Origin: Geobacteraceae bacterium
GTDB lineage: Bacteria; Desulfobacterota; Desulfuromonadia; Geobacterales; Geobacteraceae
Assembly: GCA_009773645.1 (NCBI GenBank)
Contig: WSYB01000020.1
Coordinates: 1 to 64,000, forward strand
Reading direction: 5' to 3'
Length of the DNA stretch: 64,000 bases
Both the position numbers and the translations under genes were made by a program. Of this stretch, positions 1 to 64,000 are shown one piece after another; positions within the stretch are counted from its first letter, which is position 1; each line of letters opens with the position of its first letter. The notes under the pieces are model-generated. The model ran no database searches. It saw nothing but the letters and a program-made list of their open reading frames with translations, and was not told the DNA's origin.

Positions 1-1
1 T

Positions 2-124
2 TCACGCAGCATTATCCACATTGCGTTCCAGTATATCGGCGATGTATTTGTTGATGGTGACCCCCTTGCTGGCGGCGCTCGCCGCTATCCGCTGGTGCAT
101 CAACAGCCCGAGACGGTACCTAAT
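2..124 (-). pseudogene. HicB-like antitoxin C-terminal remnant
   Basis: The last roughly 40 minus-strand codons before a stop at the window edge contain RIAASAASKGVTINKYI, which resembles the C-terminal ribbon-helix-helix tail of HicB-type antitoxins. Upstream the frame runs through the tmRNA terminator and into the tmRNA gene itself, so there is no N-terminal domain, start codon or ribosome binding site. The 3' ends of tmRNA genes are well-known integration sites, so this may be the residue of an integrated element. The family call rests on a short stretch only. Confidence 0.4.
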
Positions 125-140
125 CGGGTTCTTCTGGACA

Positions 141-175
141 ACAAAAAAACAAAAAGCCCCGATTTCCCAGGGCTT
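141..175 (-). terminator. Rho-independent terminator of tmRNA
   Basis: On the minus strand the stem AAGCCC/GGGCTT is followed by a long T-rich tract (the run of A residues at 142-155 on the plus strand). It sits about 35 bases beyond the 3' end of the tmRNA, where its terminator is expected. Confidence 0.8.
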
Positions 176-209
176 CTTGTACTGCTCCGGTCCATATTGG
201 ACCTTTAAA

Positions 210-562
210 TGGTGGAGGTGGCGGGAATCGAACCCGCGTCCGAAGATCATCCACAGAAGGCGTCTACATGCTTATACCAGTTTTTGTTTTAGCTCCCTGA
301 AGCTCCACTGGCCGGGATATTCAGAGTTCGATCCTGCTAAATTTCGCCTCGGGGTCACAGGCCCTCCCCTCGGCTATCCCACTAAAATGACGATCTGTCC
401 TTCCCCGTGGGAGAGGGTCGGCAGATCGTTAGCAGGTTATTAAGCTGCTAAAGCGTAATTATAATTGTCGGCGTTTAAAAACGTCCCGGATTGTTTAACG
501 AGCCACCCGGACCTCGGCATGCAACCTTTGCTTATTACCCCCGTCGAAACCTTTACACCCCC
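210..562 (-). ncRNA. ssrA: Transfer-messenger RNA (tmRNA)
   Basis: The tmRNA rescues stalled ribosomes and tags the unfinished protein for degradation. The 5' end GGGGGTG (from 562) pairs with CACCTCC just before the encoded CCA at 212-210, forming the tRNA-like acceptor stem. The T-arm GGTTCGATTCC lies at the 3' end. The tag frame at 472-440 reads ADNYNYALAA and then stop, a normal proteolysis tag ending in ALAA. It lies directly downstream of smpB on the same strand, its protein partner, and is followed by a terminator at 141-175. Exact ends are set by the stem pairing. Confidence 0.96.
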
Positions 563-570
563 TTAAAATC

Positions 571-673
571 GTAATTCGTAATTCGTGAACCGGGAATCGG
601 GAATCGCAAAAACAGAAGCATGCTTTTCGCCTCACGATCTTACGAATCCCGGATCCCGAATCCCTAATCCCTG
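571..673. repeat. Stem-loop of degenerate tandem units between smpB and tmRNA
   Basis: The left arm (571-607) is built from units like GTAATTC and GGGAATC. The right arm (637-673) is built from CGAATCC/CGGATCC-like units. The reverse complement of the right arm matches the left at roughly three quarters of positions. The smpB stop codon lies inside the right arm. No gene is present here. Confidence 0.7.
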
Positions 674-1122
674 TTTCTTTCCTTGAGCGCCTGGGCCATG
701 TCACGGTGGCTATCCTTCTGCTTCATATCCTCGCGTTTATCGTAGAGTTTTTTACCCTTTGCCAGCCCTACTTCCACCTTGACCATGCCGTTCTTGAAAT
801 AGAGCCTGAGCGGCACCACCGAATACCCCTGCTCCCGGATCTTGCCGAACAGCTTGCCGATCTCCTTCTTGTGCAGGAGGAGCTTTCTCATCCGATCCGG
901 ATCGTGATTTTCCCGGTTGCCGAAGTTGTAAGGTGATATGTGGAGGTTGTGCAGAAACGCCTCGCCGTTCTTCACCAAGGCGAATGAGTCGTTCAGATTG
1001 GCTTTTCCCATACGGAGCGATTTGACCTCGGTCCCCTTGAGAACCATCCCCGCCTCGAATTTTTCCTCGATGAAGTAATCGTGGTAGGCCTTTTTGTTGT
1101 TGCAGATAAGCTTTTCACCCAT
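664..1122 (-). CDS. smpB: SsrA-binding protein SmpB
   Basis: SmpB binds the tRNA-like part of tmRNA and carries it into the A site of stalled ribosomes. The 152-residue product has the usual family length: an OB-fold core beginning with the [12 protein letters not shown] block, the conserved GTEVKSLR and LHISPY segments, and a basic C-terminal tail ([20 protein letters not shown]) that occupies the mRNA channel in the family. It precedes the tmRNA gene on the same strand. No Shine-Dalgarno is visible before the ATG. Instead a good -10 element ends only six bases upstream, so the message may be leaderless. Confidence 0.97.
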
Positions 1123-1128
1123 ATTTAA

Positions 1129-1158
1129 ATTGTAACAAACTCAGATAAAGAATAGCAA
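1129..1158 (-). promoter_or_regulatory. Sigma-70-type promoter of smpB
   Basis: On the minus strand TTGCTA (1158-1153) and TACAAT (1134-1129) are separated by 18 bases. The expected start, about seven bases beyond the -10, falls on the A of the smpB ATG at 1122. Confidence 0.6.
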
Positions 1159-1183
1159 GGGGAAAACAGGAACGGAATAAGCC

Positions 1184-1687
1184 TTATCTGCGTGCCACAG
1201 TCAGCCACTCCGCAAGTTCCCTGAAGCGCCGGTCATTGATTCCGGGGACCAGGCGCAGCTCTTCCATCCCGGCAAAGCGCCCCTTCGCTTTGCGGTAATT
1301 GAGAATGGAACGAGCCTCCCCTTCCGTCATGCCGGGTATCCCCAGAAGAAGAGACCTGGTAATGGTGTTCAGGTCCATGTAAACCGTAAGGTTGTTCTCG
1401 CCGCTGACAGCCACGTAATTTTTCAGCTCTTCGTAAACACGCTCGGAGATACCATTTACGCTCTTCAGCTCCCGAACGTCCTTGAACGTTCCCCGCCGTT
1501 CCCGCTCTTTGACGATACGAAAGGCAATGACCTCGCCCACCTCGGGGAGGCGGCCGAAATCCGCCGCCGACGCAGTGTTGACATTGAGTTTTCCCGTGTA
1601 AACTCGGACTATTCTGGCATGGGCCGGGATGACAGTCATGATGAACAGTATTGAGAGAAGAATGCAGGACAAGAGTCGGGATTGCAT
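1184..1687 (-). CDS. Helix-hairpin-helix protein, ComEA-like, secreted
   Basis: A 167-residue protein with an N-terminal signal peptide (MQSRLLSCILLSILFIMTV, then AHA) and two helix-hairpin-helix units typical of ComEA. The first is around LNVNTASAADFGRLPEVGE and the second around DLNTITRSLLLGIPGMTEG, the latter ending in a ...YRKAKGRF segment. ComEA-type proteins bind DNA in the periplasm during natural uptake. Many Geobacter relatives encode small secreted copies without the full competence set, so a role in DNA uptake is not established. The start at 1687 is chosen because GGAGGT sits five bases upstream and the signal peptide begins there; a longer frame adds an implausible polar N-terminus. 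It follows the amidohydrolase closely. Confidence 0.8.
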   Translation of the reverse strand: MQSRLLSCILLSILFIMTVIPAHARIVRVYTGKLNVNTASAADFGRLPEVGEVIAFRIVKERERRGTFKDVRELKSVNGISERVYEELKNYVAVSGENNLTVYMDLNTITRSLLLGIPGMTEGEARSILNYRKAKGRFAGMEELRLVPGINDRRFRELAEWLTVARR

Positions 1688-1724
1688 CAAGACCTCCGTG
1701 GCATGATTTCGTGCATTTTGTATA

Positions 1725-2981
1725 TCAGCGCAGTCTGTATTCCAGCGGGTTGCCGCCGATGAAGACCTCTTCAAGCTGGCTCTCTTCAATGAGTGCCTCA
1801 GGCAGATCTGTTGGGGAGGCAGGCGCCGAAGGCTTCACCACCAGGAAATCCCCACGTTTCCCCTTCTCCAGCGAGCCCGTATCGCTCTCCACCCGGAGGG
1901 CTCTGGCACCCTCCAGGGTCGCCATTGCAAGAACCTCGGCAGGAGTAAAGACTCCCGGAAACTCGCGACGCAGAAAACGCATCTCGTCCCACATGGAGAG
2001 GGAGTCGTTGCTGGCCAGTGAATCGGTCCCAAGGGCAAGGGGAATTCCCGCTTTCTTGAGCAGATAGGCAGGGGCCTTCCCCACATCGAGCTTTTCATTG
2101 CTGCGCGGGCAGAGGACTACCGAAACGCCGCGTTTTTTCAGGATTTCCGCGTCTGCACCGGTAACATGCACGCAATGCACCGCCATCGTGGCGCTATCGA
2201 GCGCTCCGAGATCGTCCAGGTAGGCGGTGGGGGTAGTTCGCCGCGGTGGCGGCAAATAGGCCTCCCAGTGAACAAACGGGTAGAGGAGTTCCGCAATCTT
2301 CCCCGACGTATCGTGCAAAAAGGCGGACTCTTCCCTGGATTCCGCGAGGTGAATCGCTATGGGAAGGGACTTTTTGTCCGCCAGGCGTTTTATATCCTGC
2401 AAAAATGCGGAAGACAGGGTGTGGGGAGCGTGGGGAGAAAGTCCGGGGAGGAGATTGCCGCACGGGAAAGCCTCCAGGCTCTCTCCGATGCGTGCCAGCA
2501 GGAGGGAACACTGGACCGGGTCGTGACCGATGGCCTCGAGAAAAAGCCGGCCCGAGAAAGGGGACGCGGCGTACAGCGGCAGAAGTGCCCGGTCGCTCAG
2601 GATTTCGCCGAGTGCGGTAGTGCCGGATTCCAGGGAGATCCGGAACCCTTCATGGACAGAAAGCTCCAGTTCCTGCGGCGTCAGGTTGCGCCTGATCTTG
2701 ATAACCTGGATCACCCAGTCCACATAGGTCCTGGGCGCATAATCAATGTCCTTCCTGATCTTCCAGGAAGGGAAATGGGTAAGTTCCAGGTGCGTATGGG
2801 CATTTACCAGCCCCGGCATGATGACACAACCGGGAAACTCGTGAACAGGGGCCTTGTGGGCCGCACGCAGCTCCGCAAGGGTCCCCGTATCGACTATCCG
2901 GCCGTTATCAATCGCCAGAGCCCCACCGGCGAGGGGTGGAGCGGAGATGGGAAGGAGGTATGAAGCGGCGAATATCTGCAT
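1725..2981 (-). CDS. Metal-dependent amidohydrolase (MtaD/aminofutalosine deaminase-like)
   Basis: A 418-residue TIM-barrel amidohydrolase of the cytosine/adenosine-deaminase group. The metal ligands are visible: NAHTHLE after beta strand 1 (about residue 60), a central SPHAPHT, the HLAES histidine, and LGTDSLASND near the C-terminus. Relatives deaminate S-adenosylhomocysteine, methylthioadenosine or, in the futalosine route to menaquinone, aminodeoxyfutalosine. The GTDSLASND block and length fit the last well, but the substrate cannot be fixed from sequence. The start at 2981 is preceded by GGGAGGTGAA. It lies downstream of panD on the same strand, separated by a stem-loop. Confidence 0.85.
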   Translation of the reverse strand: MQIFAASYLLPISAPPLAGGALAIDNGRIVDTGTLAELRAAHKAPVHEFPGCVIMPGLVNAHTHLELTHFPSWKIRKDIDYAPRTYVDWVIQVIKIRRNLTPQELELSVHEGFRISLESGTTALGEILSDRALLPLYAASPFSGRLFLEAIGHDPVQCSLLLARIGESLEAFPCGNLLPGLSPHAPHTLSSAFLQDIKRLADKKSLPIAIHLAESREESAFLHDTSGKIAELLYPFVHWEAYLPPPRRTTPTAYLDDLGALDSATMAVHCVHVTGADAEILKKRGVSVVLCPRSNEKLDVGKAPAYLLKKAGIPLALGTDSLASNDSLSMWDEMRFLRREFPGVFTPAEVLAMATLEGARALRVESDTGSLEKGKRGDFLVVKPSAPASPTDLPEALIEESQLEEVFIGGNPLEYRLR

Positions 2982-2997
2982 TTCACCTCCCGGGAAA

Positions 2998-3083
2998 GTT
3001 GTGAGTTTCGGGTTCGGGTTAAACACGGTAAGCCCGGTACCTTATAATGTAACTCAAAACGCGAAACTCGCAACTCGAAACAT
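2998..3083. repeat. Stem-loop of GAGTTTCG-like units
   Basis: The left arm at 2998-3024 (GTGAGTTTCGGGTTCGGGTT) matches the reverse complement of the right arm at 3051-3083 (core AGTTGCGAGTTTCGCGTT) with about five mismatches over 26 bases. It fills the gap between panD and the amidohydrolase gene. Confidence 0.7.
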
Positions 3084-3091
3084 GCCTTTCT

Positions 3092-3490
3092 CTACCAGGC
3101 GACCTTCTTCAGCGTCCCCTGCCCTGCTTCCTCGTTGCGTGTGGGGAGCATCCGGTTCCGCTCATCCACGAAGACCAGCTTAGGCTCATGTTTGAGCGCC
3201 TCGGCATTTTCCATGTTGACAAAACTGGCGATTATCACCAGGTCCCTGGGCGCCACCATCCGGGCCGCTGCGCCGTTTATGCAGATCACCCCGGAACCCC
3301 GCTCCCCTTCGATGGCATACGTCTCGAAGCGGTTGCCGTTATCCACGTCCCATACGCAGACGGCCTCGTAAGGGATGATGTCCGCCGCCGCCATCAGGTC
3401 CTTGTCGATGGTGATGCTCCCCTCGTAATGGAGGTCGGCGCCGGTCACCGTTGCACGATGAATCTTGCTCTTCAGCATCTTTCTTTCCAT
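3092..3490 (-). CDS. panD: Aspartate 1-decarboxylase
   Basis: PanD converts aspartate to beta-alanine, the amine half of pantothenate. The 132-residue proenzyme has the invariant self-cleavage site in [10 protein letters not shown] (Gly24-Ser25), where the pyruvoyl cofactor is formed. It also carries [10 protein letters not shown] and the INGAAA loop of the double-psi barrel. The first methionine is kept because it puts the cleavage site at the position usual in the family. It is the third gene of a panB-panC-panD run, five bases from panC. Confidence 0.97.
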
Positions 3491-3494
3491 TTTG

Positions 3495-4343
3495 CTACTC
3501 CTCCCCTAATATGGTGTTGTCGATGAGTCTGGTTTTCCCGATCTTTACAGCGAGCGCGAGCAGGGTTGTGTCGTCCGCCCGGGCAACCCCTTCCAGCGTA
3601 TCTTTATGGCAAAACTCCGTGTAGTCGATGGAGGCGAAAGGTTCGGCAGACACTATCTTCAGAACCCGGTCCCGCAGCGCCGCGACACTTCTTTCTCCGT
3701 TCCTGAAAGCATCCCTGGCGGCGCTAATGGCACGAATAAGGCAGAGCGCGCTCCGGCGTTCCTCCGTGGAGAGGTAGGCATTGCGGGAACTCATGGCGAG
3801 GCCGTCGGCCTCACGGACAATCGGCATCCCGACGATCTCGACGTTCATGTTCAGGTCATTGACCATTCGCCGGATTACCGCCAGTTGCTGATAATCCTTT
3901 TTACCGAACAGAGCCGCATGGGGCATGACGATATTAATAAGCTTGCAGACCACCGTGGTGACCCCGCGGAAATGGCCGGGGCGGCTCCTCCCGCACAGGG
4001 GAAGGGTCAGGCGCTCCACGTCCACGTATGTCTGAAAACCGGCCGGATACATCTCGGACGCCCTGGGGGTAAAGATGATATCCGCCCCCGCATCGGCAGC
4101 TAACTGCCGGTCCCGCTCCAGGTCCCGTGGATAGGAATCGAAATCCTCGCCAGCACCGAATTGGGTGGGATTGACGAAGATGCTGAGAACCAGCAGGTCT
4201 CCCCTTTTACGCCCTTCGCGCAGAAGAGAAGCATGCCCTTCGTGCAGATACCCCATGGTCGGGACAAAGACGACGATTTCACCGGCATCTCTTGCCGCGC
4301 CGGACAGCGACTGCATTTCAGCTATGGTCTCGATGATTCTCAT
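3495..4343 (-). CDS. panC: Pantothenate synthetase
   Basis: PanC joins pantoate and beta-alanine with ATP to give pantothenate. The 282-residue product matches the family length and shows [13 protein letters not shown] with the HxGH nucleotide-binding motif near residue 30, FVNPTQFG, the active-site block [10 protein letters not shown] and SSRNAYL. It lies between panB and panD; all three genes are almost contiguous, indicating one transcript that supplies both pantothenate halves and their ligase. Confidence 0.97.
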
Positions 4344-4344
4344 G

Positions 4345-5145
4345 TCAGTTGAACGAATGGGCTTCCGTGGGAAACTCCCCTCTCTTCACTTCTCCAATGT
4401 AGTTTGCCACCGCTTCGACGATGATAGACCGCACATCGGCGTATTTTTTAACGAATTTGGGGGAGTACTTCTCGCACAGCCCCAGGATGTCGTGGATTAC
4501 CAGTACCTGGCCGTCACAGTGGGGACCGGCGCCGATCCCGATGGTCGGGATGGAGAGTTCCGCCGTTATCCGTTGCGCCAGCTTCAGCGGGATCCCCTCA
4601 AGAACCACTGCAAACGCGCCGGCCGCCTCAACCGCATGGGCATCGGCGATGAGCTTTTCCGCCTGCTCTTCCTTTTTCCCCTGGACCCGGTACCCTCCCA
4701 TCCGGTGGATCGACTGGGGGGTAAGGCCGATGTGGGCCATGACCGGAATGTCCATCTCCACGATGGCGCCGATGGTGGCGGCGATATTTGTGCCCCCCTC
4801 CAGCTTGACCGCCGCCGCCCCCCCTTCCTTGATCAGGCGCCCGGCGTTGAAACGTGCGGAGGTCAGGTCGATCTGGTAGGAAAGGAAGGGCATGTCGGCT
4901 ATCACCAGGGCCTTGGGTTGGGCACGCATTACTGCCCGCGTGTGGTAGATCATCTCCTCAACAGTGACGGGAAGGGTGTTTTCATGGCCTGAGACGACTA
5001 CGCCGAGGGAATCTCCCACCAGTATCATGTCGATACCGCAGCCATCCATGATCCGGGCCGTGGGATAATCGTAGCACGTGAGGACGCTGATCTTCTCCCC
5101 ATCAGCCTTCATCTTCTGCATATCGATAACGGTTTTTCTCTTCAT
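4345..5145 (-). CDS. panB: 3-methyl-2-oxobutanoate hydroxymethyltransferase
   Basis: PanB transfers a hydroxymethyl group to alpha-ketoisovalerate to start pantoate synthesis. Metal-binding residues are visible in [14 protein letters not shown] and KLEGG. The 266-residue length is typical once translation starts at [10 protein letters not shown] (5145), which has an AAGGAAAA ribosome site; a longer frame would begin inside the terminator upstream. First gene of the pan run. The region above it carries a probable 6S RNA and its terminator, so panB needs either its own promoter in the short 35-base gap or readthrough. Confidence 0.96.
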
Positions 5146-5180
5146 TGTTTTCCTTATTGCATTGACATTGTCCGGCAAAG

Positions 5181-5211
5181 CAAAAAGCGCCCTCCGAACA
5201 GAAGGGCGCTT
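5181..5211 (-). terminator. Rho-independent terminator between 6S RNA and panB
   Basis: On the minus strand a perfect nine-base-pair stem, AAGCGCCCT (5211-5203) with AGGGCGCTT (5193-5185), encloses a nine-base loop and is followed by a T tract. It ends transcription from the RNA gene at 5218-5371 before panB, or could act as an attenuator for panB. Confidence 0.8.
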
Positions 5212-5217
5212 ATCCAC

Positions 5218-5371
5218 GTAAACCGAGAGGCGCTGCACCTCTCGAGAATAACAGGCTATTGCCTCCCGTCCCGGTCCGACTGGCGAATCCTGGCGGTATC
5301 AAACATGCGTTGAGGGATTTATCGGCTCCGCTCTGGTAGCGGGCCATCCTCTAAAACTCTCTACCGTTTAC
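5218..5371 (-). ncRNA. ssrS: Probable 6S RNA
   Basis: 6S RNA mimics an open promoter and binds RNA polymerase holoenzyme. The minus-strand sequence contains GAGCCGAT followed later by GTCGGACCGGGACGGGAGGC. These blocks parallel the GAGCCGAU and GGUCCGUCCGAGAAGC segments of E. coli 6S RNA, in the same order. Predicted pairings give the right shape: a closing stem GTAAAC/GTTTAC with GAGAG/CTCTC inside it, GGC/GCC below a central bubble, then CCGA/TCGG and AATCC/GGATT in the apical arm. Length (about 154 bases) and the following terminator fit. Ends are approximate because they come from pairing only. An unrelated structured leader of panB is the main alternative. Confidence 0.65.
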
Positions 5372-5425
5372 CACATTCAGGTTAAAAATGTCTACTAATT
5401 TTTTAACGCTTTCCCATTTTTGCTT

Positions 5426-7447
5426 CTAACCTGCTATCTCCTTCATTGTCTTCAACTCTTCCACCACGACAGCGCTTTCCTCCCGCCGCTTCTCCAGATC
5501 GTCGAATAACCCTACGATCATGTGTCCCACTTCTTCGACCGCCTTCTTGATCTCATTCCCGTCCTCAACCTGCTTACCGGTGGAGCCGACCATCTCCTGG
5601 GTCATATCCTTGATGGAATCTATGGCCCGCGCTATGTTTTTGGTGGCTTTGGACTGTTCCTTGGATGCGTTGAATATCTGATTGGTCATGGTGCTTATAT
5701 CTTCCATGGATTGGGTAACCAGTCCGACGCTCTTTGTCTGCTCCTCGGTGGCGATCTTGATCTGCTCGGTCATCTCCATGGCGCTATGGGAGCTCTCAAC
5801 GATCACCCGGAGGGCTTCGCCCGTTTCCTGCCCCAGCTTGACCCCCCTTTGCACCAGGTCTTTGGTGGCAGTCACGTTGCTGGCCGCGGTTTTCGATTCG
5901 TACATGATCTCCTCAATAATGCCGGTTATCTCACCTGTGGATTGGCCGGTCTGAAGGGAAAGATTCCGTATCTCATCGGCCACCACGCCGAAACTTTTCC
6001 CGTATTCACCCGCCTGCGCAGCTATTATGGAGGCGTTTAACGCCAGCAGGTTGGTGCGCTTGGTGATGTCATTGATCACACCGACGATCCCCTCAATACG
6101 GCTGCTGTTTTCACTCAGCCGCTTGATACCTCCGTAGGAAAGATCGACCGATCTTTGAATTTCCGCAAGAGAGGCAATGGTCTCCTCGACCAGGGCGCAC
6201 CCCTTGTCGGCCTGTTCCTTGACTTGACTTGAAACCTGGTGGGAAACCACTGTATTTTGCTCCACATTCTTCAGGGTCGCGTTGATCTGTTCCATGGCAG
6301 AAACAGACTTGAAGACCGTGTCCGACAAGGCATCCAGGTTCTTTGTAACCTGATCGATGGCTACCGAAATCTCACCGCCGGCGGAGCTTGTTTCATACAC
6401 GGACTCCATGACACTTTCGGAAGCGGAAGCAATGTGGTCGGTATTGTCAGTAAGTGAGTTCACCGCGCTCTTTAGCCTGAGCACGTTGCGTGAGTAGAGT
6501 TCGCGATTGTCCAGGAGACCGGAGAACGTCTTTCCCAGTTCCAGGGTCAGGGTGTCGATGGAGTGAAGGAGGTTTATCCGGGTAATCGCCGAAGCGGCCT
6601 GATCGGCGAAAAGTTTTATGGTGTCCACATCTGTATCGTTCAACGTACGGTGGCTGAATTTATTGTCTATGCCGAAGACCCCGATCGATTCCCCTTTGAC
6701 CACTATAGGGCAGAGGACGAAATTGCTCGACCGAAGTGGCTGGATGGCTTCATAGGGGGGATGCAGCTTGAAATCGCCCGGGTATTGGTTGATGTCTTCA
6801 ATCAGGAAAAGTTTTTTTTCTAAAAAACATTTGTAGATAACACCGCTGCGCTCATCCAGTGGTAACGTAACGTCGGTTGTATCAAACCCCTCGTCCCCCG
6901 TCGCGGCAACGAAATGCAAGGAAGTCCTTTCGTCGCCCGCCATCAGGATATTGACCCGTTCATACCCCAGAATTTCATTCAGCCCTTCGGCGCAGAGGGA
7001 CAACACTTCCTGAACATTTATCGTCTTCTGAATTCTGCTGCTTATCTGATGAAAGTTCTTGATGTTATTATCCAGTACCTTGTAGCGATTTTCAAAAACC
7101 TCCTTCTGCGAAGCCACTTCGCGGTGAAGTAAATCGAGTTCCATAGCCCTTGAGTGCAGCTCGTCACCGGCTTTGCCGATGCGATATCCCAGAGATCCCA
7201 TAACGAGCGCCGTCCCCACCCCCATATAGACGTAGAGGGCCATATTATTAGCGCTTTTTGTGAAGTCTGAGAATATCTGCTCCCAGAGAGAGAGGTCAGG
7301 CTCGGGGAAAAGGATGAGGCGCAGCGCCGTCCATACTATCGGCGCGCCGATTCCCAACATGAGCCCCAGTAAAGCATACAGCTTTTTTCTGTTATTTGTA
7401 CCTGCTAACTGTCGCATCAGTCTCTCGGAACCCTCCTCCATCATCAT
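5426..7447 (-). CDS. Methyl-accepting chemotaxis protein with cytoplasmic GAF domain
   Basis: A 673-residue chemoreceptor. Two membrane helices lie close together near the N-terminus (about residues 22-45 and 68-88) with almost no periplasmic loop. They are followed by a GAF sensor domain (about 130-290) and a long helical signalling domain. The signalling tip is [19 protein letters not shown], which contacts CheA/CheW in the family. The layout suggests that the GAF domain senses a cytoplasmic signal or small ligand. A cluster of start codons occurs (TTG 7450, ATG 7447, 7444, 7441); GAGGT at 7460-7456 best fits 7447. It lies 11 bases past pfkA on the same strand. No cheA or cheW is nearby. 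Confidence 0.93.
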
Positions 7448-7458
7448 CAATATCTACC

Positions 7459-8544
7459 TCACCTGCCGAATATAATCCCCAGCTCTTCGGCGCTCCTTAC
7501 CATCTCACCGTCAGGATCGACCAGTTTCAGTTCCTTGATTGCGTTTTCGATGGAGACGGCCTTGATGGCGCGCCCTTTCAGGCAAACCATCTTGCCGAAT
7601 TCCCCATTTTCAATCAGTTCGATCGCCTTGATCCCGAAACGGCTTGCCAGGCAACGGTCGAATGTGGACGGCGACCCCCCCCGCTGGAGATGCCCAAGCA
7701 CCGTCACCCGCGTATCCATATCCAGGCAGGTACCGATCTCCCTGGCGACATAATCGCCTATCCCTCCCAGCCGCTCGACGGCCTGGGTTTTGCCGGCCCC
7801 GCTTTTTACAACCCTTTCGCCGCTCCGGGGGAAAGCCCCTTCAGCAACCACGATGATGCTGAAACGGTTTCCTCTCTTCCGCCTGGCATCAACGGCGTGA
7901 CATATATATTGTATATCAAAAGGAATTTCAGGGATGAGAATCACATCTGCCCCGCCGGCAATGCCGGATTCCAGGGCAATCCAGCCGGCATAACGCCCCA
8001 TGACCTCCATGACCATGACCCGATGGTGGCTTTCCGCTGTTGAGTGGAGTTTATCAAGGGCATCCGTGGCGGTTTCAAGGGCAGTGTTGTAACCAAAGGT
8101 CACGTCCGTCTCCAGCAGGTCATTGTCGATAGTTTTAGGCACACCTACGATTGAAATCCCCTTGCCCATCAATTCCAGGGCGATCTTAAGGGAGCCTTCT
8201 CCCCCTATCACAACAAGGGCCTCAATCCGATGCTTTTTGATGTTTGCCACGACCCTGTCGGAAAGATCAACCAACGTAACCTTGCCATCTTCCTCCATGG
8301 GGAAGGAAAACGGATTACCACGGTTGGTGGTGCCAAGGATGGTCCCTCCACGGGGGAGTATGCCGCGCACATCTTCCAACGTCAGAGGCCGTATCTTCTG
8401 ATCGTCCAGCAGCCCGTCAAAACCGTCTTCAATCCCGAAGACCTCCCATCCGCGTTTGATCACGGCCCCTTTGACCACCGCCCTGATAACCGCATTGAGC
8501 CCGGGGCAGTCTCCGCCGCCGGTAAGTACGCCGATCCGCTTCAT
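7459..8544 (-). CDS. pfkA: 6-phosphofructokinase
   Basis: Phosphorylates fructose 6-phosphate in glycolysis. The 361-residue product begins MKRIGVLTGGGDCPGLNAV. It carries GGEGS at residues 114-118, where most ATP-dependent enzymes have GGDGS, and PKTIDND at 136-142, where E. coli has PGTIDND. A lysine at this second site is typical of PPi-dependent or mixed clades; the glycine after the acidic residue is typical of ATP users. The phosphoryl donor is therefore uncertain. It also has the sugar-phosphate segment MGRYAGWIAL and LGHLQRGG. The start at 8544 is chosen for the conserved N-terminus. Confidence 0.93.
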   Translation of the reverse strand: MKRIGVLTGGGDCPGLNAVIRAVVKGAVIKRGWEVFGIEDGFDGLLDDQKIRPLTLEDVRGILPRGGTILGTTNRGNPFSFPMEEDGKVTLVDLSDRVVANIKKHRIEALVVIGGEGSLKIALELMGKGISIVGVPKTIDNDLLETDVTFGYNTALETATDALDKLHSTAESHHRVMVMEVMGRYAGWIALESGIAGGADVILIPEIPFDIQYICHAVDARRKRGNRFSIIVVAEGAFPRSGERVVKSGAGKTQAVERLGGIGDYVAREIGTCLDMDTRVTVLGHLQRGGSPSTFDRCLASRFGIKAIELIENGEFGKMVCLKGRAIKAVSIENAIKELKLVDPDGEMVRSAEELGIIFGR

Positions 8545-8570
8545 GTATTGCTCCCCAGTAAACAAGTTCC

Positions 8571-8626
8571 ACATTTCAGTTTTCGGGTTTAACCTGCAAA
8601 AACTTTAAACTTTAAAGCTGAAACCG
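8571..8626. repeat. Stem-loop of TTTAAAG-like units
   Basis: The left arm (ATTTCAGTTTTCGGGTTTAA, from 8572) pairs with the right arm AACTTTAAACTTTAAAGCTG followed by AAACC (8602-8626), with a few mismatches. It fills the space between the ROK kinase stop and pfkA. Confidence 0.55.
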
Positions 8627-8630
8627 CGGA

Positions 8631-9605
8631 TTATTGATCTGTACCCATGAAGCCGGCCGCCCCAAGGATGCCGGCATCGTCACCCAGCTCACACTGAATT
8701 ATCTTTACCCGGCCGGCTGGTATGGCAAAGGCGCGACGCGCTATCTCCCGCCGCATCGGCTCAGCCAGGAGGTCAAAGCTTGCAGATACCCCGCCACCTA
8801 AAATAATCGCTTCAAGATTCAGCAGGTTTACCGCCGCCGCCGCCGCTATCCCGAGATAGCGCCCGGCACGCTCAAATAGGGCGCCCGCCAGTGGATCACC
8901 TTTCGCCGCCGCCGCCGCAATGCGCTCAGTGGTAATTCCGGCAGGAGAAAGTTCAGCAAGAGCGCCGTTTTCCCCCTTTCCCAGAGCCTTGACAGCCGCG
9001 GCTACCAATGCGCTTGCAGAGGCATATTGTTCCAGACAGCCACGGTTGCCGCAAGTGCAGGGTATTCCTTCCGGCTCTACCGTTGCGTGACCGTATTCGC
9101 CGGCTACCCCGTCGATACCGGTCCAGAGCTTCCCATCCAGAACAAGTCCGCTTCCCACGCCGGTGCCCAGGGTAAACATCAACAGTGAACCGAAGGGACG
9201 GCCGGCTCCATACCGTTTTTCTCCCCAGGCCGAAGCATTCGCGTCATTGACCACCACCGCAGGCAAGCCGGTTGCTTCACAGATCAAATCCCTGAGATTC
9301 AGACCTTCGATCGGCGTAAGATTGACCGATGAATAGATGAGTCCTTCACCGGAGATAAGGCCGGGCACCCCCGCCCCAATGGCGCATACTTCCCGGCCGA
9401 CGGCGGCGGCCTCCCTCCTCATTCCGTCAATACCAGAGAAAAACCGCTCCAGAAATCTCTCTCTGCCGAGATTGATCTCCGTCGGCTGCCGCTTCCGCTC
9501 GATAATACGGCCATCTCCATCAATGAGCGCAAACCTGCTGTTTGTCCCCCCGACGTCGATGCCGATATACGTTTTCAGTTCTGAGGCAATCAACTCTACC
9601 CCCAT
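8631..9605 (-). CDS. ROK-family sugar kinase, probable glucokinase
   Basis: A 324-residue ROK kinase that most likely phosphorylates glucose or a related hexose at the entry to glycolysis. The phosphate loop is in YIGIDVGGTNSRFALID. The catalytic region includes VVNDANA, the LGTGVGSGL loop and the ROK zinc site CTCGNRGCLEQYAS (Cys-x-Cys-Gly...Cys). It lies upstream of phosphofructokinase on the same strand, which supports a glycolytic role. The start is uncertain: ATG at 9605 lacks a strong ribosome site, while a downstream TTG follows GGGGGTAGAG. Hexose specificity cannot be read from sequence. Confidence 0.88.
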   Translation of the reverse strand: MGVELIASELKTYIGIDVGGTNSRFALIDGDGRIIERKRQPTEINLGRERFLERFFSGIDGMRREAAAVGREVCAIGAGVPGLISGEGLIYSSVNLTPIEGLNLRDLICEATGLPAVVVNDANASAWGEKRYGAGRPFGSLLMFTLGTGVGSGLVLDGKLWTGIDGVAGEYGHATVEPEGIPCTCGNRGCLEQYASASALVAAAVKALGKGENGALAELSPAGITTERIAAAAAKGDPLAGALFERAGRYLGIAAAAAVNLLNLEAIILGGGVSASFDLLAEPMRREIARRAFAIPAGRVKIIQCELGDDAGILGAAGFMGTDQ

Positions 9606-9610
9606 AATTA

Positions 9611-9800
9611 GTTTCCAGCCGGAAACGGTCTTTTTTCGCCCTGGCGGTGTCAATCTGCGGGCTTACTTGTGCGGCGTACCGATGTACGCCTCCGCGCAAC
9701 CCCTTGATTTCCTTGCCAGGACAAAAAAATCCTCGTTTCCAATCTGGAAACCAAATAGTTTCTCATCCGGACTTTCCGGATGGAAACGATTAGTTTCCAG
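9611..9800. repeat. Nested inverted-repeat element with GTTTCC/GGAAAC borders
   Basis: The element opens with the palindrome GTTTCCAGCCGGAAAC (9611-9626). A long stem follows: TTTTTTCGCCCTGGC (9631-9645) pairs with GCCAGGACAAAAAA (9715-9728), and GGCGTAC pairs with GTACGCC near the tip. It then closes with GTTTCCAATCTGGAAAC and two further GGAAAC/GTTTCC copies up to 9800. The HIT-gene stop lies in the last copy. It fills the gap between the ROK and HIT genes; no coding sequence is seen in it. Confidence 0.75.
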
Positions 9801-10275
9801 CCATAAAACCGGGAAGGAGCCCGTCATAGGTCGCCATCAGATTCTCCGGCATGACGCGGAGATCGGCAATAACCGACATATAATTGGTGTCGCCATTCCA
9901 GCGGGGAACGATGTGAATATGAATATGTTCATCCACTCCTGCGCCGGCAGCCTTCCCCAGATTTATGCCGACATTGAACCCCTGCGGCTGTGAGGTTTCC
10001 TGGAGGACGTTGCGGCACAGTCTTAAGGTAGAAAAAAGGTCGAGCATCTCACCGTCGGAAAGGGAGTTCATATCCGAGGTATGACGAAAGGGGGCAACCA
10101 TCAGATGCCCGTTGGTATAGGGATAGCGGTTCAGCATCACAAACGACAAGGGAGTCCGGTGGAGTATGAGTTTCTCCCGGTCTTTTTCAGCCTCGTCGGT
10201 CACACAGAAGATGCAACCGGGAGGTTTCTCGTTGAGAATATATTCAATACGCCATGGTGCCCAGAGCCTCTTCAT
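9790..10275 (-). CDS. HIT-family nucleotide hydrolase/phosphorylase
   Basis: A 161-residue histidine-triad protein. The triad is HIHIHIVPRW near the C-terminus, and an N-terminal CIFC pair is the start of the zinc site of the AP4A-phosphorylase-like branch. RLWAPWR at the N-terminus is characteristic of that branch. Such proteins split dinucleoside polyphosphates or nucleotide adducts. The start at 10275 gives the conserved MKRLWAPWRIEYI opening; the longer frame upstream has no family match. The stop codon TAA lies inside a GGAAAC repeat copy. Confidence 0.9.
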   Translation of the reverse strand: MKRLWAPWRIEYILNEKPPGCIFCVTDEAEKDREKLILHRTPLSFVMLNRYPYTNGHLMVAPFRHTSDMNSLSDGEMLDLFSTLRLCRNVLQETSQPQGFNVGINLGKAAGAGVDEHIHIHIVPRWNGDTNYMSVIADLRVMPENLMATYDGLLPGFMAGN

Positions 10276-10327
10276 ATGGTGTAAACCCTTTCCATCTTCA
10301 GATGTATTCGGACCGTGCCGATATAAA

Positions 10328-10454
10328 TTGATGAATCCGCAAAAGACCATCTGCTGCGTTACGCTCGCCGCTCGTCACTGCGACGTAACCTACGGCTACG
10401 CCTCATTCCTCACCGCTCGCAAGCCTTGCAGATGGAGCTTTTGCGAATCCATCA
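10328..10454. repeat. Long inverted-repeat element with conserved GC-rich core
   Basis: TTGATGAATCCGCAAAAG at 10328 and the downstream block CTTTTGCGAATCCATCA (to 10454) form the arms of a stem; the arms continue with CCATCTGC/GCAGATGG. The core reads like a degenerate array of GCTCGCCGCTCGTC and CTACGCCTCATTCC segments. It lies in the 421-base gap between the HIT gene and maeB. The rest of that gap holds the maeB promoter and otherwise nothing recognised. Confidence 0.75.
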
Positions 10455-10634
10455 TAAATTCACATTGGGCAAACATGCGGCCGGGTTTCGGCTACACCTT
10501 CCGCTGCCGCACTATGCCTGTTACCGGGGGTTTGATAGGATTATCAACGAAAAAGCCGCGATTTACAACCATTAACATAAAAATGTCACGACGACAAAAA
10601 TAGAATGATTTTATATTTTATTGAGAATAAATGC

Positions 10635-10663
10635 TTGACATGGTCTGGTAAAGGGAATAATGT
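10635..10663 (+). promoter_or_regulatory. Sigma-70-type promoter of maeB
   Basis: TTGACA (10635-10640) and TAATGT (10658-10663) are spaced by 17 bases. The elements lie about 110 bases before the malic enzyme start in an otherwise non-coding stretch. Confidence 0.65.
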
Positions 10664-10771
10664 AGGCCAAATCAAACAAAAATGTGCAGTTGCACCACGT
10701 TTGCGGATAAGCTGAATCAAATGGTTTTTTATCAAGAATAAAAATACCAACCAAGGAGAGGAGGACAAAGA

Positions 10772-13030
10772 ATGGGGAAAAGACAGGAAGCATTGGATTA
10801 TCATTCAAGCGGCCGCAAGGGGAAGATCGAGGTAATTTCTTCAAAACCATGCTCGACATCCAGGGATCTCTCCCTCGCTTATTCACCCGGTGTCGCCGAG
10901 CCCTGCCTGGAAATAGAAAAGAATCCGGAAGACGCTTATAAATACACCGCCAAGGGAAACCTGGTGGCCGTTCTCTCCAACGGCACCGCCGTCCTGGGAC
11001 TTGGGAACATCGGGGCACTGGCGGGCAAGCCGGTCATGGAAGGGAAAGGGGTTCTGTTCAAGCGTTTCGCCGACATCGACGTATTCGACATCGAGGTCAA
11101 CTCGGAAGATCCCGATGAAGTCATCAAGGTCTGTCAGCTCCTGGAACCCACCTTTGGCGGCATCAACCTGGAGGACATCAAGGCCCCCGAGTGCTTCTAC
11201 ATCGAGGAAGAACTGAAGAAGACCATGAACATTCCCGTCTTCCACGACGATCAGCACGGCACCGCCATCATCTCCTCCGCTGCCCTCATCAATGCTCTCC
11301 AGTTAATTAACAAAAAAATCGAGGAGATACGGATCGTGATTAACGGTGCGGGTGCGGCGGCCATCGCCTGCGCCAATCTGGCCATTTCCCTGGGTGTAAA
11401 ACCGGAAAACCTGATGATGTGCGACACCAAGGGAATCATTTACAAGGGGCGCACCGAAGGGATGAACAAGTACAAGGAGCGCTTTGCCGTGGACACGCCG
11501 CTCCGCACCCTTGAAGAGGCCGCAGATGGGGCCGACGTCCTGTTCGGGCTCTCCTCCAAAGGTGCGTTCACCCCGGAGATGGTGCGCAAGATGAAAGCCA
11601 ACCCGATCATCTTCGCCATGGCCAACCCCGACCCGGAAATCACCCCGGAGGAGGCCCGTGCGGTTCGCGGTGACGTCCTCATAGCCACCGGCCGCTCCGA
11701 CTACCCGAACCAGGTAAACAACGTCCTCGGCTTCCCCTTCATCTTCCGCGGCGCCCTCGACGTACGGGCCACCACCATCAACGAAGAGATGAAGAAGGCG
11801 GCGGTGTTCGCCCTGGCCGAGCTGGCCCGGGAAGAGTGCCCGGACTCGGTCTGCCGTGCCTACGGCAATGTCAAGTTTTCTTACGGCCGCGACTACATCA
11901 TCCCCAAGCCGTTCGATCCCCGCGCCCTCTTGCGGGTAGCCCCGGCAATTGCCAAGGCGGCCATGGAATCGGGGGTCGCCCGGCAACCGATTGCCGATAT
12001 GGACAAGTACGTCGAGCACCTGGAGTCGCTGCAGGGGAGAGCCAAAGAAACCCTCCGCATGATCATCAACAAGGCCAAATGCGATCCCAAGCGGATCGTT
12101 TTCCCGGAAGGCGATAACGAGAAGATTCTCAGGGCGGCCCACATCCTCATCGAAGAGGGGATTGCCACCCCAATCCTTATTGGGAACCACGACAAAATCA
12201 AGGCAAAAATGGCGGAGCTGGGACTCGACTTTAACGGCAGCGTGCCGATCATCGATCCGGCCGTCTACGAGAAAACCGAAGAGTACGCCGAGCAGTTGTT
12301 CCGTCTGCGGCAGCGCAAGGGGCTGACCCTTACCGAGGCCCGGCGGATCATGACCCGCAAATCCCGCACCCATTTCGGCTGCATGATGGTGCGTCAGGGA
12401 GATGCGGACACCCTGCTCGCCGGTATCGACACCCACTATCCCGAGACGATCCGGCCCGCCCTGGAGGTCATCGGCAAACAACCCGGGCTCTCCAGCGTTC
12501 ACGGCCTCTACATGATGGTCTTCAAGAAGGGGATCTTCCTGCTGGCCGACACCACGGTCAGCATCGAACCCACCGCCGAGGAGCTCGCCGAGACCGCCAT
12601 CCTCGCCGCCGAAAAGGCCCGGATGCTCGAGATCGAGCCGGAGGTTGCCATGCTCTCCTTCTCCAACTTCGGTTCGGTTTCACACCCTCAGGCCCTCAAG
12701 GTGAAACGGGCAGTGGAGATCGTCAAGGAAAAGGCGCCGGGACTCATCGTCGATGGGGAAATGCAATCGGATACCGCCGTCGTCTCGGAAATCCTGCAAA
12801 AGAGTTTCCCCTTTGCCTCTCTTAAGGAGGCAGCCAATATCCTCATCTTCCCCGACCTGAACTCCGGCAACGTCTGCTACAAGCTCCTCCACCACCTGGG
12901 GGGCGCCGAGGCCATCGGGCCGATCCTCATGGGAATGAAAAAGCCGGTCCACGTCCTGCAGCGCGGTGACGACGTGAGCGATATCGTCAATATGGCCGCC
13001 ATCGCCGTGGTGGACGCGCAAAGTTTTTAG
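10772..13030 (+). CDS. maeB: Malic enzyme fused to phosphotransacetylase-like domain (MaeB type)
   Basis: Oxidatively decarboxylates malate to pyruvate, usually with NADP, linking the TCA cycle with acetyl-CoA and biosynthesis. The 752-residue product has the malic N-domain ([30 protein letters not shown], residues 20-165) and a Rossmann NAD(P) domain ([16 protein letters not shown], about 170-410). A phosphotransacetylase-like C-domain follows (about 430-750, [12 protein letters not shown]), which in MaeB enzymes is catalytically inactive and thought to be regulatory. AGGAGAGGAGG precedes the ATG. A promoter and terminator bracket it, so it is probably monocistronic. Confidence 0.96.
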
Positions 13031-13064
13031 ATTATCAACAGGTTGTTGAAAAACGTCAAGAGGT

Positions 13065-13092
13065 AAGGGGGGCGCACCACGCCCCCTTTTCC
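13065..13092 (+). terminator. Rho-independent terminator of maeB
   Basis: A G-run/C-run stem (AAGGGGGGCG at 13065-13074 against CGCCCCCTT) with a five-base loop is followed by TTCCTTT, 35 bases beyond the maeB stop. Confidence 0.8.
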
Positions 13093-13172
13093 TTTATCCC
13101 ATTTCGGCCCACTATTTGCTTACACATTAAAAATACTATCCACCGTGAAGCAGATAAACGAAAGGCCGATTT

Positions 13173-13904
13173 ATGGAACAAGAACTACAGGAGATGCACA
13201 CCACAGCCCACGCCCGGACAGCAACGAACGTCTTCGGCAGAATGCTGGTGTTTTCACTTCTATTGCACGTCATTTGCTCTACCGCCCTTCTCCTCCCTAA
13301 AAAGAGCGGGCTTGGCGGAACATCCGTAACCTATCTGTCATTGGACATGATCGCACCCGCCCCCTCCACCGTACGCGAGGAAACAGCGGTCCCTCATGAA
13401 GAGGCAGAGGTCATTCCCAATCCCCCCCCACCGGCGTCCCCGCCGATTTCGGAGCTCGAAAAACTGCAGAATGGTTTGCAGCAGACCCTGGCAGCAGCCG
13501 ATTCTAAACCCGAGGCCGTACAACAGGCCTCAATGGGCTTTGGCATCACCAACGGGCATTTCAGCAGCCTGGCTGACGGGAAAACCCTGCGCGAAGACAT
13601 GCGGGAGTATTATTTAACCATGCTTCAGAGGTTCAACGAAAAATGGTGGCTCGACAAAAACGTCACGCTGGGGGGGGTAAGGGGAGCTGTCATCCTGGTT
13701 TCCATTGCCAGAGACGGCTCTATCGCAGACAAGAATCTGCTCCAGAGTTCGGGGAACCAGGCAAATGACCGGGCTTTGTTGCAGGCGCTGGAGGCAGCCG
13801 GTCCGCTTCCTCCGCTGCCGAAGACCTACGAGGGGAACTATTTCAAGGCGCCGCTACGCTTTGTCGCCCCGTTGAATCTCATGGCACCCTTTAAGCTGGG
13901 ATAA
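13173..13904 (+). CDS. TonB-like energy transducer with C-terminal TonB domain
   Basis: A 243-residue protein with a single N-terminal membrane helix (LVFSLLLHVICSTALLL, about 27-43) and a periplasmic linker with proline-rich NPPPPASPP. A TonB/TolA-like C-terminal domain (about 155-240) contains RGAVILVSIARDGSI and the repeated small-residue helix before PLPPLP. TonB-type proteins pass inner-membrane proton-motive energy to outer-membrane transporters. No ExbB/ExbD or receptor is nearby, so the partner is unknown. It converges on the TPR gene with a 16-base gap. Confidence 0.75.
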   Translation: MEQELQEMHTTAHARTATNVFGRMLVFSLLLHVICSTALLLPKKSGLGGTSVTYLSLDMIAPAPSTVREETAVPHEEAEVIPNPPPPASPPISELEKLQNGLQQTLAAADSKPEAVQQASMGFGITNGHFSSLADGKTLREDMREYYLTMLQRFNEKWWLDKNVTLGGVRGAVILVSIARDGSIADKNLLQSSGNQANDRALLQALEAAGPLPPLPKTYEGNYFKAPLRFVAPLNLMAPFKLG

Positions 13905-13920
13905 CATCGGAACCCGCCGC

Positions 13921-15888
13921 TCATTCCTCGTCGGCTTCCAGCTCCACCAGGTCCAGATCAAAAGGTTCCTGGAAGCCGTCACCTCCCTGCAGCACGGCTA
14001 TCTTCCGGGCAGTGTCACGGAAATCCGGCGTCGCTCCCCGGACTTCCCGGTATAGTTGCAGCGCTTCTTCCATCCGCCCGGTCGCCTCGTAAAGGAGTGC
14101 CAGTTCATATCTGAGGCTTGACAGCTCTTCGGCAGTTCCTTGCAGAGTGACCCCCTCCTTGAATACCTCTTCAGCCCTGCCGGTATCCCCCTTGTCCCGG
14201 CAGCATATCCCCTGAAGCGTCAGACAATCTATCATTCTCACGGGGTCCAGTGCGGCAATCCGGAACTCGGCAATGGCATCGTCATAGAGACCCATCTCTT
14301 TGTATGCAATGCCAAGATTGTAGTGGGTTTCCGTATCCCCTTCGTCCAGTTGCTGATCGACTCCTTTTTTGAATTGGGAAAATAGCCCGTCCAGACTGTA
14401 CTTTTCGCGATTCACGGAAGTGGCGGAATCTTCCCCAAAGGTCTCCGAAAGGAGTTCCTCCCCCAAGTCGCGAAATGTTTCCTCCGCAGGAGGTGTCTCC
14501 TCAATTTCCAGTTCAACTTCCACGATTCCTTCAGGCCCGAACGCCGTCTGCTCTCCGTCTCCCGCCTCACTCTCCGGCACAGGAGCAATCTCTGCGGCTG
14601 CGCGAACTTCGAGGTCCGACGACCATTCATCTCCCTCGGAATAAGACGGAACAACGAGACGTTCTTCGGACGGCAAAGCGTGCCCCACCACTAGTTCCAG
14701 ATGGGAAAGGTCGATTTCCTCTTCCCAACCAGCTTCCAGCAAGGGCGGCGGTTCAACTTCGAGCGATGACGAGGGTTCAAGGGGAATATCTTCGAGCTCC
14801 GGTTCATTTCCTTGTACAGCTGTGTCATCGCCCGGAGAATCCGGTCTGGCGGTAATATCGGCCAGCTTCTCCAGCTCACCGCTCGCCTCATAGAGATACG
14901 TCAATCCTTCCTGAACTCCGGCATCGTCAGGCGCCAGTTCCCGCAGGAGGAAATAAAACTTTTCAAGGGGCTCAAATGCCCTCTTGGCAATAAAAAACTG
15001 CGCATGCTGGTTCAGCAGGTCCAGCACCCTGTCAACATCTCCTTCGCTCAGAACGGACTGTATAAGCTCTTCCCTGGGGAAGGATTCATCGGGGAAAAAA
15101 CGGATCATGTGCCGCAAGGTCGAACGCAGGTTTTCATATTCTCCGCTGCTGCGATAGACTTCGGCCAGCAGGCGCCACGCCCTGAGGTTAGCCGTGTCCT
15201 TTTTTATGAGTTCCTGGAGCCGCGGAATGGTCTGCACGCCATCCCCACTTTCAACCTGGGCGGATAGCGTATCCAGGATAAACTCACTCTTGTCGGGGAA
15301 GAGTTGCTGAATCCTGTCGCACACCTTGTTAAAAGCCGTTTCATCACCGCGATTCATGAGTTGCAGAGCCAATTGGGTGAATTCCTGGTATGCCAGCTCT
15401 TTATCCCCCGCGGCAAAATGGGTTTCGGCAAATTTCAACTGTATAATGCGGTTTTCCGGGTCAACGGCCAGCATTGCAGTAAGGATTTTAAGGGCCTCGG
15501 ATAAATTGCCTTCCCTCTGGTAGTGATTGAATAACACGCTGTATTCGGCAAGGGCGTTGCCGATAAGCCCCTGTTTTTCGTTAAGAGAGGCAAGGGTTCG
15601 GGAGATGCCGATGTCGGCGGGGTCCAGTTTCTGGATCTGTTTATACACCGCAATGGCCTTGAGATAATAGGCATTGTCGGCGTAATACTTGCCGATAACA
15701 TCGTATTCGCTGATGGCTTCTTCCCTGCGGTTGACCCGGACCAACAGCTCAGCAAGCCGCTGTCTGTGCCTTATATCATTCGGCTCAAGGATGACGACCT
15801 GCTCATAATCCTTAATCGCCCGGTCCAGCTGGCCCTTTGCGATGGACTTCTGAGCGCTTTCCAGAAATTTTTCTTTTTTCGAACTCAA
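13921..15888 (-). CDS. Large tetratricopeptide-repeat protein
   Basis: A 655-residue protein without a signal peptide. TPR units occupy about residues 5-335 (for example AIKDYEQVVILEPND) and 530-640 (THYNLGIAYKEMGLYDDAIA). They are separated by a long acidic, low-complexity segment (about 345-515) rich in Glu, Pro and Ser. Such proteins act as scaffolds, and the middle is probably disordered. The specific role is unknown; it is not part of a recognisable operon. The apparent start is TTG at 15888 with a weak ribosome site, so the true start is uncertain. The 273 bases between it and the next gene hold nothing recognised. Confidence 0.8.
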   Translation of the reverse strand: MSSKKEKFLESAQKSIAKGQLDRAIKDYEQVVILEPNDIRHRQRLAELLVRVNRREEAISEYDVIGKYYADNAYYLKAIAVYKQIQKLDPADIGISRTLASLNEKQGLIGNALAEYSVLFNHYQREGNLSEALKILTAMLAVDPENRIIQLKFAETHFAAGDKELAYQEFTQLALQLMNRGDETAFNKVCDRIQQLFPDKSEFILDTLSAQVESGDGVQTIPRLQELIKKDTANLRAWRLLAEVYRSSGEYENLRSTLRHMIRFFPDESFPREELIQSVLSEGDVDRVLDLLNQHAQFFIAKRAFEPLEKFYFLLRELAPDDAGVQEGLTYLYEASGELEKLADITARPDSPGDDTAVQGNEPELEDIPLEPSSSLEVEPPPLLEAGWEEEIDLSHLELVVGHALPSEERLVVPSYSEGDEWSSDLEVRAAAEIAPVPESEAGDGEQTAFGPEGIVEVELEIEETPPAEETFRDLGEELLSETFGEDSATSVNREKYSLDGLFSQFKKGVDQQLDEGDTETHYNLGIAYKEMGLYDDAIAEFRIAALDPVRMIDCLTLQGICCRDKGDTGRAEEVFKEGVTLQGTAEELSSLRYELALLYEATGRMEEALQLYREVRGATPDFRDTARKIAVLQGGDGFQEPFDLDLVELEADEE

Positions 15889-16161
15889 AGGATACCCGTT
15901 CTTTCAGAGTCATCAAGATTCCATCGCTAAAACTAATTGAATCCGAATTTCCTGTCAAGGGCTAAGAACCCATGTTCCTAAGCTTGTGGAATTCACGTGC
16001 AACAGTTGAGCAGTGATGATAAGGGAGGATGATTCGCGCTCCGGGAAAAGCCTCTACAACGGAGACTTGGCAATGGGATGAGTTACAATGCGATAAGAAG
16101 CAGTGGAAGAAGCGCTGCAACCGGATGCATGGCAGGGCTGCCGAGAAAAACCGTTTCAAAC

Positions 16162-17871
16162 TCAGCCCGTTTTGAACTGCTCCAGCCTGTCATGGACAAT
16201 CGATGTCTGCCTGTTCAGCCCCTCCGTGACCGCATCAAGGTCGTCCGATGCAGAAAGAGTCTGATCAGCCTTCTGTTTCACCGCGATGATGGATACAACA
16301 ATATCCTCGGCCACCTTGCACTGCTCTTTTGTCCCCTGGGCAATGATCTGCGCTCGGGAGAACAGGCTCTGAACTACTTCGGCAATATTTTCACTCTCTC
16401 TCGACTGCTCCGCCAACGATTGTTTCACAAAACCGGTGCACTCTCTCAGTTCCTTAACGCCGCGTACAATTTCCTCTGCCGCCTGGCTCTGCCTGGTGAC
16501 AGCCTTTTTTATGTCCTCCGACATTTTTTTGAAATTCTGGATGGCGCTGGCGTTCAGTTCGACGCTCTTGCTCTGTTCAACGACACTCGATCCCACCTGT
16601 AAAGCCATATCCAGAGAGGTTTCAGCCTTTATTATGATATCTTTCAGTACTTTTTCCGCCTCCGATGAAAGATGAACACCGGAGTCAACCTCTGAAATGC
16701 TTCGCTTTACCGCCTTGCCTGCCATATCGATATCTTGTTGCACCTGGTTGATAATCTCACCGATATCCTTTGTGGATTCTGCGGAGCGCTTGGCAAGACC
16801 CCTGATTTTTTCGGCGATAACGCCGAAAGCCTTGCCGTTTTCCCCCGACTGTGCAGCAAGTATGGCTGCATTCAATGCAAGGAGATTGGTCTCTTCCGCA
16901 ACATTTCCGATAACCCCGACGATTTTCCCGATCTGATCCGACTTTGATGACAGGCTTTCTATTGCATCGTTGGTGGTAAATACTTCCTGCCTGATCTTCT
17001 CCATTCCCTGCTTGGTACTGTTGACCGCTTCAAGGCCGGCGGTGTCGGCAGCTTCTTTGACATCCCTGGCGATCCCTGCCTGGTCCTGGGCATGGGCAGT
17101 GATATCCTTTATAGCGCCGTTTACCCTGGCTGCAGAAGAACTGGCGCTTGAGGTCAGCTCGGCAAGCAACACCAGATTGGCTGTGACCTGTTTCAAGGAA
17201 TTCGCTATCTGGTTTACCGCGGAGTGAATTGTGTCGGCCGTCGCATCAAGCGCGTCTGTCGTGTGCGCCACTTCCCTGATGGATGTGGAAATTTCAAGCG
17301 TGGAAGAGGATGTGGCATCGGTCGAATGGAGCAGCTCCTTTGCGTCCCCGGCAATATTTGTTATGGAACGGTTGAGTTCTCCAATTGAAGAAGAGATATC
17401 GTCGATGGACCCGCACTGATTGAGGACCGTACCCTGCACCGTCAGGGCAGCACGCTTGACGGAAGCAGACACTGCCGACAACTCGTCCAGGGTAGCGGCC
17501 ACACTTACCACCGACTCATGCATCTCTTCGATAATTCCGTTAAAACAGCCGGCAAGCTGACCGAACTCATCACCGGAATCGATCGAAAGCCTCCGGGGAA
17601 AGCCTCCTCCATTCCCTTCGGCAATGAAAGCCATCTCGCTCATGACCGTTTCCATCGGACTGATTACAATACGGTGAAAAGCAACGGTAATGACGAGAAC
17701 GGTGATGAGCAGAAAGACGGCAGCCCCTAACATTACCTGCTCCCGGATAGCTGTAAGACGGGGAAGGGCAATAATCAGAATAGCAATGGCAGCCAGAATG
17801 ATGGTTGTCATCGAAACGGTTACGAATTTAAAAGTAATTCCCCTGGTTACTCTCCATTTTTGAAGACTCAT
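16162..17871 (-). CDS. Methyl-accepting chemotaxis protein, minimal periplasmic part
   Basis: A 569-residue chemoreceptor with two adjacent membrane helices (TIILAAIAILIIAL and MLGAAVFLLITVLVITVA) joined by a short loop, so no ligand-binding periplasmic domain. A HAMP region follows (RIVISPMETVMSEMAFIAEG). The signalling domain has the tip [21 protein letters not shown]. The Gln-Ser at the end of the tip deviates from the common ARAGE form, as in the chemoreceptor at 5.4-7.4 kb. Start 17871 follows AGGAG by six bases; an upstream ATG at 17904 is an alternative. It is oriented away from the Cache sensor gene, sharing the intervening promoter region. Confidence 0.92.
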   Translation of the reverse strand: MSLQKWRVTRGITFKFVTVSMTTIILAAIAILIIALPRLTAIREQVMLGAAVFLLITVLVITVAFHRIVISPMETVMSEMAFIAEGNGGGFPRRLSIDSGDEFGQLAGCFNGIIEEMHESVVSVAATLDELSAVSASVKRAALTVQGTVLNQCGSIDDISSSIGELNRSITNIAGDAKELLHSTDATSSSTLEISTSIREVAHTTDALDATADTIHSAVNQIANSLKQVTANLVLLAELTSSASSSAARVNGAIKDITAHAQDQAGIARDVKEAADTAGLEAVNSTKQGMEKIRQEVFTTNDAIESLSSKSDQIGKIVGVIGNVAEETNLLALNAAILAAQSGENGKAFGVIAEKIRGLAKRSAESTKDIGEIINQVQQDIDMAGKAVKRSISEVDSGVHLSSEAEKVLKDIIIKAETSLDMALQVGSSVVEQSKSVELNASAIQNFKKMSEDIKKAVTRQSQAAEEIVRGVKELRECTGFVKQSLAEQSRESENIAEVVQSLFSRAQIIAQGTKEQCKVAEDIVVSIIAVKQKADQTLSASDDLDAVTEGLNRQTSIVHDRLEQFKTG

Positions 17872-17986
17872 ACCGGCTCCTGAATCACTGCCTTGTAACC
17901 ACATCTCTTCTTTTCGGCAAATGCCTGGTTAGGTTAAGCATTTAGTTTTCCATATCGCTGCGCAGAGACAGGGCAATATTTTTAGA

Positions 17987-18015
17987 TTGACTTAATTTTA
18001 CGATAATTTTATTAA
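17987..18015 (+). promoter_or_regulatory. Sigma-70-type promoter of the Cache sensor gene
   Basis: TTGACT (17987-17992) and TATTAA (18010-18015) are spaced by 17 bases in an AT-rich stretch, about 65 bases before the start at 18080. Confidence 0.6.
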
Positions 18016-18079
18016 ATGGATTAATTACCAATCCGGAAAGAAGCCTTCCCAATGCAAGCTACTGCACCTAGAGGAGAGT

Positions 18080-19150
18080 ATGAAACATCACGATACGGTT
18101 GGCGATGATGCTGCAAGCGGACAACAAGGCCGGCTAGCGCCAGGCGGCCGCCCTATCCGGTGGAAGGTCCTTGTGCCTTTGACCCTGGCATTGTTATCGT
18201 TCATGGGTGTATTTATGTTTATCGCCGATAAATTTCTGAAGCAGGAAATAAGAAGTGAGCTGCTGCTGCAACAAAAGACCGCCGATGTACTGCTTAAGGA
18301 ATTGATCGCCCAGCGCGGCGAGCTCATGGATGTCGCCATTGACCAGATATCCAGAGACAAAGCCCTGCAGCAGGCCATGATGAGAGGAGATCGTGCTTCC
18401 CTGCTGCACATTGTCCAACCCGTATTTAATGCACTCCTTGCCGAACATGAGATCACCCATTTTTATTTTCACGACACCAAAGGGATAAACGTGCTCCGGG
18501 TCCATCAACCGGAACGGTTTGGCGACCAGATCGACCGCTTCACCCTGAAACGTTCCATGAAGATCGGTAAATTCTCTTACGGTATCGAATTGGGCCCTCT
18601 CGGGACATTTACTTTGCGCACCGTTGCCCCCTGGTATGCTGACGGCCGTCTCATCGGCTACATCGAACTGGGAGAAGAAATCGACCAGCTCATCCGGAAA
18701 CTCGGCACGCTGACCCAGGTTGAGCTGATGATGACCATTTACAAATCTTATCTGAATCGTGAAGCATGGGAATCCGGCATGAAAATGCTCGGGCGTCAAG
18801 GCCAATGGGACCATTTGCCGGAAGTGGTGGTGATTGACCAGACCATGCCCAAACTTTTTCCGAAGGTTTCCCGGTTCCTCGTCAAAAAAGGCCCGTATTC
18901 CCCTGAAGAATTCGAAATAAACGTTGATGAGCGACATTACCATGGGAGAATCCTTCCTTTGCGGGATGCTGCAGACAGGGTGGTTGGCGACTTCGTGATC
19001 GTCAATGACGTAACCGACCAGAAAAATATTTATCGGAAATCCATCGCTCTTGTGGCTGCTTTCTGTTTCCTTACGGTCAGCGCTCTCTTTGTTGTCTGCT
19101 TCATCATCCTGGGGAGGGCCGAAAGGGCTTACCCCCTTGACTCCCCGTAA
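18080..19150 (+). CDS. Stand-alone membrane Cache-domain sensor
   Basis: A 356-residue protein with a membrane helix near residues 28-48 (VLVPLTLALLSFMGVFMFI), a large periplasmic region (about 50-320), and a second helix at about 324-344 (IALVAAFCFLTVSALFVVCF). It ends a few residues later. The periplasmic part looks like a double-Cache sensor: a long helix (LLKELIAQRGELMDVAIDQI), HFYFHDTKGINVLRVHQP, and IGYIELGEEIDQLI. Proteins of this form normally continue into a kinase, cyclase or chemoreceptor output, and none follows here. TAGAGGAGAG precedes the ATG. It may pair with a separate signalling partner such as the divergent chemoreceptor; that is inference. Confidence 0.8.
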   Translation: MKHHDTVGDDAASGQQGRLAPGGRPIRWKVLVPLTLALLSFMGVFMFIADKFLKQEIRSELLLQQKTADVLLKELIAQRGELMDVAIDQISRDKALQQAMMRGDRASLLHIVQPVFNALLAEHEITHFYFHDTKGINVLRVHQPERFGDQIDRFTLKRSMKIGKFSYGIELGPLGTFTLRTVAPWYADGRLIGYIELGEEIDQLIRKLGTLTQVELMMTIYKSYLNREAWESGMKMLGRQGQWDHLPEVVVIDQTMPKLFPKVSRFLVKKGPYSPEEFEINVDERHYHGRILPLRDAADRVVGDFVIVNDVTDQKNIYRKSIALVAAFCFLTVSALFVVCFIILGRAERAYPLDSP

Positions 19151-19226
19151 ACCTGAAGCATAATAATGGGAAAGATGGCATTTAATGGGCTGCATGCTCA
19201 ACGATTGACAGTCAAAGGAGAATGAC

Positions 19227-19925
19227 ATGCCGGAAAAACTGCTGATTCCTTCCATCGAAAAGAGGCTTGCGGCGTTCGTTGAGGCGACTCGCAGAGCGCA
19301 GCTGGAATCCGAATCGAAACGAAAAGCCAGGCCGAGGCCGACCATAACCATTTCACGGGAATTCGGCTGCGAGGCGTACCCTATGACGGAAAAACTGAAA
19401 GAACTTCTGGAAGAAAAAACAGGCGAAACCTGGGCACTGATGGATAAAGCGTTGCTTGAAGAAGTTACCAGAAACCACAACCTTTCTGAAAATGTGCTCC
19501 GGAATCTGGGAACTAAACCCCGTTTTCTCGATGAGATGTTTTCCACCCTCTCACCGCGCTGGAGGAGTGAAAAGGACCACTATAAACTGCTGTGCAGTCA
19601 CATTGTCTCCTTGGCCGAGGCGGGCAATGTCATCATTGTCGGAAGGGGGAGTTCGATTGTGACGCAACCGCTTGAAAACTGCTTTCATTTCCGCATGTTC
19701 GCTTCACCGGACTTTAAAACCAAGTCCATTGCCAGGCGTCTGAACCTGTCTCCGGCAGAGGCGGAGAAGATGGTGCATAAGAAGCAGTCGGAACGGGACA
19801 AATTCATCCGGGATTTTCTCGACCGGAATGCGGAGGACCTGAGCTTCTACCATCTCATTTTCAACAATGACAAAAACTCCACGGGAAAAATCGCCCGTAC
19901 CATCGTTGACTATATCGCACGGTAA
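19227..19925 (+). CDS. Cytidylate kinase-like family protein
   Basis: A 232-residue member of the cytidylate-kinase-like group, recognisable from TITISREFGCEAYPMTEKL, where the nucleotide-binding loop lies, and VIIVGRGSSIVT. These proteins resemble CMP kinases, but their substrates are mostly unknown; the true cmk gene is generally separate. AAAGGAGAATGAC precedes the ATG. It lies 76 bases after the Cache sensor on the same strand and is closed by a terminator, so the two may be co-transcribed. Confidence 0.8.
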   Translation: MPEKLLIPSIEKRLAAFVEATRRAQLESESKRKARPRPTITISREFGCEAYPMTEKLKELLEEKTGETWALMDKALLEEVTRNHNLSENVLRNLGTKPRFLDEMFSTLSPRWRSEKDHYKLLCSHIVSLAEAGNVIIVGRGSSIVTQPLENCFHFRMFASPDFKTKSIARRLNLSPAEAEKMVHKKQSERDKFIRDFLDRNAEDLSFYHLIFNNDKNSTGKIARTIVDYIAR

Positions 19926-19953
19926 GTGGGTGATTACGTCTTCCGCATATGGA

Positions 19954-19982
19954 GGGGCTCCCTATCGGCAGCCCCTTTTTAT
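19954..19982 (+). terminator. Rho-independent terminator
   Basis: GGGGCT (19954-19959) pairs with AGCCCC (19970-19975), followed by seven bases of T-rich sequence. It closes the Cache sensor/kinase-like pair. Confidence 0.8.
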
Positions 19983-20106
19983 TGGGAATGTCCTGACACG
20001 GTGTACGTAAGTCAAAAGCATGCAAGGCACTTCCCATTTGCGGAATTTCCTGTTAGACTGTGTCGGTTCGCTGAACTGCGAATATCAAGACAACGGGATG
20101 GGAAAC

Positions 20107-21492
20107 ATGAAATACATCAGCACCAGGGGACAAATCACTCCGGCAGGGTTCAAGGATGCGGTCATGATGGGGCTAGCCACCGACGGCGGGCTCCTTTTGC
20201 CGCAGCATATCCCGCACCTCGACCAGGAAACGCTGGCAGCATGGCAGAAACTCCCCTACCGGGAGCTGGCGTTCGAGGTCGTTTCCCTCTTCGCCGACGA
20301 TATCCCTCCCGGCGACCTGAAGCGGCTTATCGACAGGTCGTACGACTCCTTTGACAACAAGGAGATCACGCCGGTAGTGAGGGAAAACGGCGTCTACATT
20401 CTGGAGCTCTTCCACGGCCCTACCCTGGCCTTCAAGGACGTGGCTCTCCAGTTGCTCGGCAACCTCTTCGAATACCTGCTCAAAGAGCGCGGCCGGAAAA
20501 TGAACATCGTCGGCGCCACCTCCGGCGACACGGGAAGCGCGGCCATCTACGGAGTGCGGGGTAAGGAGAACATCAACATCTTCATCCTCCACCCCCACCT
20601 GAAGACATCAAAGGTCCAGGCGCTGCAGATGACCACCGTGCTCGACGCCAATGTCCACAACATCGCAGCCAGGGGGACTTTCGACGACTGCCAGAACATC
20701 GTCAAAGCCTTGTTCAACGACCTACCGTTCAAGGAAAAGTACGCACTCGGCGCGGTGAACTCCATCAACTGGGCACGGGTCCTGGCCCAGGTGGTCTACT
20801 ACTTCTACGCTTGGTTCCGGGTAGCCGACCAGGGAGGCTCCGACATCGTCTTCTCCGTCCCGACCGGCAACTTCGGCGACATCTTCGCCGGCTACGTGGC
20901 GAAGCGAATGGGCCTCCCCATCAGGAAGCTCTTGCTGGCCACCAACGAGAACAATATCCTCACCCGCTTCATCAATGAGGGTGACTATTCCTTAGGCGAG
21001 GTGGTCCAAACCGTCTCCCCATCCATGGACATTCAGCTGGCATCTAATTTCGAGCGCTACCTCTACTACCTGTTCGACGAAGATCCGGCCAGGGTGCGGG
21101 ATGCCTTTGCCCAGATGGCATTGAGCGGCAGGATCGAGTTCAATGCTGCTGAACTTGCCCGGGTCAGGGAAGATTTTGTCTCCCGCACCGTGAACCAGGC
21201 CGAGACCCTGGATACCATCGCCACGTTCCGGGAGAAAACCGGCTACCTCCTTGACCCCCACACGGCGGTCGGGGTCAGGGCCGCCCAGGAACTGGTGCCG
21301 GCCGATGCCACCCCGATCTGTCTTGCAACGGCGCACCCGGCAAAGTTCGGCGAGGCGGTACAAAGGGCAACCGGCATCGCACCACCCTTCCCCGCCTCCC
21401 TGTCCGGGATCGACAGGCTCCCGTCCCGCTGTGATATCCTGGATGCGGATCTGGCCGTGATAAAGGCGTTCATAGAGGAAAAGGCCCTGTAA
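20107..21492 (+). CDS. thrC: Threonine synthase
   Basis: Converts O-phosphohomoserine to threonine with PLP. The 461-residue product has the N-terminal block MKYISTRGQ, the PLP-lysine motif GPTLAFKDVALQ and the phosphate-binding segment GATSGDTGSAAI. Length and composition fit the longer threonine synthases found in Proteobacteria. The start at 20107 (GGGATGGGAAAC upstream) is chosen because the family begins here; an upstream frame adds 29 residues without family support. The pathway partner homoserine dehydrogenase lies at 26-27 kb on the other strand. Confidence 0.95.
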   Translation: MKYISTRGQITPAGFKDAVMMGLATDGGLLLPQHIPHLDQETLAAWQKLPYRELAFEVVSLFADDIPPGDLKRLIDRSYDSFDNKEITPVVRENGVYILELFHGPTLAFKDVALQLLGNLFEYLLKERGRKMNIVGATSGDTGSAAIYGVRGKENINIFILHPHLKTSKVQALQMTTVLDANVHNIAARGTFDDCQNIVKALFNDLPFKEKYALGAVNSINWARVLAQVVYYFYAWFRVADQGGSDIVFSVPTGNFGDIFAGYVAKRMGLPIRKLLLATNENNILTRFINEGDYSLGEVVQTVSPSMDIQLASNFERYLYYLFDEDPARVRDAFAQMALSGRIEFNAAELARVREDFVSRTVNQAETLDTIATFREKTGYLLDPHTAVGVRAAQELVPADATPICLATAHPAKFGEAVQRATGIAPPFPASLSGIDRLPSRCDILDADLAVIKAFIEEKAL

Positions 21493-21500
21493 GATAAGGC

Positions 21501-21577
21501 TGCCACGGAGCCACAGAGGACACAGAGAGTATTTTTTGAATGGAAAAGCCTCTGAGCTCTCCGTGCCTGTGGCAAAT
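21501..21577. repeat. Stem-loop of CCACAGAGG-like units
   Basis: The left arm (TGCCACGGAGCCACAGAGG at 21501-21519, then ACACAGAGAG) pairs imperfectly with the right arm (AGCCTCTGAGCTCTCCGTG, then CCTGTGGCA). The reverse complement of the right arm also begins TGCCAC and repeats the same short CACAG/GGAG units. It fills the gap between thrC and the HAD gene. Confidence 0.6.
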
Positions 21578-21585
21578 TATTCACC

Positions 21586-22281
21586 ATGATTCTCAACTGG
21601 AACGACATCGACACCGTGCTGCTGGACATGGACGGCACCCTGCTGGACCGCCATTTCGACGACCACTTCTGGATCGAGCATGTCCCCCTCACCTATGCCC
21701 GCAAGCGTGGTTTGTCCGTGGAGGAGGCAAAAAAACTCCTCATTCCCATGTTCAGGTCCCAGGAGCAGACCCTCAACTGGACCGACCTGGATTACTGGAC
21801 GGAGCGGCTAGGCCTGGACATCCCGCTCCTCAAACGGGAAGTGGACCATTTGATCGCCGTCCACCCCTTTGTGACGGATTTTCTTCTCTTTCTGCGGCAC
21901 CACGGGAAGGGTATCTATCTGGTCACCAATGCCCACGCCAAGACCCTGGAGCTGAAGATGCGGAAAACAAGGCTCGGCACCTACTTCACCGGCATCATAT
22001 CGGCCCACGACCTGGGGCTCCCCAAGGAGGACGTGAAGTTCTGGGAGAAACTGGGGGACAAGGTTCCATACGATCCGGCCCGGTCGCTCCTGGGCGAAGA
22101 CAGCGAGACCAACCTCTCCACCGCCGCCGCATACGGCATCGCCTATCTGATCTACGTAAGCCGCTTCAGCTCCACGATCGCGCCGGTCCCCTCCCCCCGC
22201 TATACCTCCATCCACTATTTCAGCCAGCTCATTCCGCAAGGAGGATCGCTGGAGGTGGAACTGCCCGCCAGGAACTTCTGA
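21586..22281 (+). CDS. HAD-family nucleotidase (GMP/IMP 5'-nucleotidase YrfG-like)
   Basis: A 231-residue haloacid-dehalogenase hydrolase. Motif I is LLDMDGTLLD (nucleophile Asp plus general acid), motif II is LVTNAH, motif III is the lysine of LGLPKEDV, and motif IV is GEDSETN. Its length and the WIEHVPLTYARKRGLS cap region resemble the YrfG group, which dephosphorylates GMP and IMP. The exact substrate is inferred. No clear ribosome site stands out. Its start lies just after the stem-loop that separates it from thrC. Confidence 0.82.
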   Translation: MILNWNDIDTVLLDMDGTLLDRHFDDHFWIEHVPLTYARKRGLSVEEAKKLLIPMFRSQEQTLNWTDLDYWTERLGLDIPLLKREVDHLIAVHPFVTDFLLFLRHHGKGIYLVTNAHAKTLELKMRKTRLGTYFTGIISAHDLGLPKEDVKFWEKLGDKVPYDPARSLLGEDSETNLSTAAAYGIAYLIYVSRFSSTIAPVPSPRYTSIHYFSQLIPQGGSLEVELPARNF

Positions 22282-22324
22282 AGCGCCGCTTCCCCCCCAA
22301 CGACGATCGTCGTCCCCTTTCCGG

Positions 22325-22352
22325 TTGACATCCCCGCACGTCCGGGTATATT
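22325..22352 (+). promoter_or_regulatory. Sigma-70-type promoter upstream of the PAS/phosphatase gene
   Basis: TTGACA (22325-22330) and TATATT (22347-22352), spaced by 16 bases, lie about 150 bases before the gene start at 22501. The leader between them shows no recognised RNA element. Confidence 0.55.
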
Positions 22353-22500
22353 AAACTCGTGTAATTTCCCATTCACCACACCTCACGATCCGAATGCAGG
22401 TCGGAATACAAACGGCCGTCTGTCCTTCATCTGATACATGCTGTATCTCTGGTATTTTGCGGTTGTTTGTCGGCAACGGCGCTGAAAACGGAGGTTGCGT

Positions 22501-23610
22501 ATGACAATGGTGAATCTCCCCCTCGCGGACGTAATCCTGGACTCTCTGAATGACGGTTTGTATGTCTGCGACAGGGAACGCCGGATCCTTTACTGGAGCA
22601 AATCAGCCGAACGGATCACCGGCTGGACCACGAAGGATGTCGTGGGGCACAGGTGCATGGACAACATTCTCTGCCACGAGGACAAAGACGGGCGTCGTCT
22701 GTGCGACAAGAAATTTTGTCCGTTGTACCGCTGCATGGTCACCGACAGGGTGAGCACCAGTCCCCTCATCGTCTTCGGCCAGACCAAGACAGGGAGCCGC
22801 GTACCCATGGCGGTGTCTGTCGCCCCCCTTCATGATGCGCACGGCCAGGTGGTCGGAGGCATAGAGACCTTCCAGGACTTCTCTGAAACCTACGCTAACC
22901 TGGAAAGCGCCAAGCGGATCCAGACCCTTTCCCTGGAGCACGATCTGCCGAAGGACAGCCGGGTCAGTTTTGCCACCTTTTACCTGCCGTTTGACATGAT
23001 CGGGGGAGACTATTTCGCCATTCGTCAACTGGACGCCGATCATTACGGCTTCTTTCTGGCCGATGTGATGGGGCGCGGCGTGGCTGCCGCCCTCCACACC
23101 ATGCATTTGAGTTCACTATGGAGCCGCCACTCACAAGCCCTCTCGCGTCCGGCGAAATTTGCCCGGCTTTTGAACCGCGACCTGTGCAAGGTCGTCAAGG
23201 ACGAGTCCTTCGCCACGGCGATCTGCGGCATCCTGAATGCTGCCCAAAGGACCGTGCGCATCGTCTCGGCCGGAGGCCCGCCCATCGTTGTAATGCGCTC
23301 CGACGGCCGGACCGAACAGATGGAAGCGCAGGGGCTGCCGTTCGGCATGATCGCGGACGCCGACTACGATGAAAGCGAATTCGCATCTGCGTCCGGCGAC
23401 TCTCTGTTGATGTTCACCGACGGCGCCGTCGAAATTCACGACGCTGCCGGGCGCATGCTGGGAGCGGAAGGATTGATAGGCATCCTGAACGCCCTGGGGT
23501 ATCCAAAAAACAGCATCGTGATCGAACCGCTGCAAGAGGCGTTACTGAACTTTTCCAACGGGATACGTCTGGATGACGATCTGACCCTGCTGGAAGTCCG
23601 GTTTTCATGA
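22501..23610 (+). CDS. PAS sensor with PP2C (SpoIIE/RsbU-type) phosphatase, cysteine-rich
   Basis: A 369-residue cytoplasmic signalling protein. An N-terminal PAS domain (about residues 8-125) is followed by a SpoIIE-like serine phosphatase domain (about 145-369). The latter shows the metal-binding pattern in MIGGDYFAIRQL, FLADVMGRGVAAAL, FTDGAVE and DDDLTLL. Such phosphatases typically act on anti-sigma antagonists in partner-switching. The PAS domain carries five closely spaced cysteines (C52, C58, C68, C73, C78, with FCPLYRC) that could bind metal or respond to redox. Start ATG at 22501 follows GGAGG by six bases. No anti-sigma partner lies nearby. Confidence 0.88.
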   Translation: MTMVNLPLADVILDSLNDGLYVCDRERRILYWSKSAERITGWTTKDVVGHRCMDNILCHEDKDGRRLCDKKFCPLYRCMVTDRVSTSPLIVFGQTKTGSRVPMAVSVAPLHDAHGQVVGGIETFQDFSETYANLESAKRIQTLSLEHDLPKDSRVSFATFYLPFDMIGGDYFAIRQLDADHYGFFLADVMGRGVAAALHTMHLSSLWSRHSQALSRPAKFARLLNRDLCKVVKDESFATAICGILNAAQRTVRIVSAGGPPIVVMRSDGRTEQMEAQGLPFGMIADADYDESEFASASGDSLLMFTDGAVEIHDAAGRMLGAEGLIGILNALGYPKNSIVIEPLQEALLNFSNGIRLDDDLTLLEVRFS

Positions 23611-23808
23611 CCGATGCCCCCCAAATCCCCCCATAGCTGCAAGGGATTTCTACCCTCTCTCTCAGGTTTTTACTGCTAAATTTTTTTCTTGAACGGCCGA
23701 AAAGATATTTTAGGTAGCAGTGTCAACAAAATGCCGATATCGATGGACCATGGCTTTTGTGTTTATCTCATCCTAAAATATTAAAAAGCTGGGGAAAGGA
23801 AAGAATTT

Positions 23809-24429
23809 ATGAAATACTTCAAGTTGACAGTATTGATGCTGTTGGTCATATTAGCATCGATCTTGAATGGTTGTGGCGGCAGCGATTCGCCTTCAGGTTC
23901 ATTGGATGCCTTTGTCGTAAAAAATGATACCAGTAAGCGTGAAGACAACGGCGTGAACCCTATTCCCTCTGAAACTCGCAAGGGGATTCTCAAGCTGTCT
24001 TTGCAGGGACAATTGGCTGAAGGTACCTATATTGGTGGGATCGGGGTAATAGTAAATCTTCCTCCAGGGGTAACGGTCGACACTGTTCCTGGTCAGAACG
24101 ATCCATCGCCACTGGAGGTCGCACCTGGTGTCTTTACAGTAACGCCCGGCTTCATGACAATTTCGGTGGCTTCATACACTGCCGTTACTCCAATAGCTCC
24201 CGCCGGTGTCCATTTTGCGCTTTTGAATGCTGATACGAAATCAATCGGTTTCGGTCTGGGCGAATTTGCCACGCTTAAGTGTAATCTGGCAGCAGACGCT
24301 CCCATTCCCGCAGCATCAGAATTTCAACTCATAGGAATCGAAATCGTCGGCGGAAATGCTCCGGATAAACTTGAAAATCTGATGCCGTTGGTAACCGTCA
24401 CTCCTTCTTCATTTGACGCAGTGAACTGA
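23809..24429 (+). CDS. Lipoprotein, paralogue of the one at 38.4 kb
   Basis: A 206-residue exported lipoprotein. The signal peptide ends in the lipobox LNGCGG (Cys22). The rest is beta-rich, with VIVNLPPGVTV, a central Ala-Gly-Val segment and GEFATLKCN. The same order of motifs (NLPGGVTV and GEFVTVNCD) occurs in the lipoprotein at 38432-38956, so the two are paralogues of about 150 residues. The fold hints at a cohesin-like beta sandwich, which is inference. GGAAAGGAAAGAATTT precedes the ATG. It stands alone and ends with a strong terminator. Confidence 0.8.
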   Translation: MKYFKLTVLMLLVILASILNGCGGSDSPSGSLDAFVVKNDTSKREDNGVNPIPSETRKGILKLSLQGQLAEGTYIGGIGVIVNLPPGVTVDTVPGQNDPSPLEVAPGVFTVTPGFMTISVASYTAVTPIAPAGVHFALLNADTKSIGFGLGEFATLKCNLAADAPIPAASEFQLIGIEIVGGNAPDKLENLMPLVTVTPSSFDAVN

Positions 24430-24447
24430 ACTTCCCCCCCGCGCCCT

Positions 24448-24484
24448 AAACAGCAAAGCCCGCTGCATGCGGGCTTTGCTGTTT
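24448..24484 (+). terminator. Strong rho-independent terminator
   Basis: A 16-base-pair perfect stem, AAACAGCAAAGCCCGC against GCGGGCTTTGCTGTTT, with a five-base loop, 18 bases after the lipoprotein stop. The stem is symmetrical enough to act in both directions. The rest of the gap to glgC (24485-24740) shows nothing recognised. Confidence 0.9.
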
Positions 24485-24740
24485 CAAATGTCCCAGCAGA
24501 GGCAGAGGGATCACAGCCGTGGAAACTGCCCGCAAAGGACCACTCTCGATTTGACATTCTCTCGCTACGACTCCTCAAGTCCGACAGGCTCCTGGTAAAA
24601 GAAGAAAAGTGCGATAGAGTTTCTGTGTATGTGGCCGAAGCTGTTCAGTTCAACGCCTGCTTTGCGTCGTCTTCGTCAGCAACACGATAACAATACTCTA
24701 ATTGCAATGGTTCATAGACTCCACAAGAAGGAGACAGAAC

Positions 24741-25973
24741 ATGTATACATCCGGTGATGTTTCAAGAAATACGATAGCGATGGTTCTGGCAGGAGGCAAG
24801 GGAGAGCGTCTCAGCCCGCTTACCTTAAACAGACCAAAGCCTGGCGTTCCTTTTGGAGGGAAATACAAGATAATTGATTTTGTCTTAAGCAATCTCTTCA
24901 ATTCAGGCATCAAGAAAGTCTATATCCTGACGCAGTACCGGGCGTACTCATTGATGAAACATATCAGGGAATCATGGGGCAAGTGGACCGGTCTCGGAGA
25001 ATTTTATGTTGCCATATCACCTGAGACAAGAAGCGAAAGTGAAGAATGGTTTAAAGGTACTGCTGATGCGATATTTCAATATTTGAGGTTCATTGAAACC
25101 TCAGATGCGGATTATGTGGCGATATTCGGCGGTGACCACATATACAAGATGGATGTCAGCCAGATGATAAACTATCACCGCATGAACAGGGCCGATATCA
25201 CGTTGGCTGCCCTTGAGGTGCCGACTGAAGAAGCCAGGAGATTTGGGGTCTTTTCTGTCGACGACGATTTCCGCGTGACCGCATTTGCAGAAAAACCAAA
25301 AAAACCGGTAACAATTCCGGGGAGGGATACCTGTTTTGCATCAATGGGCAATTACATTTTTTCCACGAAGAAACTCATCGAGGTACTGCAGGAAGGGAAG
25401 AAAAAACATGCGGATCTTGATTTCGGCAAACACGTGATCCCCATGATGCTGGAAAATGGTGACAGGGTTTTCGCCTATAATTTCAACGACAACCTGATTC
25501 CCGGAATGAAGCCTGAGGAAAGAGGCTACTGGAAGGATGTGGGAACAATCGACTCGTATTACGAGGCCAACATGGACCTGATCCATGTATCCCCGCAATT
25601 GAACCTCTATAATTACAAGTGGCCCATCCTTACCAATCAGGGCAATCTTCCGCCGGCAAAAACCGTTTTCGACGATGATGACCGCCGCGGCCAAAACCTC
25701 GACTCGTATGTGTGCGCAGGTTGCATAACCAGCGGCGGCACAGTACGGAGATCGATAATCGGCCCGCGCGGCAAGATTAACAGCTATAGTCTTGTTGAAG
25801 ACTCCATTCTATTTGATAACGTTACAGTAGGACGAGGCGCAAAAATCAGGAAGGCTATTATCGACAAAAATATAATAATTCCGGACGGGGCGGTAATAGG
25901 GTATGACCATGAAGAGGACAGACGCAAAGGATATACCGTCACGGAGTCCGGAATTGTTGTGGTGTCAAAGTGA
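24741..25973 (+). CDS. glgC: Glucose-1-phosphate adenylyltransferase
   Basis: Makes ADP-glucose, the glucose donor for glycogen synthesis. The 410-residue product begins with the nucleotidyltransferase signature VLAGGKGERLSPLT and the KPGVPFGGKY loop. FGGDHIYKMD is the metal/nucleotide site. A left-handed beta-helix C-domain follows from about residue 300. AAGGAGACAGAAC is placed correctly before the ATG at 24741; the longer frame upstream lacks support. It converges with the homoserine dehydrogenase gene. No other glycogen gene lies in the window. Confidence 0.95.
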   Translation: MYTSGDVSRNTIAMVLAGGKGERLSPLTLNRPKPGVPFGGKYKIIDFVLSNLFNSGIKKVYILTQYRAYSLMKHIRESWGKWTGLGEFYVAISPETRSESEEWFKGTADAIFQYLRFIETSDADYVAIFGGDHIYKMDVSQMINYHRMNRADITLAALEVPTEEARRFGVFSVDDDFRVTAFAEKPKKPVTIPGRDTCFASMGNYIFSTKKLIEVLQEGKKKHADLDFGKHVIPMMLENGDRVFAYNFNDNLIPGMKPEERGYWKDVGTIDSYYEANMDLIHVSPQLNLYNYKWPILTNQGNLPPAKTVFDDDDRRGQNLDSYVCAGCITSGGTVRRSIIGPRGKINSYSLVEDSILFDNVTVGRGAKIRKAIIDKNIIIPDGAVIGYDHEEDRRKGYTVTESGIVVVSK

Positions 25974-25991
25974 GGGCCTACGGCGTCCTTA

Positions 25992-27302
25992 CTACTCCAG
26001 GTTATCCTCGATCCTTATCAGATGGCTCTTCTCCATGATGATGTCAAAGGAATCAATCTCATCGAGCGCCTTTCTTACATCCATCTCCCGCGCTTCATGG
26101 GTCATGATGACGATGGGAACCGTCTCGCCCGCCTGCCGGGCGCTCTGCACCATGGATTCTATGCTGATGTCATATTTCCCCAATACGCCGGCTATCCCGG
26201 CTAGCACCCCCGGCTTGTCCACCGCGCTGAACCGGAGGTAATATTTGCTCACTATCTCCCCGACCGGCTTGATGCTGAGGATTTTAACCCGTTCATCCAG
26301 ATAGCCCAAGGGTGCCGTGCGCCTGCCGACGCCCACCATGAGGTTGCGGGCGATATCCATCACGTCGCCGACAACGGCGCTGGCGGTAGGGTCCATGCCG
26401 GCCCCTCGGCCGTAGAGCATGACCGGTCCGACGAAATCGCCGGTGAGCCGAATGGCGTTGAAAGCGCCGCCCACATCGGCCAGAGGGTAGTTGACCGGGA
26501 TCATGGTGGGGTGGACCCGCGCCTCGATCCGCTCCCCATCACGCTTGCCGATGGCAAGGAGCTTTATCTTGTAACCGAAATCCCGGGCGAAATTGATATC
26601 GATGGCAGAGATGGAACGAATCCCCTCCGTGTAAATATCCTTGATATCCACCCTGGTACCGAAACAGAGCGACAAGAGGATGCAGAGCTTGTGGGCGGTG
26701 TCGATCCCTTCGATGTCAAAGGTGGGGTCCGCCTCGGCGTACCCCAGTTCCTGCGCCTTCGTGAGGACCTCGGCGAAGTCGGCCCCTTCCCGGGTCATCT
26801 TGGTCAGGATAAAGTTGCAGGTCCCGTTCAGGATGCCGAGCACCGTGACGAAGTTATTTGCTGCCATGTTCCCCTTGATGGCGGAGAGCACAGGAATACC
26901 GCCGCCCACGGCGGCTTCGTAGAGGACTTCAACCCCTTTCTTTGCCGCAGCGGCGTAAATCTCGGCACCATGCACAGCAAGGAGGGCCTTGTTGGCGGTT
27001 ACGATGTGTTTGCCGTTTTCAACGGCCTTAAGCACGAAGCTTCTGGCAGGTTCATAACCGCCGATCAGCTCGATGACGACGGAGATTTCCGGATCCGAAA
27101 CAACCTCTTCAACGTTCGTGGTCAACACCCCCTGGGGTACCGTGACACCGCGGTCGGTGGTGATATCCAGGTCGGCGATTTTAGCAAGCACAATCCGCGC
27201 CCCCAGCTTTTCTTCAATAAGAAGGCTGTTTTTCGCGAGCAGTTTGACGACCCCGGCGCCGATGGTGCCGAAGCCGATGAGGCCGATCTTTATCTCTTTC
27301 AT
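25992..27302 (-). CDS. hom: Homoserine dehydrogenase
   Basis: Reduces aspartate semialdehyde to homoserine, the branch-point step to threonine and methionine. The 436-residue enzyme has an N-terminal NAD(P) fold (IGLIGFGTIGAGVV), the catalytic-domain motifs GGGIPVLSAIKGN and LGYAEADPTFDIEG, and a C-terminal ACT domain (about 355-425, RFSAVDKPGVLAGIAG) that usually mediates threonine feedback. GAGGTATT precedes the ATG. It ends close to the glgC stop in convergent orientation. Confidence 0.96.
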   Translation of the reverse strand: MKEIKIGLIGFGTIGAGVVKLLAKNSLLIEEKLGARIVLAKIADLDITTDRGVTVPQGVLTTNVEEVVSDPEISVVIELIGGYEPARSFVLKAVENGKHIVTANKALLAVHGAEIYAAAAKKGVEVLYEAAVGGGIPVLSAIKGNMAANNFVTVLGILNGTCNFILTKMTREGADFAEVLTKAQELGYAEADPTFDIEGIDTAHKLCILLSLCFGTRVDIKDIYTEGIRSISAIDINFARDFGYKIKLLAIGKRDGERIEARVHPTMIPVNYPLADVGGAFNAIRLTGDFVGPVMLYGRGAGMDPTASAVVGDVMDIARNLMVGVGRRTAPLGYLDERVKILSIKPVGEIVSKYYLRFSAVDKPGVLAGIAGVLGKYDISIESMVQSARQAGETVPIVIMTHEAREMDVRKALDEIDSFDIIMEKSHLIRIEDNLE

Positions 27303-27343
27303 AATACCTCACAGATAAATCGGGCGAACAGATGGGTTCGCCC

Positions 27344-27754
27344 CTACTTTTCCGGCAGTGCCGACGCAATTTCGTCGAGAATCCCGTTGACGAAGGCAGG
27401 GGATTCCTCGGTGCCGAACTTCTTTGCCACCTCGATGGCCTCATTCATAGTCACATTCTTCGGAATGTCGTCCCGAAAGAGGAGCTCGCAGACAGCCAGC
27501 CTGAGGATGTTCAGATCTACCTTTCCCATGCGAGAAATCGCCCAGTTCTTGGATTTTTCCTCGATACTTTTATCTATTGCCTCGCGGTTGGCGACCACCC
27601 CTGCGACCAGCTCTTCCGCAAAAGCACGCGCACCGGCACTGGCCCTGACGTTTTCCTTCAAAAGCTGCAAGGCCGCCCGCATCTCCGTCGGGTTCAGGTC
27701 CATGGAATAAAGAGCCTGAAGCGCCAGTTCACGCCCTTCTCTGCGAACTCCCAC
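27344..27754 (-). CDS. nusB: Transcription antitermination factor NusB
   Basis: NusB, with NusE, binds boxA of rRNA transcripts to prevent early termination. The 136-residue all-helical protein shows [16 protein letters not shown] near the N-terminus, [15 protein letters not shown] in the middle, and the C-terminal [19 protein letters not shown] block. Translation starts with GTG at 27754, which overlaps the ribH stop by one base. That start suits translational coupling and gives the family N-terminus. It lies at the end of the riboflavin run, a common arrangement. Confidence 0.95.
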
Positions 27755-28221
27755 TATTTAAGCCCCTTGAACAGATTGGCGGTCTCGATGGCAGTCATGG
27801 CGGCCTCAAACCCCTTATTGCCCGCCTTTGTGCCGGCCCTTTCAATGGCCTGTTCGATGCTGTCGGTGGTAAGGACCCCAAATGCAACAGGAATCCCGGT
27901 ATCCAGGGAAACATGGGCAATCCCCTTGGCAACCTCGGCGGCAACATAATCGAAATGCGGGGTGGAGCCGCGGATCACCGCACCAAGGCAGATCAGGGCG
28001 TCATACTTTGCCGTTGCCGCCATCTTGCTGGCGGCCAGCGGTATCTCGAACGATCCCGGAACCCGGGCAACATCGATGTTCTTATCCTCGGCCCCATGGC
28101 GGAGAAGGGCGTCAAGCGCCCCTTCCAGGAGGCGCTCGGAAATAAAGCTGTTAAAACGTCCGACTACGATGCCGAACTTCAACCCCTTGGCGTCCAGCTT
28201 ACCCTCGATGAATTTAGGCAT
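27754..28221 (-). CDS. ribH: 6,7-dimethyl-8-ribityllumazine synthase
   Basis: Condenses a ribitylamino-uracil with dihydroxybutanone phosphate to the lumazine precursor of riboflavin, assembling into large shells in the family. The 155-residue product has [17 protein letters not shown] near residue 18, the phosphate-binding [14 protein letters not shown] and [26 protein letters not shown] precedes the start at 28221; the longer frame adds a non-family N-terminus. It is followed directly by nusB and preceded by ribBA. Confidence 0.96.
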
Positions 28222-28250
28222 ATGTTCCTCCTCAACTAAATGCAATTTCG

Positions 28251-28313
28251 GTGAAGAGTGAAACGTAAAGGGTGAACAAAGGCCTTTTTCACCTTTCACC
28301 TTTCACTCTTCAC
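28251..28313. repeat. Near-perfect stem-loop at the ribBA stop codon
   Basis: The 26-base left arm (28251-28276, beginning GTGAAGAGTGAAACGTAAAG) and the right arm (28288-28313) pair with only three mismatches around an 11-base loop. Both arms are built from GTGAA-type units. The right arm ends at the ribBA stop codon (28313-28315). The stem could slow exonucleases or act as a processing site within the riboflavin transcript. Confidence 0.85.
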
Positions 28314-29518
28314 TATATGTTTTCCAATAAGTGCCCCAGCTTCTCCCTCTTGGTCTTCAGATACCCGATGTTGGTCTTGGAAGGCTCCGCCTCGATGGGG
28401 ACCCGTTCCACGATATTGATGCCGTAACCTTCCAGCCCGATGATCTTTTTCGGATTGTTGGTCATGAGGCGGATGTTCTTCACCCCCAAATTGACCAGTA
28501 TCTGCGCGCCGATGCCGTAATCGCGCAGGTCGGCCTTGAAACCGAGCTCCAGGTTGGCTTCAACGGTGTCTTTCCCCTGGTCCTGCAGGCCATAGGCCTT
28601 AAGTTTATTGATAAGACCGATGCCGCGCCCTTCCTGGCGCATGTAGAGGACAACCCCTTTCCCTTCGGCATCGATAATTTCCATGGCACGGTGGAGCTGG
28701 TCGGCGCAGTCACAACGTGTACTGCCGAAGACGTCGCCGGTAAGGCATTCGGAATGGACCCGCACAAGCACCGGCTCGTCACCCTTTATTTCTCCCTTGA
28801 CCAGGGCGAGATGCTCCAGGTTATCCACGTCATTTTCAAAGGCAATGGCCCGGAAGTCGCCGCCGTAACTGGTCGGCAGACGAACATCAGCCGCGCGGCG
28901 CACCAGCAGTTCGTGCTTCAACCGGTAGGCCACCAGATCCGCAATGGTGCAGATTTTGAGACCATGCTCTTTCGCAAACTTCTTCAACTGCGGCATGCGG
29001 GCCATGGTGCCGTCATCGTTCATGACTTCACAGATCACCCCGGCGGGCTTGAGCCCCGCAAGCTTCGCCAGATCAACCGACCCCTCGGTCTGTCCGGCTC
29101 GCACCAGCACCCCCCCCGTTCTCGCCCGCAGAGGGAAAATGTGGCCCGGACGGGCCAGGTCCTCCGGCTTGCAGTTATCCGCCACGGCGGTAAGGATGGT
29201 GTGAGCACGGTCGGCGGCGGAAATCCCCGTAGTCACCCCTTTTTTCGCCTCAATGGAAACGGTAAATGCAGTGCCGAAGGATGAGGTGTTGCTGGAAACC
29301 ATCAGCGGCAAACGGAGCTGGTCGCACTTCTCGGCGGTCAAGGTGAGACAGATGAGGCCGCGTCCGTACCTGGCCATGAAATTGATCGCCTCGGGAGTCA
29401 CCATCTCCGCGGCCATGGTCAGGTCTCCCTCGTTTTCCCGGTCCTCGTCATCAACCAGGATGATCATCTTTCCTTGTCGTATATCCTCAATGGCATCTTC
29501 TATCTTTGCTACCGGCAT
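28313..29518 (-). CDS. ribBA: Bifunctional dihydroxybutanone phosphate synthase/GTP cyclohydrolase II
   Basis: Makes both starting precursors of riboflavin. The N-domain (about 1-205) holds the RibB motif [17 protein letters not shown] and the dihydroxybutanone region [16 protein letters not shown]. The C-domain (about 210-400) holds the GTP cyclohydrolase II zinc site with [17 protein letters not shown], and [18 protein letters not shown]. Length (401 residues) is normal. The start at 29518 follows GAGGATAGCTCA. It belongs to a ribE/ribD-ribBA-ribH run, with stem-loops between the genes. Confidence 0.97.
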
Positions 29519-29569
29519 TGAGCTATCCTCACTGGTAAACTTACGATCGAGTACATCCCTTATTCAGTT

Positions 29570-29597
29570 GTTCACCGTTCACTATTCACTGTTCACG
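29570..29597. repeat. Four tandem 7-base units before ribBA
   Basis: GTTCACC, GTTCACT, ATTCACT and GTTCACG are arranged head to tail between ribE and ribBA, followed by a T tract. It resembles one arm of the hairpins seen elsewhere; no clear second arm is present. Confidence 0.6.
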
Positions 29598-29608
29598 GTT
29601 TTTTTATC

Positions 29609-30256
29609 TCACAGAAAGCCGTTTTTGGCAAGCAGTTCCAAGGTTACTCCTTCGTCTCTTCCCTCACTGCGCCTCACCAGGAGGCGCTCCACATATTTCC
29701 CGAGGATGTCGGTTTCTATATTCACCTCATCCCCTGCTCTCTTGTGGTTCAGGGTGGTTTTGGCTGCCGTATGGGGAATGACGTTCACGGAAAAGCCGTC
29801 CACCGCCACGGTATTGACCGTAAGGCTTATGCCGTCGATTGCCACCGAACCCTTCGCCACCACATACCTGGCAAACTCGCGTGGGAGCCCGAAAGAAAAG
29901 ACGACGTTGCCGGAAATGGTTCGCCTCTCGGTAACCGATGCTATGCAGTCCACGTGACCCGAGACGATGTGCCCGCCGAGACGGTCCGAAAGGCGCAGGG
30001 CGCGCTCAAGGTTCACCGGCGCCCCCGCCCTGAATCCTTTGAACGCCGACCGCTCCAAGGTCTCCGGCGAGACATCGAAGGTGAACGTACCACCACCCTT
30101 CCCCACCACGGTGAGGCAGATGCCGTTCACGGCGATGGAATCCCCCGGGCGGATTTCTTCCTGGGGAAGGTCGGCAGCCACCGTAAGAGTTGCCGCGGCG
30201 CCCGACCTTTCGATGTCCAGCACCTTTCCCATCACTTCTATCAAACCTGTGAACAT
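29609..30256 (-). CDS. ribE: Riboflavin synthase, alpha chain
   Basis: Converts two lumazine molecules to riboflavin and a recycled precursor. The 215-residue protein begins with the family signature MFTGLIE and has the two tandem lumazine-binding barrels (about 1-95 and 97-190). Motifs include [13 protein letters not shown] and [13 protein letters not shown], one in each half. GGAGGCGGC precedes the ATG, and the start overlaps the ribD stop by 16 bases, indicating coupled translation. Confidence 0.96.
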
Positions 30257-31347
30257 GCCGCCTCCGGATATCCCTGGAGCAGGATATCGTCACCAAACCT
30301 TCGTATATCAATGTGCGCGAGCCTCACGGCGTCAGCCATCCGTTCGACGCCGCTCCCGGCGAAGAGACCGATCCCTTCCCCCCCCACCAGTTTCGGCGCG
30401 TAAAACAGCAGGAACTTGTCGATCAATCCGAGCCTTAAGGCCTCACCGGCCAGGGTGCGCCCCCCCTCCAGGAGCACCGACTGCACCCCCATCCGGCCCA
30501 GCCGGCCAAACAGGTCCCAGAGGTCCACCCGGCCGGCCCGTTCCCGGCAACGGATGACCTCTGCGCCGGTGGCGCGGACCCTGGCCGCTTTGTCGTCATC
30601 ATCGGAAATGGTGGCGACAACGGTTCTGGCTGGAGAGCTCAGGTGGAGAACCTGGGCGTTCATGGGTATTTTCAGGGAGGAATCGACAACAACCCTGAGC
30701 GGGTCCCTCCCCCCGGCAACGCGGGAGTTCAGCTGAGGATCGTCGGCCATGACGGTCCCGACCCCCACCATCACCGCATCAGCCATTGCTCGAAGATTGT
30801 GTACATATCTCCTTGATTTATCGCTGGTAATCCACTTTGAGTCGCCGGTCTCGGTCGCGGTTTTTCCGTCCAGGGTCATGGCGCTCTTGAGAATCACAAA
30901 GGGGAGGCCGGTGGTGACGTGCTTTATGAAAGGTTCGTTCAAAAGACGGCATTCGGCCTCAAGGATGCCCGACACCGCTTCGATTCCCGCCGCACGCAGC
31001 ATCTCCACCCCCCTCCCCTTCACCTTGGGATTCGGGTCGATCATGCCGATAAAGACCCTGGCCACCCCGGCCTCGATCAGTGCCTCGGCGCACGGCGGCG
31101 TGCGGCCTGTGTGGGCACAGGGCTCAAGGGTAACGTAGACATCGGCATTCCCGGCCATTTCTCCCGCCTGGCGCAGGGCATGCACCTCGGCATGGGGGGT
31201 GCCGGCCTTTTTATGCCACCCTTCCCCCACAACAGCCTCATTCCTGACGATCACGCAGCCGACCGCAGGGTTCGGTGCAGTCCTGCCAATCCCCCTGCGG
31301 GCCAGGGCCACGGCCCGCCGCATCATTTTTTCGTGAATATCCATCAT
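30241..31347 (-). CDS. ribD: Riboflavin biosynthesis protein RibD (deaminase/reductase)
   Basis: Performs the deamination and ribose reduction steps that follow GTP cyclohydrolase II. The 368-residue protein has an N-terminal zinc deaminase (about 1-145) with HAEVHAL and PCAHTGRTPPCAEAL, and a C-terminal NADPH reductase (about 150-365) with KSAMTLDGKTATETGDSKWI. Two adjacent ATGs (31347, 31344) precede DIHEKMMRRAV. A ribosome site is weak. The longer frame would extend into the stem-loop repeat and is not family-like. Confidence 0.95.
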   Translation of the reverse strand: MMDIHEKMMRRAVALARRGIGRTAPNPAVGCVIVRNEAVVGEGWHKKAGTPHAEVHALRQAGEMAGNADVYVTLEPCAHTGRTPPCAEALIEAGVARVFIGMIDPNPKVKGRGVEMLRAAGIEAVSGILEAECRLLNEPFIKHVTTGLPFVILKSAMTLDGKTATETGDSKWITSDKSRRYVHNLRAMADAVMVGVGTVMADDPQLNSRVAGGRDPLRVVVDSSLKIPMNAQVLHLSSPARTVVATISDDDDKAARVRATGAEVIRCRERAGRVDLWDLFGRLGRMGVQSVLLEGGRTLAGEALRLGLIDKFLLFYAPKLVGGEGIGLFAGSGVERMADAVRLAHIDIRRFGDDILLQGYPEAACSQV

Positions 31348-31350
31348 ATC

Positions 31351-31435
31351 CGGGAAGCGGGAAGCGGGAAGCGGGAAGCGGGAAGTTCGCCGCCGTTTTT
31401 GCGGTTCCCGAATCCCGGTTTCCGAATCCCGAGTC
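31351..31435. repeat. Five perfect CGGGAAG units facing CGAATCC units
   Basis: CGGGAAG occurs five times without error at 31351-31385. The opposite arm, at about 31405-31435, carries the CCCGAATCC/CGGTTTCCG type units. The arms pair imperfectly, and the right arm abuts the nrdR stop. It lies between ribD and nrdR. Confidence 0.8.
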
Positions 31436-31886
31436 ATTTTTTCAGCAGGTCCTGCAACTCCGCCATAAACTCGTTGATATCCTTGAAGGAACGATACACC
31501 GAGGCGAAACGGACATAGGCGACCTGGTCGACCGCGTGCAGTTCATTCATCACCCATTCACCGATGGTCGTGCTCGGTACCTCCCGTTCCGCACCCTCCT
31601 GCAGCCGGAGTTCCAGCCGGTCAACCAGCCGCTCGATGGTCTCTATGGAGACAGGACGCTTCTCGCACGCCTTCTGAATCCCGGCAATCACCTTCATCCT
31701 GTCGAACGGCTCGCGGCGGCCGTCTTTTTTGAGCACCAGCGGCAGTATCTCCTCCACCCGCTCATGGGTGGTGAAGCGTTTGCCACACGACTCGCACTCC
31801 CTGCGGCGGCGGATGGTGGAACCGCCCTTGTCCGGCCTGGAATCGACCACCTTGCTATCGGGAAAGGAACAGAAGGGACATTTCAT
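31434..31886 (-). CDS. nrdR: Transcriptional repressor NrdR
   Basis: NrdR represses ribonucleotide reductase genes in response to nucleotide state. The 150-residue protein has an N-terminal zinc ribbon (CPFC at residues 3-6 and [12 protein letters not shown]) followed by an ATP-cone (about 50-135, [19 protein letters not shown]). It overlaps the end of the dCMP deaminase gene by four bases (ATGA), so the two are probably translated together. No ribonucleotide reductase lies in the window. Confidence 0.97.
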
Positions 31887-32353
31887 GGCGACTCTCCGAC
31901 CTGCGTTGTTCCTGTAAACTTCTCCACCCGAACTCCGGACTCCTGTACCATCTCCGCGGCCAGTTGGTCGGCATACCCTTCCTCATAGACGATGCGGCTG
32001 ATGCCGGCGTTTATGATCATCTTTGCGCAGATTACGCACGGCATGGTGGTACAGTAGAGAGTTGAACCGTCGATGTTCGTCCCGTGCTTGGCGGCCTGGA
32101 TGATGGCGTTCTGTTCTGCATGGAGACCGCGGCAGAGTTCGTGGCGCTCACCGGAGGGAATTCGCATCTTTTCCCTGAGACACCCCACATCAAGACAGTG
32201 GGCCACGCCTGACGGGGCGCCATTGTACCCGGTCGCCAGGATATTCTTGTCCTTTACCAGCACTGCCCCCACCTGTCTGCGCAGGCAAGTGGAACGCTTT
32301 GCCACCAGGTGGGTTATCTCCATAAAGTATTCATCCCAGCCGGGACGGGTCAT
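31883..32353 (-). CDS. Deoxycytidylate deaminase (ComEB-type)
   Basis: A zinc-dependent deaminase that converts dCMP to dUMP, feeding thymidylate synthesis. The 156-residue product has the ligands HAEQNAI (HxE) and PCVICAKMI (PCxxC), preceded by [20 protein letters not shown] and TGYNGAPSG. It overlaps nrdR by four bases, which fits a shared role in deoxynucleotide control. An alternative name is ComEB, from the competence operon of Bacillus. Confidence 0.93.
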
Positions 32354-32432
32354 AGGGGCTCTCCATGAGACAAATTCGCTTCAAAATACCCTATAACCCC
32401 TGAAAGGTCAAGAATATAGGGAAGTTAACAAA

Positions 32433-32759
32433 TCACTCTTCAGTGGGCGAACGCGACCGTTTCTTCTCTGCAGCCCGTCTCTTGTCGGCCAGCCGCCTCT
32501 CCTTCTCCCCTTTCGGGACCCTGGTGGGGACCCTTTTTCTGACCTTGCGCTCCCTTCTCTTCAGGGCATCCTCGAGCCTTTTCATGGCAACCTCACGGTT
32601 TCGGGCCTGGGAACGGTTCTCCGACGCCTGAACCACTATGCCGGTCGGGAGATGGCGGATCCGCACCGCCGAATCGGTCACATTACGGTGTTGCCCGCCC
32701 GGCCCGGAAGCGCGGTAAAACTCGATCTTTATGTCGGATTCCTTGATTTCAATGGACAT
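32433..32759 (-). CDS. Release-factor-like ribosome rescue protein (ArfB/YaeJ type)
   Basis: A 108-residue protein with the GGQ motif of peptidyl-tRNA hydrolysis in [20 protein letters not shown] and a strongly basic tail ([17 protein letters not shown], then a run ending KKRSRS). This is the pattern of ArfB, which enters the empty mRNA channel of stalled ribosomes with its tail and frees the nascent chain. It lacks the codon-recognition domain of true release factors. Some relatives are annotated only as release-factor-like, so rescue activity is inferred. AGGTGATCC precedes the ATG. Confidence 0.82.
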
Positions 32760-32862
32760 GGATCACCTGATTGCAGCGTGTGCCTCTTAAGCCGCACTAT
32801 AACGGACTATGACAAAAAAAGTTTTACCCTCAATCCCATAAACCTGGAAAAAGCATTTTGAA

Positions 32863-33004
32863 CACGGATCAAATCTGATTTATACGGATTTTCACGGATT
32901 TAAACCACTGAGAGCATTAACCCAAAAGGTTATGGTAGTAACCCGGTTTATCTACTTGAATTATCAGTTTTAATCCGCTTTTTCCGTGTTAATCCGTGTC
33001 CAAT
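32863..33004. repeat. Inverted CACGGATT units
   Basis: The left side (ACACGGATCAAATCTG... to CACGGATTT) and right side (TTAATCCGCTTTTTCCGTG... to ATCCGTGTCC) are complementary and built from CACGGATT-type units. It occupies most of the 395-base gap before the HD-domain gene; the other part of the gap is the next repeat. No promoter was identified. Confidence 0.6.
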
Positions 33005-33027
33005 TGCCGTTTTTGATAAAACTCAAT

Positions 33028-33095
33028 TAATGCAAAGACGCAGAGGAGATGAGAATTACCAGTTATCCCTTTGCGCCTGGTTTGCGTTAAAAAAT
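33028..33095. repeat. Inverted GCAAAGACGC units
   Basis: TTAATGCAAAGACGCAGAGG on the left pairs with CTTTGCGCC...GCGTTAA on the right, with a few mismatches. Confidence 0.5.
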
Positions 33096-33154
33096 GACTT
33101 TGTTTTGGGTTTTGTTCTGTATAATAATAGCGGCAAACCCCCGCGAGGTAAACC

Positions 33155-33721
33155 ATGAATGCTGTCGCACTGCTGGAAAAGCACTTTGCCAGCCGGAAGG
33201 CCTTCGAGATCGTTCTGGAGCACAGCCGGAGGGTGGCCGATAAAGCGCTGAAGATTGCCGGCGGGATCAGGGCACCGCTGGACCTGAAGTTTATCGAGGA
33301 GGCAGCCCTCCTCCATGACATCGGGGTTTCACGGATTCACGCGCCGCAGCTCGACTGCCACGGCAGCGCGCCGTATATCCGCCATGGGGTGCTGGGGCGG
33401 GAAATCCTCGACGCCGAGGGTTTTATTGCCCATGGATTGGTCTGCGAACGGCATATCGGCGTGGGATTGACCGTGGAGGACATAATCCGGCAAAAGCTGC
33501 CGCTCCCCCACAGAGAGATGAGGCCGCTCACCATGGAGGAGAGAATCGTCAGCTTTGCCGACCTGTATTACTCAAAAACGCCGGGGCGCCTTGGCGAGGA
33601 AAAGGCGCCCGCAGAGGTCATGGAGGGGTTACGGAAGTTCGGCGCGCACAAGGCATCCATATTCAGGGAGTGGCTACGGGAACTGAACCCCGTCCTGCCT
33701 CAGGGAATCGATGACCTTTAG
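33155..33721 (+). CDS. HD-domain phosphohydrolase
   Basis: A 188-residue HD protein. The metal-binding motif is ALLHDIGVSRI (His-Asp, about residue 52). Upstream H in LEHSRRVADKAL and downstream HGVLGREILDAEGF and SFADLYYSKTPGR complete the helical HD fold. These enzymes hydrolyse nucleotide or cyclic-nucleotide phosphates; substrate is unknown, and no GAF, PAS or EAL partner is fused. GAGGTAAACC precedes the ATG. The gene stands alone on the plus strand and ends in a terminator. Confidence 0.85.
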   Translation: MNAVALLEKHFASRKAFEIVLEHSRRVADKALKIAGGIRAPLDLKFIEEAALLHDIGVSRIHAPQLDCHGSAPYIRHGVLGREILDAEGFIAHGLVCERHIGVGLTVEDIIRQKLPLPHREMRPLTMEERIVSFADLYYSKTPGRLGEEKAPAEVMEGLRKFGAHKASIFREWLRELNPVLPQGIDDL

Positions 33722-33732
33722 AGCCCTTATCT

Positions 33733-33767
33733 AAAAAGGGACAGCGGAAAAACCGCCATCCCTTTTC
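33733..33767. terminator. Symmetrical terminator hairpin
   Basis: AAAAGGGA...GCGG pairs with CCGC...TCCCTTTT around an A-rich loop. A/T tracts on both sides allow it to stop transcripts from the HD gene and from the opposite hisG gene. Confidence 0.7.
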
Positions 33768-33795
33768 AGATCGGCAAGATGCAGACCGGAGTTGT

Positions 33796-34671
33796 TTATA
33801 TAATTTTATTCAGAGGATACTCGATAATCCCTTCCGCCCCGAGTTTCATGAGTTCGGGCACGATTCTCCGCACCTCCTTCTCGTTGAGCACGCTTTCGAT
33901 GGAAACCCAGTCCGAGTTGTAGAGATGGGCAACGGTGGGGTTGTTAAGGCTCGGAAGGATTCTCGTGATTGCCTCCACCTTGTCGTTGGGGGCGTTAAGC
34001 TTGAGACCCACCATCCCTTCGGCGGCCAGGGCCGACTTGAGGAGGGTGGCGATGGTCTCGATCTTTTCCCGCTTCCACGGGTCGTCCCATGCTTGTTTAT
34101 TGGCCACCATGACCGGCACCGACTGCATAAGGTCGCAGACGATCCGCAGGTTGTTGGCCCGGATGGTGGAGCCGGTTTCGGTCACCTCGACAACGGCGTC
34201 GCACAGTCCGTCCACCACCTTCGCCTCAGTGGCTCCCCAGGAAAACTCAACGCTGACCGGGATGTTCCGATCGGCAAAGTAACGCTTGGTGAAGCCGACC
34301 AGTTCGGTGGAGATGGTGCAGCCGGCCAGATCTTCCGGCTTCTGCACGGTGGAGTCCTGGGCCACAACCAGCACCCAGCGGACAGGCCGGCGGGATACCT
34401 TGGAATAGACCATTTCGCATACCTCAACCACGTCCGATTCGTTTTCCCGAACCCAGTCGCGGCCGGCGATGCCGACGTCGATAGTGCCCCTTTCCACGTA
34501 CTTTCCCATCTCCTGAGGGCGGATCAGCTTGCAATGCATCTCTTCATCGTCCACGCCGGGAAAATAGCTCCGGGAGGAAATGGCGATGTTCCACCCGGCC
34601 TGCTTGAAAAGGCCGACTGTCGCATCTTCCAGGCTCCCTTTGGGGATGCCGAATTTGAGAAGGTTTGTCAT
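33796..34671 (-). CDS. hisG: ATP phosphoribosyltransferase, long form
   Basis: First step of histidine synthesis: joins ATP and PRPP. The 291-residue length is that of the long form, with a catalytic pair of domains (about 1-215, starting [15 protein letters not shown], with the PRPP site [13 protein letters not shown]) and a C-terminal regulatory ferredoxin-like domain (about 220-290) that binds histidine. No HisZ is therefore needed. The start at 34671 is shown by a four-base ATGA overlap with hisI. The longer frame upstream is a read-through of hisI in another frame. Confidence 0.96.
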
Positions 34672-35045
34672 TTTTTGTATACCTCCGCCGGATCGAAGAG
34701 CGGGTTTGAGTGCTCCACCCATTCCCCGTTCTCCCACTTCACGTAAAAACAGCTCCTGTTGCCGGTGTGACAGGCGGCCGGGCCGTTCTGTTTTACCTTG
34801 ATGACTACCGTATCGGCGTCGCAATCGGTCAGGACTTCCTTTACCTCCTGGGTGTTGCCCGATTCCTCTCCCTTCATCCAGTACTTGTTCCTGCTGCGGC
34901 TGAAAAACCACGTTTTCCCGGTCTCCAGTGTAAGATTCAGCGTTTTTTCATCCATGAAAGCGACCATGAGGACGTCGTTGGTCTCAACGTCCTGAATAAC
35001 GGCGGGGATCAACCCGCCCATTTTCTGAAAGTCAAGTTTTATCAT
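34668..35045 (-). CDS. hisI: Phosphoribosyl-AMP cyclohydrolase
   Basis: Opens the purine ring of phosphoribosyl-AMP in histidine synthesis. The 125-residue monofunctional enzyme has the metal site in [17 protein letters not shown] and [13 protein letters not shown], and the [16 protein letters not shown] block. It lacks the HisE pyrophosphohydrolase domain, which must be encoded elsewhere. Overlap with hisG indicates co-translation. Confidence 0.96.
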
Positions 35046-35717
35046 ATAGTTTTCCCTTTCACTCTCCTTTTAAGAAGTAAGTCCGTTCATTAATACACTG
35101 CGAAGCTTGAGGGTGTCAACAATTTATCCCTCACATCCCCATAACCGGCAAAAAGGCGATATTCAGCTTGTTGCCACTCCTCCTTTTCTGTTCGGCGACT
35201 CATTGTTCGACCATCGCATGCATTTTTTCCCTACCTTCCAAGATGCTTCAAAAAAAATATTTCATCAAATTTCCCGCACCCATTCGGCAAAATTCCATTT
35301 AAGTCGCGACAAATCAAGTCGATATTTACTTAAGCTTGGGATTATTGAATGACAACTAAGTTTACATACATGTACTAAAATTGAACAATTTGTGCAGTCT
35401 AAGAGCAAACAACAAATATATGTGTAAACGGGAAAACGCCCGATGTTTCAGCTGAAATTCATCTTGCCGACAAACAGAGAAGCCTCAAAAATAATCGAAT
35501 TGAAAAAGTGTCCCGATCTGCTTTCCACCGAAAAGTGCTATATGCGGTCATCCCTGGCGACAAAAGAGCGTGTAATGTTCCTTATGAACCATACACCTTC
35601 GTTTCGCTCTGTGCGGCGTTTAGAGCACATATTAACAAGGCTCAAATCAGGTACCGATAATGCATCTACGACTGTAATCCCTCAAAATATCGAGGAAAAA
35701 GCATCGGGAGGTGCACC
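35046..35717. other. 672-base intergenic region upstream of the cytochrome cluster
   Basis: An AT-richer stretch that carries leader and control DNA for hisI (leftward) and the secreted-protein operon (rightward). TTTAAGT (35298-35304) and ACTTAAG (35328-35334) form an inverted pair that could be an operator. A plus-strand frame of 93 codons (35443-35724) overlaps the next gene but lacks a ribosome site or family resemblance, so I do not call it. No cyclic-dinucleotide riboswitch core (GGGACGCAAAGC) is visible. Confidence 0.5.
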
Positions 35718-38402
35718 ATGTTAGCCCGAACAGTCAGGATGATCATTTCAGGCAGGCTTCCTCTCATATACGTTGCTTTTATAGCATCGACATCTTTCGC
35801 TGCCGTACCCCCTACCGTAACAACGTTAAACCCGGTTACTGAAGGAATCAGCACCCCCCTTAAGGTGGCTGCCGACTCGACAGGGAATTATTATCTTACC
35901 GACCCGCGGGGGGGCGGCATCCTGAAATACAATCAATCATGTGAACTGACCAAGGTCATAAGGACCGGGAGAAGGCCTCTGGGAATCACCGTAACTCCCC
36001 AGGGGAATATCCTTGTTGGGCAGGGTAATTATGTAAGCATTCTGGACGGCAGCGGCAATGAGATAGGCCGGCTGGGGAGCGGTGCCGGACAGTTCAAACA
36101 GGCCAATGGTATCGCCGTGGACACCACCGGCAATATCTATGTTTCCGACAGTCTGGATCACTGCGTGCAGGTGTTCGGCGCTGACGGAACCTACAAGTTC
36201 CGGTTTGGAAGCCATGGTAACCAGCCGGGACAATTCTCCCTGCCGACCGGCATAACCTATGAAAAGTCTGCCGGCCGCCTGGCGGTTGCTGACACGCTGA
36301 ATGGGCGGATCCAGTTTTTTGATCTTTCGGGCGGCTACCAGAAATCCATAGGTTCGTTCGGCTCCGGTCCCGGCAAGTTTATAGCGCCGCAGGCGGTCGC
36401 TTTCGAATACGACAAGCCCGGCAATTCCGTCTTGACCAGGATGTATGTGGTAGACAGTTTCCAGAGCAATCTCCAGGTAATAAATCCAACGGCTACAGGG
36501 ACATTCCTCGCCTTTATCGGCAGTTACGGACGCGCCCCCGGCCAGCTCACCAACCCTTCCGATGTGCTTTTCGATCGCACAAACGACAAACTGGTCGTGG
36601 TCAACAGCCTTGCCGGCAATCTGGTCCTTTACGGAGTTGACGCGAATCCAACAGTCGGCGGTACGTATCCGACGCTTACCATCGATACACCTCCGACAGT
36701 CTCCAGTGACCCATCCATCGTCTTAAAGGGAACCATGAGCACAGGCTCTGCTATTACAGCAACGGCAAACACAGGGGCGCTCCCCGGAGCGGCAAGCTAT
36801 CCGTCTTCTTCCACATGGAATCTCCCGATAACCAACCTTAAGCCGGGCATAAACCTGATTACCGTTACGGCAACCAACGGCACAGGCGAATATGCAACCC
36901 GTACCATTGCCGTCTGCCTTGTCACCGATTCGCCAACCATTACCATTAACCCGGTTATTCACCTGACCAATATCCCCAGCCAGCCTATTTCCGGAACAAA
37001 AGGGGCGGGAGACGGCATATCCGTCACAACCGACACCAACGCCGTCTCAGGAGCAGTCACGTATCCTACCGCAACTACCTGGGAAACGACAATCTCCGGG
37101 CTGGAGAGCGGAGACAATACCATTATCGCCATTGCTACAAGCAGTTCAGGAGGAGTAAGCGCGGCAACCGCCTCCATCACCCTCGACAACACTCCCCCCA
37201 TCCTTTCCCTTTCGACTATGCCCGATAACAGTTACGCCGCCACTCCGGTGCAAAACATAGCCGGTTTCGTTTCCGACCAGCACTTGGACAAAGTGCTGGT
37301 AAACGACATGCCGGCAACGTTTTCCGGTAACTTGTTCAGCAGTGCAGTAATCCTGGCAGGCGGCGCCAACGATATTAAAGTAGCTGCCTATGACTTGGCC
37401 GGAAACGTCACCGTCATTTCCCGCAAGGTCTTTTTCCGGACCGTTACCCCCCCTCTTGCCGTTATCTCCCCCTCAGACGGGGCCCAGACCAAATCAGGCA
37501 TTCTTACGCTACTCGGGACCGCAGATGCCGGCAATGCCGTTACAGTTAACGGTTTTTCGACGTATATTGATGTCAATGGCTGGAACTCCATCCTGAGCCT
37601 TGCCTCCGGCATTAATACTATCCATGTCGTCTCAAAAGGCCGGTCAGGTGAAGAACTTAGCGTGAAGCGGACCGTTATCGTCACCCCTTCCGCCCCCAAC
37701 CTGTCTATAGACACCCCCTCCCAGGACTTGGCCACCAATGAGGGAAATATGACCTTTAGCGGTACGGTGGATGCCGGAAGCGCCCTGGCTTATTCTGTCA
37801 ACGGCGTTGCTGCCCCATTGAGCCATGACAAAGGTTCATTCAGTTTCACCGTCCCCTTCACTACCGAAAAGCTCTATTCGGTGACTGTTGCGGCCACCGA
37901 CCCGTCCGGCAACATGAGCAATGCAACCCGCAATATTTTCTATGACAAAACCCCGCCAAAGCTGGCGATCAACAAGCCATCCGCCGGCACTCCCAATACC
38001 ATCAGCGGTTCCGCAGAGTCCGGAGCGGTTGCCTCGGCAGAAGACGGAGGGGAAATATTGGGAAGTGCTGTCTCCATTAACGGAGCCTGGAGCTTTGATT
38101 TAACAAACACAGGCTTTAATCCGGCCACCCTCGTGATCCGCGCCAGGGATGCCGCCGGCAACGTCTCAACCCGGATACTTTTCCCGCAAGGGGATATAGA
38201 CGGAAGCGGCGGAGAACCTGACCTCATAGACGCGCTCATGCTCATGCGCATCGCCATGAAATATGACATCCCGACGGCTCAGGATCTGGAGCGTGGCGAT
38301 GTGGCGCCGCTGATAAACGGCAAACCTCAGCCGGACGGAGTGATAAACGGGCATGACGTCATACTGGTGTTACGACGGATAATCGGCCTCGCTACATGGT
38401 AA
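35718..38402 (+). CDS. Secreted NHL beta-propeller/Ig-like protein with dockerin-like C-terminus
   Basis: An 894-residue exported protein (signal peptide to about residue 29, ending SFAAVPP). NHL propeller repeats occupy about 45-310; a typical unit reads ANGIAVDTTGNIYVSD. Several Ig-like beta-sandwich domains follow to about 820 (recurring TITVTA/DAGNAVTVNG segments with DPSGN/DAAGN loops). The last 70 residues (825-894) look like a type I dockerin: loop GDIDGSGGEPDLIDALMLM, then GDVAP...DGVINGHDVILV. Dockerins bind cohesins, so it may dock to a surface partner. GGGAGGTGCACC precedes the ATG. First of four closely spaced genes. Confidence 0.9.
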   Translation: MLARTVRMIISGRLPLIYVAFIASTSFAAVPPTVTTLNPVTEGISTPLKVAADSTGNYYLTDPRGGGILKYNQSCELTKVIRTGRRPLGITVTPQGNILVGQGNYVSILDGSGNEIGRLGSGAGQFKQANGIAVDTTGNIYVSDSLDHCVQVFGADGTYKFRFGSHGNQPGQFSLPTGITYEKSAGRLAVADTLNGRIQFFDLSGGYQKSIGSFGSGPGKFIAPQAVAFEYDKPGNSVLTRMYVVDSFQSNLQVINPTATGTFLAFIGSYGRAPGQLTNPSDVLFDRTNDKLVVVNSLAGNLVLYGVDANPTVGGTYPTLTIDTPPTVSSDPSIVLKGTMSTGSAITATANTGALPGAASYPSSSTWNLPITNLKPGINLITVTATNGTGEYATRTIAVCLVTDSPTITINPVIHLTNIPSQPISGTKGAGDGISVTTDTNAVSGAVTYPTATTWETTISGLESGDNTIIAIATSSSGGVSAATASITLDNTPPILSLSTMPDNSYAATPVQNIAGFVSDQHLDKVLVNDMPATFSGNLFSSAVILAGGANDIKVAAYDLAGNVTVISRKVFFRTVTPPLAVISPSDGAQTKSGILTLLGTADAGNAVTVNGFSTYIDVNGWNSILSLASGINTIHVVSKGRSGEELSVKRTVIVTPSAPNLSIDTPSQDLATNEGNMTFSGTVDAGSALAYSVNGVAAPLSHDKGSFSFTVPFTTEKLYSVTVAATDPSGNMSNATRNIFYDKTPPKLAINKPSAGTPNTISGSAESGAVASAEDGGEILGSAVSINGAWSFDLTNTGFNPATLVIRARDAAGNVSTRILFPQGDIDGSGGEPDLIDALMLMRIAMKYDIPTAQDLERGDVAPLINGKPQPDGVINGHDVILVLRRIIGLATW

Positions 38403-38431
38403 CAATTAAATACAAATCAAGGAGAATCGAG

Positions 38432-38956
38432 ATGGAAAAACCTCATTTATACCGACTCATCGTCTGCATTTTGACGGTGCTCATCGTTGCCGGGTGTGGG
38501 GGGGGGGGCGGTACACAAGGTGTGGCCACCCAGCCTACGACCGCTGTCCTAAAGCTTTATACGCAGAATGTATCTTCTCCTTTAGTCAGTCAATCAATCA
38601 CCGGGGTGACCCTAAAGATCAATCTCCCTGGCGGGGTTACGGTAAAGACAGACGCAGGTGGAGCGGTAAGCCCGGGAGTTATCGTCGTTGCCGGTGTCGC
38701 TGTCGGCAAGGCAAGTACATTCGCACAAATTTACACCTCCGCCACAGCCACAGCCCCTGCAACGCTGAGCTTTGCCGTGGTAAGCACGGATGCCGGCGGG
38801 TTCGAAGCAGGAGAATTCGTTACAGTAAACTGCGATATTACTCCCGGCGCCTTCCCGAAGAATGCAGATTTCACCTTAAGCGACGAAACCGTCAGCTTGT
38901 TGAATTCTCCGCCACTTGACACGATGAAAATAACGTTAACTTCGGAGATAAAATGA
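38432..38956 (+). CDS. Cohesin-like lipoprotein, paralogue of the one at 23.8 kb
   Basis: A 174-residue lipoprotein with lipobox VAGCGGG. The mature part is beta-rich: VLKLYTQ, ITGVTLKINLPGGVTV, ATLSFAVVST and GEFVTVNCDI. The series resembles the strands of a cohesin fold, whose last strands typically read G-x-(hydrophobic)-(Thr)-(hydrophobic). The identity is inference; no family match can be run here. It is placed 29 bases after a protein ending in a dockerin-like module. AAGGAGAATCGAG precedes the start at 38432, chosen over an upstream in-frame ATG because of the signal peptide and this ribosome site. Confidence 0.75.
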   Translation: MEKPHLYRLIVCILTVLIVAGCGGGGGTQGVATQPTTAVLKLYTQNVSSPLVSQSITGVTLKINLPGGVTVKTDAGGAVSPGVIVVAGVAVGKASTFAQIYTSATATAPATLSFAVVSTDAGGFEAGEFVTVNCDITPGAFPKNADFTLSDETVSLLNSPPLDTMKITLTSEIK

Positions 38957-39008
38957 AAGACCGGGTGCAGATCATCCAGTGTACCCCCCTGTTTCCCAGG
39001 AGCATCCC

Positions 39009-42000
39009 ATGAAAACCTTGGTCGTCAGAACCGTTGTCGTTATCGGATTCTGTTTGTTGCTCCCTGTCGCAGCAACCGCCATCAAGCCTCCACACGACAT
39101 AAGCAACGGCTATTCCTGCTCCAACTGTCATGCCGTTCATATGAGCTTAGGCGCCACCGGTTATACCAATGCATGCCTCAACTGCCACCGGCCGGGGGTC
39201 CCGCGGGGGGAGGGTAAGCCGTTTACCCTGGCGGACGCCGCCACCCCCTTTGCACTATTTACCGGGGCTTCAGCCGGCAGACTTTACCAGACCTCCCATG
39301 CCTGGAGCGGCAGCCAAACGGTGCCGGCGGCCGGGGCGCAACCGCCGCTCGACCCGAACCTGGTGAACACCAAAACGGTTACCGGTCTGGCCTGTCCCCG
39401 CTGCCACGACATCCACACCGCCAAGGACAAATCGCTCCTGCGGACCAAAAACGACCGGGACCAGATGTGCCTTGACTGTCACCGAGCCAGGAACAGCACC
39501 GATCACGCAAATGGGACCCACCCGGTCAACGTCAATTACACCGGCGCAGCCTCCCTGGTGCGGGTAAAGCCCGGGGAATTCAACAATCCGCCCGTGAACG
39601 GCAACCCGGCCAACCCCACGTCGGCCGCGAAACTCATCAACGGCACCATCCTCTGCACCACCTGCCATGGGGTCCACTACAGCGATTCCAACAGCGCCAC
39701 CTTTGACAACGCCACCAGCTATTACTCCCTGACCCGCTCGGCGGGGGCGCTGCTGCGGACCGACCTGCGGGGCAGCAGTGCGGACTCCCTCAACATCTGC
39801 ACCAACTGTCACGTGAAGAAAAACCACAACGCCAAGGGGCAGAACATCCAGTGCGCCGACTGCCACGGCGGTCATGTGGATTACATGCCCGACGCCGCCA
39901 ACGACCAGGAGCGCATTCCCAACGTCTATCTGGTACGGCGCTACATGAACCGTTCCACGGCCGGCGGACCGGCAACGAAGACGGTGTTTCTGCAGCGGAC
40001 CTCGGCGGCCCGCACATACGCGGATGGTGGACGCGGGGTCTGCGAAGCCTGCCATGCGGTGCCCGCAGCCATTGCCGCCCATATGACCGCGGACAACAGC
40101 GCCGCTTACTGCGGCAACTGCCACAAACATAACAACCAAAACGGTGCCTTCTCCGCCACCGGCGGGGCCTGCGATGCCTGCCACGGCCATGACGAGGCGA
40201 GCAGCAATCCTCTTGCCACCGGTCTGCATGGACCCCACATCAACAGGACCGCCAACCCGGCCCTGGGCAAGGCGCTGGGCTGCGTCGAATGCCACGCCAA
40301 GACGGTGAGCGGCAACTATGTGATCAGCAACCCGGCCATCCACGCCAACGGCTTTCTGGACTACTCGGGCGCAAAAGCCGGGCAAACCGCCGCCTGCGCC
40401 AACTTCTACTGCCACTCGGACGGCAAGGGGACCTTTGCCAATCCGCCCGCCTGGACCGCAGGTGGCAGCCTTGCATGCAACGGCTGTCACGGTACGGGGA
40501 ACGGCATCGGCTATCCCGATTACGCCAGTACAGGGGCGGGACTCCTCCGGGCCAACAGTCACGTAAAACATGTGAAGAGCGGCGCCGCCGCCTGTGACGC
40601 CTGCCATACCTACACCACCGTAAGCGGCGGCGCCATAATGAACGGCTCCACCCTCCACGTGAACAAAACCATCGATGTCACCTTCAATCCGGCCAAGGCG
40701 ACGGCGGTCTGGACGCCGGCAACCAAGACCTGCGCCACCATCTCCTGCCATGCCGGCGGCACCGCCCAGTGGGGAGGAACTCTCTCCTGCGGCGACTGTC
40801 ACGGTCTTGATGCCGGGAGCGGTAAGCCCATGGCCACCGGCCGCCATTCCGCCCATGTGAACAACGGGGCGATCCTCGGAACCAACTTCGTATGTGACGA
40901 CTGCCACGCCAAGACTGTAACGGGCGTCACCATCACCACCCCCGCCAACCACGCCAACAGCTTTGTCGACTACTCCGGTCTGAAGGCGGGGCGCAATAAA
41001 TCTTGTGCCAACGTCTACTGCCACTCGGACGGCAAGGGGACCTTTGCCAATCCGCCGGCCTGGAACTCCGGAGCTTTCCTCTCCTGCAAAGGCTGCCACG
41101 GCACGGGGAACAGCGCCGGCTATCCTGACTACGCCAATGCCGGCGCGGGACTCGCCACAGCCAACAGCCATAGTGCCCATACCGCGGCCGGCGCCGCTTC
41201 CTGCGACACCTGCCATACCGACACCACCGTAAGCGGCATCGCCATCAAGACCGGTTCCACCCTGCACATAAACCAGAGTATCGATATCGCCTTCAATCCC
41301 GCCAAGGCGGGCGCCGGCGCAGCCTGGACAGCGGGGACCAAGAGCTGTACCAATATCTACTGCCACAGTTCCGCCCCCATGGTGTGGGGGGCAACTCTTG
41401 CCGGCGACTGCACCAGTTGTCACGGCAATGACGCGCAGAGCAGCAAACCCATGAGCACCGGCAAGCACAGCAGGCACATGAACAACTACACCACCCTGGG
41501 GACAGGGAACGACTTCGGCTGCGTGGCGTGCCACGCCGGCACCGTCGCCGACAACCGCACCATCAACGGTCAGGGGCGGCATGTGAACGGCCTCAAGAAC
41601 TACTCTGGCGTGAACGCAGGCTCCATTGCCGTGGTCGGCTCGGGAAGCTGCGCCACCGTTTATTGCCACAGCACCGGCATGCAGAACAACCAGTTCTGGA
41701 ACATGACCGCCGCCACCTGGAATTCCGCCCGAACCCTTGACTGCACCGGCTGTCACGGCGGTCCGGCCCTTCCCGACGGCACCTTTGCCGCTTTCACTTC
41801 TGTCGCCGGCGAGCCCAACTACGCCAACGGCGGGGCCGGCACCCCGACCGCCAACAGCCATGCGAAACACGTGGCCGGCGCCGGGCTTGCCGACTCCACC
41901 GGCTGCGCCCGCTGCCACCGAAACACCGTGGATATGGGGATCTCCGGCAAGCTGCGCGATTACTCCAGCGCCCATCTTAACAGAAGCCGCGACGTAACCT

Positions 42001-45000
42001 TCTCCGCCGCCGTCCAGGGGAGATACAGCGCCGCAACCCAGCAGTGCGTGAGCATCTACTGCCACTCCAACGGCTCCCCCTTCGACAACCTCACCACCGT
42101 CTATAAATCCCCCGCCTGGGGGGATGCGGCGCTCACCTGCGCCTCCTGCCATGCCGACCCGAACAATGCCGATGCCTTGAGCGGCAGGCACGGCAAGCAT
42201 ACCGTCAGCGCCATCTATCTCTCCAGCTGCGACCGCTGCCATAACAACACCGTCGATGCCAGCGGGAAAATCATCGACAAGGCCCGGCATGCCAACAAAG
42301 CCAAGGACATCGCCTTCAGCAACGGCGGCAGTTACAACAACGCCACCAAGGAGTGCGCCACGTACTGCCACAGCGACGCCAGGGGCGGCACCCCCGCCGT
42401 TGCCGTGAAATGGTCCGATACCGCCACTTCCATGACGTGCTATTCCTGTCATAAGGGTAAGACGACCGACAGCACCACAGCCAACTGTACGGAAATTCAG
42501 GGAGTCTGGAGCAGCGCCAAGGGCTACTGCACCCCCGACCTGACCATGACGTCCAACGGCCATCACCGCCTGGTGGGGCCGCAGTGGGTCAGAAAATACC
42601 CCTGCTACTATTGTCATAACGCCACCATGGATAATACGGGGAATATCAAGGATAAGACAAAACACCTGAACAATACCAATGATATCGAGATGGCAACCAA
42701 ATGGGAAATCGGGAACCGGCCGAAGCCGAGCTACGATCCCGATACCAAGGTCTGCGACAATGTTTACTGCCACAGCGACGGCACCACCGACCCGGAAGAC
42801 GTCCGCCCCTTTGCCTGGACCGCTCCCAAGACCGAGTGCAACTCCTGCCACGGCCATCCGACCGGCTCCTGCTCCAATGCCGGCTGTCATGACGGGGAAG
42901 TGCACGTCGGTGATCCCACCGGCAAACTCTGGACGCTACCGGCCAAATTCGGCAATCATTCGGCCTACACCTGGCCCGTCGGTCAGGAATGGAAGGCTTC
43001 CCTCCCCATGTTCCCCAACCAGGGGGCCGGGACGGCGCGGGCCAACTCCCATGCCCGCCATGCGGAAACCGATTTCACCTGCGACCAGTGCCATGCTAAG
43101 ACCATCAGGAGCGGGGCCTGCACCACCTGCCATGTTAACGGCATTCCTGCCGGCGGCATGGGTGAAGTGGCCCACATCGACGCCGCGTTCCATGTGAACA
43201 AAAACAAGGATGTGGATTTCAGGGACGGCGGCGACTACGACCCCATCAATAGAACCTGCTCCGGCACCGCCTGCCATACCGGCGGCGTGGATCCGGTGTG
43301 GGGGGGCTCGGTCGGCAGCGCCGTGACCTGCCTCTCCTGCCACGGCATTACCGGCCCGGATGTGGATGATTACGACGCCTTCAACGGAACGCAGGGGAAA
43401 ATCAACCTGACGCAATGGGAGACGACAGGCCACGGCAGGTATTCATCGGCAGCCTATACCGGTTACTACCCCAAATCAGGGAACCCGGCCGCCAGCTTCC
43501 CCGGCAACCCCTGCTGGTACTGCCATGATAACAGCGTGATCCACAAGGACGCCGCCAATCCTTATCGATTGCGGATGCACATCCAGTATGAACGGCGCTT
43601 CGAAAAAGAGTGCGTATACTGCCACATGGAGAGAACCAATGCCGAGTGCATTGCCTGCCACGTAGGGCAGACCGAATCCCTCTCGCCGCAGGCGACCGCA
43701 AGCGGCATCGTATTCAGATTCAAAAACGGCTCCTCGGTAACCAGATATCCGACCCATACGGACGTGGTCAACTGCATAAATGGCGCAGGCTGCCATGATT
43801 CGGACAACGGCACGTTCTCCAACAGAAGTACGCACAAAGGGCATAATGCCAATGCCGGCGTCTGGACACCGGAACAGAAAGCGGACGTGAAGAACCAGTA
43901 CCTGATGATGGGGGTCTGCCTGCAGTGCCATGACGACGACAGCAGCAATCAGTGCACCAGTTGTCATATCGCACCGGCAGATAATCCGTTGAAATACTCG
44001 CTCGGCTACGACCCCGGCACCGGCTTTATCAAGCCGCGCAAGGCGAGGGCTTCGGCCGGCCATTTCGGCTACAAGCACTACCGCGCCTTTAAAAATTCAG
44101 GAGGATGGGCGAAAGACGTCGACGGCAACTACCTGGGTACCTGGAAAGGGGGCAAATTCTGCTGGGACTGCCACGACCCACACGGCGACAGCAATATCTA
44201 CATGATCCAGAAGAAGGTGGCGACCACCACAGACGGCAAGTTCGGAATGCCGAAGACCCAGGCCGTAGTCACCTTTACCGACAAGGAAAGCGGTTCCGGT
44301 TATGTGAAGAAGGTTGCGCCATTCGACGGCATCTGCAATGTCTGCCACTCGCCGGAAAGCAAGCATTTCACCAGCAATTCCGGTGACGGTCACAACATGA
44401 GCCGGCGCTGCACGATCTGCCATGAGCACCGCTTTGCCGACAGTCACGCCAACAAACAGAGCTGTGACAGCTGCCACGACAGTGAAAAGCCGATTCCAAA
44501 GCATACGGCTTTTGGCCTGCCGCGTGACTGCACCAAGTGCCACGCCGGCACCGTCGGCAAACGGATGGACATCATGGGGCAGATGAAGGCTAACTCCCAC
44601 CATGTCCAGGGGGTGGAGGTGAACAACAAACACTGCTACAAATGCCACTGGGAGGCAACCCCGGACGGGTTGATCGACAACCAGTTCCACACCGGCTACA
44701 ACTATAAGAATTACACGTCCGTAAAGAATGACGTGGTTGACCTGGTGATATACGGACCGGGCACGCGGCCGACGGTTTACCGGAATACCTCTTCTGCCGA
44801 CGGCAGGGCAACCGTCACCACGTTCCTTGCCAGCAACATGGGTACCGCCGAGGAGAGGAACGAGGTCAGCAACGTCTCCAACCACTGTCTTTCCTGCCAC
44901 AGCGACCAGAACAATGACACCGTGCCGTTCGACGACTGCAAGACTCCCCGCCAGTACGCCTGGGACATCCAGAGCATAGATGCCCGATACTCCCAGACCG

Positions 45001-46679
45001 ACACCATCACCTGGGGCAAATATCCCGGCACGGCAAATGCCGCCAAGAAGAATATCACCAAGTCCTTCTCGGCCCACGGCAACGGCGTTGCCAACGGGGG
45101 AGGATGGGATCCGGCAACCGGCCTCGATGGAAACATCCCGAATACACGGGGGGGTGTAGCCAACAAAAACGTGCAGTGCTTCGACTGCCACAATTCCCAC
45201 GGCTCCAAGGTAGTTGGGATTACCTCCAGCTACGTCACCTTCAACGGCACCTACAACGGTGCAAACCTGAAGGAGACCAAGAAGGACATGGGTGGTTACA
45301 CCGCCGACTACAAAGCCTCATCCAATACCTCGGGGGTCAATCCTTACGGCGCCGGTGCCGGCCAGTGCTTCGACTGCCACAATACCGCCATCGCCGGTAC
45401 GGCCGTGCCGACCGGCAAGACCCCGTGGGGATATGACTCAACCTTTGGCGCAACAGCGCCGATCATGGGATACAAGGACACCCCGCGCTTCGGCCAGGGG
45501 ATCAAGGCGTCCACCGCCCGCTTTACCGAGCGGGACAGCAGGAAGACGATTCTAGGCGGCCACCTGAAGGCTTCCGAACCGGCAGGCTCGCTGCCAAACC
45601 TGGCCAAGGATACCGGAACCGCCAGCAGCGGTTCACTCACCACTCTTGACGACGGCGGAAAAAACTGGATTGCAGACAAATGGAAAAACCTCTACGTCCT
45701 TTTAGGGAGCGGCAGCAACAGCGGACAGCTCCGAAAAATTACCGGCAACACGGCCACCACCCTGACGGTGGAACCGTTTGCCGCACCCGTGGCCGCGGGC
45801 GACTCCTACAAGATCGTGCCGTACTCGGCGACCGTCAACGGCTTGTGCACCCCGTGCCACGACCCGCACGGCGTCAGCCCGACGCTGGGGAGCAATCAGG
45901 CCTATGCAGTGCCGCTCCTCAAGGGAACATGGATGACCTCGCCGTACAAGGAAGATGCGCCGCCGCCAAATCCATACGGTACCGAGGCGACGGACAAGTC
46001 ATGGTCGCAATACACCAACGGTTGGGGGCAATATCCCAACGGGTATAAATTCGGAATGTATCGATCGACGGGGAACGTGCAGCCGGTCACTAAGCACACT
46101 CTCGACCGCAATACCTTCGGCACTGTGGATGGCACACCAACCGGCGCCCCGAAGAAATTTAGCGAGAACGATACGAAGTTTGCCGGGTTGTGCCTGAACT
46201 GCCACAAAAAGGAGACTCTCACCGACGGCATCAACAGGAACAACGGCGCAGCCGGTTTCAAAACCCTCGACCGCATCCATGAATCGGTCAAGGGGTGGGG
46301 TGTGAATAACGAGCACTCTTTTACCTGCTCAAAATGCCACCAGCCGCACAATTCCGGTCTGCCTAGGCTGATGCAGACTGATTGTCTGGATTACAGGCAC
46401 CGCGGAGGCAGTGTTTCCACCGGGACAGCCTGGGCGGTCGATAAGCAACGATACGGCCAGACAAGGTTCGGTTATACGAAGGGCAACGCTGGCAACGAGC
46501 ACCGCGGCTATCCCATCGGGAGCATTCTCGGCGTGCGGGACGCCAGCAATTTCACGGTACCCGAGGCGACCACAGCCTGTCATGTGGCCAGATTCAATCC
46601 GACGTATAATTCAAATCCTGCGACGATGATTAATTGGCCGGACGGCAACCTGTGGAACAACGTGACGCCATGGCCGTAA
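39009..46679 (+). CDS. Giant multiheme c-type cytochrome (57 candidate heme sites)
   Basis: A 2556-residue exported cytochrome (signal peptide MKTLVVRTVVVIGFCLLLPV, then AATA). I count 46 CxxCH sites plus nine CxxxxCH, one CxxxCH and one CxxxxxCH, that is up to 57 covalent hemes. The CxxxxCH-then-CxxCH pairing is characteristic of Geobacter cytochromes. A tandem-duplicated module lies at 40.26-41.48 kb. A non-heme stretch near residues 2195-2275 has a repeated TTLTV strand pattern. It probably conducts electrons outside the cell; the acceptor is unknown. CCAGGAGCATCCC precedes the ATG. It sits 52 bases after the cohesin-like lipoprotein and 65 before the SBBP protein. Confidence 0.95.
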   Translation: MKTLVVRTVVVIGFCLLLPVAATAIKPPHDISNGYSCSNCHAVHMSLGATGYTNACLNCHRPGVPRGEGKPFTLADAATPFALFTGASAGRLYQTSHAWSGSQTVPAAGAQPPLDPNLVNTKTVTGLACPRCHDIHTAKDKSLLRTKNDRDQMCLDCHRARNSTDHANGTHPVNVNYTGAASLVRVKPGEFNNPPVNGNPANPTSAAKLINGTILCTTCHGVHYSDSNSATFDNATSYYSLTRSAGALLRTDLRGSSADSLNICTNCHVKKNHNAKGQNIQCADCHGGHVDYMPDAANDQERIPNVYLVRRYMNRSTAGGPATKTVFLQRTSAARTYADGGRGVCEACHAVPAAIAAHMTADNSAAYCGNCHKHNNQNGAFSATGGACDACHGHDEASSNPLATGLHGPHINRTANPALGKALGCVECHAKTVSGNYVISNPAIHANGFLDYSGAKAGQTAACANFYCHSDGKGTFANPPAWTAGGSLACNGCHGTGNGIGYPDYASTGAGLLRANSHVKHVKSGAAACDACHTYTTVSGGAIMNGSTLHVNKTIDVTFNPAKATAVWTPATKTCATISCHAGGTAQWGGTLSCGDCHGLDAGSGKPMATGRHSAHVNNGAILGTNFVCDDCHAKTVTGVTITTPANHANSFVDYSGLKAGRNKSCANVYCHSDGKGTFANPPAWNSGAFLSCKGCHGTGNSAGYPDYANAGAGLATANSHSAHTAAGAASCDTCHTDTTVSGIAIKTGSTLHINQSIDIAFNPAKAGAGAAWTAGTKSCTNIYCHSSAPMVWGATLAGDCTSCHGNDAQSSKPMSTGKHSRHMNNYTTLGTGNDFGCVACHAGTVADNRTINGQGRHVNGLKNYSGVNAGSIAVVGSGSCATVYCHSTGMQNNQFWNMTAATWNSARTLDCTGCHGGPALPDGTFAAFTSVAGEPNYANGGAGTPTANSHAKHVAGAGLADSTGCARCHRNTVDMGISGKLRDYSSAHLNRSRDVTFSAAVQGRYSAATQQCVSIYCHSNGSPFDNLTTVYKSPAWGDAALTCASCHADPNNADALSGRHGKHTVSAIYLSSCDRCHNNTVDASGKIIDKARHANKAKDIAFSNGGSYNNATKECATYCHSDARGGTPAVAVKWSDTATSMTCYSCHKGKTTDSTTANCTEIQGVWSSAKGYCTPDLTMTSNGHHRLVGPQWVRKYPCYYCHNATMDNTGNIKDKTKHLNNTNDIEMATKWEIGNRPKPSYDPDTKVCDNVYCHSDGTTDPEDVRPFAWTAPKTECNSCHGHPTGSCSNAGCHDGEVHVGDPTGKLWTLPAKFGNHSAYTWPVGQEWKASLPMFPNQGAGTARANSHARHAETDFTCDQCHAKTIRSGACTTCHVNGIPAGGMGEVAHIDAAFHVNKNKDVDFRDGGDYDPINRTCSGTACHTGGVDPVWGGSVGSAVTCLSCHGITGPDVDDYDAFNGTQGKINLTQWETTGHGRYSSAAYTGYYPKSGNPAASFPGNPCWYCHDNSVIHKDAANPYRLRMHIQYERRFEKECVYCHMERTNAECIACHVGQTESLSPQATASGIVFRFKNGSSVTRYPTHTDVVNCINGAGCHDSDNGTFSNRSTHKGHNANAGVWTPEQKADVKNQYLMMGVCLQCHDDDSSNQCTSCHIAPADNPLKYSLGYDPGTGFIKPRKARASAGHFGYKHYRAFKNSGGWAKDVDGNYLGTWKGGKFCWDCHDPHGDSNIYMIQKKVATTTDGKFGMPKTQAVVTFTDKESGSGYVKKVAPFDGICNVCHSPESKHFTSNSGDGHNMSRRCTICHEHRFADSHANKQSCDSCHDSEKPIPKHTAFGLPRDCTKCHAGTVGKRMDIMGQMKANSHHVQGVEVNNKHCYKCHWEATPDGLIDNQFHTGYNYKNYTSVKNDVVDLVIYGPGTRPTVYRNTSSADGRATVTTFLASNMGTAEERNEVSNVSNHCLSCHSDQNNDTVPFDDCKTPRQYAWDIQSIDARYSQTDTITWGKYPGTANAAKKNITKSFSAHGNGVANGGGWDPATGLDGNIPNTRGGVANKNVQCFDCHNSHGSKVVGITSSYVTFNGTYNGANLKETKKDMGGYTADYKASSNTSGVNPYGAGAGQCFDCHNTAIAGTAVPTGKTPWGYDSTFGATAPIMGYKDTPRFGQGIKASTARFTERDSRKTILGGHLKASEPAGSLPNLAKDTGTASSGSLTTLDDGGKNWIADKWKNLYVLLGSGSNSGQLRKITGNTATTLTVEPFAAPVAAGDSYKIVPYSATVNGLCTPCHDPHGVSPTLGSNQAYAVPLLKGTWMTSPYKEDAPPPNPYGTEATDKSWSQYTNGWGQYPNGYKFGMYRSTGNVQPVTKHTLDRNTFGTVDGTPTGAPKKFSENDTKFAGLCLNCHKKETLTDGINRNNGAAGFKTLDRIHESVKGWGVNNEHSFTCSKCHQPHNSGLPRLMQTDCLDYRHRGGSVSTGTAWAVDKQRYGQTRFGYTKGNAGNEHRGYPIGSILGVRDASNFTVPEATTACHVARFNPTYNSNPATMINWPDGNLWNNVTPWP
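40260..41477 (+). repeat. Tandem duplication of a 609-base cytochrome module
   Basis: Two successive copies of a 203-codon unit inside the cytochrome gene. The stretch ACTGCCACTCGGACGGCAAG and the following CCTTTGCCAATCCGCC recur 609 bases apart (40431 against 41040). Each copy holds CxxCH, CxxxxCH, CxxCH, CxxCH and further sites in the same order. A third, more diverged copy follows to about 42.1 kb. Confidence 0.75.
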
Positions 46680-46744
46680 GCAGTACCTCTTTCGGAAGAG
46701 GCGTAAAACAAATGAGTTTTTCGTGCAATAGCGGAGGCAATTCG

Positions 46745-49700
46745 ATGAGCCAATATTGTAAATTTTATCTGAGGAGACTGACGGGCGCCAGCCGGTGCAG
46801 CCATCTCCCTCGGTCGCAATGCTCCCTGTTCCTGTTGACACTGATTACCATTCTCGCATGTGCGGTTGCGGCGTTTGCCAAAGGGGGCGACCCTGTCGGC
46901 TCGTTCCCGTCGGTTGACGCCCGGGCGGGGCTGCAGTATTCCAAGGCCATGGCAGTCGATGCGGCAGGCAACATCATTGTCGTCGGCTACACCGGTACCA
47001 ATGGCAATGATTACCAGGTGGTCAAATTCAAGGCGGACGGTTCAGGAACGGCGTGGGCACCGGTCTCCTTTGGAGGCTCCGGTGCTGATGTGGCAACGGC
47101 GGTGGCGGTCGATTCCGCCGACAACATTATTGTGACCGGCTACACATGGAATGGCGCAGATTACGATATTCACACCATCAAGTACAGCGGCGCAGACGGT
47201 TCGGTACTGTGGGAGCACACCTTCGACGACGGTGCAGCAAACGGCAACGATTACGCCACGGCCATCGCCGTTGACGACGCCAATGACATATACGTAGCCG
47301 GCTATTCCGCCAACGGAACAAAGCAAGATGATTTCCTGGTTATCAAATACCTTCCGAGCGGCCCTACGGCCAATGCACCAGCATGGCAGGAACTGTACGA
47401 CGACGTGGCCTACCCCAATAACAACAACCGTATCCTGGCCATCGCCGCCGGCGTGGGCGGCATTGCCGTGACCGGCTACTCGTCCAAGGGAGGGGCGGAT
47501 TTCGACATTCTTACCCGCAAATACGGCTTTGACAAATCGCTTGTCAGGGAGTGGCGCTATTCTTCACCAGGGAGCCGCGACGACCGAGGGATAGCCGTGA
47601 AGACGGATTCCGCAGGGAATGTGATAGTCACCGGCTTTCTCACGAACGCTTCGAATAATTCGGACATCTGCACCGCTAAATACGATCCTGCCAGCGATAC
47701 GCCGGTCTGGGAAAAGTTTTACGACGGCAACGGCAATGATGAACCGAAGGGTTTGTGGGTCGACAGCGCGGGAAACGTGTATGTTACCGGCTACACTTCG
47801 ACCCTTGCCGGCAACCAGGATATTTATACCGTCCGATACAGCAGCACCCCCGGCCCTCTGGTCTGGGAAGCCATTTTTGACTCCGGAAACGGCTCTACCG
47901 ACATTCCCGCCGCCATTGTGGTGGACGATGCGGCGGATGGCGGGGTATTCGTCACCGGCTATACCACAATCTCAAACAATGAAGATTTCCTTACCCTCAA
48001 ATACAAAAAGGACAATGGAGTCCTCCTCTGGGAAAAGAGCTGGAATGGCAGCGACAACAACAACGACCGGCCCGTTGGTATCGGCCTGTCGTCCCGGAAT
48101 GTTTGCGTGGCCGGCTGGTCCGACGCCGATGCCACCGGCTACGACTTCCAGGCAATGAAGTACGACTTCGGGGCGCTCAACGCCCCCTCCAACCTGACGG
48201 CCAGCGCCGCTTCCAATACCTCCATAACCCTTACCTGGGCCGACAACTCCACAAACGAAGACAAATTCGTCATCCAGAGGAAACTGGGTGAAAACGGGAT
48301 TTTTGCCGACATAACGACAGTCCCTCCGCTGCTCTCCCCCGACACCACCACTTATACCGACACCGGACTCACCAGCAACAGCTATTATTATTACCGGATC
48401 CGTGCCTACAACGCCACCAACAACGATTCCTACAACAGCAATGAAGCGCATGCCCTGACCAAGGTGGTGAGCTACGATGCTCCATCATGGAATTATCTGT
48501 ACAACAGCGCAGATAACCGGGAAGACATTGCTACGGCCATTACGGTCGGCTCCGATAACCATCCGGTAGTGACCGGCTATAGCGACCTGACGGAAGAAGG
48601 AGTTGAAGGAGCGTATTCGTTTGACTACATGACCATCAAACTTGATCTCTCCGACAAATCGATCAAATGGAAGGCGCGCTACGACAGCGGTGACGGCGGC
48701 ACCGACCAAGCCGCCGGCGTGGTGCTGGACAGCAACAGCGACGTGCTGGTCACCGGTACGGCCTACCTCTCCGGTGGGACGGACAAGAGCGATGACCTCT
48801 ATACCATAAAATTCCAGACCTCCACCCATACGGATCCGAACACTAATCCGCCATTCATGTGGGATCACCAGTATGGTACGCAAGCTGGCATCGACATCGC
48901 CACTACGATCACGATGGCCAAGGACGGTTCCAATAACAGCGTTGTCATCGGCTATGGAAGAAACGCCTCGAACAACGACGATACCTTCATCATCAAATAC
49001 AATCAGAACGGCACCCGACCATGGGCGCCCATGGTCTACGACAGCGGCAGCCACGACCATCCCACCGCGGTTGTCTTCGACGCTGCCGGCAACATATTCG
49101 TAACCGGTTACAGTTATGCAACCACAGCGGATCCCGCCGGCAGTTACGACTGGTTCACCGCAAAGTACAACGGCGCCACCGGTGCGCTTATCTGGTCGGA
49201 CACCTTTAACAGCGGCTACGGCGACGAGAAACCGCTCTCCCTGGATGTGGACACCGCGGGTAACGCCTACGTAACCGGCTATGCCACGAATGCCCAAGGG
49301 GAGTACGTTTTCTATACAGTCAAGTATGACGGCGCGACGGTTCCGGCAGGGAATCGGAGAATCTGGGAAAAATCCTTCAATTACCCCGGCTTCGATGCCG
49401 AGGCCGCGGTAGTCAAGGTAGACCCGATCGACGGCGCGGTGGTGGTCGCGGGCACGGCCTATGTGAGCGCAACCGACAGCGATTTTCACCTGATCAGGTA
49501 CAACCCGGCTGACGGCACGTTGACGGCAGGCGGCGGCAAACCGTTCTGGGAGATAAACTTCGACCGGCCGGCGACTTACGACTATGTCACAGCCATGACG
49601 ATGGACTCCTCCGGCTACATTTATGTAACCGGCAATACCCGTGGCGGCCCCGATACCGATCCTGCCTTTGACGGCACCTCCGACATCATGTCCCTCATTT

Positions 49701-52700
49701 ACGACTATGAGGGGACCTTCCTGGGGGCGATGACCTATGACGGGACCGGCAGGAAAGACGAAACGAAGGCGATCACCGTCAACTACCAGGGAGAAGCGTT
49801 TGTGGCCGGTTATTCAAGGAACGCGACCAATGCGGACTATGTGGTGCTGAAGCAGACAAACGGCTACCTCCTGGTTCCCGCCCCTTTCACGGGGAGTTCC
49901 CAGGCAGATTACAGCAAGGTGGACCTGAGCTGGCAACATAACAACGCCAGTGCGACGTTCATCATCGAACGGACCCCCGGGCCGGCAACTCCCGTCAGCA
50001 CCTGGACCGTGATAGCCACGCCCGGTGCCGGCGCCACGAGCCACACGGACACTTTACTGACCGCCGATACCAACTATTGTTACAGGATCAATGCCATTTT
50101 AAGCAGCCTTCCTTCCCGGAAGACCCCTCCAACGTGCGTCACCACCAGACTCCCGAAACCGACCCTGACCACCCTGACGGTGGACTCCACCAGTCAGATC
50201 ACGGTGAACTGGGATCAGGTAACGGGCAACACCGGATACAAGGTTGAGCGTATAATAGGCGCGGGGGCATGGGCCGATTTAGCCACCAAAGCAGCCGGAG
50301 AGAATTCCCATGTAGATCAAGGCCTTACCCCCGGCACCACCTACTCCTACCGGGTCAGCACCAACAGTGCCGCCGGATATTCACTGCCAGGCAACGAGCC
50401 GAGCGCCATAACCAAACCGGTGGCTCCGACATTGAACGCGCCAACCAGCATCACCAATACCCAGATGGTTCTGGGGTGGAACGCCGTCACCGGTGCGGCC
50501 ACCTATACGCTGCAATACAAGCTGTCGGGCGGCGTCTACGCCAACTTCCCGGCCTGCACCAACATAGCCGGCACCACGTGCACCGTTACCGGCCTTACGG
50601 CACCGAATGCATACAACTTCCAGGTCAAGGCCGCCAATGCCGGTGGAGATTCCGCCTGGAGTAATGAACAGAGCGGCACGGCGGCGCTGGCCGTGCCGAC
50701 ACTTACCACCCCCATCGCAGTTGCTACCATCACCAGTACCCAGATGTATGTGGCCTGGACCAACCCTGTTGTCAGCGGGGCGAATGTAACCTCCTATACC
50801 CTGGAATACAAGGAAGGGGTCGGCGGCTCGTATGTCGCTTCCGGCTGTCCGGCCAACACCAACCTTTTTTGTACGGTTACCGGATTGACGCCAAACAGGA
50901 CCTATTATTTTCATGTCAGGGCCAACAACGCCTCCGGAAGTTCAAACTGGAGCACAGAAGTAAATGCAAAGACGCTTCTGCCCACGCCGACTTTGAACAG
51001 CGTTACCGGTGGCGCGTTGAAGGTCGATCTGGTCTGGACCGGCGTGGCCGAAGCTACGGGGTATACCGTTCAGCAATCGGCCTGCACCGACAGCACCAGT
51101 CCAACTACCTGCAGAGGCGGAGCTGCGTATGCAGCATGGGGCAACATAGCAACGGGCGTTACATCACCATACTCCGCAACCGGCCTGGCAGCGGGAACCA
51201 ATTACAAGTACCAGATAATCGCCACTGTTGCCGGCAATTCATCCGCCGCCAGCAACGTCCTGCATGCCTGGACGAATCTCGCCGCCCCGACCCTTACCGT
51301 TACACCGGCGAGCTCCACGGCGCTCACTCCCGGCTGGGACGCGCAACCGGGTGAAACCAACTATACCGTGGAAGTCAGCACCACCGGAATCGGTGGTACG
51401 TATACCGCGATCCCGGCCGCGACCGGGCTTGCGACAAATGTCATTACCTATCCACATACCGGCCTCACCCTGAATACCCAATACTGCTATCAGGTAAAGG
51501 CATACAGCACCGAAGCGACTCCTCCGCCCGCTGTCTACAGCACCCCGCAGTGCAAGACCACGCCACCGGTTGAACCGACTCTAAATGAACCAACCGTTGC
51601 ATCTACCACCCAGATAAACCTCTCCTGGAGTCAGGTTGCCAGCAATACCGGCTACGAGATTGAACGGTGCATAACAACCGACAACAATCAACCCCTAACC
51701 CATCCTCTGGGCGCCTGTATGAACCTGGCACCGACAGTTGCCCAGGATACCACCTCCTTCAACAACACGGGATTGACCGCCGGCAATACCTACAGGTACC
51801 GGGTGCGGGCCTTGTATAACGCTTCGGCCGACTATACCGCGTGGAGCAACGCCTACTGGGTCACTACCACCCCACCGGCGCCGACCATGACCGCCCCCAC
51901 GGCTGCTTCCACAACCACAACCCAGTTAACCCCCACGTGGAATGATGTCAACGGAGATAACGGCTATAAGCTGTACTGGAAAGCACGATCAGGAGCAGAC
52001 TGCACCGCCGGGACCTGGAACGGCCCCATAACCCAGGCGATTAATGTAATAACCTATGACCATGCCGGCCGCACCCCCGGAACCTTTTACTGTTATTATA
52101 TCACGGCAAACGGACCTTCCGGACCTCCAGTAACACCGGATTCCGCCGCCAGCAATGTAGTGTCGCAGACGACGAAACCTTCTGCGCCGGCCCAGCCAAC
52201 CTTAAGCAGCATTACCGCTTCGAGTATCACCGTGACGTGGTCGCCGAACGTCACCGGCAACATTGGTTACAATATCGAGCGCAAGACCGGCGCTGGCGGC
52301 ACTTGGGGTTCCGTTGGCACGGTGGGCACTGATGTGACAACGTTAACCAACAACACCGGCCTTAGCCCCGGCACGCTGTATTATTACCGGGTCAGTGCCA
52401 ACTCCGCCGGCGGCTATTCAGCTACCAGCGCCGAACAGTCGGCCACCACCACTCCGGCAATTCCCTCAATTACCGCAACTGCCGTATCCGATGACGAGAT
52501 CGACGTATGCTGGCCGTTGGTCTACGGCGCCACCAGTTACAAGGTGGACCGCAAAACGGAAAGCGGGGGGACATACGGCCAGATTGCCAATCCGAGCGAG
52601 AGCTACAGCACATCGTACTGCGGCGAACCCTACCCTACCGTCAGCTGTCCGACAGCTACACCGGTAGTTTACTGTTACCAGGACACGGGGCTGACGGAGA

Positions 52701-53104
52701 ATACGACATATTACTACCACCTGCATTCGGCTAACGGCACCGACTCCCCGGAAAGCAACGAAAAAAGCGCGACGACCCTGAGTATCCCCAATCAGAATCT
52801 GACTGCCACCGCCGTCAACTCCTTTAAAGTCAAACTTGACTGGACCCCCATCGTCTGCGTGCCCAATCCGTGCGACAACCCGGACAGTTTCGAAATCGAA
52901 CGACAGGTACGAGACGGAAACTGGGTGAGCCTCAAGACCGTGGATGGCGGCACCTTGACCTTTACCGACTCCATCAGCATCGACCCGAACAAACAGTACA
53001 GTTACCGGGTACGGTCGGTCAAGGGAGCGGATAAATCACCGTACAGCAATACGGCAACGGTCTCCGCAGACGTTTACCAGACGGGGGACGGCACGTGTAA
53101 TTAG
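46745..53104 (+). CDS. Secreted SBBP beta-propeller/fibronectin type III giant protein
   Basis: A 2119-residue exported protein. A polar stretch of about 20 residues precedes the hydrophobic signal core (LFLLTLITILACAVAAFA). Two SBBP (beta-propeller) blocks follow: about 55-475 (units such as AVDAAGNIIVVGYTG) and 576-1040. Fibronectin-III-like domain 1 sits between them, and about eleven more follow to the end, with SITLTWADNSTN and TGYKVER motifs. It has no heme motif. Such proteins usually form extended adhesive or structural stalks. The start at 46745 is set by GCGGAGGCAATTCG; earlier ATGs in frame lack that spacing. It is the last gene of the secreted-protein operon. Confidence 0.88.
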   Translation: MSQYCKFYLRRLTGASRCSHLPRSQCSLFLLTLITILACAVAAFAKGGDPVGSFPSVDARAGLQYSKAMAVDAAGNIIVVGYTGTNGNDYQVVKFKADGSGTAWAPVSFGGSGADVATAVAVDSADNIIVTGYTWNGADYDIHTIKYSGADGSVLWEHTFDDGAANGNDYATAIAVDDANDIYVAGYSANGTKQDDFLVIKYLPSGPTANAPAWQELYDDVAYPNNNNRILAIAAGVGGIAVTGYSSKGGADFDILTRKYGFDKSLVREWRYSSPGSRDDRGIAVKTDSAGNVIVTGFLTNASNNSDICTAKYDPASDTPVWEKFYDGNGNDEPKGLWVDSAGNVYVTGYTSTLAGNQDIYTVRYSSTPGPLVWEAIFDSGNGSTDIPAAIVVDDAADGGVFVTGYTTISNNEDFLTLKYKKDNGVLLWEKSWNGSDNNNDRPVGIGLSSRNVCVAGWSDADATGYDFQAMKYDFGALNAPSNLTASAASNTSITLTWADNSTNEDKFVIQRKLGENGIFADITTVPPLLSPDTTTYTDTGLTSNSYYYYRIRAYNATNNDSYNSNEAHALTKVVSYDAPSWNYLYNSADNREDIATAITVGSDNHPVVTGYSDLTEEGVEGAYSFDYMTIKLDLSDKSIKWKARYDSGDGGTDQAAGVVLDSNSDVLVTGTAYLSGGTDKSDDLYTIKFQTSTHTDPNTNPPFMWDHQYGTQAGIDIATTITMAKDGSNNSVVIGYGRNASNNDDTFIIKYNQNGTRPWAPMVYDSGSHDHPTAVVFDAAGNIFVTGYSYATTADPAGSYDWFTAKYNGATGALIWSDTFNSGYGDEKPLSLDVDTAGNAYVTGYATNAQGEYVFYTVKYDGATVPAGNRRIWEKSFNYPGFDAEAAVVKVDPIDGAVVVAGTAYVSATDSDFHLIRYNPADGTLTAGGGKPFWEINFDRPATYDYVTAMTMDSSGYIYVTGNTRGGPDTDPAFDGTSDIMSLIYDYEGTFLGAMTYDGTGRKDETKAITVNYQGEAFVAGYSRNATNADYVVLKQTNGYLLVPAPFTGSSQADYSKVDLSWQHNNASATFIIERTPGPATPVSTWTVIATPGAGATSHTDTLLTADTNYCYRINAILSSLPSRKTPPTCVTTRLPKPTLTTLTVDSTSQITVNWDQVTGNTGYKVERIIGAGAWADLATKAAGENSHVDQGLTPGTTYSYRVSTNSAAGYSLPGNEPSAITKPVAPTLNAPTSITNTQMVLGWNAVTGAATYTLQYKLSGGVYANFPACTNIAGTTCTVTGLTAPNAYNFQVKAANAGGDSAWSNEQSGTAALAVPTLTTPIAVATITSTQMYVAWTNPVVSGANVTSYTLEYKEGVGGSYVASGCPANTNLFCTVTGLTPNRTYYFHVRANNASGSSNWSTEVNAKTLLPTPTLNSVTGGALKVDLVWTGVAEATGYTVQQSACTDSTSPTTCRGGAAYAAWGNIATGVTSPYSATGLAAGTNYKYQIIATVAGNSSAASNVLHAWTNLAAPTLTVTPASSTALTPGWDAQPGETNYTVEVSTTGIGGTYTAIPAATGLATNVITYPHTGLTLNTQYCYQVKAYSTEATPPPAVYSTPQCKTTPPVEPTLNEPTVASTTQINLSWSQVASNTGYEIERCITTDNNQPLTHPLGACMNLAPTVAQDTTSFNNTGLTAGNTYRYRVRALYNASADYTAWSNAYWVTTTPPAPTMTAPTAASTTTTQLTPTWNDVNGDNGYKLYWKARSGADCTAGTWNGPITQAINVITYDHAGRTPGTFYCYYITANGPSGPPVTPDSAASNVVSQTTKPSAPAQPTLSSITASSITVTWSPNVTGNIGYNIERKTGAGGTWGSVGTVGTDVTTLTNNTGLSPGTLYYYRVSANSAGGYSATSAEQSATTTPAIPSITATAVSDDEIDVCWPLVYGATSYKVDRKTESGGTYGQIANPSESYSTSYCGEPYPTVSCPTATPVVYCYQDTGLTENTTYYYHLHSANGTDSPESNEKSATTLSIPNQNLTATAVNSFKVKLDWTPIVCVPNPCDNPDSFEIERQVRDGNWVSLKTVDGGTLTFTDSISIDPNKQYSYRVRSVKGADKSPYSNTATVSADVYQTGDGTCN

Positions 53105-53127
53105 TTTCCATCCTCCAGTCTGGAAAC
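53104..53127. repeat. GTTTCCA...TGGAAAC hairpin at the SBBP stop
   Basis: GTTTCCA and TGGAAAC flank a ten-base loop immediately after the stop codon. The same arms occur in the element at 9611-9800. Confidence 0.65.
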
Positions 53128-53208
53128 GATCAAGTCCCCCATTTTCAAAGGGATATAACCTGGCTGGAGATTGACATTTATCAGGACAAAGAAAGGAGGT
53201 GATAAACG

Positions 53209-53268
53209 ATGAAAAAGAAATACCTGCCACCAAGGGTTGTGGGATGTGCGGTTGTTCATCCGTGCTAA
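53209..53268 (+). CDS. 19-residue peptide with perfect ribosome binding site
   Basis: The frame reads MKKKYLPPRVVGCAVVHPC and then TAA. AAAGGAGGTGAT, a full match to the 16S anti-Shine-Dalgarno, lies six bases before the ATG. A basic N-terminus and a C-terminal CAVVHPC with two cysteines resemble precursors of modified peptides, but no maturation enzyme is seen in the window. Geobacter genomes are known to carry short peptides with radical-SAM maturases; I cannot assign this one. It lies 105 bases after the SBBP gene and converges with pepD. Confidence 0.5.
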   Translation: MKKKYLPPRVVGCAVVHPC

Positions 53269-53291
53269 AATTATTTACAGGTCCGCTAATT

Positions 53292-54749
53292 TCACTCAAA
53301 GGACTTCAATATCTCCAACAGGAAATCCCAGAACCGCGCAACAGTTTCGATATGGATCCGCTCGTCGGGGGAATGGGCGCCTTCGACTGTGGGACCGAAG
53401 GAAAGCATGTCCATGCCGGGAATGCGCTCGCCGATGATGCCGCATTCGAGCCCGGCGTGGATGGCTCTGACCTCGGCATCCTTGCCATACAACGATCCGT
53501 AGCATGCTTTCGCGAGCTTCAGGACCGGCGAATCGAGGTTCGGTCTCCAACCCGGGTACCTCCCGCCCGTTTCGACCGTTGCGCCGCCGAGCTCGAAGAC
53601 CGCCTCAACACTCTCGCCCGCCTCCGTCAGACGCGATGCCACCGAGCCGCGCTGGCTGGTGACCAGCTCGATGGCGTTCCCCGTCGTAGCGATGGCCGCA
53701 ACGTTCGTCGAGGTTTCCACCAGTCCGGGAATTGCGGCGCTCATATTCAGTACGCCGTGCGGCAGCGCGGAGATTGTCAGGCACAGTTTCTGCTGAAGGG
53801 GCGGCTCCAGGACCCTCCCCTTCTCCGTGCCACCCTGCTCCGTCATGCTAAAGAGGAGATCGGGTTCGACGGATGAAAGCTCGGCCCTGAACGTGGCGTT
53901 CAGTTCCCGGACCAGCGCCATTGCCTCGTCCAGCCTCTCCTTGGGGATGAACAGGAGCGCGCCGCATTCACGAGGGATGGCGTTGCGCATGTTCCCGCCG
54001 TTGATTGAAGAGAGCCGGGCGCCGATCCCGGAGAGCTTCAGCACGGCGCGGTTCATCATCTTGATCGCGTTCCCCCCTCCCCTGTCTATATCCAAGCCGG
54101 AATGTCCACCCTTCAACCCTTTTACCAACAGCTGCAGGGCAACACCAGAGGCCGGCGCGCTCTCGTGCGCCATCTGCCATCGCCCCACCGTATCTCTTGC
54201 ACCGGCACAACCGACGTACAGCGCGCCCTCTTCTTCCGAGTCCAGGTTCAACAGGGTCCTGCTCTCAAGCAGCGCCGGGTCGAGGTTTTTCGCGCCCGTC
54301 AGGCCGGTTTCCTCATCGACGGTGAAGAGCAGCTCCAGCGGCCCGTGCACGAGGGAGCGGTCCGCCATGATCGCCAGGTTGGTCGCGACGCCGACGCCGT
54401 TGTCCGCCCCGAGAGTCGTGCCGTTCGCCGTAAGCATGGCTCCTTTGCGGACGAGTTCTATGGAGTCCTTAAGGAAATCGTGCCTCTTGTCCGCGTTCTT
54501 CTCACAGATCATATCGAGATGGGCCTGCAGACAGATGCTGCGCACCTTGTCCCGTCCGGGCGAGGCCGGTTTCTTCACGACGATGTTGCCGCAGCCGTCC
54601 TGCGCCGTGGGAAGCCCGAGTTCCTTTGCCGCGTCGAGTACGTAGGCGGCGATCTTTTCTTCATGCCTCGACGGCCGCGGGATGCGGGCGATCTCGGCGA
54701 AATACCGCCAGAGAAGTTCAGGTTTCAATCCTGCAATTGCTTCCGACAT
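53292..54749 (-). CDS. pepD: Aminoacyl-histidine dipeptidase (cytosol non-specific dipeptidase)
   Basis: A zinc dipeptidase of the M20 family with broad specificity for Xaa-His and other dipeptides. The 485-residue length equals that of E. coli PepD. Metal and catalytic motifs are LQAHLDMICEKN, DNGVGVATN, VDEETGLTGAKNL and LDSEEEGALYVGCAG. CAGGAGGCGAAC precedes the start at 54749; the longer frame upstream is not family-like. It lies at the edge of the accessory region. Confidence 0.93.
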   Translation of the reverse strand: MSEAIAGLKPELLWRYFAEIARIPRPSRHEEKIAAYVLDAAKELGLPTAQDGCGNIVVKKPASPGRDKVRSICLQAHLDMICEKNADKRHDFLKDSIELVRKGAMLTANGTTLGADNGVGVATNLAIMADRSLVHGPLELLFTVDEETGLTGAKNLDPALLESRTLLNLDSEEEGALYVGCAGARDTVGRWQMAHESAPASGVALQLLVKGLKGGHSGLDIDRGGGNAIKMMNRAVLKLSGIGARLSSINGGNMRNAIPRECGALLFIPKERLDEAMALVRELNATFRAELSSVEPDLLFSMTEQGGTEKGRVLEPPLQQKLCLTISALPHGVLNMSAAIPGLVETSTNVAAIATTGNAIELVTSQRGSVASRLTEAGESVEAVFELGGATVETGGRYPGWRPNLDSPVLKLAKACYGSLYGKDAEVRAIHAGLECGIIGERIPGMDMLSFGPTVEGAHSPDERIHIETVARFWDFLLEILKSFE

Positions 54750-54855
54750 GTTCGCCTCCTGATCAACGGGGTTGAATGGATACATGTGAGGGAGAAGACA
54801 GAGCGACAATTTTCGGAAAGAGTGGAGGCCGATAGTAGGGCAAACTGCACGGCTC

Positions 54856-55266
54856 TTACCGCTTTTTACCAAGAGTCTTCAGGGGAGACAGGTCAACCGT
54901 TCCCGGCCTGCGCTTGATCACTTTTTTCACCCCCTCCGAATTGGCAAACTGTGCAACCAGCTCCGGAAATTCCCTGTTCAGCAACTGGCGCACATCATCA
55001 AATTCGATGAACAGATGGTCGTCCTGTTTAATGCCACCCCGTCCGGCAAGAAAACGGTCAAGCAGATCATCAGATTTCCTCAGGAACTCGAGCATGTCGA
55101 GCACAAACATTTTCCCAGAGGGGAACTTGCCGTTGAACAGTGAAAGCAGGTCATCGGTTTTAATTTTATTTACTGCAAGGTGACGAATCCATTTTTGGCA
55201 GTCACAGCTGTGTGCTGTTTCGAGATCACCGCTGGTAATCTTGAATTTTATCCTGATTTTCGACAT
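54856..55266 (-). CDS. Hypothetical protein
   Basis: A 136-residue protein I do not recognise. The N-terminus is beta-like (MSKIRIKFKITSG), there is one CDC pair (HSCDCQKW), and the C-terminus is basic (GVKKVIKRRPGTVDLSPLK). No signal peptide or membrane helix is seen. GGAGGTCTTT precedes the start at 55266. It follows the DUF3820 gene on the same strand with a 29-base gap. Confidence 0.6.
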   Translation of the reverse strand: MSKIRIKFKITSGDLETAHSCDCQKWIRHLAVNKIKTDDLLSLFNGKFPSGKMFVLDMLEFLRKSDDLLDRFLAGRGGIKQDDHLFIEFDDVRQLLNREFPELVAQFANSEGVKKVIKRRPGTVDLSPLKTLGKKR

Positions 55267-55295
55267 AAAGACCTCCATTTTGTCGAGCGGCCCGC

Positions 55296-55520
55296 TCACC
55301 GCAATCGCTCAAACAGATACTCAAGCCCGTTCACCTTAATCTCATAAACGGCGCGCAACATATCCCCCAACTTCCCTTCAGGAAAGCCCTGGCCAGCAAA
55401 CCAGACGACGTAAGGCTCCGGCAGGTCAATCAGGAGGCGGCCCTGATACTTGCCAAAGGGCATTCGCATGGCGGCCAGTTCCAGCAATTGCCGGTGGTCA
55501 TAGTGAGGATACGAATCCAT
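55296..55520 (-). CDS. DUF3820 family protein
   Basis: A 74-residue protein of the DUF3820 family, recognised by MPFGKYQGRLLIDLPEPYV and FPEGKLGDML. Its biochemical role is not known; family members are often noted as possible quorum-regulated factors. AAAGGAAACC precedes the ATG. It stands between the hypothetical gene and the RAYT transposase element. Confidence 0.8.
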   Translation of the reverse strand: MDSYPHYDHRQLLELAAMRMPFGKYQGRLLIDLPEPYVVWFAGQGFPEGKLGDMLRAVYEIKVNGLEYLFERLR

Positions 55521-55547
55521 GGTTTCCTTTGTGAACTTGGCGGCTAC

Positions 55548-56283
55548 GGGACATAATACCCATTATTCTGGCTTTACTGGTCTCCCTGCCGGTTTTATCT
55601 TCAGGTCTCGCCCCGTCAGGCTTTCAATTTTTTCAACAAATTGCTCATCACCTGCCGGTCGGCCTGTGCGCGTTGCCCGTCGAAGCAGTTCCGATTCCGC
55701 TCCTTCCTCTGAGCTCAAAAACTCCCGCCAATCCGTGATCAGGCCTAGAAGCGTCCGGTCTTTTACCAGCGGATCGTGGTCAACTAGTCCGCAATGAAAG
55801 CGGGCGCTTGACCACGGATACTCCCACGGCGTCTTGACCATGCCGGCAGCAACCGGGTTCCATGCCACATAACGGACAGCTGCGAGCAGGTGTTGCCGGT
55901 CGAGCACGCAGGAGCCGAATCGCCCCTGGAAAAGGTATCCGCGAACCCCCTGAGTGAAGTTCTTCATGCGTGTGTAACGCCGATGGGCTTCTCCGATACC
56001 TCGGGCAAGTGATGTCTCACTACGAGGCAAGGCAATGAAATGGACGTGATTCGTCATGAGGCACCAGGTTAAAATGTCCAGGCCAAAACGAGCAGCCTCT
56101 TCGGACAAAAAGCGAAGGTAGGCGTAACGGTCCTCGTCGGAGTGAAAGACATCCATAGAGCGGACGCCGCGCTGGGTGACATGATGCGGAAAGCCAGGGA
56201 CTACAATGCGTGAGATACGAGCCATGGCGGGATATTATGAGAGAATATTCATAAAGTCAAGACGAAATTGGTATTATGTCCCC
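55548..56283. mobile_element. REP-associated transposase unit with terminal inverted repeats
   Basis: GGGACATAATACC at 55548-55560 and its inverse GGTATTATGTCCC at 56271-56283 flank the transposase gene. This is the usual layout of a RAYT gene with REP-like sequences. A direct repeat of the right-hand motif follows. There is no target-site duplication that I can confirm. Confidence 0.7.
55563..56225 (-). CDS. REP-associated tyrosine transposase (RAYT, Y1-Tnp)
   Basis: A 220-residue HUH-superfamily transposase. The HUH motif appears in MTNHVHFIALP; the tyrosine region is near AHRRYTRMKNFTQG. The opening MARISRIVVPGFPHHVTQRG and FQGRFGSCVLDRQHLL are typical of RAYTs. These enzymes bind and nick REP sequences rather than moving a classical insertion sequence. 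The frame is intact, and flanking inverted GGGACATAATACC motifs support recent activity or maintenance. Confidence 0.88.
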   Translation of the reverse strand: MARISRIVVPGFPHHVTQRGVRSMDVFHSDEDRYAYLRFLSEEAARFGLDILTWCLMTNHVHFIALPRSETSLARGIGEAHRRYTRMKNFTQGVRGYLFQGRFGSCVLDRQHLLAAVRYVAWNPVAAGMVKTPWEYPWSSARFHCGLVDHDPLVKDRTLLGLITDWREFLSSEEGAESELLRRATRTGRPAGDEQFVEKIESLTGRDLKIKPAGRPVKPE

Positions 56284-56312
56284 GGAATTATGCCATGTCC
56301 CCGGAATTATGC
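56276..56312 (+). repeat. Two direct copies of an 18-base REP motif
   Basis: ATGTCCCCGGAATTATGCC occurs twice head to tail, sharing one base at the junction, right next to the RAYT inverted end. Confidence 0.7.
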
Positions 56313-56447
56313 CTGAAATACTGAAGACTAAACCGGTCACTACTGAGGACATCGCTGAGGTTGCGTAATGCTGATTTGGTCGCCATGTTTCAGGCCATGC
56401 AGCCCGTAAATCGGCAAGTTAGGTCTCACAGTCCTGAGCATACTCGG

Positions 56448-57161
56448 TCATGAATGCTTCAAGATGATCTCCCGGAACGCTTGGTCATGCTCGATCTGGA
56501 ACGACTCCTCAAACCCCTTGCCAACATTACAGCTGAAAAACCCTTTGACGAACTGAAGGGTTGCGGCAGGTGCCTCCAGGACAGTCCGGGCCAGCTGGAT
56601 CGCTCGTTCCAGCAGAAGCTCCCCCTCTTCTACAGCACTCACCAAGCCGATGCGGTGGGCCTCTTGGGCATCGATCCACCTGCCCGTCAGGCATAGGTCG
56701 CGAGCGAGACCATCCCCTATGATCCAGCGCAATGGCGTGTAGAGGGGAGGCGCACCGAACTTCACCTCCGGGTGGCCGAACGAAGCGCTTTCGGAGCATA
56801 GCCGGATGTCGCAGAGAGTGGCAAGGTCCAAACCTCCCCCCATGGCAGGACCATTCACCGCGGCAATAATCGGCTTCGGGAAGTTCCAGAGATCGCGGTG
56901 ATAACGGGTTGATGATTCAAAAAGTTCATCGAACCGCTCTTGCTGCTTGAATTCATCCAAGTCAAAACCGGCACTGAAGGCCTTTCCAACGCCGGTGATA
57001 ACAAGCACGCCGATGCCATTGTTATTCCTCCACTCGGAGAGGCAGGGGGAGATTTCCTGACGCATCCGGATCGAGATAGCGTTGCGCTTCTCAGGGCGGT
57101 TGAGAATGACGATGCCAATTCCGTCTGGCTTTACCTGGGTTTCGATGGTTTGATAGTTCAT
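56448..57161 (-). CDS. Enoyl-CoA hydratase/isomerase family protein
   Basis: A 237-residue crotonase-fold enzyme. Oxyanion-hole segments are FSAGFDLDEF and NGPAMGGGLDLATLCD, and GHPEVKFGAPP lies in the active-site region. Such enzymes hydrate or isomerise acyl-CoAs; the acidic residues that distinguish them cannot be judged here, so the reaction is open. AGGAGCTGAGT precedes the start at 57161. A decayed copy of its last 35 codons lies at 60748-60855, implying a second relative existed here. Confidence 0.88.
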   Translation of the reverse strand: MNYQTIETQVKPDGIGIVILNRPEKRNAISIRMRQEISPCLSEWRNNNGIGVLVITGVGKAFSAGFDLDEFKQQERFDELFESSTRYHRDLWNFPKPIIAAVNGPAMGGGLDLATLCDIRLCSESASFGHPEVKFGAPPLYTPLRWIIGDGLARDLCLTGRWIDAQEAHRIGLVSAVEEGELLLERAIQLARTVLEAPAATLQFVKGFFSCNVGKGFEESFQIEHDQAFREIILKHS

Positions 57162-57163
57162 AC

Positions 57164-57417
57164 TCAGCTCCTGCTTCCTTTCCCCAAGCAATAATTTACG
57201 ATGCTCTCCACATGGATGGCCGTCGTGTTCAGGAAGTGGATGCCGTATGCGTCCCTGTCGAGAATCAGCGGCAGCTCGGTGCAGCCGAGGATGAGGGAGT
57301 CGATGCCGTCCCGCTCGATCATCCTATTCACTATGGCAAGAAGGACTTCCCGCGTCTCTTCCCTGATGATCCCCAACTCGATCTCGGAAAAGAGCTTCTC
57401 ATGGATGATGCGCTGTC
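57164..57417 (-). pseudogene. Aspartate/glutamate racemase C-terminal remnant
   Basis: The 84 codons before the stop resemble the end of a RacX/aspartate racemase: GIIREETREVLLAIV, SLILGCTELPLIL (with the second catalytic Cys). Upstream of QRIIHEKL the frame meets a TGA stop, and no N-terminal half with the first cysteine is found. It is truncated and lies directly upstream of the enoyl-CoA hydratase on the same strand. Confidence 0.75.
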
Positions 57418-57519
57418 ATGCAATGTCTTTACTACAGTCGCGGCAATGGCGTGGTTGAAACTTCCCCGTTCAGGATGGCCGAGGATTACGGATATATGCA
57501 AGTTCGCTATCCCTCCCTG

Positions 57520-58310
57520 TTATTTGATCCCAATCCCTTTGAAAAACGTGTAGCAGAAGGTGCCCCCGCTCTCCGCCGTCCGGTAGAGGGCGGCAATCCC
57601 CCTCTCCCATGACGCCCCGTCGATGAGCCCTGAACCCAACGCCTCTTCTCTCACTCCCTCCACCATGGCGATAAAGGTCTTCCTGGTGAATCCCTCCACC
57701 AGGGACGGCCTGCTGGAATCCACGTAGACAACGCGCGGCGATACGCGAGCTTCTTGAAAACCAGCCCTCGTGAGGAGCGGAAACAGTTGACGGCCGATCA
57801 GCGAATTCCCTCCCGCGCGGACCTGGAGCTCGACGAGGCACTGGATGGTCTGCCGCGCCTCCACGCTCTCTGGGTGGAAATAGGCCGATCCGTTATGACC
57901 GTGATGGAGCCGCCGCTCTTCAGGACCCGTCGCAGCTCCTGAAGAGCCCTTTCCAGTTCCCGGAGATGCTCCAGCACGAAGCAGAGGAATACGTGATCGA
58001 AGCTCTCATTGGCAAAGGGGAGGTTGAAGATATTCGCTAGGCGGAAGGTGACATTGGCAATCCCTTCGCTTTCGACCGCAGCCCGAGCCTTGCCGAGGGA
58101 ATCGGGGGAAATATCTACCGATGTGATCGACGCACCGGGACTGTTCCTTGCTAGGATGATCGTCTGGGCGCCGACGCCGCACCCCGCCTCCAGAACCTTG
58201 CTCCCGGCCGGATAGCGGGTGTCGTGATGGAGCAGGCCACTGAGCGTGTTCGCCTGATCGCCCAGTCGCTCCGCCTCCCGCTCCTGGTAGCCGTGTACAT
58301 AACTATCCAT
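57520..58310 (-). pseudogene. SAM-dependent methyltransferase, frameshifted
   Basis: The first part (from 58310) has the SAM site VLEAGCGVGAQTIIL and continues to LKSGGSITVI. The second part continues in another frame with SAYFHPESVEARQTIQ and LFPLLTRAGFQEA. The join is near 57893-57898: a short deletion seems to have removed bases between two CAT triplets. Together the halves make about 260 residues, normal for the family. A ribosome site (AGGAGCCAGGCAT) remains, so the loss looks recent. Confidence 0.8.
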
Positions 58311-58362
58311 ATGCCTGGCTCCTGTATGTGAACCAACGTATGTGCATTAACTGCCGTCGTTT

Positions 58363-58644
58363 TTATCTATCAAGGGCTTTCGGCAAATCCAACCACAGCT
58401 CTCTTCTGCTATCGTACTTTTTCAGCCTGGTAACCACATTGCTTACCGGTGCGGCGAAGATCGTATCGTAGATGAATTCACCGGCCGAAGCTTCCATAGC
58501 AAAGGCAAGCTGCTCTTTATCGATACTGAATTGGGCGTTGACCCCGTTAGTATTGCCCCGCGCATCCAGCCGAATCCATTTCCCGAGGCCGGCAAGGTAG
58601 ACGCCGTTGAGGTAGTCATTCAAATTTTGCGATGCAGCATCCAT
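58363..58644 (-). pseudogene. Transglutaminase-like protein C-terminal remnant
   Basis: A 93-codon frame whose WIRLDARGNTNGVNAQFS and ELWLDLPKAL match the tail of transglutaminase-like proteins that follows the catalytic His/Asp. The catalytic cysteine half is missing, and no upstream continuation exists before the CYTH gene. A start codon is present but the product would lack the active site. Confidence 0.6.
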
Positions 58645-58658
58645 AATTACCTCTTATA

Positions 58659-59189
58659 TCAGCCTACGTTGAAAGCAGCTTGCTGGACAAGAAGATCAAC
58701 ATAAGCTCCTTCAATAAGCTGCGACGGTTCGACACCGAGTTTTGCCATAAGTTCATGGGCCTCCCGGACGCCGACTTCGGTCGGCTCGCCCTCCTCAAGA
58801 ACAACCTCCAACTCCAGGAAGTGTCCCAGGCCCTCGACTTTGTCCAGATGAACCCGCGTTCTTCCGGCGAGAAACAGTGTGCGGTGCTTCTTAACACGAC
58901 CTGCCTGTCCGTAGGCCAGAGACAACGAATCACGCAGCGTCTCGGGCGCAGACGTTGGCGAACGTAGATAGAACGATTCTTTCGGACCTTGCTGGTTCGC
59001 TCGACGGTAGAAGATGAGTTCGCCTTCTTCCTTGGAAAAGGCACGCAACTTCAGTCTTCCCGATTCGCACCGGAAGAAAGTGTCATCCTGAATGATCTTG
59101 ATCGGCCCTTTGTCCGCGATGGCGGCGGCCTTGGGCATAAGAGCCTCGACGCTCGCGATATGGGCTTTAATTTCAATGTTTCTTGCCAT
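58659..59189 (-). CDS. CYTH-domain protein
   Basis: A 176-residue CYTH (CyaB/thiamine triphosphatase-like) protein. The N-terminus MARNIEIKAHI is the ExExK-type motif with Asn in the first position, as in a known branch. Charged beta strands follow: GRLKLRAF, GELIFYRRAN and FLELEVVLEEG. The fold acts on triphosphorylated substrates; whether it is an adenylate cyclase or a phosphatase cannot be told. GAGGTCAC precedes the ATG. Confidence 0.85.
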   Translation of the reverse strand: MARNIEIKAHIASVEALMPKAAAIADKGPIKIIQDDTFFRCESGRLKLRAFSKEEGELIFYRRANQQGPKESFYLRSPTSAPETLRDSLSLAYGQAGRVKKHRTLFLAGRTRVHLDKVEGLGHFLELEVVLEEGEPTEVGVREAHELMAKLGVEPSQLIEGAYVDLLVQQAAFNVG

Positions 59190-59232
59190 GTGACCTCATG
59201 AGTGTTCAACGCCTGCGGCTGGACAGCACCAG

Positions 59233-59481
59233 CTATTTCGGCCGATTGAACAGCCGCCTGAAAATTCCGACAAAACCCAGCCAGAGCAGGTTTCCCAGGA
59301 TGATAACTGCGAAGATCGCCGTGACCACCAAGGCAAAGCCGAGACAGACCCACGGCGTGATTTCATACCCCACAGATCTTCCGAAAATCAGTGCCAGACA
59401 GGCAAGAAACAAGTAGAGGAGAAAAAGCGCCCATCCCACTTCAAGGAGATGCTCTATCAAGTCCCTGGAGAACTTGCGCAT
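59233..59481 (-). CDS. Small membrane protein, two helices
   Basis: An 82-residue protein with two hydrophobic helices (ALFLLYLFLACLALIF and ALVVTAIFAVIILGNLLWLGF) and a basic C-terminus (RRLFNRPK). No function recognised. It lies between the CYTH and lipoprotein genes on the same strand. Confidence 0.5.
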   Translation of the reverse strand: MRKFSRDLIEHLLEVGWALFLLYLFLACLALIFGRSVGYEITPWVCLGFALVVTAIFAVIILGNLLWLGFVGIFRRLFNRPK

Positions 59482-59519
59482 GTAAAAGCCTCAGCTTCCC
59501 GGCCTTATAGGCGGATCTG

Positions 59520-59726
59520 CTAATGTTCCAGTCGTTCTTTCTTCAACCGTTCATAATCCTGGTAATTGGGCGACTCCGGCTTTCCAACTCGCTCCGGCGG
59601 TGAACTTTGCAGGTTGCTCTGTACTCTGAATCCCTCGTACAGTCCCTGCCGCATGTTGTCGGTCGCACATCCCCCAATCATTATCAGCCCTATCATTGTG
59701 AGCATCTTCGTTACCGGGCGGATCAT
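59520..59726 (-). CDS. Small lipoprotein
   Basis: A 68-residue protein with a lipoprotein signal (MIRPVTKMLTMIGLIMIGGC, Cys20). The mature part is short and charged, with MRQGLYEGFRVQS. Start 59726 follows AGGAGGTTGACG; a longer frame starts upstream without support. Function unknown. Confidence 0.65.
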   Translation of the reverse strand: MIRPVTKMLTMIGLIMIGGCATDNMRQGLYEGFRVQSNLQSSPPERVGKPESPNYQDYERLKKERLEH

Positions 59727-59764
59727 CGTCAACCTCCTGCCGTACCTTGGAAATTGCTTTGCGG

Positions 59765-59935
59765 TCATTCCTGCTCTTCCGTGGCGCCTGCGGACTTTTT
59801 ACGAATCAGCAGCGCTTCGCTCTCGTTGATGCCGAGTGATATCAAAAACCGGTGATGAGCTGCCGGTGCGCGCTTCTCGAATTCCGTATGCCAGCGGTTC
59901 ATGGCGGCTTGATCCATGCCGGCAGCGCGCAACAT
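59765..59935 (-). pseudogene. Transcriptional-regulator C-terminal remnant (possibly MerR type)
   Basis: A 56-codon frame with MDQAAMNRWHTEFEKRAP and FLISLGINESEALLIR. This pattern resembles the effector-domain tail seen in some MerR-type regulators. Stop codons lie four codons upstream of its ATG, so no DNA-binding domain exists. It starts ten bases after the methyltransferase stop. Confidence 0.35.
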
Positions 59936-59944
59936 GTCATCAAA

Positions 59945-60742
59945 TCATGTCATTTTTGCGGCCTTTACAAACCGGTACCCGGCGTCGATTTCCTGAAGAA
60001 GCAGGATATCCCCACGCTCACGTTCCCACTTGCCGGAGCGCAGGTCCTCTGCAAATCGGGCTACTCCTTCCGCAATGACATCCTGATCCGCAAGCCGGAA
60101 GGGAGACATGTTCGCCCGATTCTTAGGGTCCAGGTAGAGATGCGGGTTCCGCCAGCCGGCCGCGGCGAAGTTGTCGGTGACATCGTGGGGGACCATGAAC
60201 GGTTCTAACACAACCTGCCGGCCGCTGGTCACGGCGAGGAGATCAGCGATATCCTCGATTGGCGGAAACACGTTGAAGGCGTCGTCCCAGATGGTCGGGA
60301 AATAGTCGCTGATCCATGTTTCTTTCCCTGCCCGCGGGTCGAAGGTGAACAGGACAATGGGACCCGCGGTAATCCGGGCCATTTCCCGGAAAGCACGCTT
60401 GAGATCGGCGAAATGATGAATAGCAAGCGTACTGATTACGCCATGGACCGATCCGTCGTCGAGCGGGATTTCTTCTGCAACTCCACCGACCCATTCCACG
60501 TTGGGACAATCCCCAGTCTGGCGGCGCATGGCGTCTGACGGCTCAACTGCTTTGACTACGTACCCTCTTTCTGCAAGGGCGCAACTGTAATTGCCCGTGC
60601 CTGCGCCGATATCGGCGATAATCCGGCCGCGATGCTGGGCGAGCATGCGTTCCAAAGCATAAACAATGCGTACGTCAGCTTTGCGTGTTGCGCTGTACGT
60701 TGCGCCGATACGATCAAATAGGTGCCCCGTCACTACTGCCAT
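59945..60742 (-). CDS. SAM-dependent methyltransferase
   Basis: A 265-residue class I methyltransferase. Motif I is IADIGAGTGNYSCAL; the acidic residue binding the ribose is in VKAVEPSDAM; ISTLAIHHF follows. It is intact, unlike the methyltransferase at 57.5-58.3 kb. The substrate is unknown. AGGTGATATTC precedes the start at 60742, inside the remnant of an enoyl-CoA hydratase tail. Confidence 0.85.
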   Translation of the reverse strand: MAVVTGHLFDRIGATYSATRKADVRIVYALERMLAQHRGRIIADIGAGTGNYSCALAERGYVVKAVEPSDAMRRQTGDCPNVEWVGGVAEEIPLDDGSVHGVISTLAIHHFADLKRAFREMARITAGPIVLFTFDPRAGKETWISDYFPTIWDDAFNVFPPIEDIADLLAVTSGRQVVLEPFMVPHDVTDNFAAAGWRNPHLYLDPKNRANMSPFRLADQDVIAEGVARFAEDLRSGKWERERGDILLLQEIDAGYRFVKAAKMT

Positions 60743-60747
60743 GAATA

Positions 60748-60855
60748 TCACCTAGCTTTCTTGAGGATGATCTCCCGGAACGCTCAATCGTACTCGACGG
60801 AAAAAGACTCCTCGAACCCCTTCCCCGCGTTACTGCCCTGTTCTTCTGCCTGAAT
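60748..60855 (-). pseudogene. Enoyl-CoA hydratase C-terminal remnant
   Basis: The frame GSNAGKGFEESFSVEYD-stop-AFREIILKKAR parallels the end of the intact protein at 56448-57161 (VGKGFEESFQIEHDQAFREI). A TGA replaces the CAA codon that follows the Asp. No upstream part remains. It shows that a second enoyl-CoA hydratase once stood here. Confidence 0.75.
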
Positions 60856-60903
60856 CGCTTGAAAAATTATTATTGGTATCTTCACGGGAAACGCCGCCGG
60901 GCT

Positions 60904-61700
60904 TTATTTCGGCGTAACCGCCGAACCAGCCAGTATTCCTCCGTCAATGCTGATCTCCGCGCCGGTCATATAGGTTGCCTCATCAGAGGCCAAAAGAATC
61001 GCCACAGCCGCAACCTCTTCTGCCGTTCCAAAGCGACGCAATGGTGTGTCCTTAACAAACATCCACATCCGCTCTTCACGCTCCGGACCTGGGCCCAACA
61101 TGGGCTCCCACATCGGTGTCAGGATAGCGGCTGGGTGAATGGAATTGAGCGAATTTTCAACCCCTGCTCGGCACAGTAAAGCGCAACCGTTTTGGTATGG
61201 TTGCGTACCGCCGCCTTGCTGGAGGCGTAGGCAGCGGCAGCAGGGATGCCGACCAGACCTGAACGCGATGATATGTTGATGATTGAGCCGCAGCCTCTAT
61301 TGCGCATGGCACGTATGCCATGCTTGCAGCCGAGGAAGACTCCATCCAAGTTTGTTCGATGTACGGCGTGCCAGTCTTCAAGAGATGCATGTTCCGGGTC
61401 ATGCGGCACGAAACCGGTCTCAAATCCTGTGATTCCGGCGTTGTTGACAAGTATGTCGAGGTGGCCGTATTCCTTCATGACGAACTCAATTGCAGCGATC
61501 CAATCACTTTCAGCACGAACATCAAGAGTTCGATAGACCACGTCAGAACCAAGTTGCGAGGAAACCTCTTTCCCGCGATTATTGTCGATATCAGTAATGA
61601 TAACTGTTGCTCCTTCTGCAAAAAAGGCGCAGGCAATAGCTTCACCTATTCCACTAGCTGAGCCAGTAACCAGAGCAATTTTATTTTTCAAGCGTTCCAT
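60904..61700 (-). pseudogene. Short-chain dehydrogenase with a one-base frameshift
   Basis: The first frame (from 61700) has the Rossmann motif [14 protein letters not shown] and the catalytic YASSK. The second frame continues [15 protein letters not shown] to SIDGGILAG. One base is missing near 61148 (the sequence CGCTCAATTCC is expected to be CGCTGCAATTCC). Restored, the protein would be about 256 residues and complete. GAGGTATAT precedes the ATG. A sequencing error is possible. Confidence 0.85.
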
Positions 61701-61942
61701 ATATACCTCATATTCCGCGCGGGAAACCGCTCTATCAGGCTATTGATGAGGCCGATGATGGGGGTCCGCCTGTTCGCGGCAGACGGCACATTACCAAATA
61801 AGGCGGTGATTCTTAATATTCCGGCAACCCAACCAGTTTCTTTTCCCCTCAAGCATACCTCCTGTGCTAAACCATGTTGCAACATCGGCTGCTGTAGTCA
61901 TTTACGTTAAATCAACTTTAGCCTTGACCAATCAAGAATCTG

Positions 61943-62833
61943 TCATTTACAGTCCGTCTCCTGTCTTGCCTCCGGAAAGACACAAAACTCATCCAGTGTC
62001 CCCTTAGCGTTCCACTGGGGAAGCAGGGGACTGGGTCCTTCTATTCTTACCAGCGGCGGTCTGCGCATTGCCAGTCTGTTGATTTTCGCCCAAAGCGTGA
62101 TGTCTCCCCAAAACTGTGGAGGCGTATCATGTGCAGCCACGGACGCGAAGATTTCTGCCGGAGTTTTGCAGCCGGAACGTATCGCCTCCAGAGCCAGTTG
62201 TTCAAGTCGTCCCAGTCCCGTTGCTTCGTCCGGTTGCTCCTGTAGCCAACGAGTCACAGCTGCGGGAATCCATGGCAAAGGAGCGCCATGGCAGTTTGAC
62301 AAATGGATAAACGCACTCTTGTCCTGCAACGCAAACGCTCTGTCTACGCGTTCTGCAAAACTAAATTGTTCCTTGGTCACAGGTTGACGCTGATGGTAAA
62401 CCGAGGCAATCTGGTCGGGCAGAAGCTGTCCAAGCCCGTTGAATGGCATGATTCCGGGGAAAGCATCCACACAAATAAGGTCAGCCGTCTCGATCCCCTT
62501 GACCTTCATGCATGCAAGGATGTGGGAAAGCATCGATTGATCGAAAAGGCAAGCATCAAACCAGAGGACAAGTTCATCATAATCCTTGGCTGTTTCGAGC
62601 TTCATGTACTGGGTCCTTAAAGTCTCCAGGATCTGTTGACTACCCAATCCACCGCCGGTTTCCTCTTCCAGGAATCGGGCACGGGCGTGCAATGTGTCCT
62701 CTTCGGGCCACCCCGGGTTTCTGGGGCCATCGTAAAGGATGTCGTGCCAGACAAACACTTCTCCTGAAATGCCGCTCTTTTGCAGGCTTTCACCCGCCAT
62801 ATCGCCGCTGGTAATATGCAGAAGCCGTTTCAT
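61943..62833 (-). CDS. DUF1835 domain protein
   Basis: A 296-residue protein whose N-terminus MKRLLHITSGDMAGE and WHDILYDGPRNPGW fit the DUF1835 domain. The C-terminal part continues with a DUF3658-like arrangement (LEQLALEAIRSG). The family is of unknown function. AAAGGATTCCT precedes the start at 62833. It follows the S41 peptidase on the same strand, 59 bases away. Confidence 0.75.
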   Translation of the reverse strand: MKRLLHITSGDMAGESLQKSGISGEVFVWHDILYDGPRNPGWPEEDTLHARARFLEEETGGGLGSQQILETLRTQYMKLETAKDYDELVLWFDACLFDQSMLSHILACMKVKGIETADLICVDAFPGIMPFNGLGQLLPDQIASVYHQRQPVTKEQFSFAERVDRAFALQDKSAFIHLSNCHGAPLPWIPAAVTRWLQEQPDEATGLGRLEQLALEAIRSGCKTPAEIFASVAAHDTPPQFWGDITLWAKINRLAMRRPPLVRIEGPSPLLPQWNAKGTLDEFCVFPEARQETDCK

Positions 62834-62892
62834 AGGAATCCTTTGGGTTGGACGCTTGTTCACTTTGGCGAGTTTGCTCGCGTCCACAGGTC

Positions 62893-64000
62893 TTATTTGA
62901 TTTCTTTCAATAGCTCGCGCACAGCCCGTGCTATCTGCGGGTCTTTCCCCTGTGCGTATTCAAGCGGAAAGTGGATCTCGATGTCGGGAGCCACTCCCTT
63001 TCCTTCCAGTTGCTCCCCATCCACCAAAGTGCCGACAGATGCCAAGTAGAGGAGGGAGCCGTCCTGGAGCAGGAAGGGGCGGCCGCCGATGACGGCCCCT
63101 GCCGTTCTTGTGCCGATCACCTTGCCTATTCCGTACTTTTTGAAACCGTAAGCTAAGATCTCCTTGCCGCTTCGCGTCCCGCCATTGACGAGCATCGCCA
63201 CCGGCTTTCGCCACTGGAAATCGACGTCGGTCTTTTTGCCGCTCCGGTCGATATTGGTCAGAACCGGGACCTTCGGGTTGAAGAGGTTGAGATAGACTGG
63301 ATTCGCCCCGCCCCAGCCGTCCCGGAGGTCGAGGATGAGCGCATCCGCATCCTTGAGTCTCCCGAAGGCGATCTCCCCTGTAAGGAGTTCGTGGTACTGC
63401 TCCCCAGCATACGACCAGACATGGACGTAGCCGATTTTCCTTCCCTCTTGCTCAATGACACGGACGCTCTCCTTCATCGCCTTCAGGAAGACATCCGAAG
63501 GATCGATCTCCTCCGGCACAACCGTCACCTCGCGGACACTCTTCGGGTCCTGGGTCGGCTGTACCGCCACCTTCACCATCCTTCCGGTCCTGCCGGCAAA
63601 GGAATCGATCGACCGGTAAACAGCTCTGTCTACCGAGATGATCCGGTCGCCGATCCTGAGTCCGGCCACGTGGGCGGGGCTCCCCTCAAGAACGCCGCTG
63701 ATGAAGGTTCTGCCGCCGACCTCCCTGGTAAAGACGCCGATCCCTGGATAGTGGAGCTTCCCATCGGGGAACAGCCGCCGGATCTCCTCACCCATCGGCC
63801 CTTTGCTGAATATGGCGAGGAGCTGGTAGTACTCTGGCTCTGTCTTGGTGTAGAGGCGGGTGTGTGAAGTCTTCAGCTCGGCGAGCATGCGGTTCACGGT
63901 TTCGGCAAGCGCGTCAGCCGATTTGGCCTGCGCCGCCGGGAGCCGGTATTTCTCCCCCATGGCTTTCCAATCGATGCCGCTAAACCGAGGGTCGTAGAAA
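62893..64000 (-). CDS. S41-family peptidase with PDZ domain (5' end outside the window)
   Basis: At least 368 residues are in view; the frame continues beyond the right edge (FYDPRFSGIDWKAMGEKY spans an internal ATG at 63960), so the start is missing. A PDZ domain lies in GVFTREVGGRTFISGVLEGS and GLRIGDRIISVD. The S41 core shows LILDLRDGWGG and the catalytic Ser in NGGTRSGKEILA with the following lysine. Such proteases process or degrade exported proteins, often in the periplasm. Target unknown. Confidence 0.88.
   Translation of the reverse strand, partial: FYDPRFSGIDWKAMGEKYRLPAAQAKSADALAETVNRMLAELKTSHTRLYTKTEPEYYQLLAIFSKGPMGEEIRRLFPDGKLHYPGIGVFTREVGGRTFISGVLEGSPAHVAGLRIGDRIISVDRAVYRSIDSFAGRTGRMVKVAVQPTQDPKSVREVTVVPEEIDPSDVFLKAMKESVRVIEQEGRKIGYVHVWSYAGEQYHELLTGEIAFGRLKDADALILDLRDGWGGANPVYLNLFNPKVPVLTNIDRSGKKTDVDFQWRKPVAMLVNGGTRSGKEILAYGFKKYGIGKVIGTRTAGAVIGGRPFLLQDGSLLYLASVGTLVDGEQLEGKGVAPDIEIHFPLEYAQGKDPQIARAVRELLKEIK

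Follow-up and report, generated by a model that had tools for sequence, protein, structure and literature searches.

A conserved dockerin–cohesin gene pair adjoins giant multiheme cytochrome genes in Geobacter and its relatives

In Geobacter and its relatives, a secreted NHL-propeller/Ig-like protein ending in a dockerin, a lipoprotein predicted to fold as a cohesin and a giant multiheme c-type cytochrome are encoded by a conserved three-gene unit, usually preceded by porin-like and multiheme lipoprotein genes. Our comparative and structure-prediction data suggest that the first two proteins form a non-cellulosomal lock at the outer membrane. This bears on the open question of how outer-membrane conduits hold giant extracellular cytochromes, for which a conserved protein lock adjoining conduit genes offers a concrete, testable mechanism. 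Since cohesin–dockerin pairs are swappable by design, the lock is also a tool. A soil study interpreted dockerin transcripts of Geobacter as indicating that cellulose was being broken down (PMC6199725); dockerin genes in metal reducers should now be read differently.

Results

We analysed a 64,000-nucleotide stretch of DNA from a Geobacteraceae bacterium (GCA_009773645.1, contig WSYB01000020.1, positions 1 to 64,000), referred to as the window. ORF calling recovered, as a preliminary description had proposed, four consecutive plus-strand genes encoding an NHL/Ig-dockerin protein, a lipoprotein, a giant cytochrome and a giant SBBP/FN3 protein, in that order. The features discussed below are:

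23809..24429, + strand: second, orphan cohesin-like lipoprotein gene (profile hits, E 9e-29 and E 2.3e-32)
35632..35661, + strand: promoter-like site TTAACA-18-GATAAT upstream of gene 1 (consensus scan, 10/12 matches)
35718..38402, + strand: gene 1, secreted NHL propeller/Ig-like protein with C-terminal dockerin, 894 aa (Pfam)
38190..38390, + strand: dockerin of gene 1, two loop–helix repeats, residues 825–894 (AF2, Foldseek, VIA-align)
38432..38956, + strand: gene 2, lipoprotein with lipobox LIVAGC and one predicted cohesin-fold domain, 174 aa (AF2, VIA-align)
39009..46679, + strand: gene 3, giant multiheme c-type cytochrome, 2,556 aa from ATG (motif count, TIGR01904, Cytochrome_C7)
46745..53104 (best start), + strand: gene 4, giant SBBP/FN3 protein (Pfam SBBP, fn3)

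The lipoprotein was started at the ATG at 38432, which has a good ribosome-binding site, the cytochrome at the ATG at 39009 (its ORF being open from a GTG at 38979) and the SBBP/FN3 protein at 46745 (open from a TTG at 46634). With these starts the intergenic gaps are 29, 52 and 65 bases, matching the spacing of 29–65 bases given before. The promoter-like site precedes gene 1 by 56 bases; over the whole region, the consensus scan yielded promoters and terminators in numbers not above those in shuffled sequence. Pfam matches agree with the earlier naming of a propeller/Ig protein and an SBBP/FN3 giant, gene 1 containing NHL repeats together with Ig-like Glucodextran_B, Big_13 and Big_6 domains, and gene 4 containing 6 SBBP and 8 FN3 stretches. 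The cytochrome matched Cytochrome_C7 and GSu_C4xC__C2xCH, a Geobacter CxxxxCH/CxxCH domain, and carries 46 CxxCH, 1 Cx3CH and 9 Cx4CH heme motifs. These make 56, or the 57 candidate hemes counted previously if one Cx5CH is included. No Pfam domain was found in the lipoprotein when the window protein was scanned.

A dockerin occupies residues 825–894 of the NHL/Ig protein. The window copy gave no single-sequence match in the Pfam search, PF00404 included; its family is readily recognised, with 43 homologous C-termini aligning as loop–helix repeats around an invariant Asp, Pro and Asp, 20 of the 43 matching PF00404 individually (best 5e-11), and the family alignment retrieving cellulosomal dockerins first from the PDB (5m2o, 1.8e-4). 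Modelled alone with AF2 (pLDDT 93), the module returned dockerins exclusively at Foldseek ranks 1–26, with E-values that are weak because the module is small. VIA-align, a second-look structural alignment, gave best Z scores of 9.8 and 9.5, the latter for 2ccl (rmsd 1.6, 62 residues). About 9 residues are inserted into the second loop (VAPLINGKPQP, then DG). Of 232 family hits, 227 have the dockerin no more than 30 residues away from the stop codon.

The lipoprotein is predicted to fold as a cohesin, a nine-stranded jelly-roll. Its AF2 model, again computed alone, has a pLDDT of 87.6, reaching at least 90 for 121 of the 174 residues, and cohesins fill VIA-align ranks 1–49 (Z 9.2–6.2, 109–130 residues), the first non-cohesin fold appearing at rank 50 (Z 6.0). 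Foldseek returned cohesins intermixed with other beta-sandwiches, none below E 0.001. At the sequence level, PF00963 was matched by 2 of 50 lipoprotein family members at E<=0.1 (best 0.0019), PDB searches with the lipoprotein alone or with its alignment gave chance matches only, and hhalign of that alignment against two Pfam cohesins of the same genome gave no match. Because sequence profiles and hhalign find no link, the cohesin assignment rests on fold and context, and since profiles hardly reach PF00963, annotation would miss this lipoprotein as a cohesin. Within the order, this family occurs in multiple copies. Both the dockerin-like double loop and the lipobox followed by beta-strands, which had led the preliminary description to propose a dockerin and a cohesin-like receptor, are real features conserved across their families, and the structure predictions point to the same two identities.

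Several comparisons tie the two modules to each other. Of the 137 non-redundant cohesin genes flanked by sufficient DNA, 98 have a dockerin-ending gene immediately upstream on the same strand, an adjacency expected by chance in about 1 in a thousand cases (a rough estimate, from around five dockerins per 4 Mb genome). The dockerin gene is downstream in 3 and on the opposite strand in none (0/137), and 39 of the 137 have no adjacent dockerin. Gaps between paired genes are mostly −8 to +60 bases, and a lipobox pattern search was positive for 101 of the 121 paired cohesin ORFs. Presence and absence also coincide: across 156 genomes of the class, 57 encode both modules, 94 neither, 1 a cohesin only and 4 a dockerin only (Fisher p 1.5e-36, kinship ignored). 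In multi-copy genomes, the mirror-tree correlation of the partners was r 0.366 vs 0.083 +/- 0.05 for within-genome partner shuffles (5,000 shuffles inside each genome, maximum r 0.272), and mirror-tree distances picked the correct partner in 49 of 75 cases vs 18 expected.

These comparisons of gene sequences and positions show that dockerin and cohesin genes evolve as pairs, marking their products as putative binding partners; pairwise co-variation would also fit two genes simply travelling together. We infer that the dockerin binds the cohesin in cis. The cohesin–dockerin pair proposed beside the cytochrome is supported by predicted module folds, kept adjacency, shared presence and absence, and co-variation, all of which agree.

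To follow the link with cytochromes, we collected relatives of the NHL/Ig-dockerin protein through similarity to that protein, regardless of cytochromes; at E<=1e-50, they are present in 60 of 141 genomes of the order. A giant cytochrome (at least 10 CxxCH) lies within 3 kb downstream in 33 of the 36 NHL/Ig-dockerin loci with enough downstream DNA, in three families. When all fetched loci are counted, some of them obtained through cytochrome similarity, the NHL/Ig-dockerin, cohesin lipoprotein and giant cytochrome genes follow one another directly at 24 distinct loci. The 23 genomes concerned represent three families and include Geobacter sp. OR-1 (45 CxxCH), Geobacter sp. L1geo and Geomonas sp. 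Red32. The conserved unit is therefore dockerin–cohesin–cytochrome. Most dockerin–cohesin pairs do not adjoin cytochromes.

Two arrangements of the NHL/Ig-dockerin gene were distinguished. Type A loci read porin-like protein, pentaheme lipoprotein, octa- to decaheme lipoprotein, NHL/Ig-dockerin, cohesin lipoprotein, giant cytochrome. Type B loci read histidine-kinase-sized gene, NtrC-type regulator, NHL/Ig-dockerin, often a tetraheme protein, giant cytochrome, without a cohesin; the upstream regulators are those of the loci read, and the kinase-like gene was judged by size. The dockerins of the two types consistently differ (GDVAPLxNGxPxPDG in type A vs GDIGPLLNGKPNPNG in type B). A neighbouring cohesin gene is lacking in about half of the NHL/Ig-dockerin clusters, most of them of type B, although the dockerin is kept there. 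Type B loci with their own dockerin signature are L362-L364, L366-L368, L371-L377, L379, L388, L392, L397 and L398.

Genes for the porin-like protein and the pentaheme and octaheme lipoproteins, which stand upstream in most type A loci and are absent from the window, form a putative outer-membrane electron conduit in most relatives. The barrel of the type A porin-like protein is weakly supported (PF13505 0.025), and no periplasmic cytochrome was identified in these loci. The genome of the window carries porin and pentaheme genes on another contig (C10), ahead of a multiheme gene; they share 59% and 67% identity, respectively, with their counterparts in relative G020. That plug, socket and cytochrome are kept together suggests that the lock helps to build outer-surface electron wiring.

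The complete four-gene order was found in the window only, and conservation of the four genes as one unit was accordingly rejected. Homologues and gene maps indicate that the window cytochrome is a fusion, joining an N-terminal part of the dockerin/cohesin-linked type to a part of the SBBP/FN3-linked type. The same fusion occurs in two homologues: in G001 (L151) it stands beside an SBBP/FN3 gene with no dockerin or cohesin adjoining, and in G005 (L164) it is found with an NHL gene without a dockerin. At about 15 loci that lack both dockerin and cohesin, an SBBP/FN3 giant comes after a cytochrome of 1,480–1,750 residues. By these maps, the SBBP/FN3 gene is the partner of the second half of the cytochrome and lies outside the dockerin–cohesin unit. 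The preliminary description had expected relatives to share the whole gene order: this holds for dockerin, cohesin and cytochrome, at the 24 loci in 23 genomes, and fails for the SBBP/FN3 gene, which forms a separate pair with a cytochrome. The proposed role of the SBBP/FN3 protein as the stalk of the assembly finds no support, as its gene belongs to the pair of the other cytochrome type. The same genome encodes more such pairs on contigs C60, C67 and C73 (L167, L152 and L169), with cytochromes up to about 80% identical to that of the window, and some relatives have three or more.

Cohesins and dockerins also occur outside these clusters. The orphan cohesin-like lipoprotein gene at 23809..24429 has no dockerin within 2 kb, and its product is a possible free receptor for the orphan dockerins of its own genome. 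Contig C57 of that genome has a secretin-like ORF with a Pfam cohesin domain at its end (25589-25897, L001), and about 8 kb away an ORF begins with a cohesin (34004-34303, L002) and has a calcium-loop-like motif, DLNGDGVRD. Genus g13 has well-conserved cohesin lipoproteins with no dockerin within 1.5 kb (L192, L193, L195, L197, L198, L201). Gammaproteobacterial assemblies contain dockerins of the family without a recognisable family cohesin nearby (L084, L087, L089, L096, L101, L102, L104). Elsewhere (L069:10290-12920), a redox enzyme itself bears the plug, in a protein that has a di-heme cytochrome c peroxidase (MauG-type) domain and ends in the dockerin.

Discussion

Our preferred explanation, to which we assign a probability of roughly 0.62, is that the propeller/Ig protein is kept at the outer membrane, next to an electron conduit, by a non-cellulosomal dockerin–cohesin lock. 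The cohesin lipoprotein would be a lipid-anchored receptor in the outer membrane, and the dockerin of the NHL/Ig protein would be the plug that binds it, in a calcium-dependent manner as in other dockerins. Docked in this way, the propeller and the Ig stalk would stay on the cell surface, alongside the giant cytochrome that the next gene encodes. We infer this surface location for both the NHL/Ig protein and the lipoprotein, and the propeller protein may then position or stabilise the cytochrome for extracellular electron transfer. More tentatively, and at clearly less than even odds, we consider that the order of Geobacter builds part of its extracellular electron machinery with dockerin–cohesin locks, in which a lipid-anchored cohesin at the outer-membrane conduit would hold the propeller/Ig protein and the latter would hold or orient the giant cytochrome, giving a cellulosome-like modular surface assembly for electrons.

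The main rival to the lock is a general surface-anchoring cassette that is merely co-transcribed with the cytochrome, the NHL/Ig protein being an adhesin or a mineral- or cell-binding protein that makes no contact with it. The same pair carries payloads not linked to cytochromes, including cadherin-like, Vps10, RCC1, laminin-G and Lcl_C proteins, and most pairs have no cytochrome nearby, as such a cassette would predict. The NHL/Ig payload, however, adjoins giant cytochromes in 33 of 36 similarity-fetched loci across three families, and we regard the cassette as unlikely, if still a serious competitor. Far greater doubt attaches to the proposal that the dockerin serves as a tag for secretion or sorting, received by a cohesin that ends the type II secretion secretin, with the lipoprotein as a secondary holder. 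A secretin-like ORF with a Pfam cohesin is encoded in the same genome (L001), and many relatives have Pfam-cohesin ORFs of 786-887 aa, among them dockerin genomes without a lipoprotein cohesin; such cohesins, however, are also present in genomes without a family dockerin (G010, G003, G046, G088, G103), and it is the lipoprotein gene that the dockerin gene adjoins. Because the presence of the secretin cohesin does not track the dockerin, we retain it as a weak rival only.

We consider least probable a pairing in the periplasm, with the lipoprotein on the inner leaflet and the complex serving a structural or regulatory role. This would be compatible with the lipobox, which carries no information on surface exposure, but the payloads are large and adhesin-like, the largest exceeding 2,400 aa, and putative outer-membrane conduit genes lie alongside. 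The outer-membrane lock remains the reading that we favour.

Comparison with known systems

The Geobacter porin–cytochrome conduits ExtABCD, ExtEFG and OmcBC have been described with no mention of an NHL, dockerin or cohesin gene (PMC6148476). The type A upstream order of porin, pentaheme and larger multiheme lipoprotein resembles ExtBCD as judged by gene order (PMC6148476); unlike the Ext and Omc clusters, the window is without conduit genes, which lie on another contig. Non-cellulosomal cohesins and dockerins (PMC9012536, PMC10553843) and Geobacter conduits (PMC6148476) are each already documented, and a search of the open literature, outside which lies the non-cellulosomal survey of Peer et al. 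2009, found no paper joining the two.

Both folds are like those of the cellulosomal type I pairs of Clostridium thermocellum (PDB 1ohz, 2ccl), and, as in cellulosomes, a two-repeat dockerin stands at the C-terminus of a secreted protein while the cohesin belongs to a cell-anchored one. In contrast to cellulosomes, 223 of 225 ORFs here have one cohesin per protein, hence no scaffoldin, and no glycoside hydrolase catalytic domain was found among the 17 dockerin proteins scanned; a cellulosome was rejected on both counts. The second dockerin loop, with its insert of about 9 residues, and the lipid anchor in a Gram-negative bacterium also set the pair apart from its cellulosomal counterparts.

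Non-cellulosomal cohesins and dockerins of ANME archaea and syntrophic sulfate reducers have been discussed as adhesins or scaffoldins (PMC9012536, PMC10553843). Like the pair described here, those of ANME consortia occur outside cellulose degradation and in makers of electron conduits (PMC9012536, PMC10553843), and an archaeal cohesin, 2xdh of Archaeoglobus fulgidus, is among the top structural matches of the lipoprotein model. Proteins of the ANME and sulfate-reducer systems carry up to five cohesins, with no described fixed gene unit with a conduit (PMC9012536, PMC10553843), whereas in Geobacter and its relatives single-cohesin lipoproteins and dockerins form pairs at the level of individual genes.

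Follow-up and report, generated by a model that had tools for sequence, protein, structure and literature searches.

A giant cytochrome of the CxxxxCH/CxxCH family in a Geobacteraceae genome: modules, gene partners and spacing of its heme-attachment sites

A single reading frame in a genome of the Geobacteraceae encodes 57 candidate heme-attachment sites that differ in the spacing between their two cysteines. Heme counts frequently omit long-spaced motifs, and the locus raises the question of what kind of protein this is, how many of its sites hold heme and what such a protein would do. We examined a window of 64,000 nt (the whole stretch of DNA analysed, on contig C46 of genome G000), together with homologs from the same and other genomes. 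The features of the locus are collected in Table 1.

Table 1. Features of the cytochrome locus, with positions in the window
Feature	Position	Strand	Basis or remark
Upstream partner: NHL/six-bladed propeller, Glucodextran_B and Ig-like domains	35718..38402	+	Family profiles; signal-peptide-like N-terminus
Small lipoprotein-like protein	38396..38956	+	Lipobox-like LIVAGC (by eye); overlaps end of NHL gene
Giant multiheme c-type cytochrome, 2556 aa	39009..46679	+	Reading frame, CH count and TIGR01904 match
N-terminal (N) module, residues 1-400, 10 CX2CH sites	39009..40208	+	Module searches
Repeat region, residues about 425-1180, three-site CX2CH-CX4CH-CX2CH	40281..42548	+	CX3CH replaces CX4CH once
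Six-site repeat unit, copy 1, residues 425-628, 204 aa	40281..40892	+	Repeat alignment
Six-site repeat unit, copy 2, residues 629-837, 209 aa	40893..41519	+	Repeat alignment
CX3CH site CATYCH	42354..42371	+	Homologs mostly CX4CH at same site
C module, residues 1180-1880, 20 sites	42546..44648	+	Module searches
CX5CH site CINGAGCH	43773..43796	+	Homolog spacings 2, 3, 4, 5, 7, 9, 11
C-terminal (Ct) module, residues 1881-2556, 6 CX2CH, lone C2459 and lone C2524-H2525	44649..46676	+	Alignments
Conserved lone Cys C2459	46383..46385	+	Tail alignments
Lone Cys-His C2524-H2525	46578..46583	+	Nearest upstream Cys more than 24 residues off in this protein
Downstream partner: SBBP/delta-60 propeller and fibronectin type III (FN3) repeats	46745..53104	+	Family profiles

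Reading frame, attachment sites and family

The cytochrome frame is unbroken; its length is counted from the ATG at 39009, and it is also open from an upstream GTG at 38979. Its N-terminal stretch, judged by eye, is signal-peptide-like, and with the signal cut assumed at residue 26 the computed mature mass is ~268 kDa, to which 57 bound hemes would add ~35 kDa. An antisense ORF of 1211 aa (39270-42905, minus strand) was regarded as a shadow ORF of the coding strand. The protein contains 58 CH dipeptides, distributed over 46 CX2CH, nine CX4CH, one CX3CH and one CX5CH motifs and one lone CH. This recount reproduces exactly the tally of motifs given in the original prediction, from whose list of sites the lone C2524-H2525 was missing. 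When the residues of the protein were shuffled 1000 times, each of the spacings 2-5 occurred on average 0.23-0.28 times, with a maximum of 3, so that 46 CX2CH and nine CX4CH lie far above chance. Composition alone could yield a single CX3CH or a single CX5CH by chance; both fall on sites that are conserved in homologs.

Numbering from the ATG and naming each site by the position of its second Cys, we found that between residues 468 and 1254 every third site is a long one (468, 580, 671, 785, 886, 1018, 1120 and 1254), the CX3CH of site 1120 filling one CX4CH slot of the pattern. The period is three, instead of the near-alternation of long and normal sites that had been described. Beyond 1254, further long sites occur at 1293, 1422 and 1595 (the CX5CH), which agrees with the earlier observation that they end after about residue 1600.

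Profile searches placed the protein in a known family. The NCBIfam model TIGR01904 (CxxxxCH/CxxCH domain c-type cytochrome) matched nine stretches with 230.3 bits against a cut-off of 27, and Pfam PF09698 matched seven stretches with 103 bits against a cut-off of 21.7. Alignment of the nine TIGR01904 copies showed a CX4CH followed by a CX2CH inside each domain, one copy having CX3CH. Judged by its sequence, the protein belongs to the Geobacter CxxxxCH...CxxCH family as a large member, and the long sites, first regarded as an oddity, are the defining feature of this family. Its multiple CXnCH sites, above chance and kept by selection, are those of a multiheme c-type cytochrome. Neither of the two domain names led to a relevant paper, nor was the word megacytochrome found, in the literature searched, outside which most subscription journals lie.

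The domain is widespread. In the genome of origin, 82 matches at E ≤ 0.001 were spread over more than 10 frames, and 21 other frames with at least four sites carry 335 CX2CH, 4 CX3CH, 80 CX4CH and 6 CX5CH, a tally that covers 14 stretches fetched around domain matches and includes some overlap between small and larger frames. Relatives were present in 38 of the 58 genomes searched, the genome of origin included. They also occur in records of Geobacter, of Geotalea and of other groups, some of them labelled Nitrospirae; 165 loci were confirmed, of which 80 were kept, and metagenome bins may carry wrong labels. One relative of 2706 aa (L073:2187-10304, plus strand, contig C34 of genome G051) has 68 sites, namely 46 CX2, 2 CX3 and 20 CX4, and is followed downstream by another cytochrome frame, truncated by the contig end. 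Very large multiheme cytochromes have also been published from ANME-2c and 'Agromonas oligotrophica' (86 motifs each; PMC9012536, PMC7096707), Desulfuromonas soudanensis (69) and Thermincola ferriacetica (58; PMC7096707). The protein had been placed, provided that all sites bind heme, among the largest single-chain conductors; this holds for its size only, although it is not the largest, and record size is ruled out by the 68-site relative and by the published 69- and 86-motif proteins.

When the whole protein was compared with PDB chains by phmmer, no match was obtained at E ≤ 0.01, and at this threshold there is no sequence relationship to the solved filament subunits OmcS, OmcE and OmcZ. 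Weak profile matches of the C-terminal part to octaheme nitrite reductase (E 0.006) and to reaction-centre cytochromes (E 0.03 or worse) were not accepted as kinship.

We also recorded eight ResB/CcsA-type heme-synthase pairs in the genome of origin (contigs C9, C10, C45, C33, C47 and C71). Neither ResB nor CcsA was matched on the contig of the window. Four of the eight pairs lie within ~260 bases of multiheme frames with CX4CH sites, a proximity that suggests dedicated maturation of those cytochromes. Near one pair, on contig C10, a frame of 859 aa (L062:885-3461, plus strand) carries six CX5CH in a regular pattern (CLNTAGCH or CFNNTLCH type); because of its overlap with a second cytochrome frame, a frameshift may be involved.

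Modules and partner genes

The end modules of the protein recur elsewhere as separate units. Of 58 genomes of the order, 32 contain the N module, and its matches mostly stop near residue 395-400. In the giant cytochrome it is followed by the three-site repeats, whose two six-site copies share 63.5% aa identity and retain all six sites. The C module contains long sites at (numbered by first Cys) 1249, 1288 and 1417, all CX4CH, and 1589, the CX5CH, and the Ct module terminates in ...WPDGNLWNNVTPWP. These two modules co-occur in proteins of mostly 1500-1800 aa; Ct also exists without C, for instance in ~600-aa frames with eight sites. Six such cytochromes (L137, L143, L153, L157, L162 and L163) consist largely of the Ct module, and in several of them the His of an HRG motif is gone and the lone C and CH are retained. 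In the genome of origin, L051 and L053 (contigs C67 and C73) are near paralogs, 78-83% identical to the C-terminal part; both are cut at contig ends, and such repeated cytochrome genes are probably where the assembly breaks. AlphaFold2 modelling of residues 1357-2556 with 33 sequences gave a pLDDT of 40, and a pLDDT of 47 was obtained for the last 279 residues when 69 sequences were used. The sole confidently predicted part of the larger model was a putative small beta domain (residues about 2197-2273, window 45597-45827) inserted between heme sites, which is absent from many aligned homologs.

The cytochrome gene and its neighbours, that is, the NHL gene, the small lipoprotein-like gene and the SBBP/FN3 gene, are tightly spaced on the same strand. 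The SBBP/FN3 frame is open from 46634, and the ATG at 46745 precedes a signal-peptide-like stretch. The small protein matched no family, and the loci searched contained no relative of it. Elsewhere in the window we noted an IS200-like transposase domain (Y1_Tnp; 55563-56225, minus strand) near the cluster and a tmRNA gene (210-562, minus strand; tag ADNYNYALAA).

Counting unique frames with enough flanking room to judge, we found an SBBP/FN3 gene downstream of 44/44 frames with a full C module, compared with 5/54 frames that lack one, and an NHL gene upstream of 12/17 N-module frames, compared with 0/70 frames without this module. The five N-module frames that lack an NHL gene include L065, the nearest full-length relative. 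Three related frames combine N and C modules (L065, L071 and L147, the last at only 29% in the N module), and only L071 has both partners beside it. The genome of origin also contains the separate forms, one with an NHL gene (L054) and three with an SBBP gene (L051, L052 and L053, the first and last truncated by contig ends).

On the simplest reading of this arrangement, two cytochrome-partner pairs would have been fused to give the giant cytochrome. Fusion, and not fission, is inferred because many separate forms exist. One source lineage would be the 10-site N module, whose gene usually follows that of an NHL-propeller protein; the other would be the C-terminal module, in every case followed by the gene of an SBBP/FN3 propeller protein. 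The three-site repeats lie between the two. We therefore regard the protein, with good though incomplete confidence, as a secreted multiheme c-type cytochrome of giant size that belongs to the CxxxxCH/CxxCH family and probably arose by fusion of two lineages elsewhere encoded by separate genes. Moreover, that each end module is strictly tied to a propeller gene of its own suggests a docking target for these giants, an idea that we did not find stated in the portions of the literature covered by our search. The ties of the N module to NHL genes and of the C module to SBBP/FN3 genes, the proposed fusion and the conserved lone C and CH of the tail are new here.

Probable heme on long-spaced sites and possible heme on the C-terminal Cys and Cys-His

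Comparison with the nearest relative (genome G001) gave a dN/dS of 0.087, which shows that the cytochrome is under purifying selection. In this pair 51 of the 57 sites could be aligned, and C-C-H was kept at all 51 (42 CX2, 1 CX3, 7 CX4 and 1 CX5). The original prediction had left it unsettled whether the long-spaced sites bind heme. If only the CX2CH sites did, the protein would hold 46 hemes and the long-spaced Cys pairs would be disulfides. Alignment of 44 C-region sequences (the window and 43 homologs) showed Cys-His at all 22 sites of residues 1100-1960, the sole exception being a TH at site 1120; at site 1550 there was one odd CX1 reading. Among 432 unique domain copies, gathered by a search that favours copies with an intact motif, the His of the long site was present in 432 and the first Cys in 431, making the long site as invariant as the CX2CH site.

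The spacing itself proved exchangeable. In the 43 homologs, site 1293 has spacing 4 in 26 sequences, 2 in 14, and 3, 6 and 12 in one each; site 1374 has 2 in 37 and 4 in 6; and site 1595 has 4 in 24, 3 in nine, 2 and 7 in three each, 9 in two, and 5 and 11 in one each, the spacings 9, 11 and 12 being less certain as they rest on the nearest upstream Cys. On a quick tree of the C-region sequences, six sites together required no fewer than 12 switches between CX2 and longer spacings, and no fewer than 31 changes of spacing overall. Repeated exchange of CX2CH for longer spacings at the same site means that long-spaced motifs should be counted, and sites 1293, 1374 and 1595 are places where the spacing could be varied experimentally. 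There is also a precedent in MmcA, in which mass spectrometry located heme on CXXXCH and CXXXXCH (PMC11024163).

The supply of non-motif His, as candidate second ligands, gave a divided answer. The C region has 23 fully conserved non-motif His for 22 sites, of which 17 are CX2CH in the window, and each six-site repeat copy has six in the alignment. Across 104 frames, with length included in the regression, the number of non-motif His rose with CX2CH sites (0.73 ± 0.11) and not with long sites (-0.02 ± 0.11), and in 410 six-site blocks it fell from 8.9 His without a long site to 6.6 with two, both of which speak for 46 hemes; at least six His were nevertheless present in 88-95% of the blocks. 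Since the regression showed no effect of long sites and the block analysis was ambiguous, His book-keeping was dropped as a proof of heme on these sites. Overall, the invariant His, the recurrent exchange of spacings and the MmcA precedent outweigh this one protein-level test, which gave no support: most or all long sites likely bind heme, and a total of 46 hemes with disulfides at the remaining sites is very improbable.

The lone C2459 and C2524-H2525 raise a related question. Both were retained in 18/18 sequences, the window included, and a lone C and a lone CH occurred in 82/82 tails chosen without requiring them (83 unique tails minus one unrelated match, one row being read by eye). The gap between them spans 25-105 residues in relatives and 64 here; no other Cys lies inside it in 59 of 77 measured tails, and flanks and gap vary around a constant C and CH. 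Such a pattern could mean that the two jointly hold one further heme across a long loop, that is, that C-X(25-105)-CH is a split attachment site of the family's C-terminal module whose halves are joined by a freely varying loop. In the last 279 residues of 69 aligned tails, four invariant non-motif His match three CX2CH plus the lone C/CH site, and long heme loops are known from OmcZ (14 residues; PMC9473688) and from MccA, whose CX15CH site has a dedicated lyase (PMC7096707). A disulfide together with a His that ligates another heme would, however, give the same pattern, and gaps of 25-105 residues are longer than any heme loop in the sections of the literature examined. Moreover, the first lone Cys is present in 68 of the 69 tails, an alignment in which conservation of the CH is partly by construction, and the exception, L124, has kept its CH; the model of this region is too poor to judge. 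We therefore treat heme at the split site as a tentative possibility, somewhat doubtful on balance. Were it true, motif counts would miss hemes, the number here being 58 and not 57, and, with spacings drifting from 2 to 11 at other sites, the folded position of Cys and Cys-His, and not a fixed short motif, would set heme attachment; substrate recognition by heme lyases would need a new view that admits loops of tens of residues. A second conserved Cys pair, C1160 and C1174 (Cys in 14 of 17 homologs, gaps in three), is without His and more simply explained as a disulfide.

Proposed role and comparison with known systems

Established here are the modular layout, the genes that accompany the modules, the preservation of the sites, the action of purifying selection and the switching of spacing at homologous sites. 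In the function that we propose, nearly all 57 sites would carry covalent heme with two His ligands, the hemes would form one chain, and the protein would take part in extracellular electron transfer from a place beyond the inner membrane, a role and location suggested by the family and the organism group. The two propeller proteins would anchor or dock its ends. The hemes might instead mainly store electrons in the periplasm or matrix, with no wire between docking partners; repeat number differs freely among large relatives, and family profiles matched no anchor or porin among the four genes of the cluster, as storage would allow. The end modules, each strictly linked to a propeller gene, point to fixed docking at the ends, and we consider storage unlikely.

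Among known systems, the ANME-2c, 'Agromonas oligotrophica', Desulfuromonas soudanensis and Thermincola ferriacetica giants are likewise single chains with dozens of heme motifs; the ANME-2c protein, unlike this one, bears an S-layer domain (PMC9012536, PMC7096707). OmcZ, OmcS and OmcE, the nanowire cytochromes, are exported multiheme proteins of Geobacter, and OmcZ includes one heme site with a 14-residue loop (PMC9473688). The MccA-type system has its dedicated lyase (PMC7096707), whereas no ResB or CcsA match was obtained on contig C46, which carries the giant cytochrome. MmcA of Methanosarcina acetivorans also mixes CXXCH, CXXXCH and CXXXXCH, all heme-bearing, but has seven hemes in 476 aa (PMC11024163) as against 57 sites in 2556 aa. 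The Geobacter CxxxxCH...CXXCH cytochromes share the order of CX4CH followed by CX2CH, found here in nine domain copies above the cut-off; compared with them, the giant is unusually long at 2556 aa, appears to unite two lineages in one chain and includes CX3CH and CX5CH variants.
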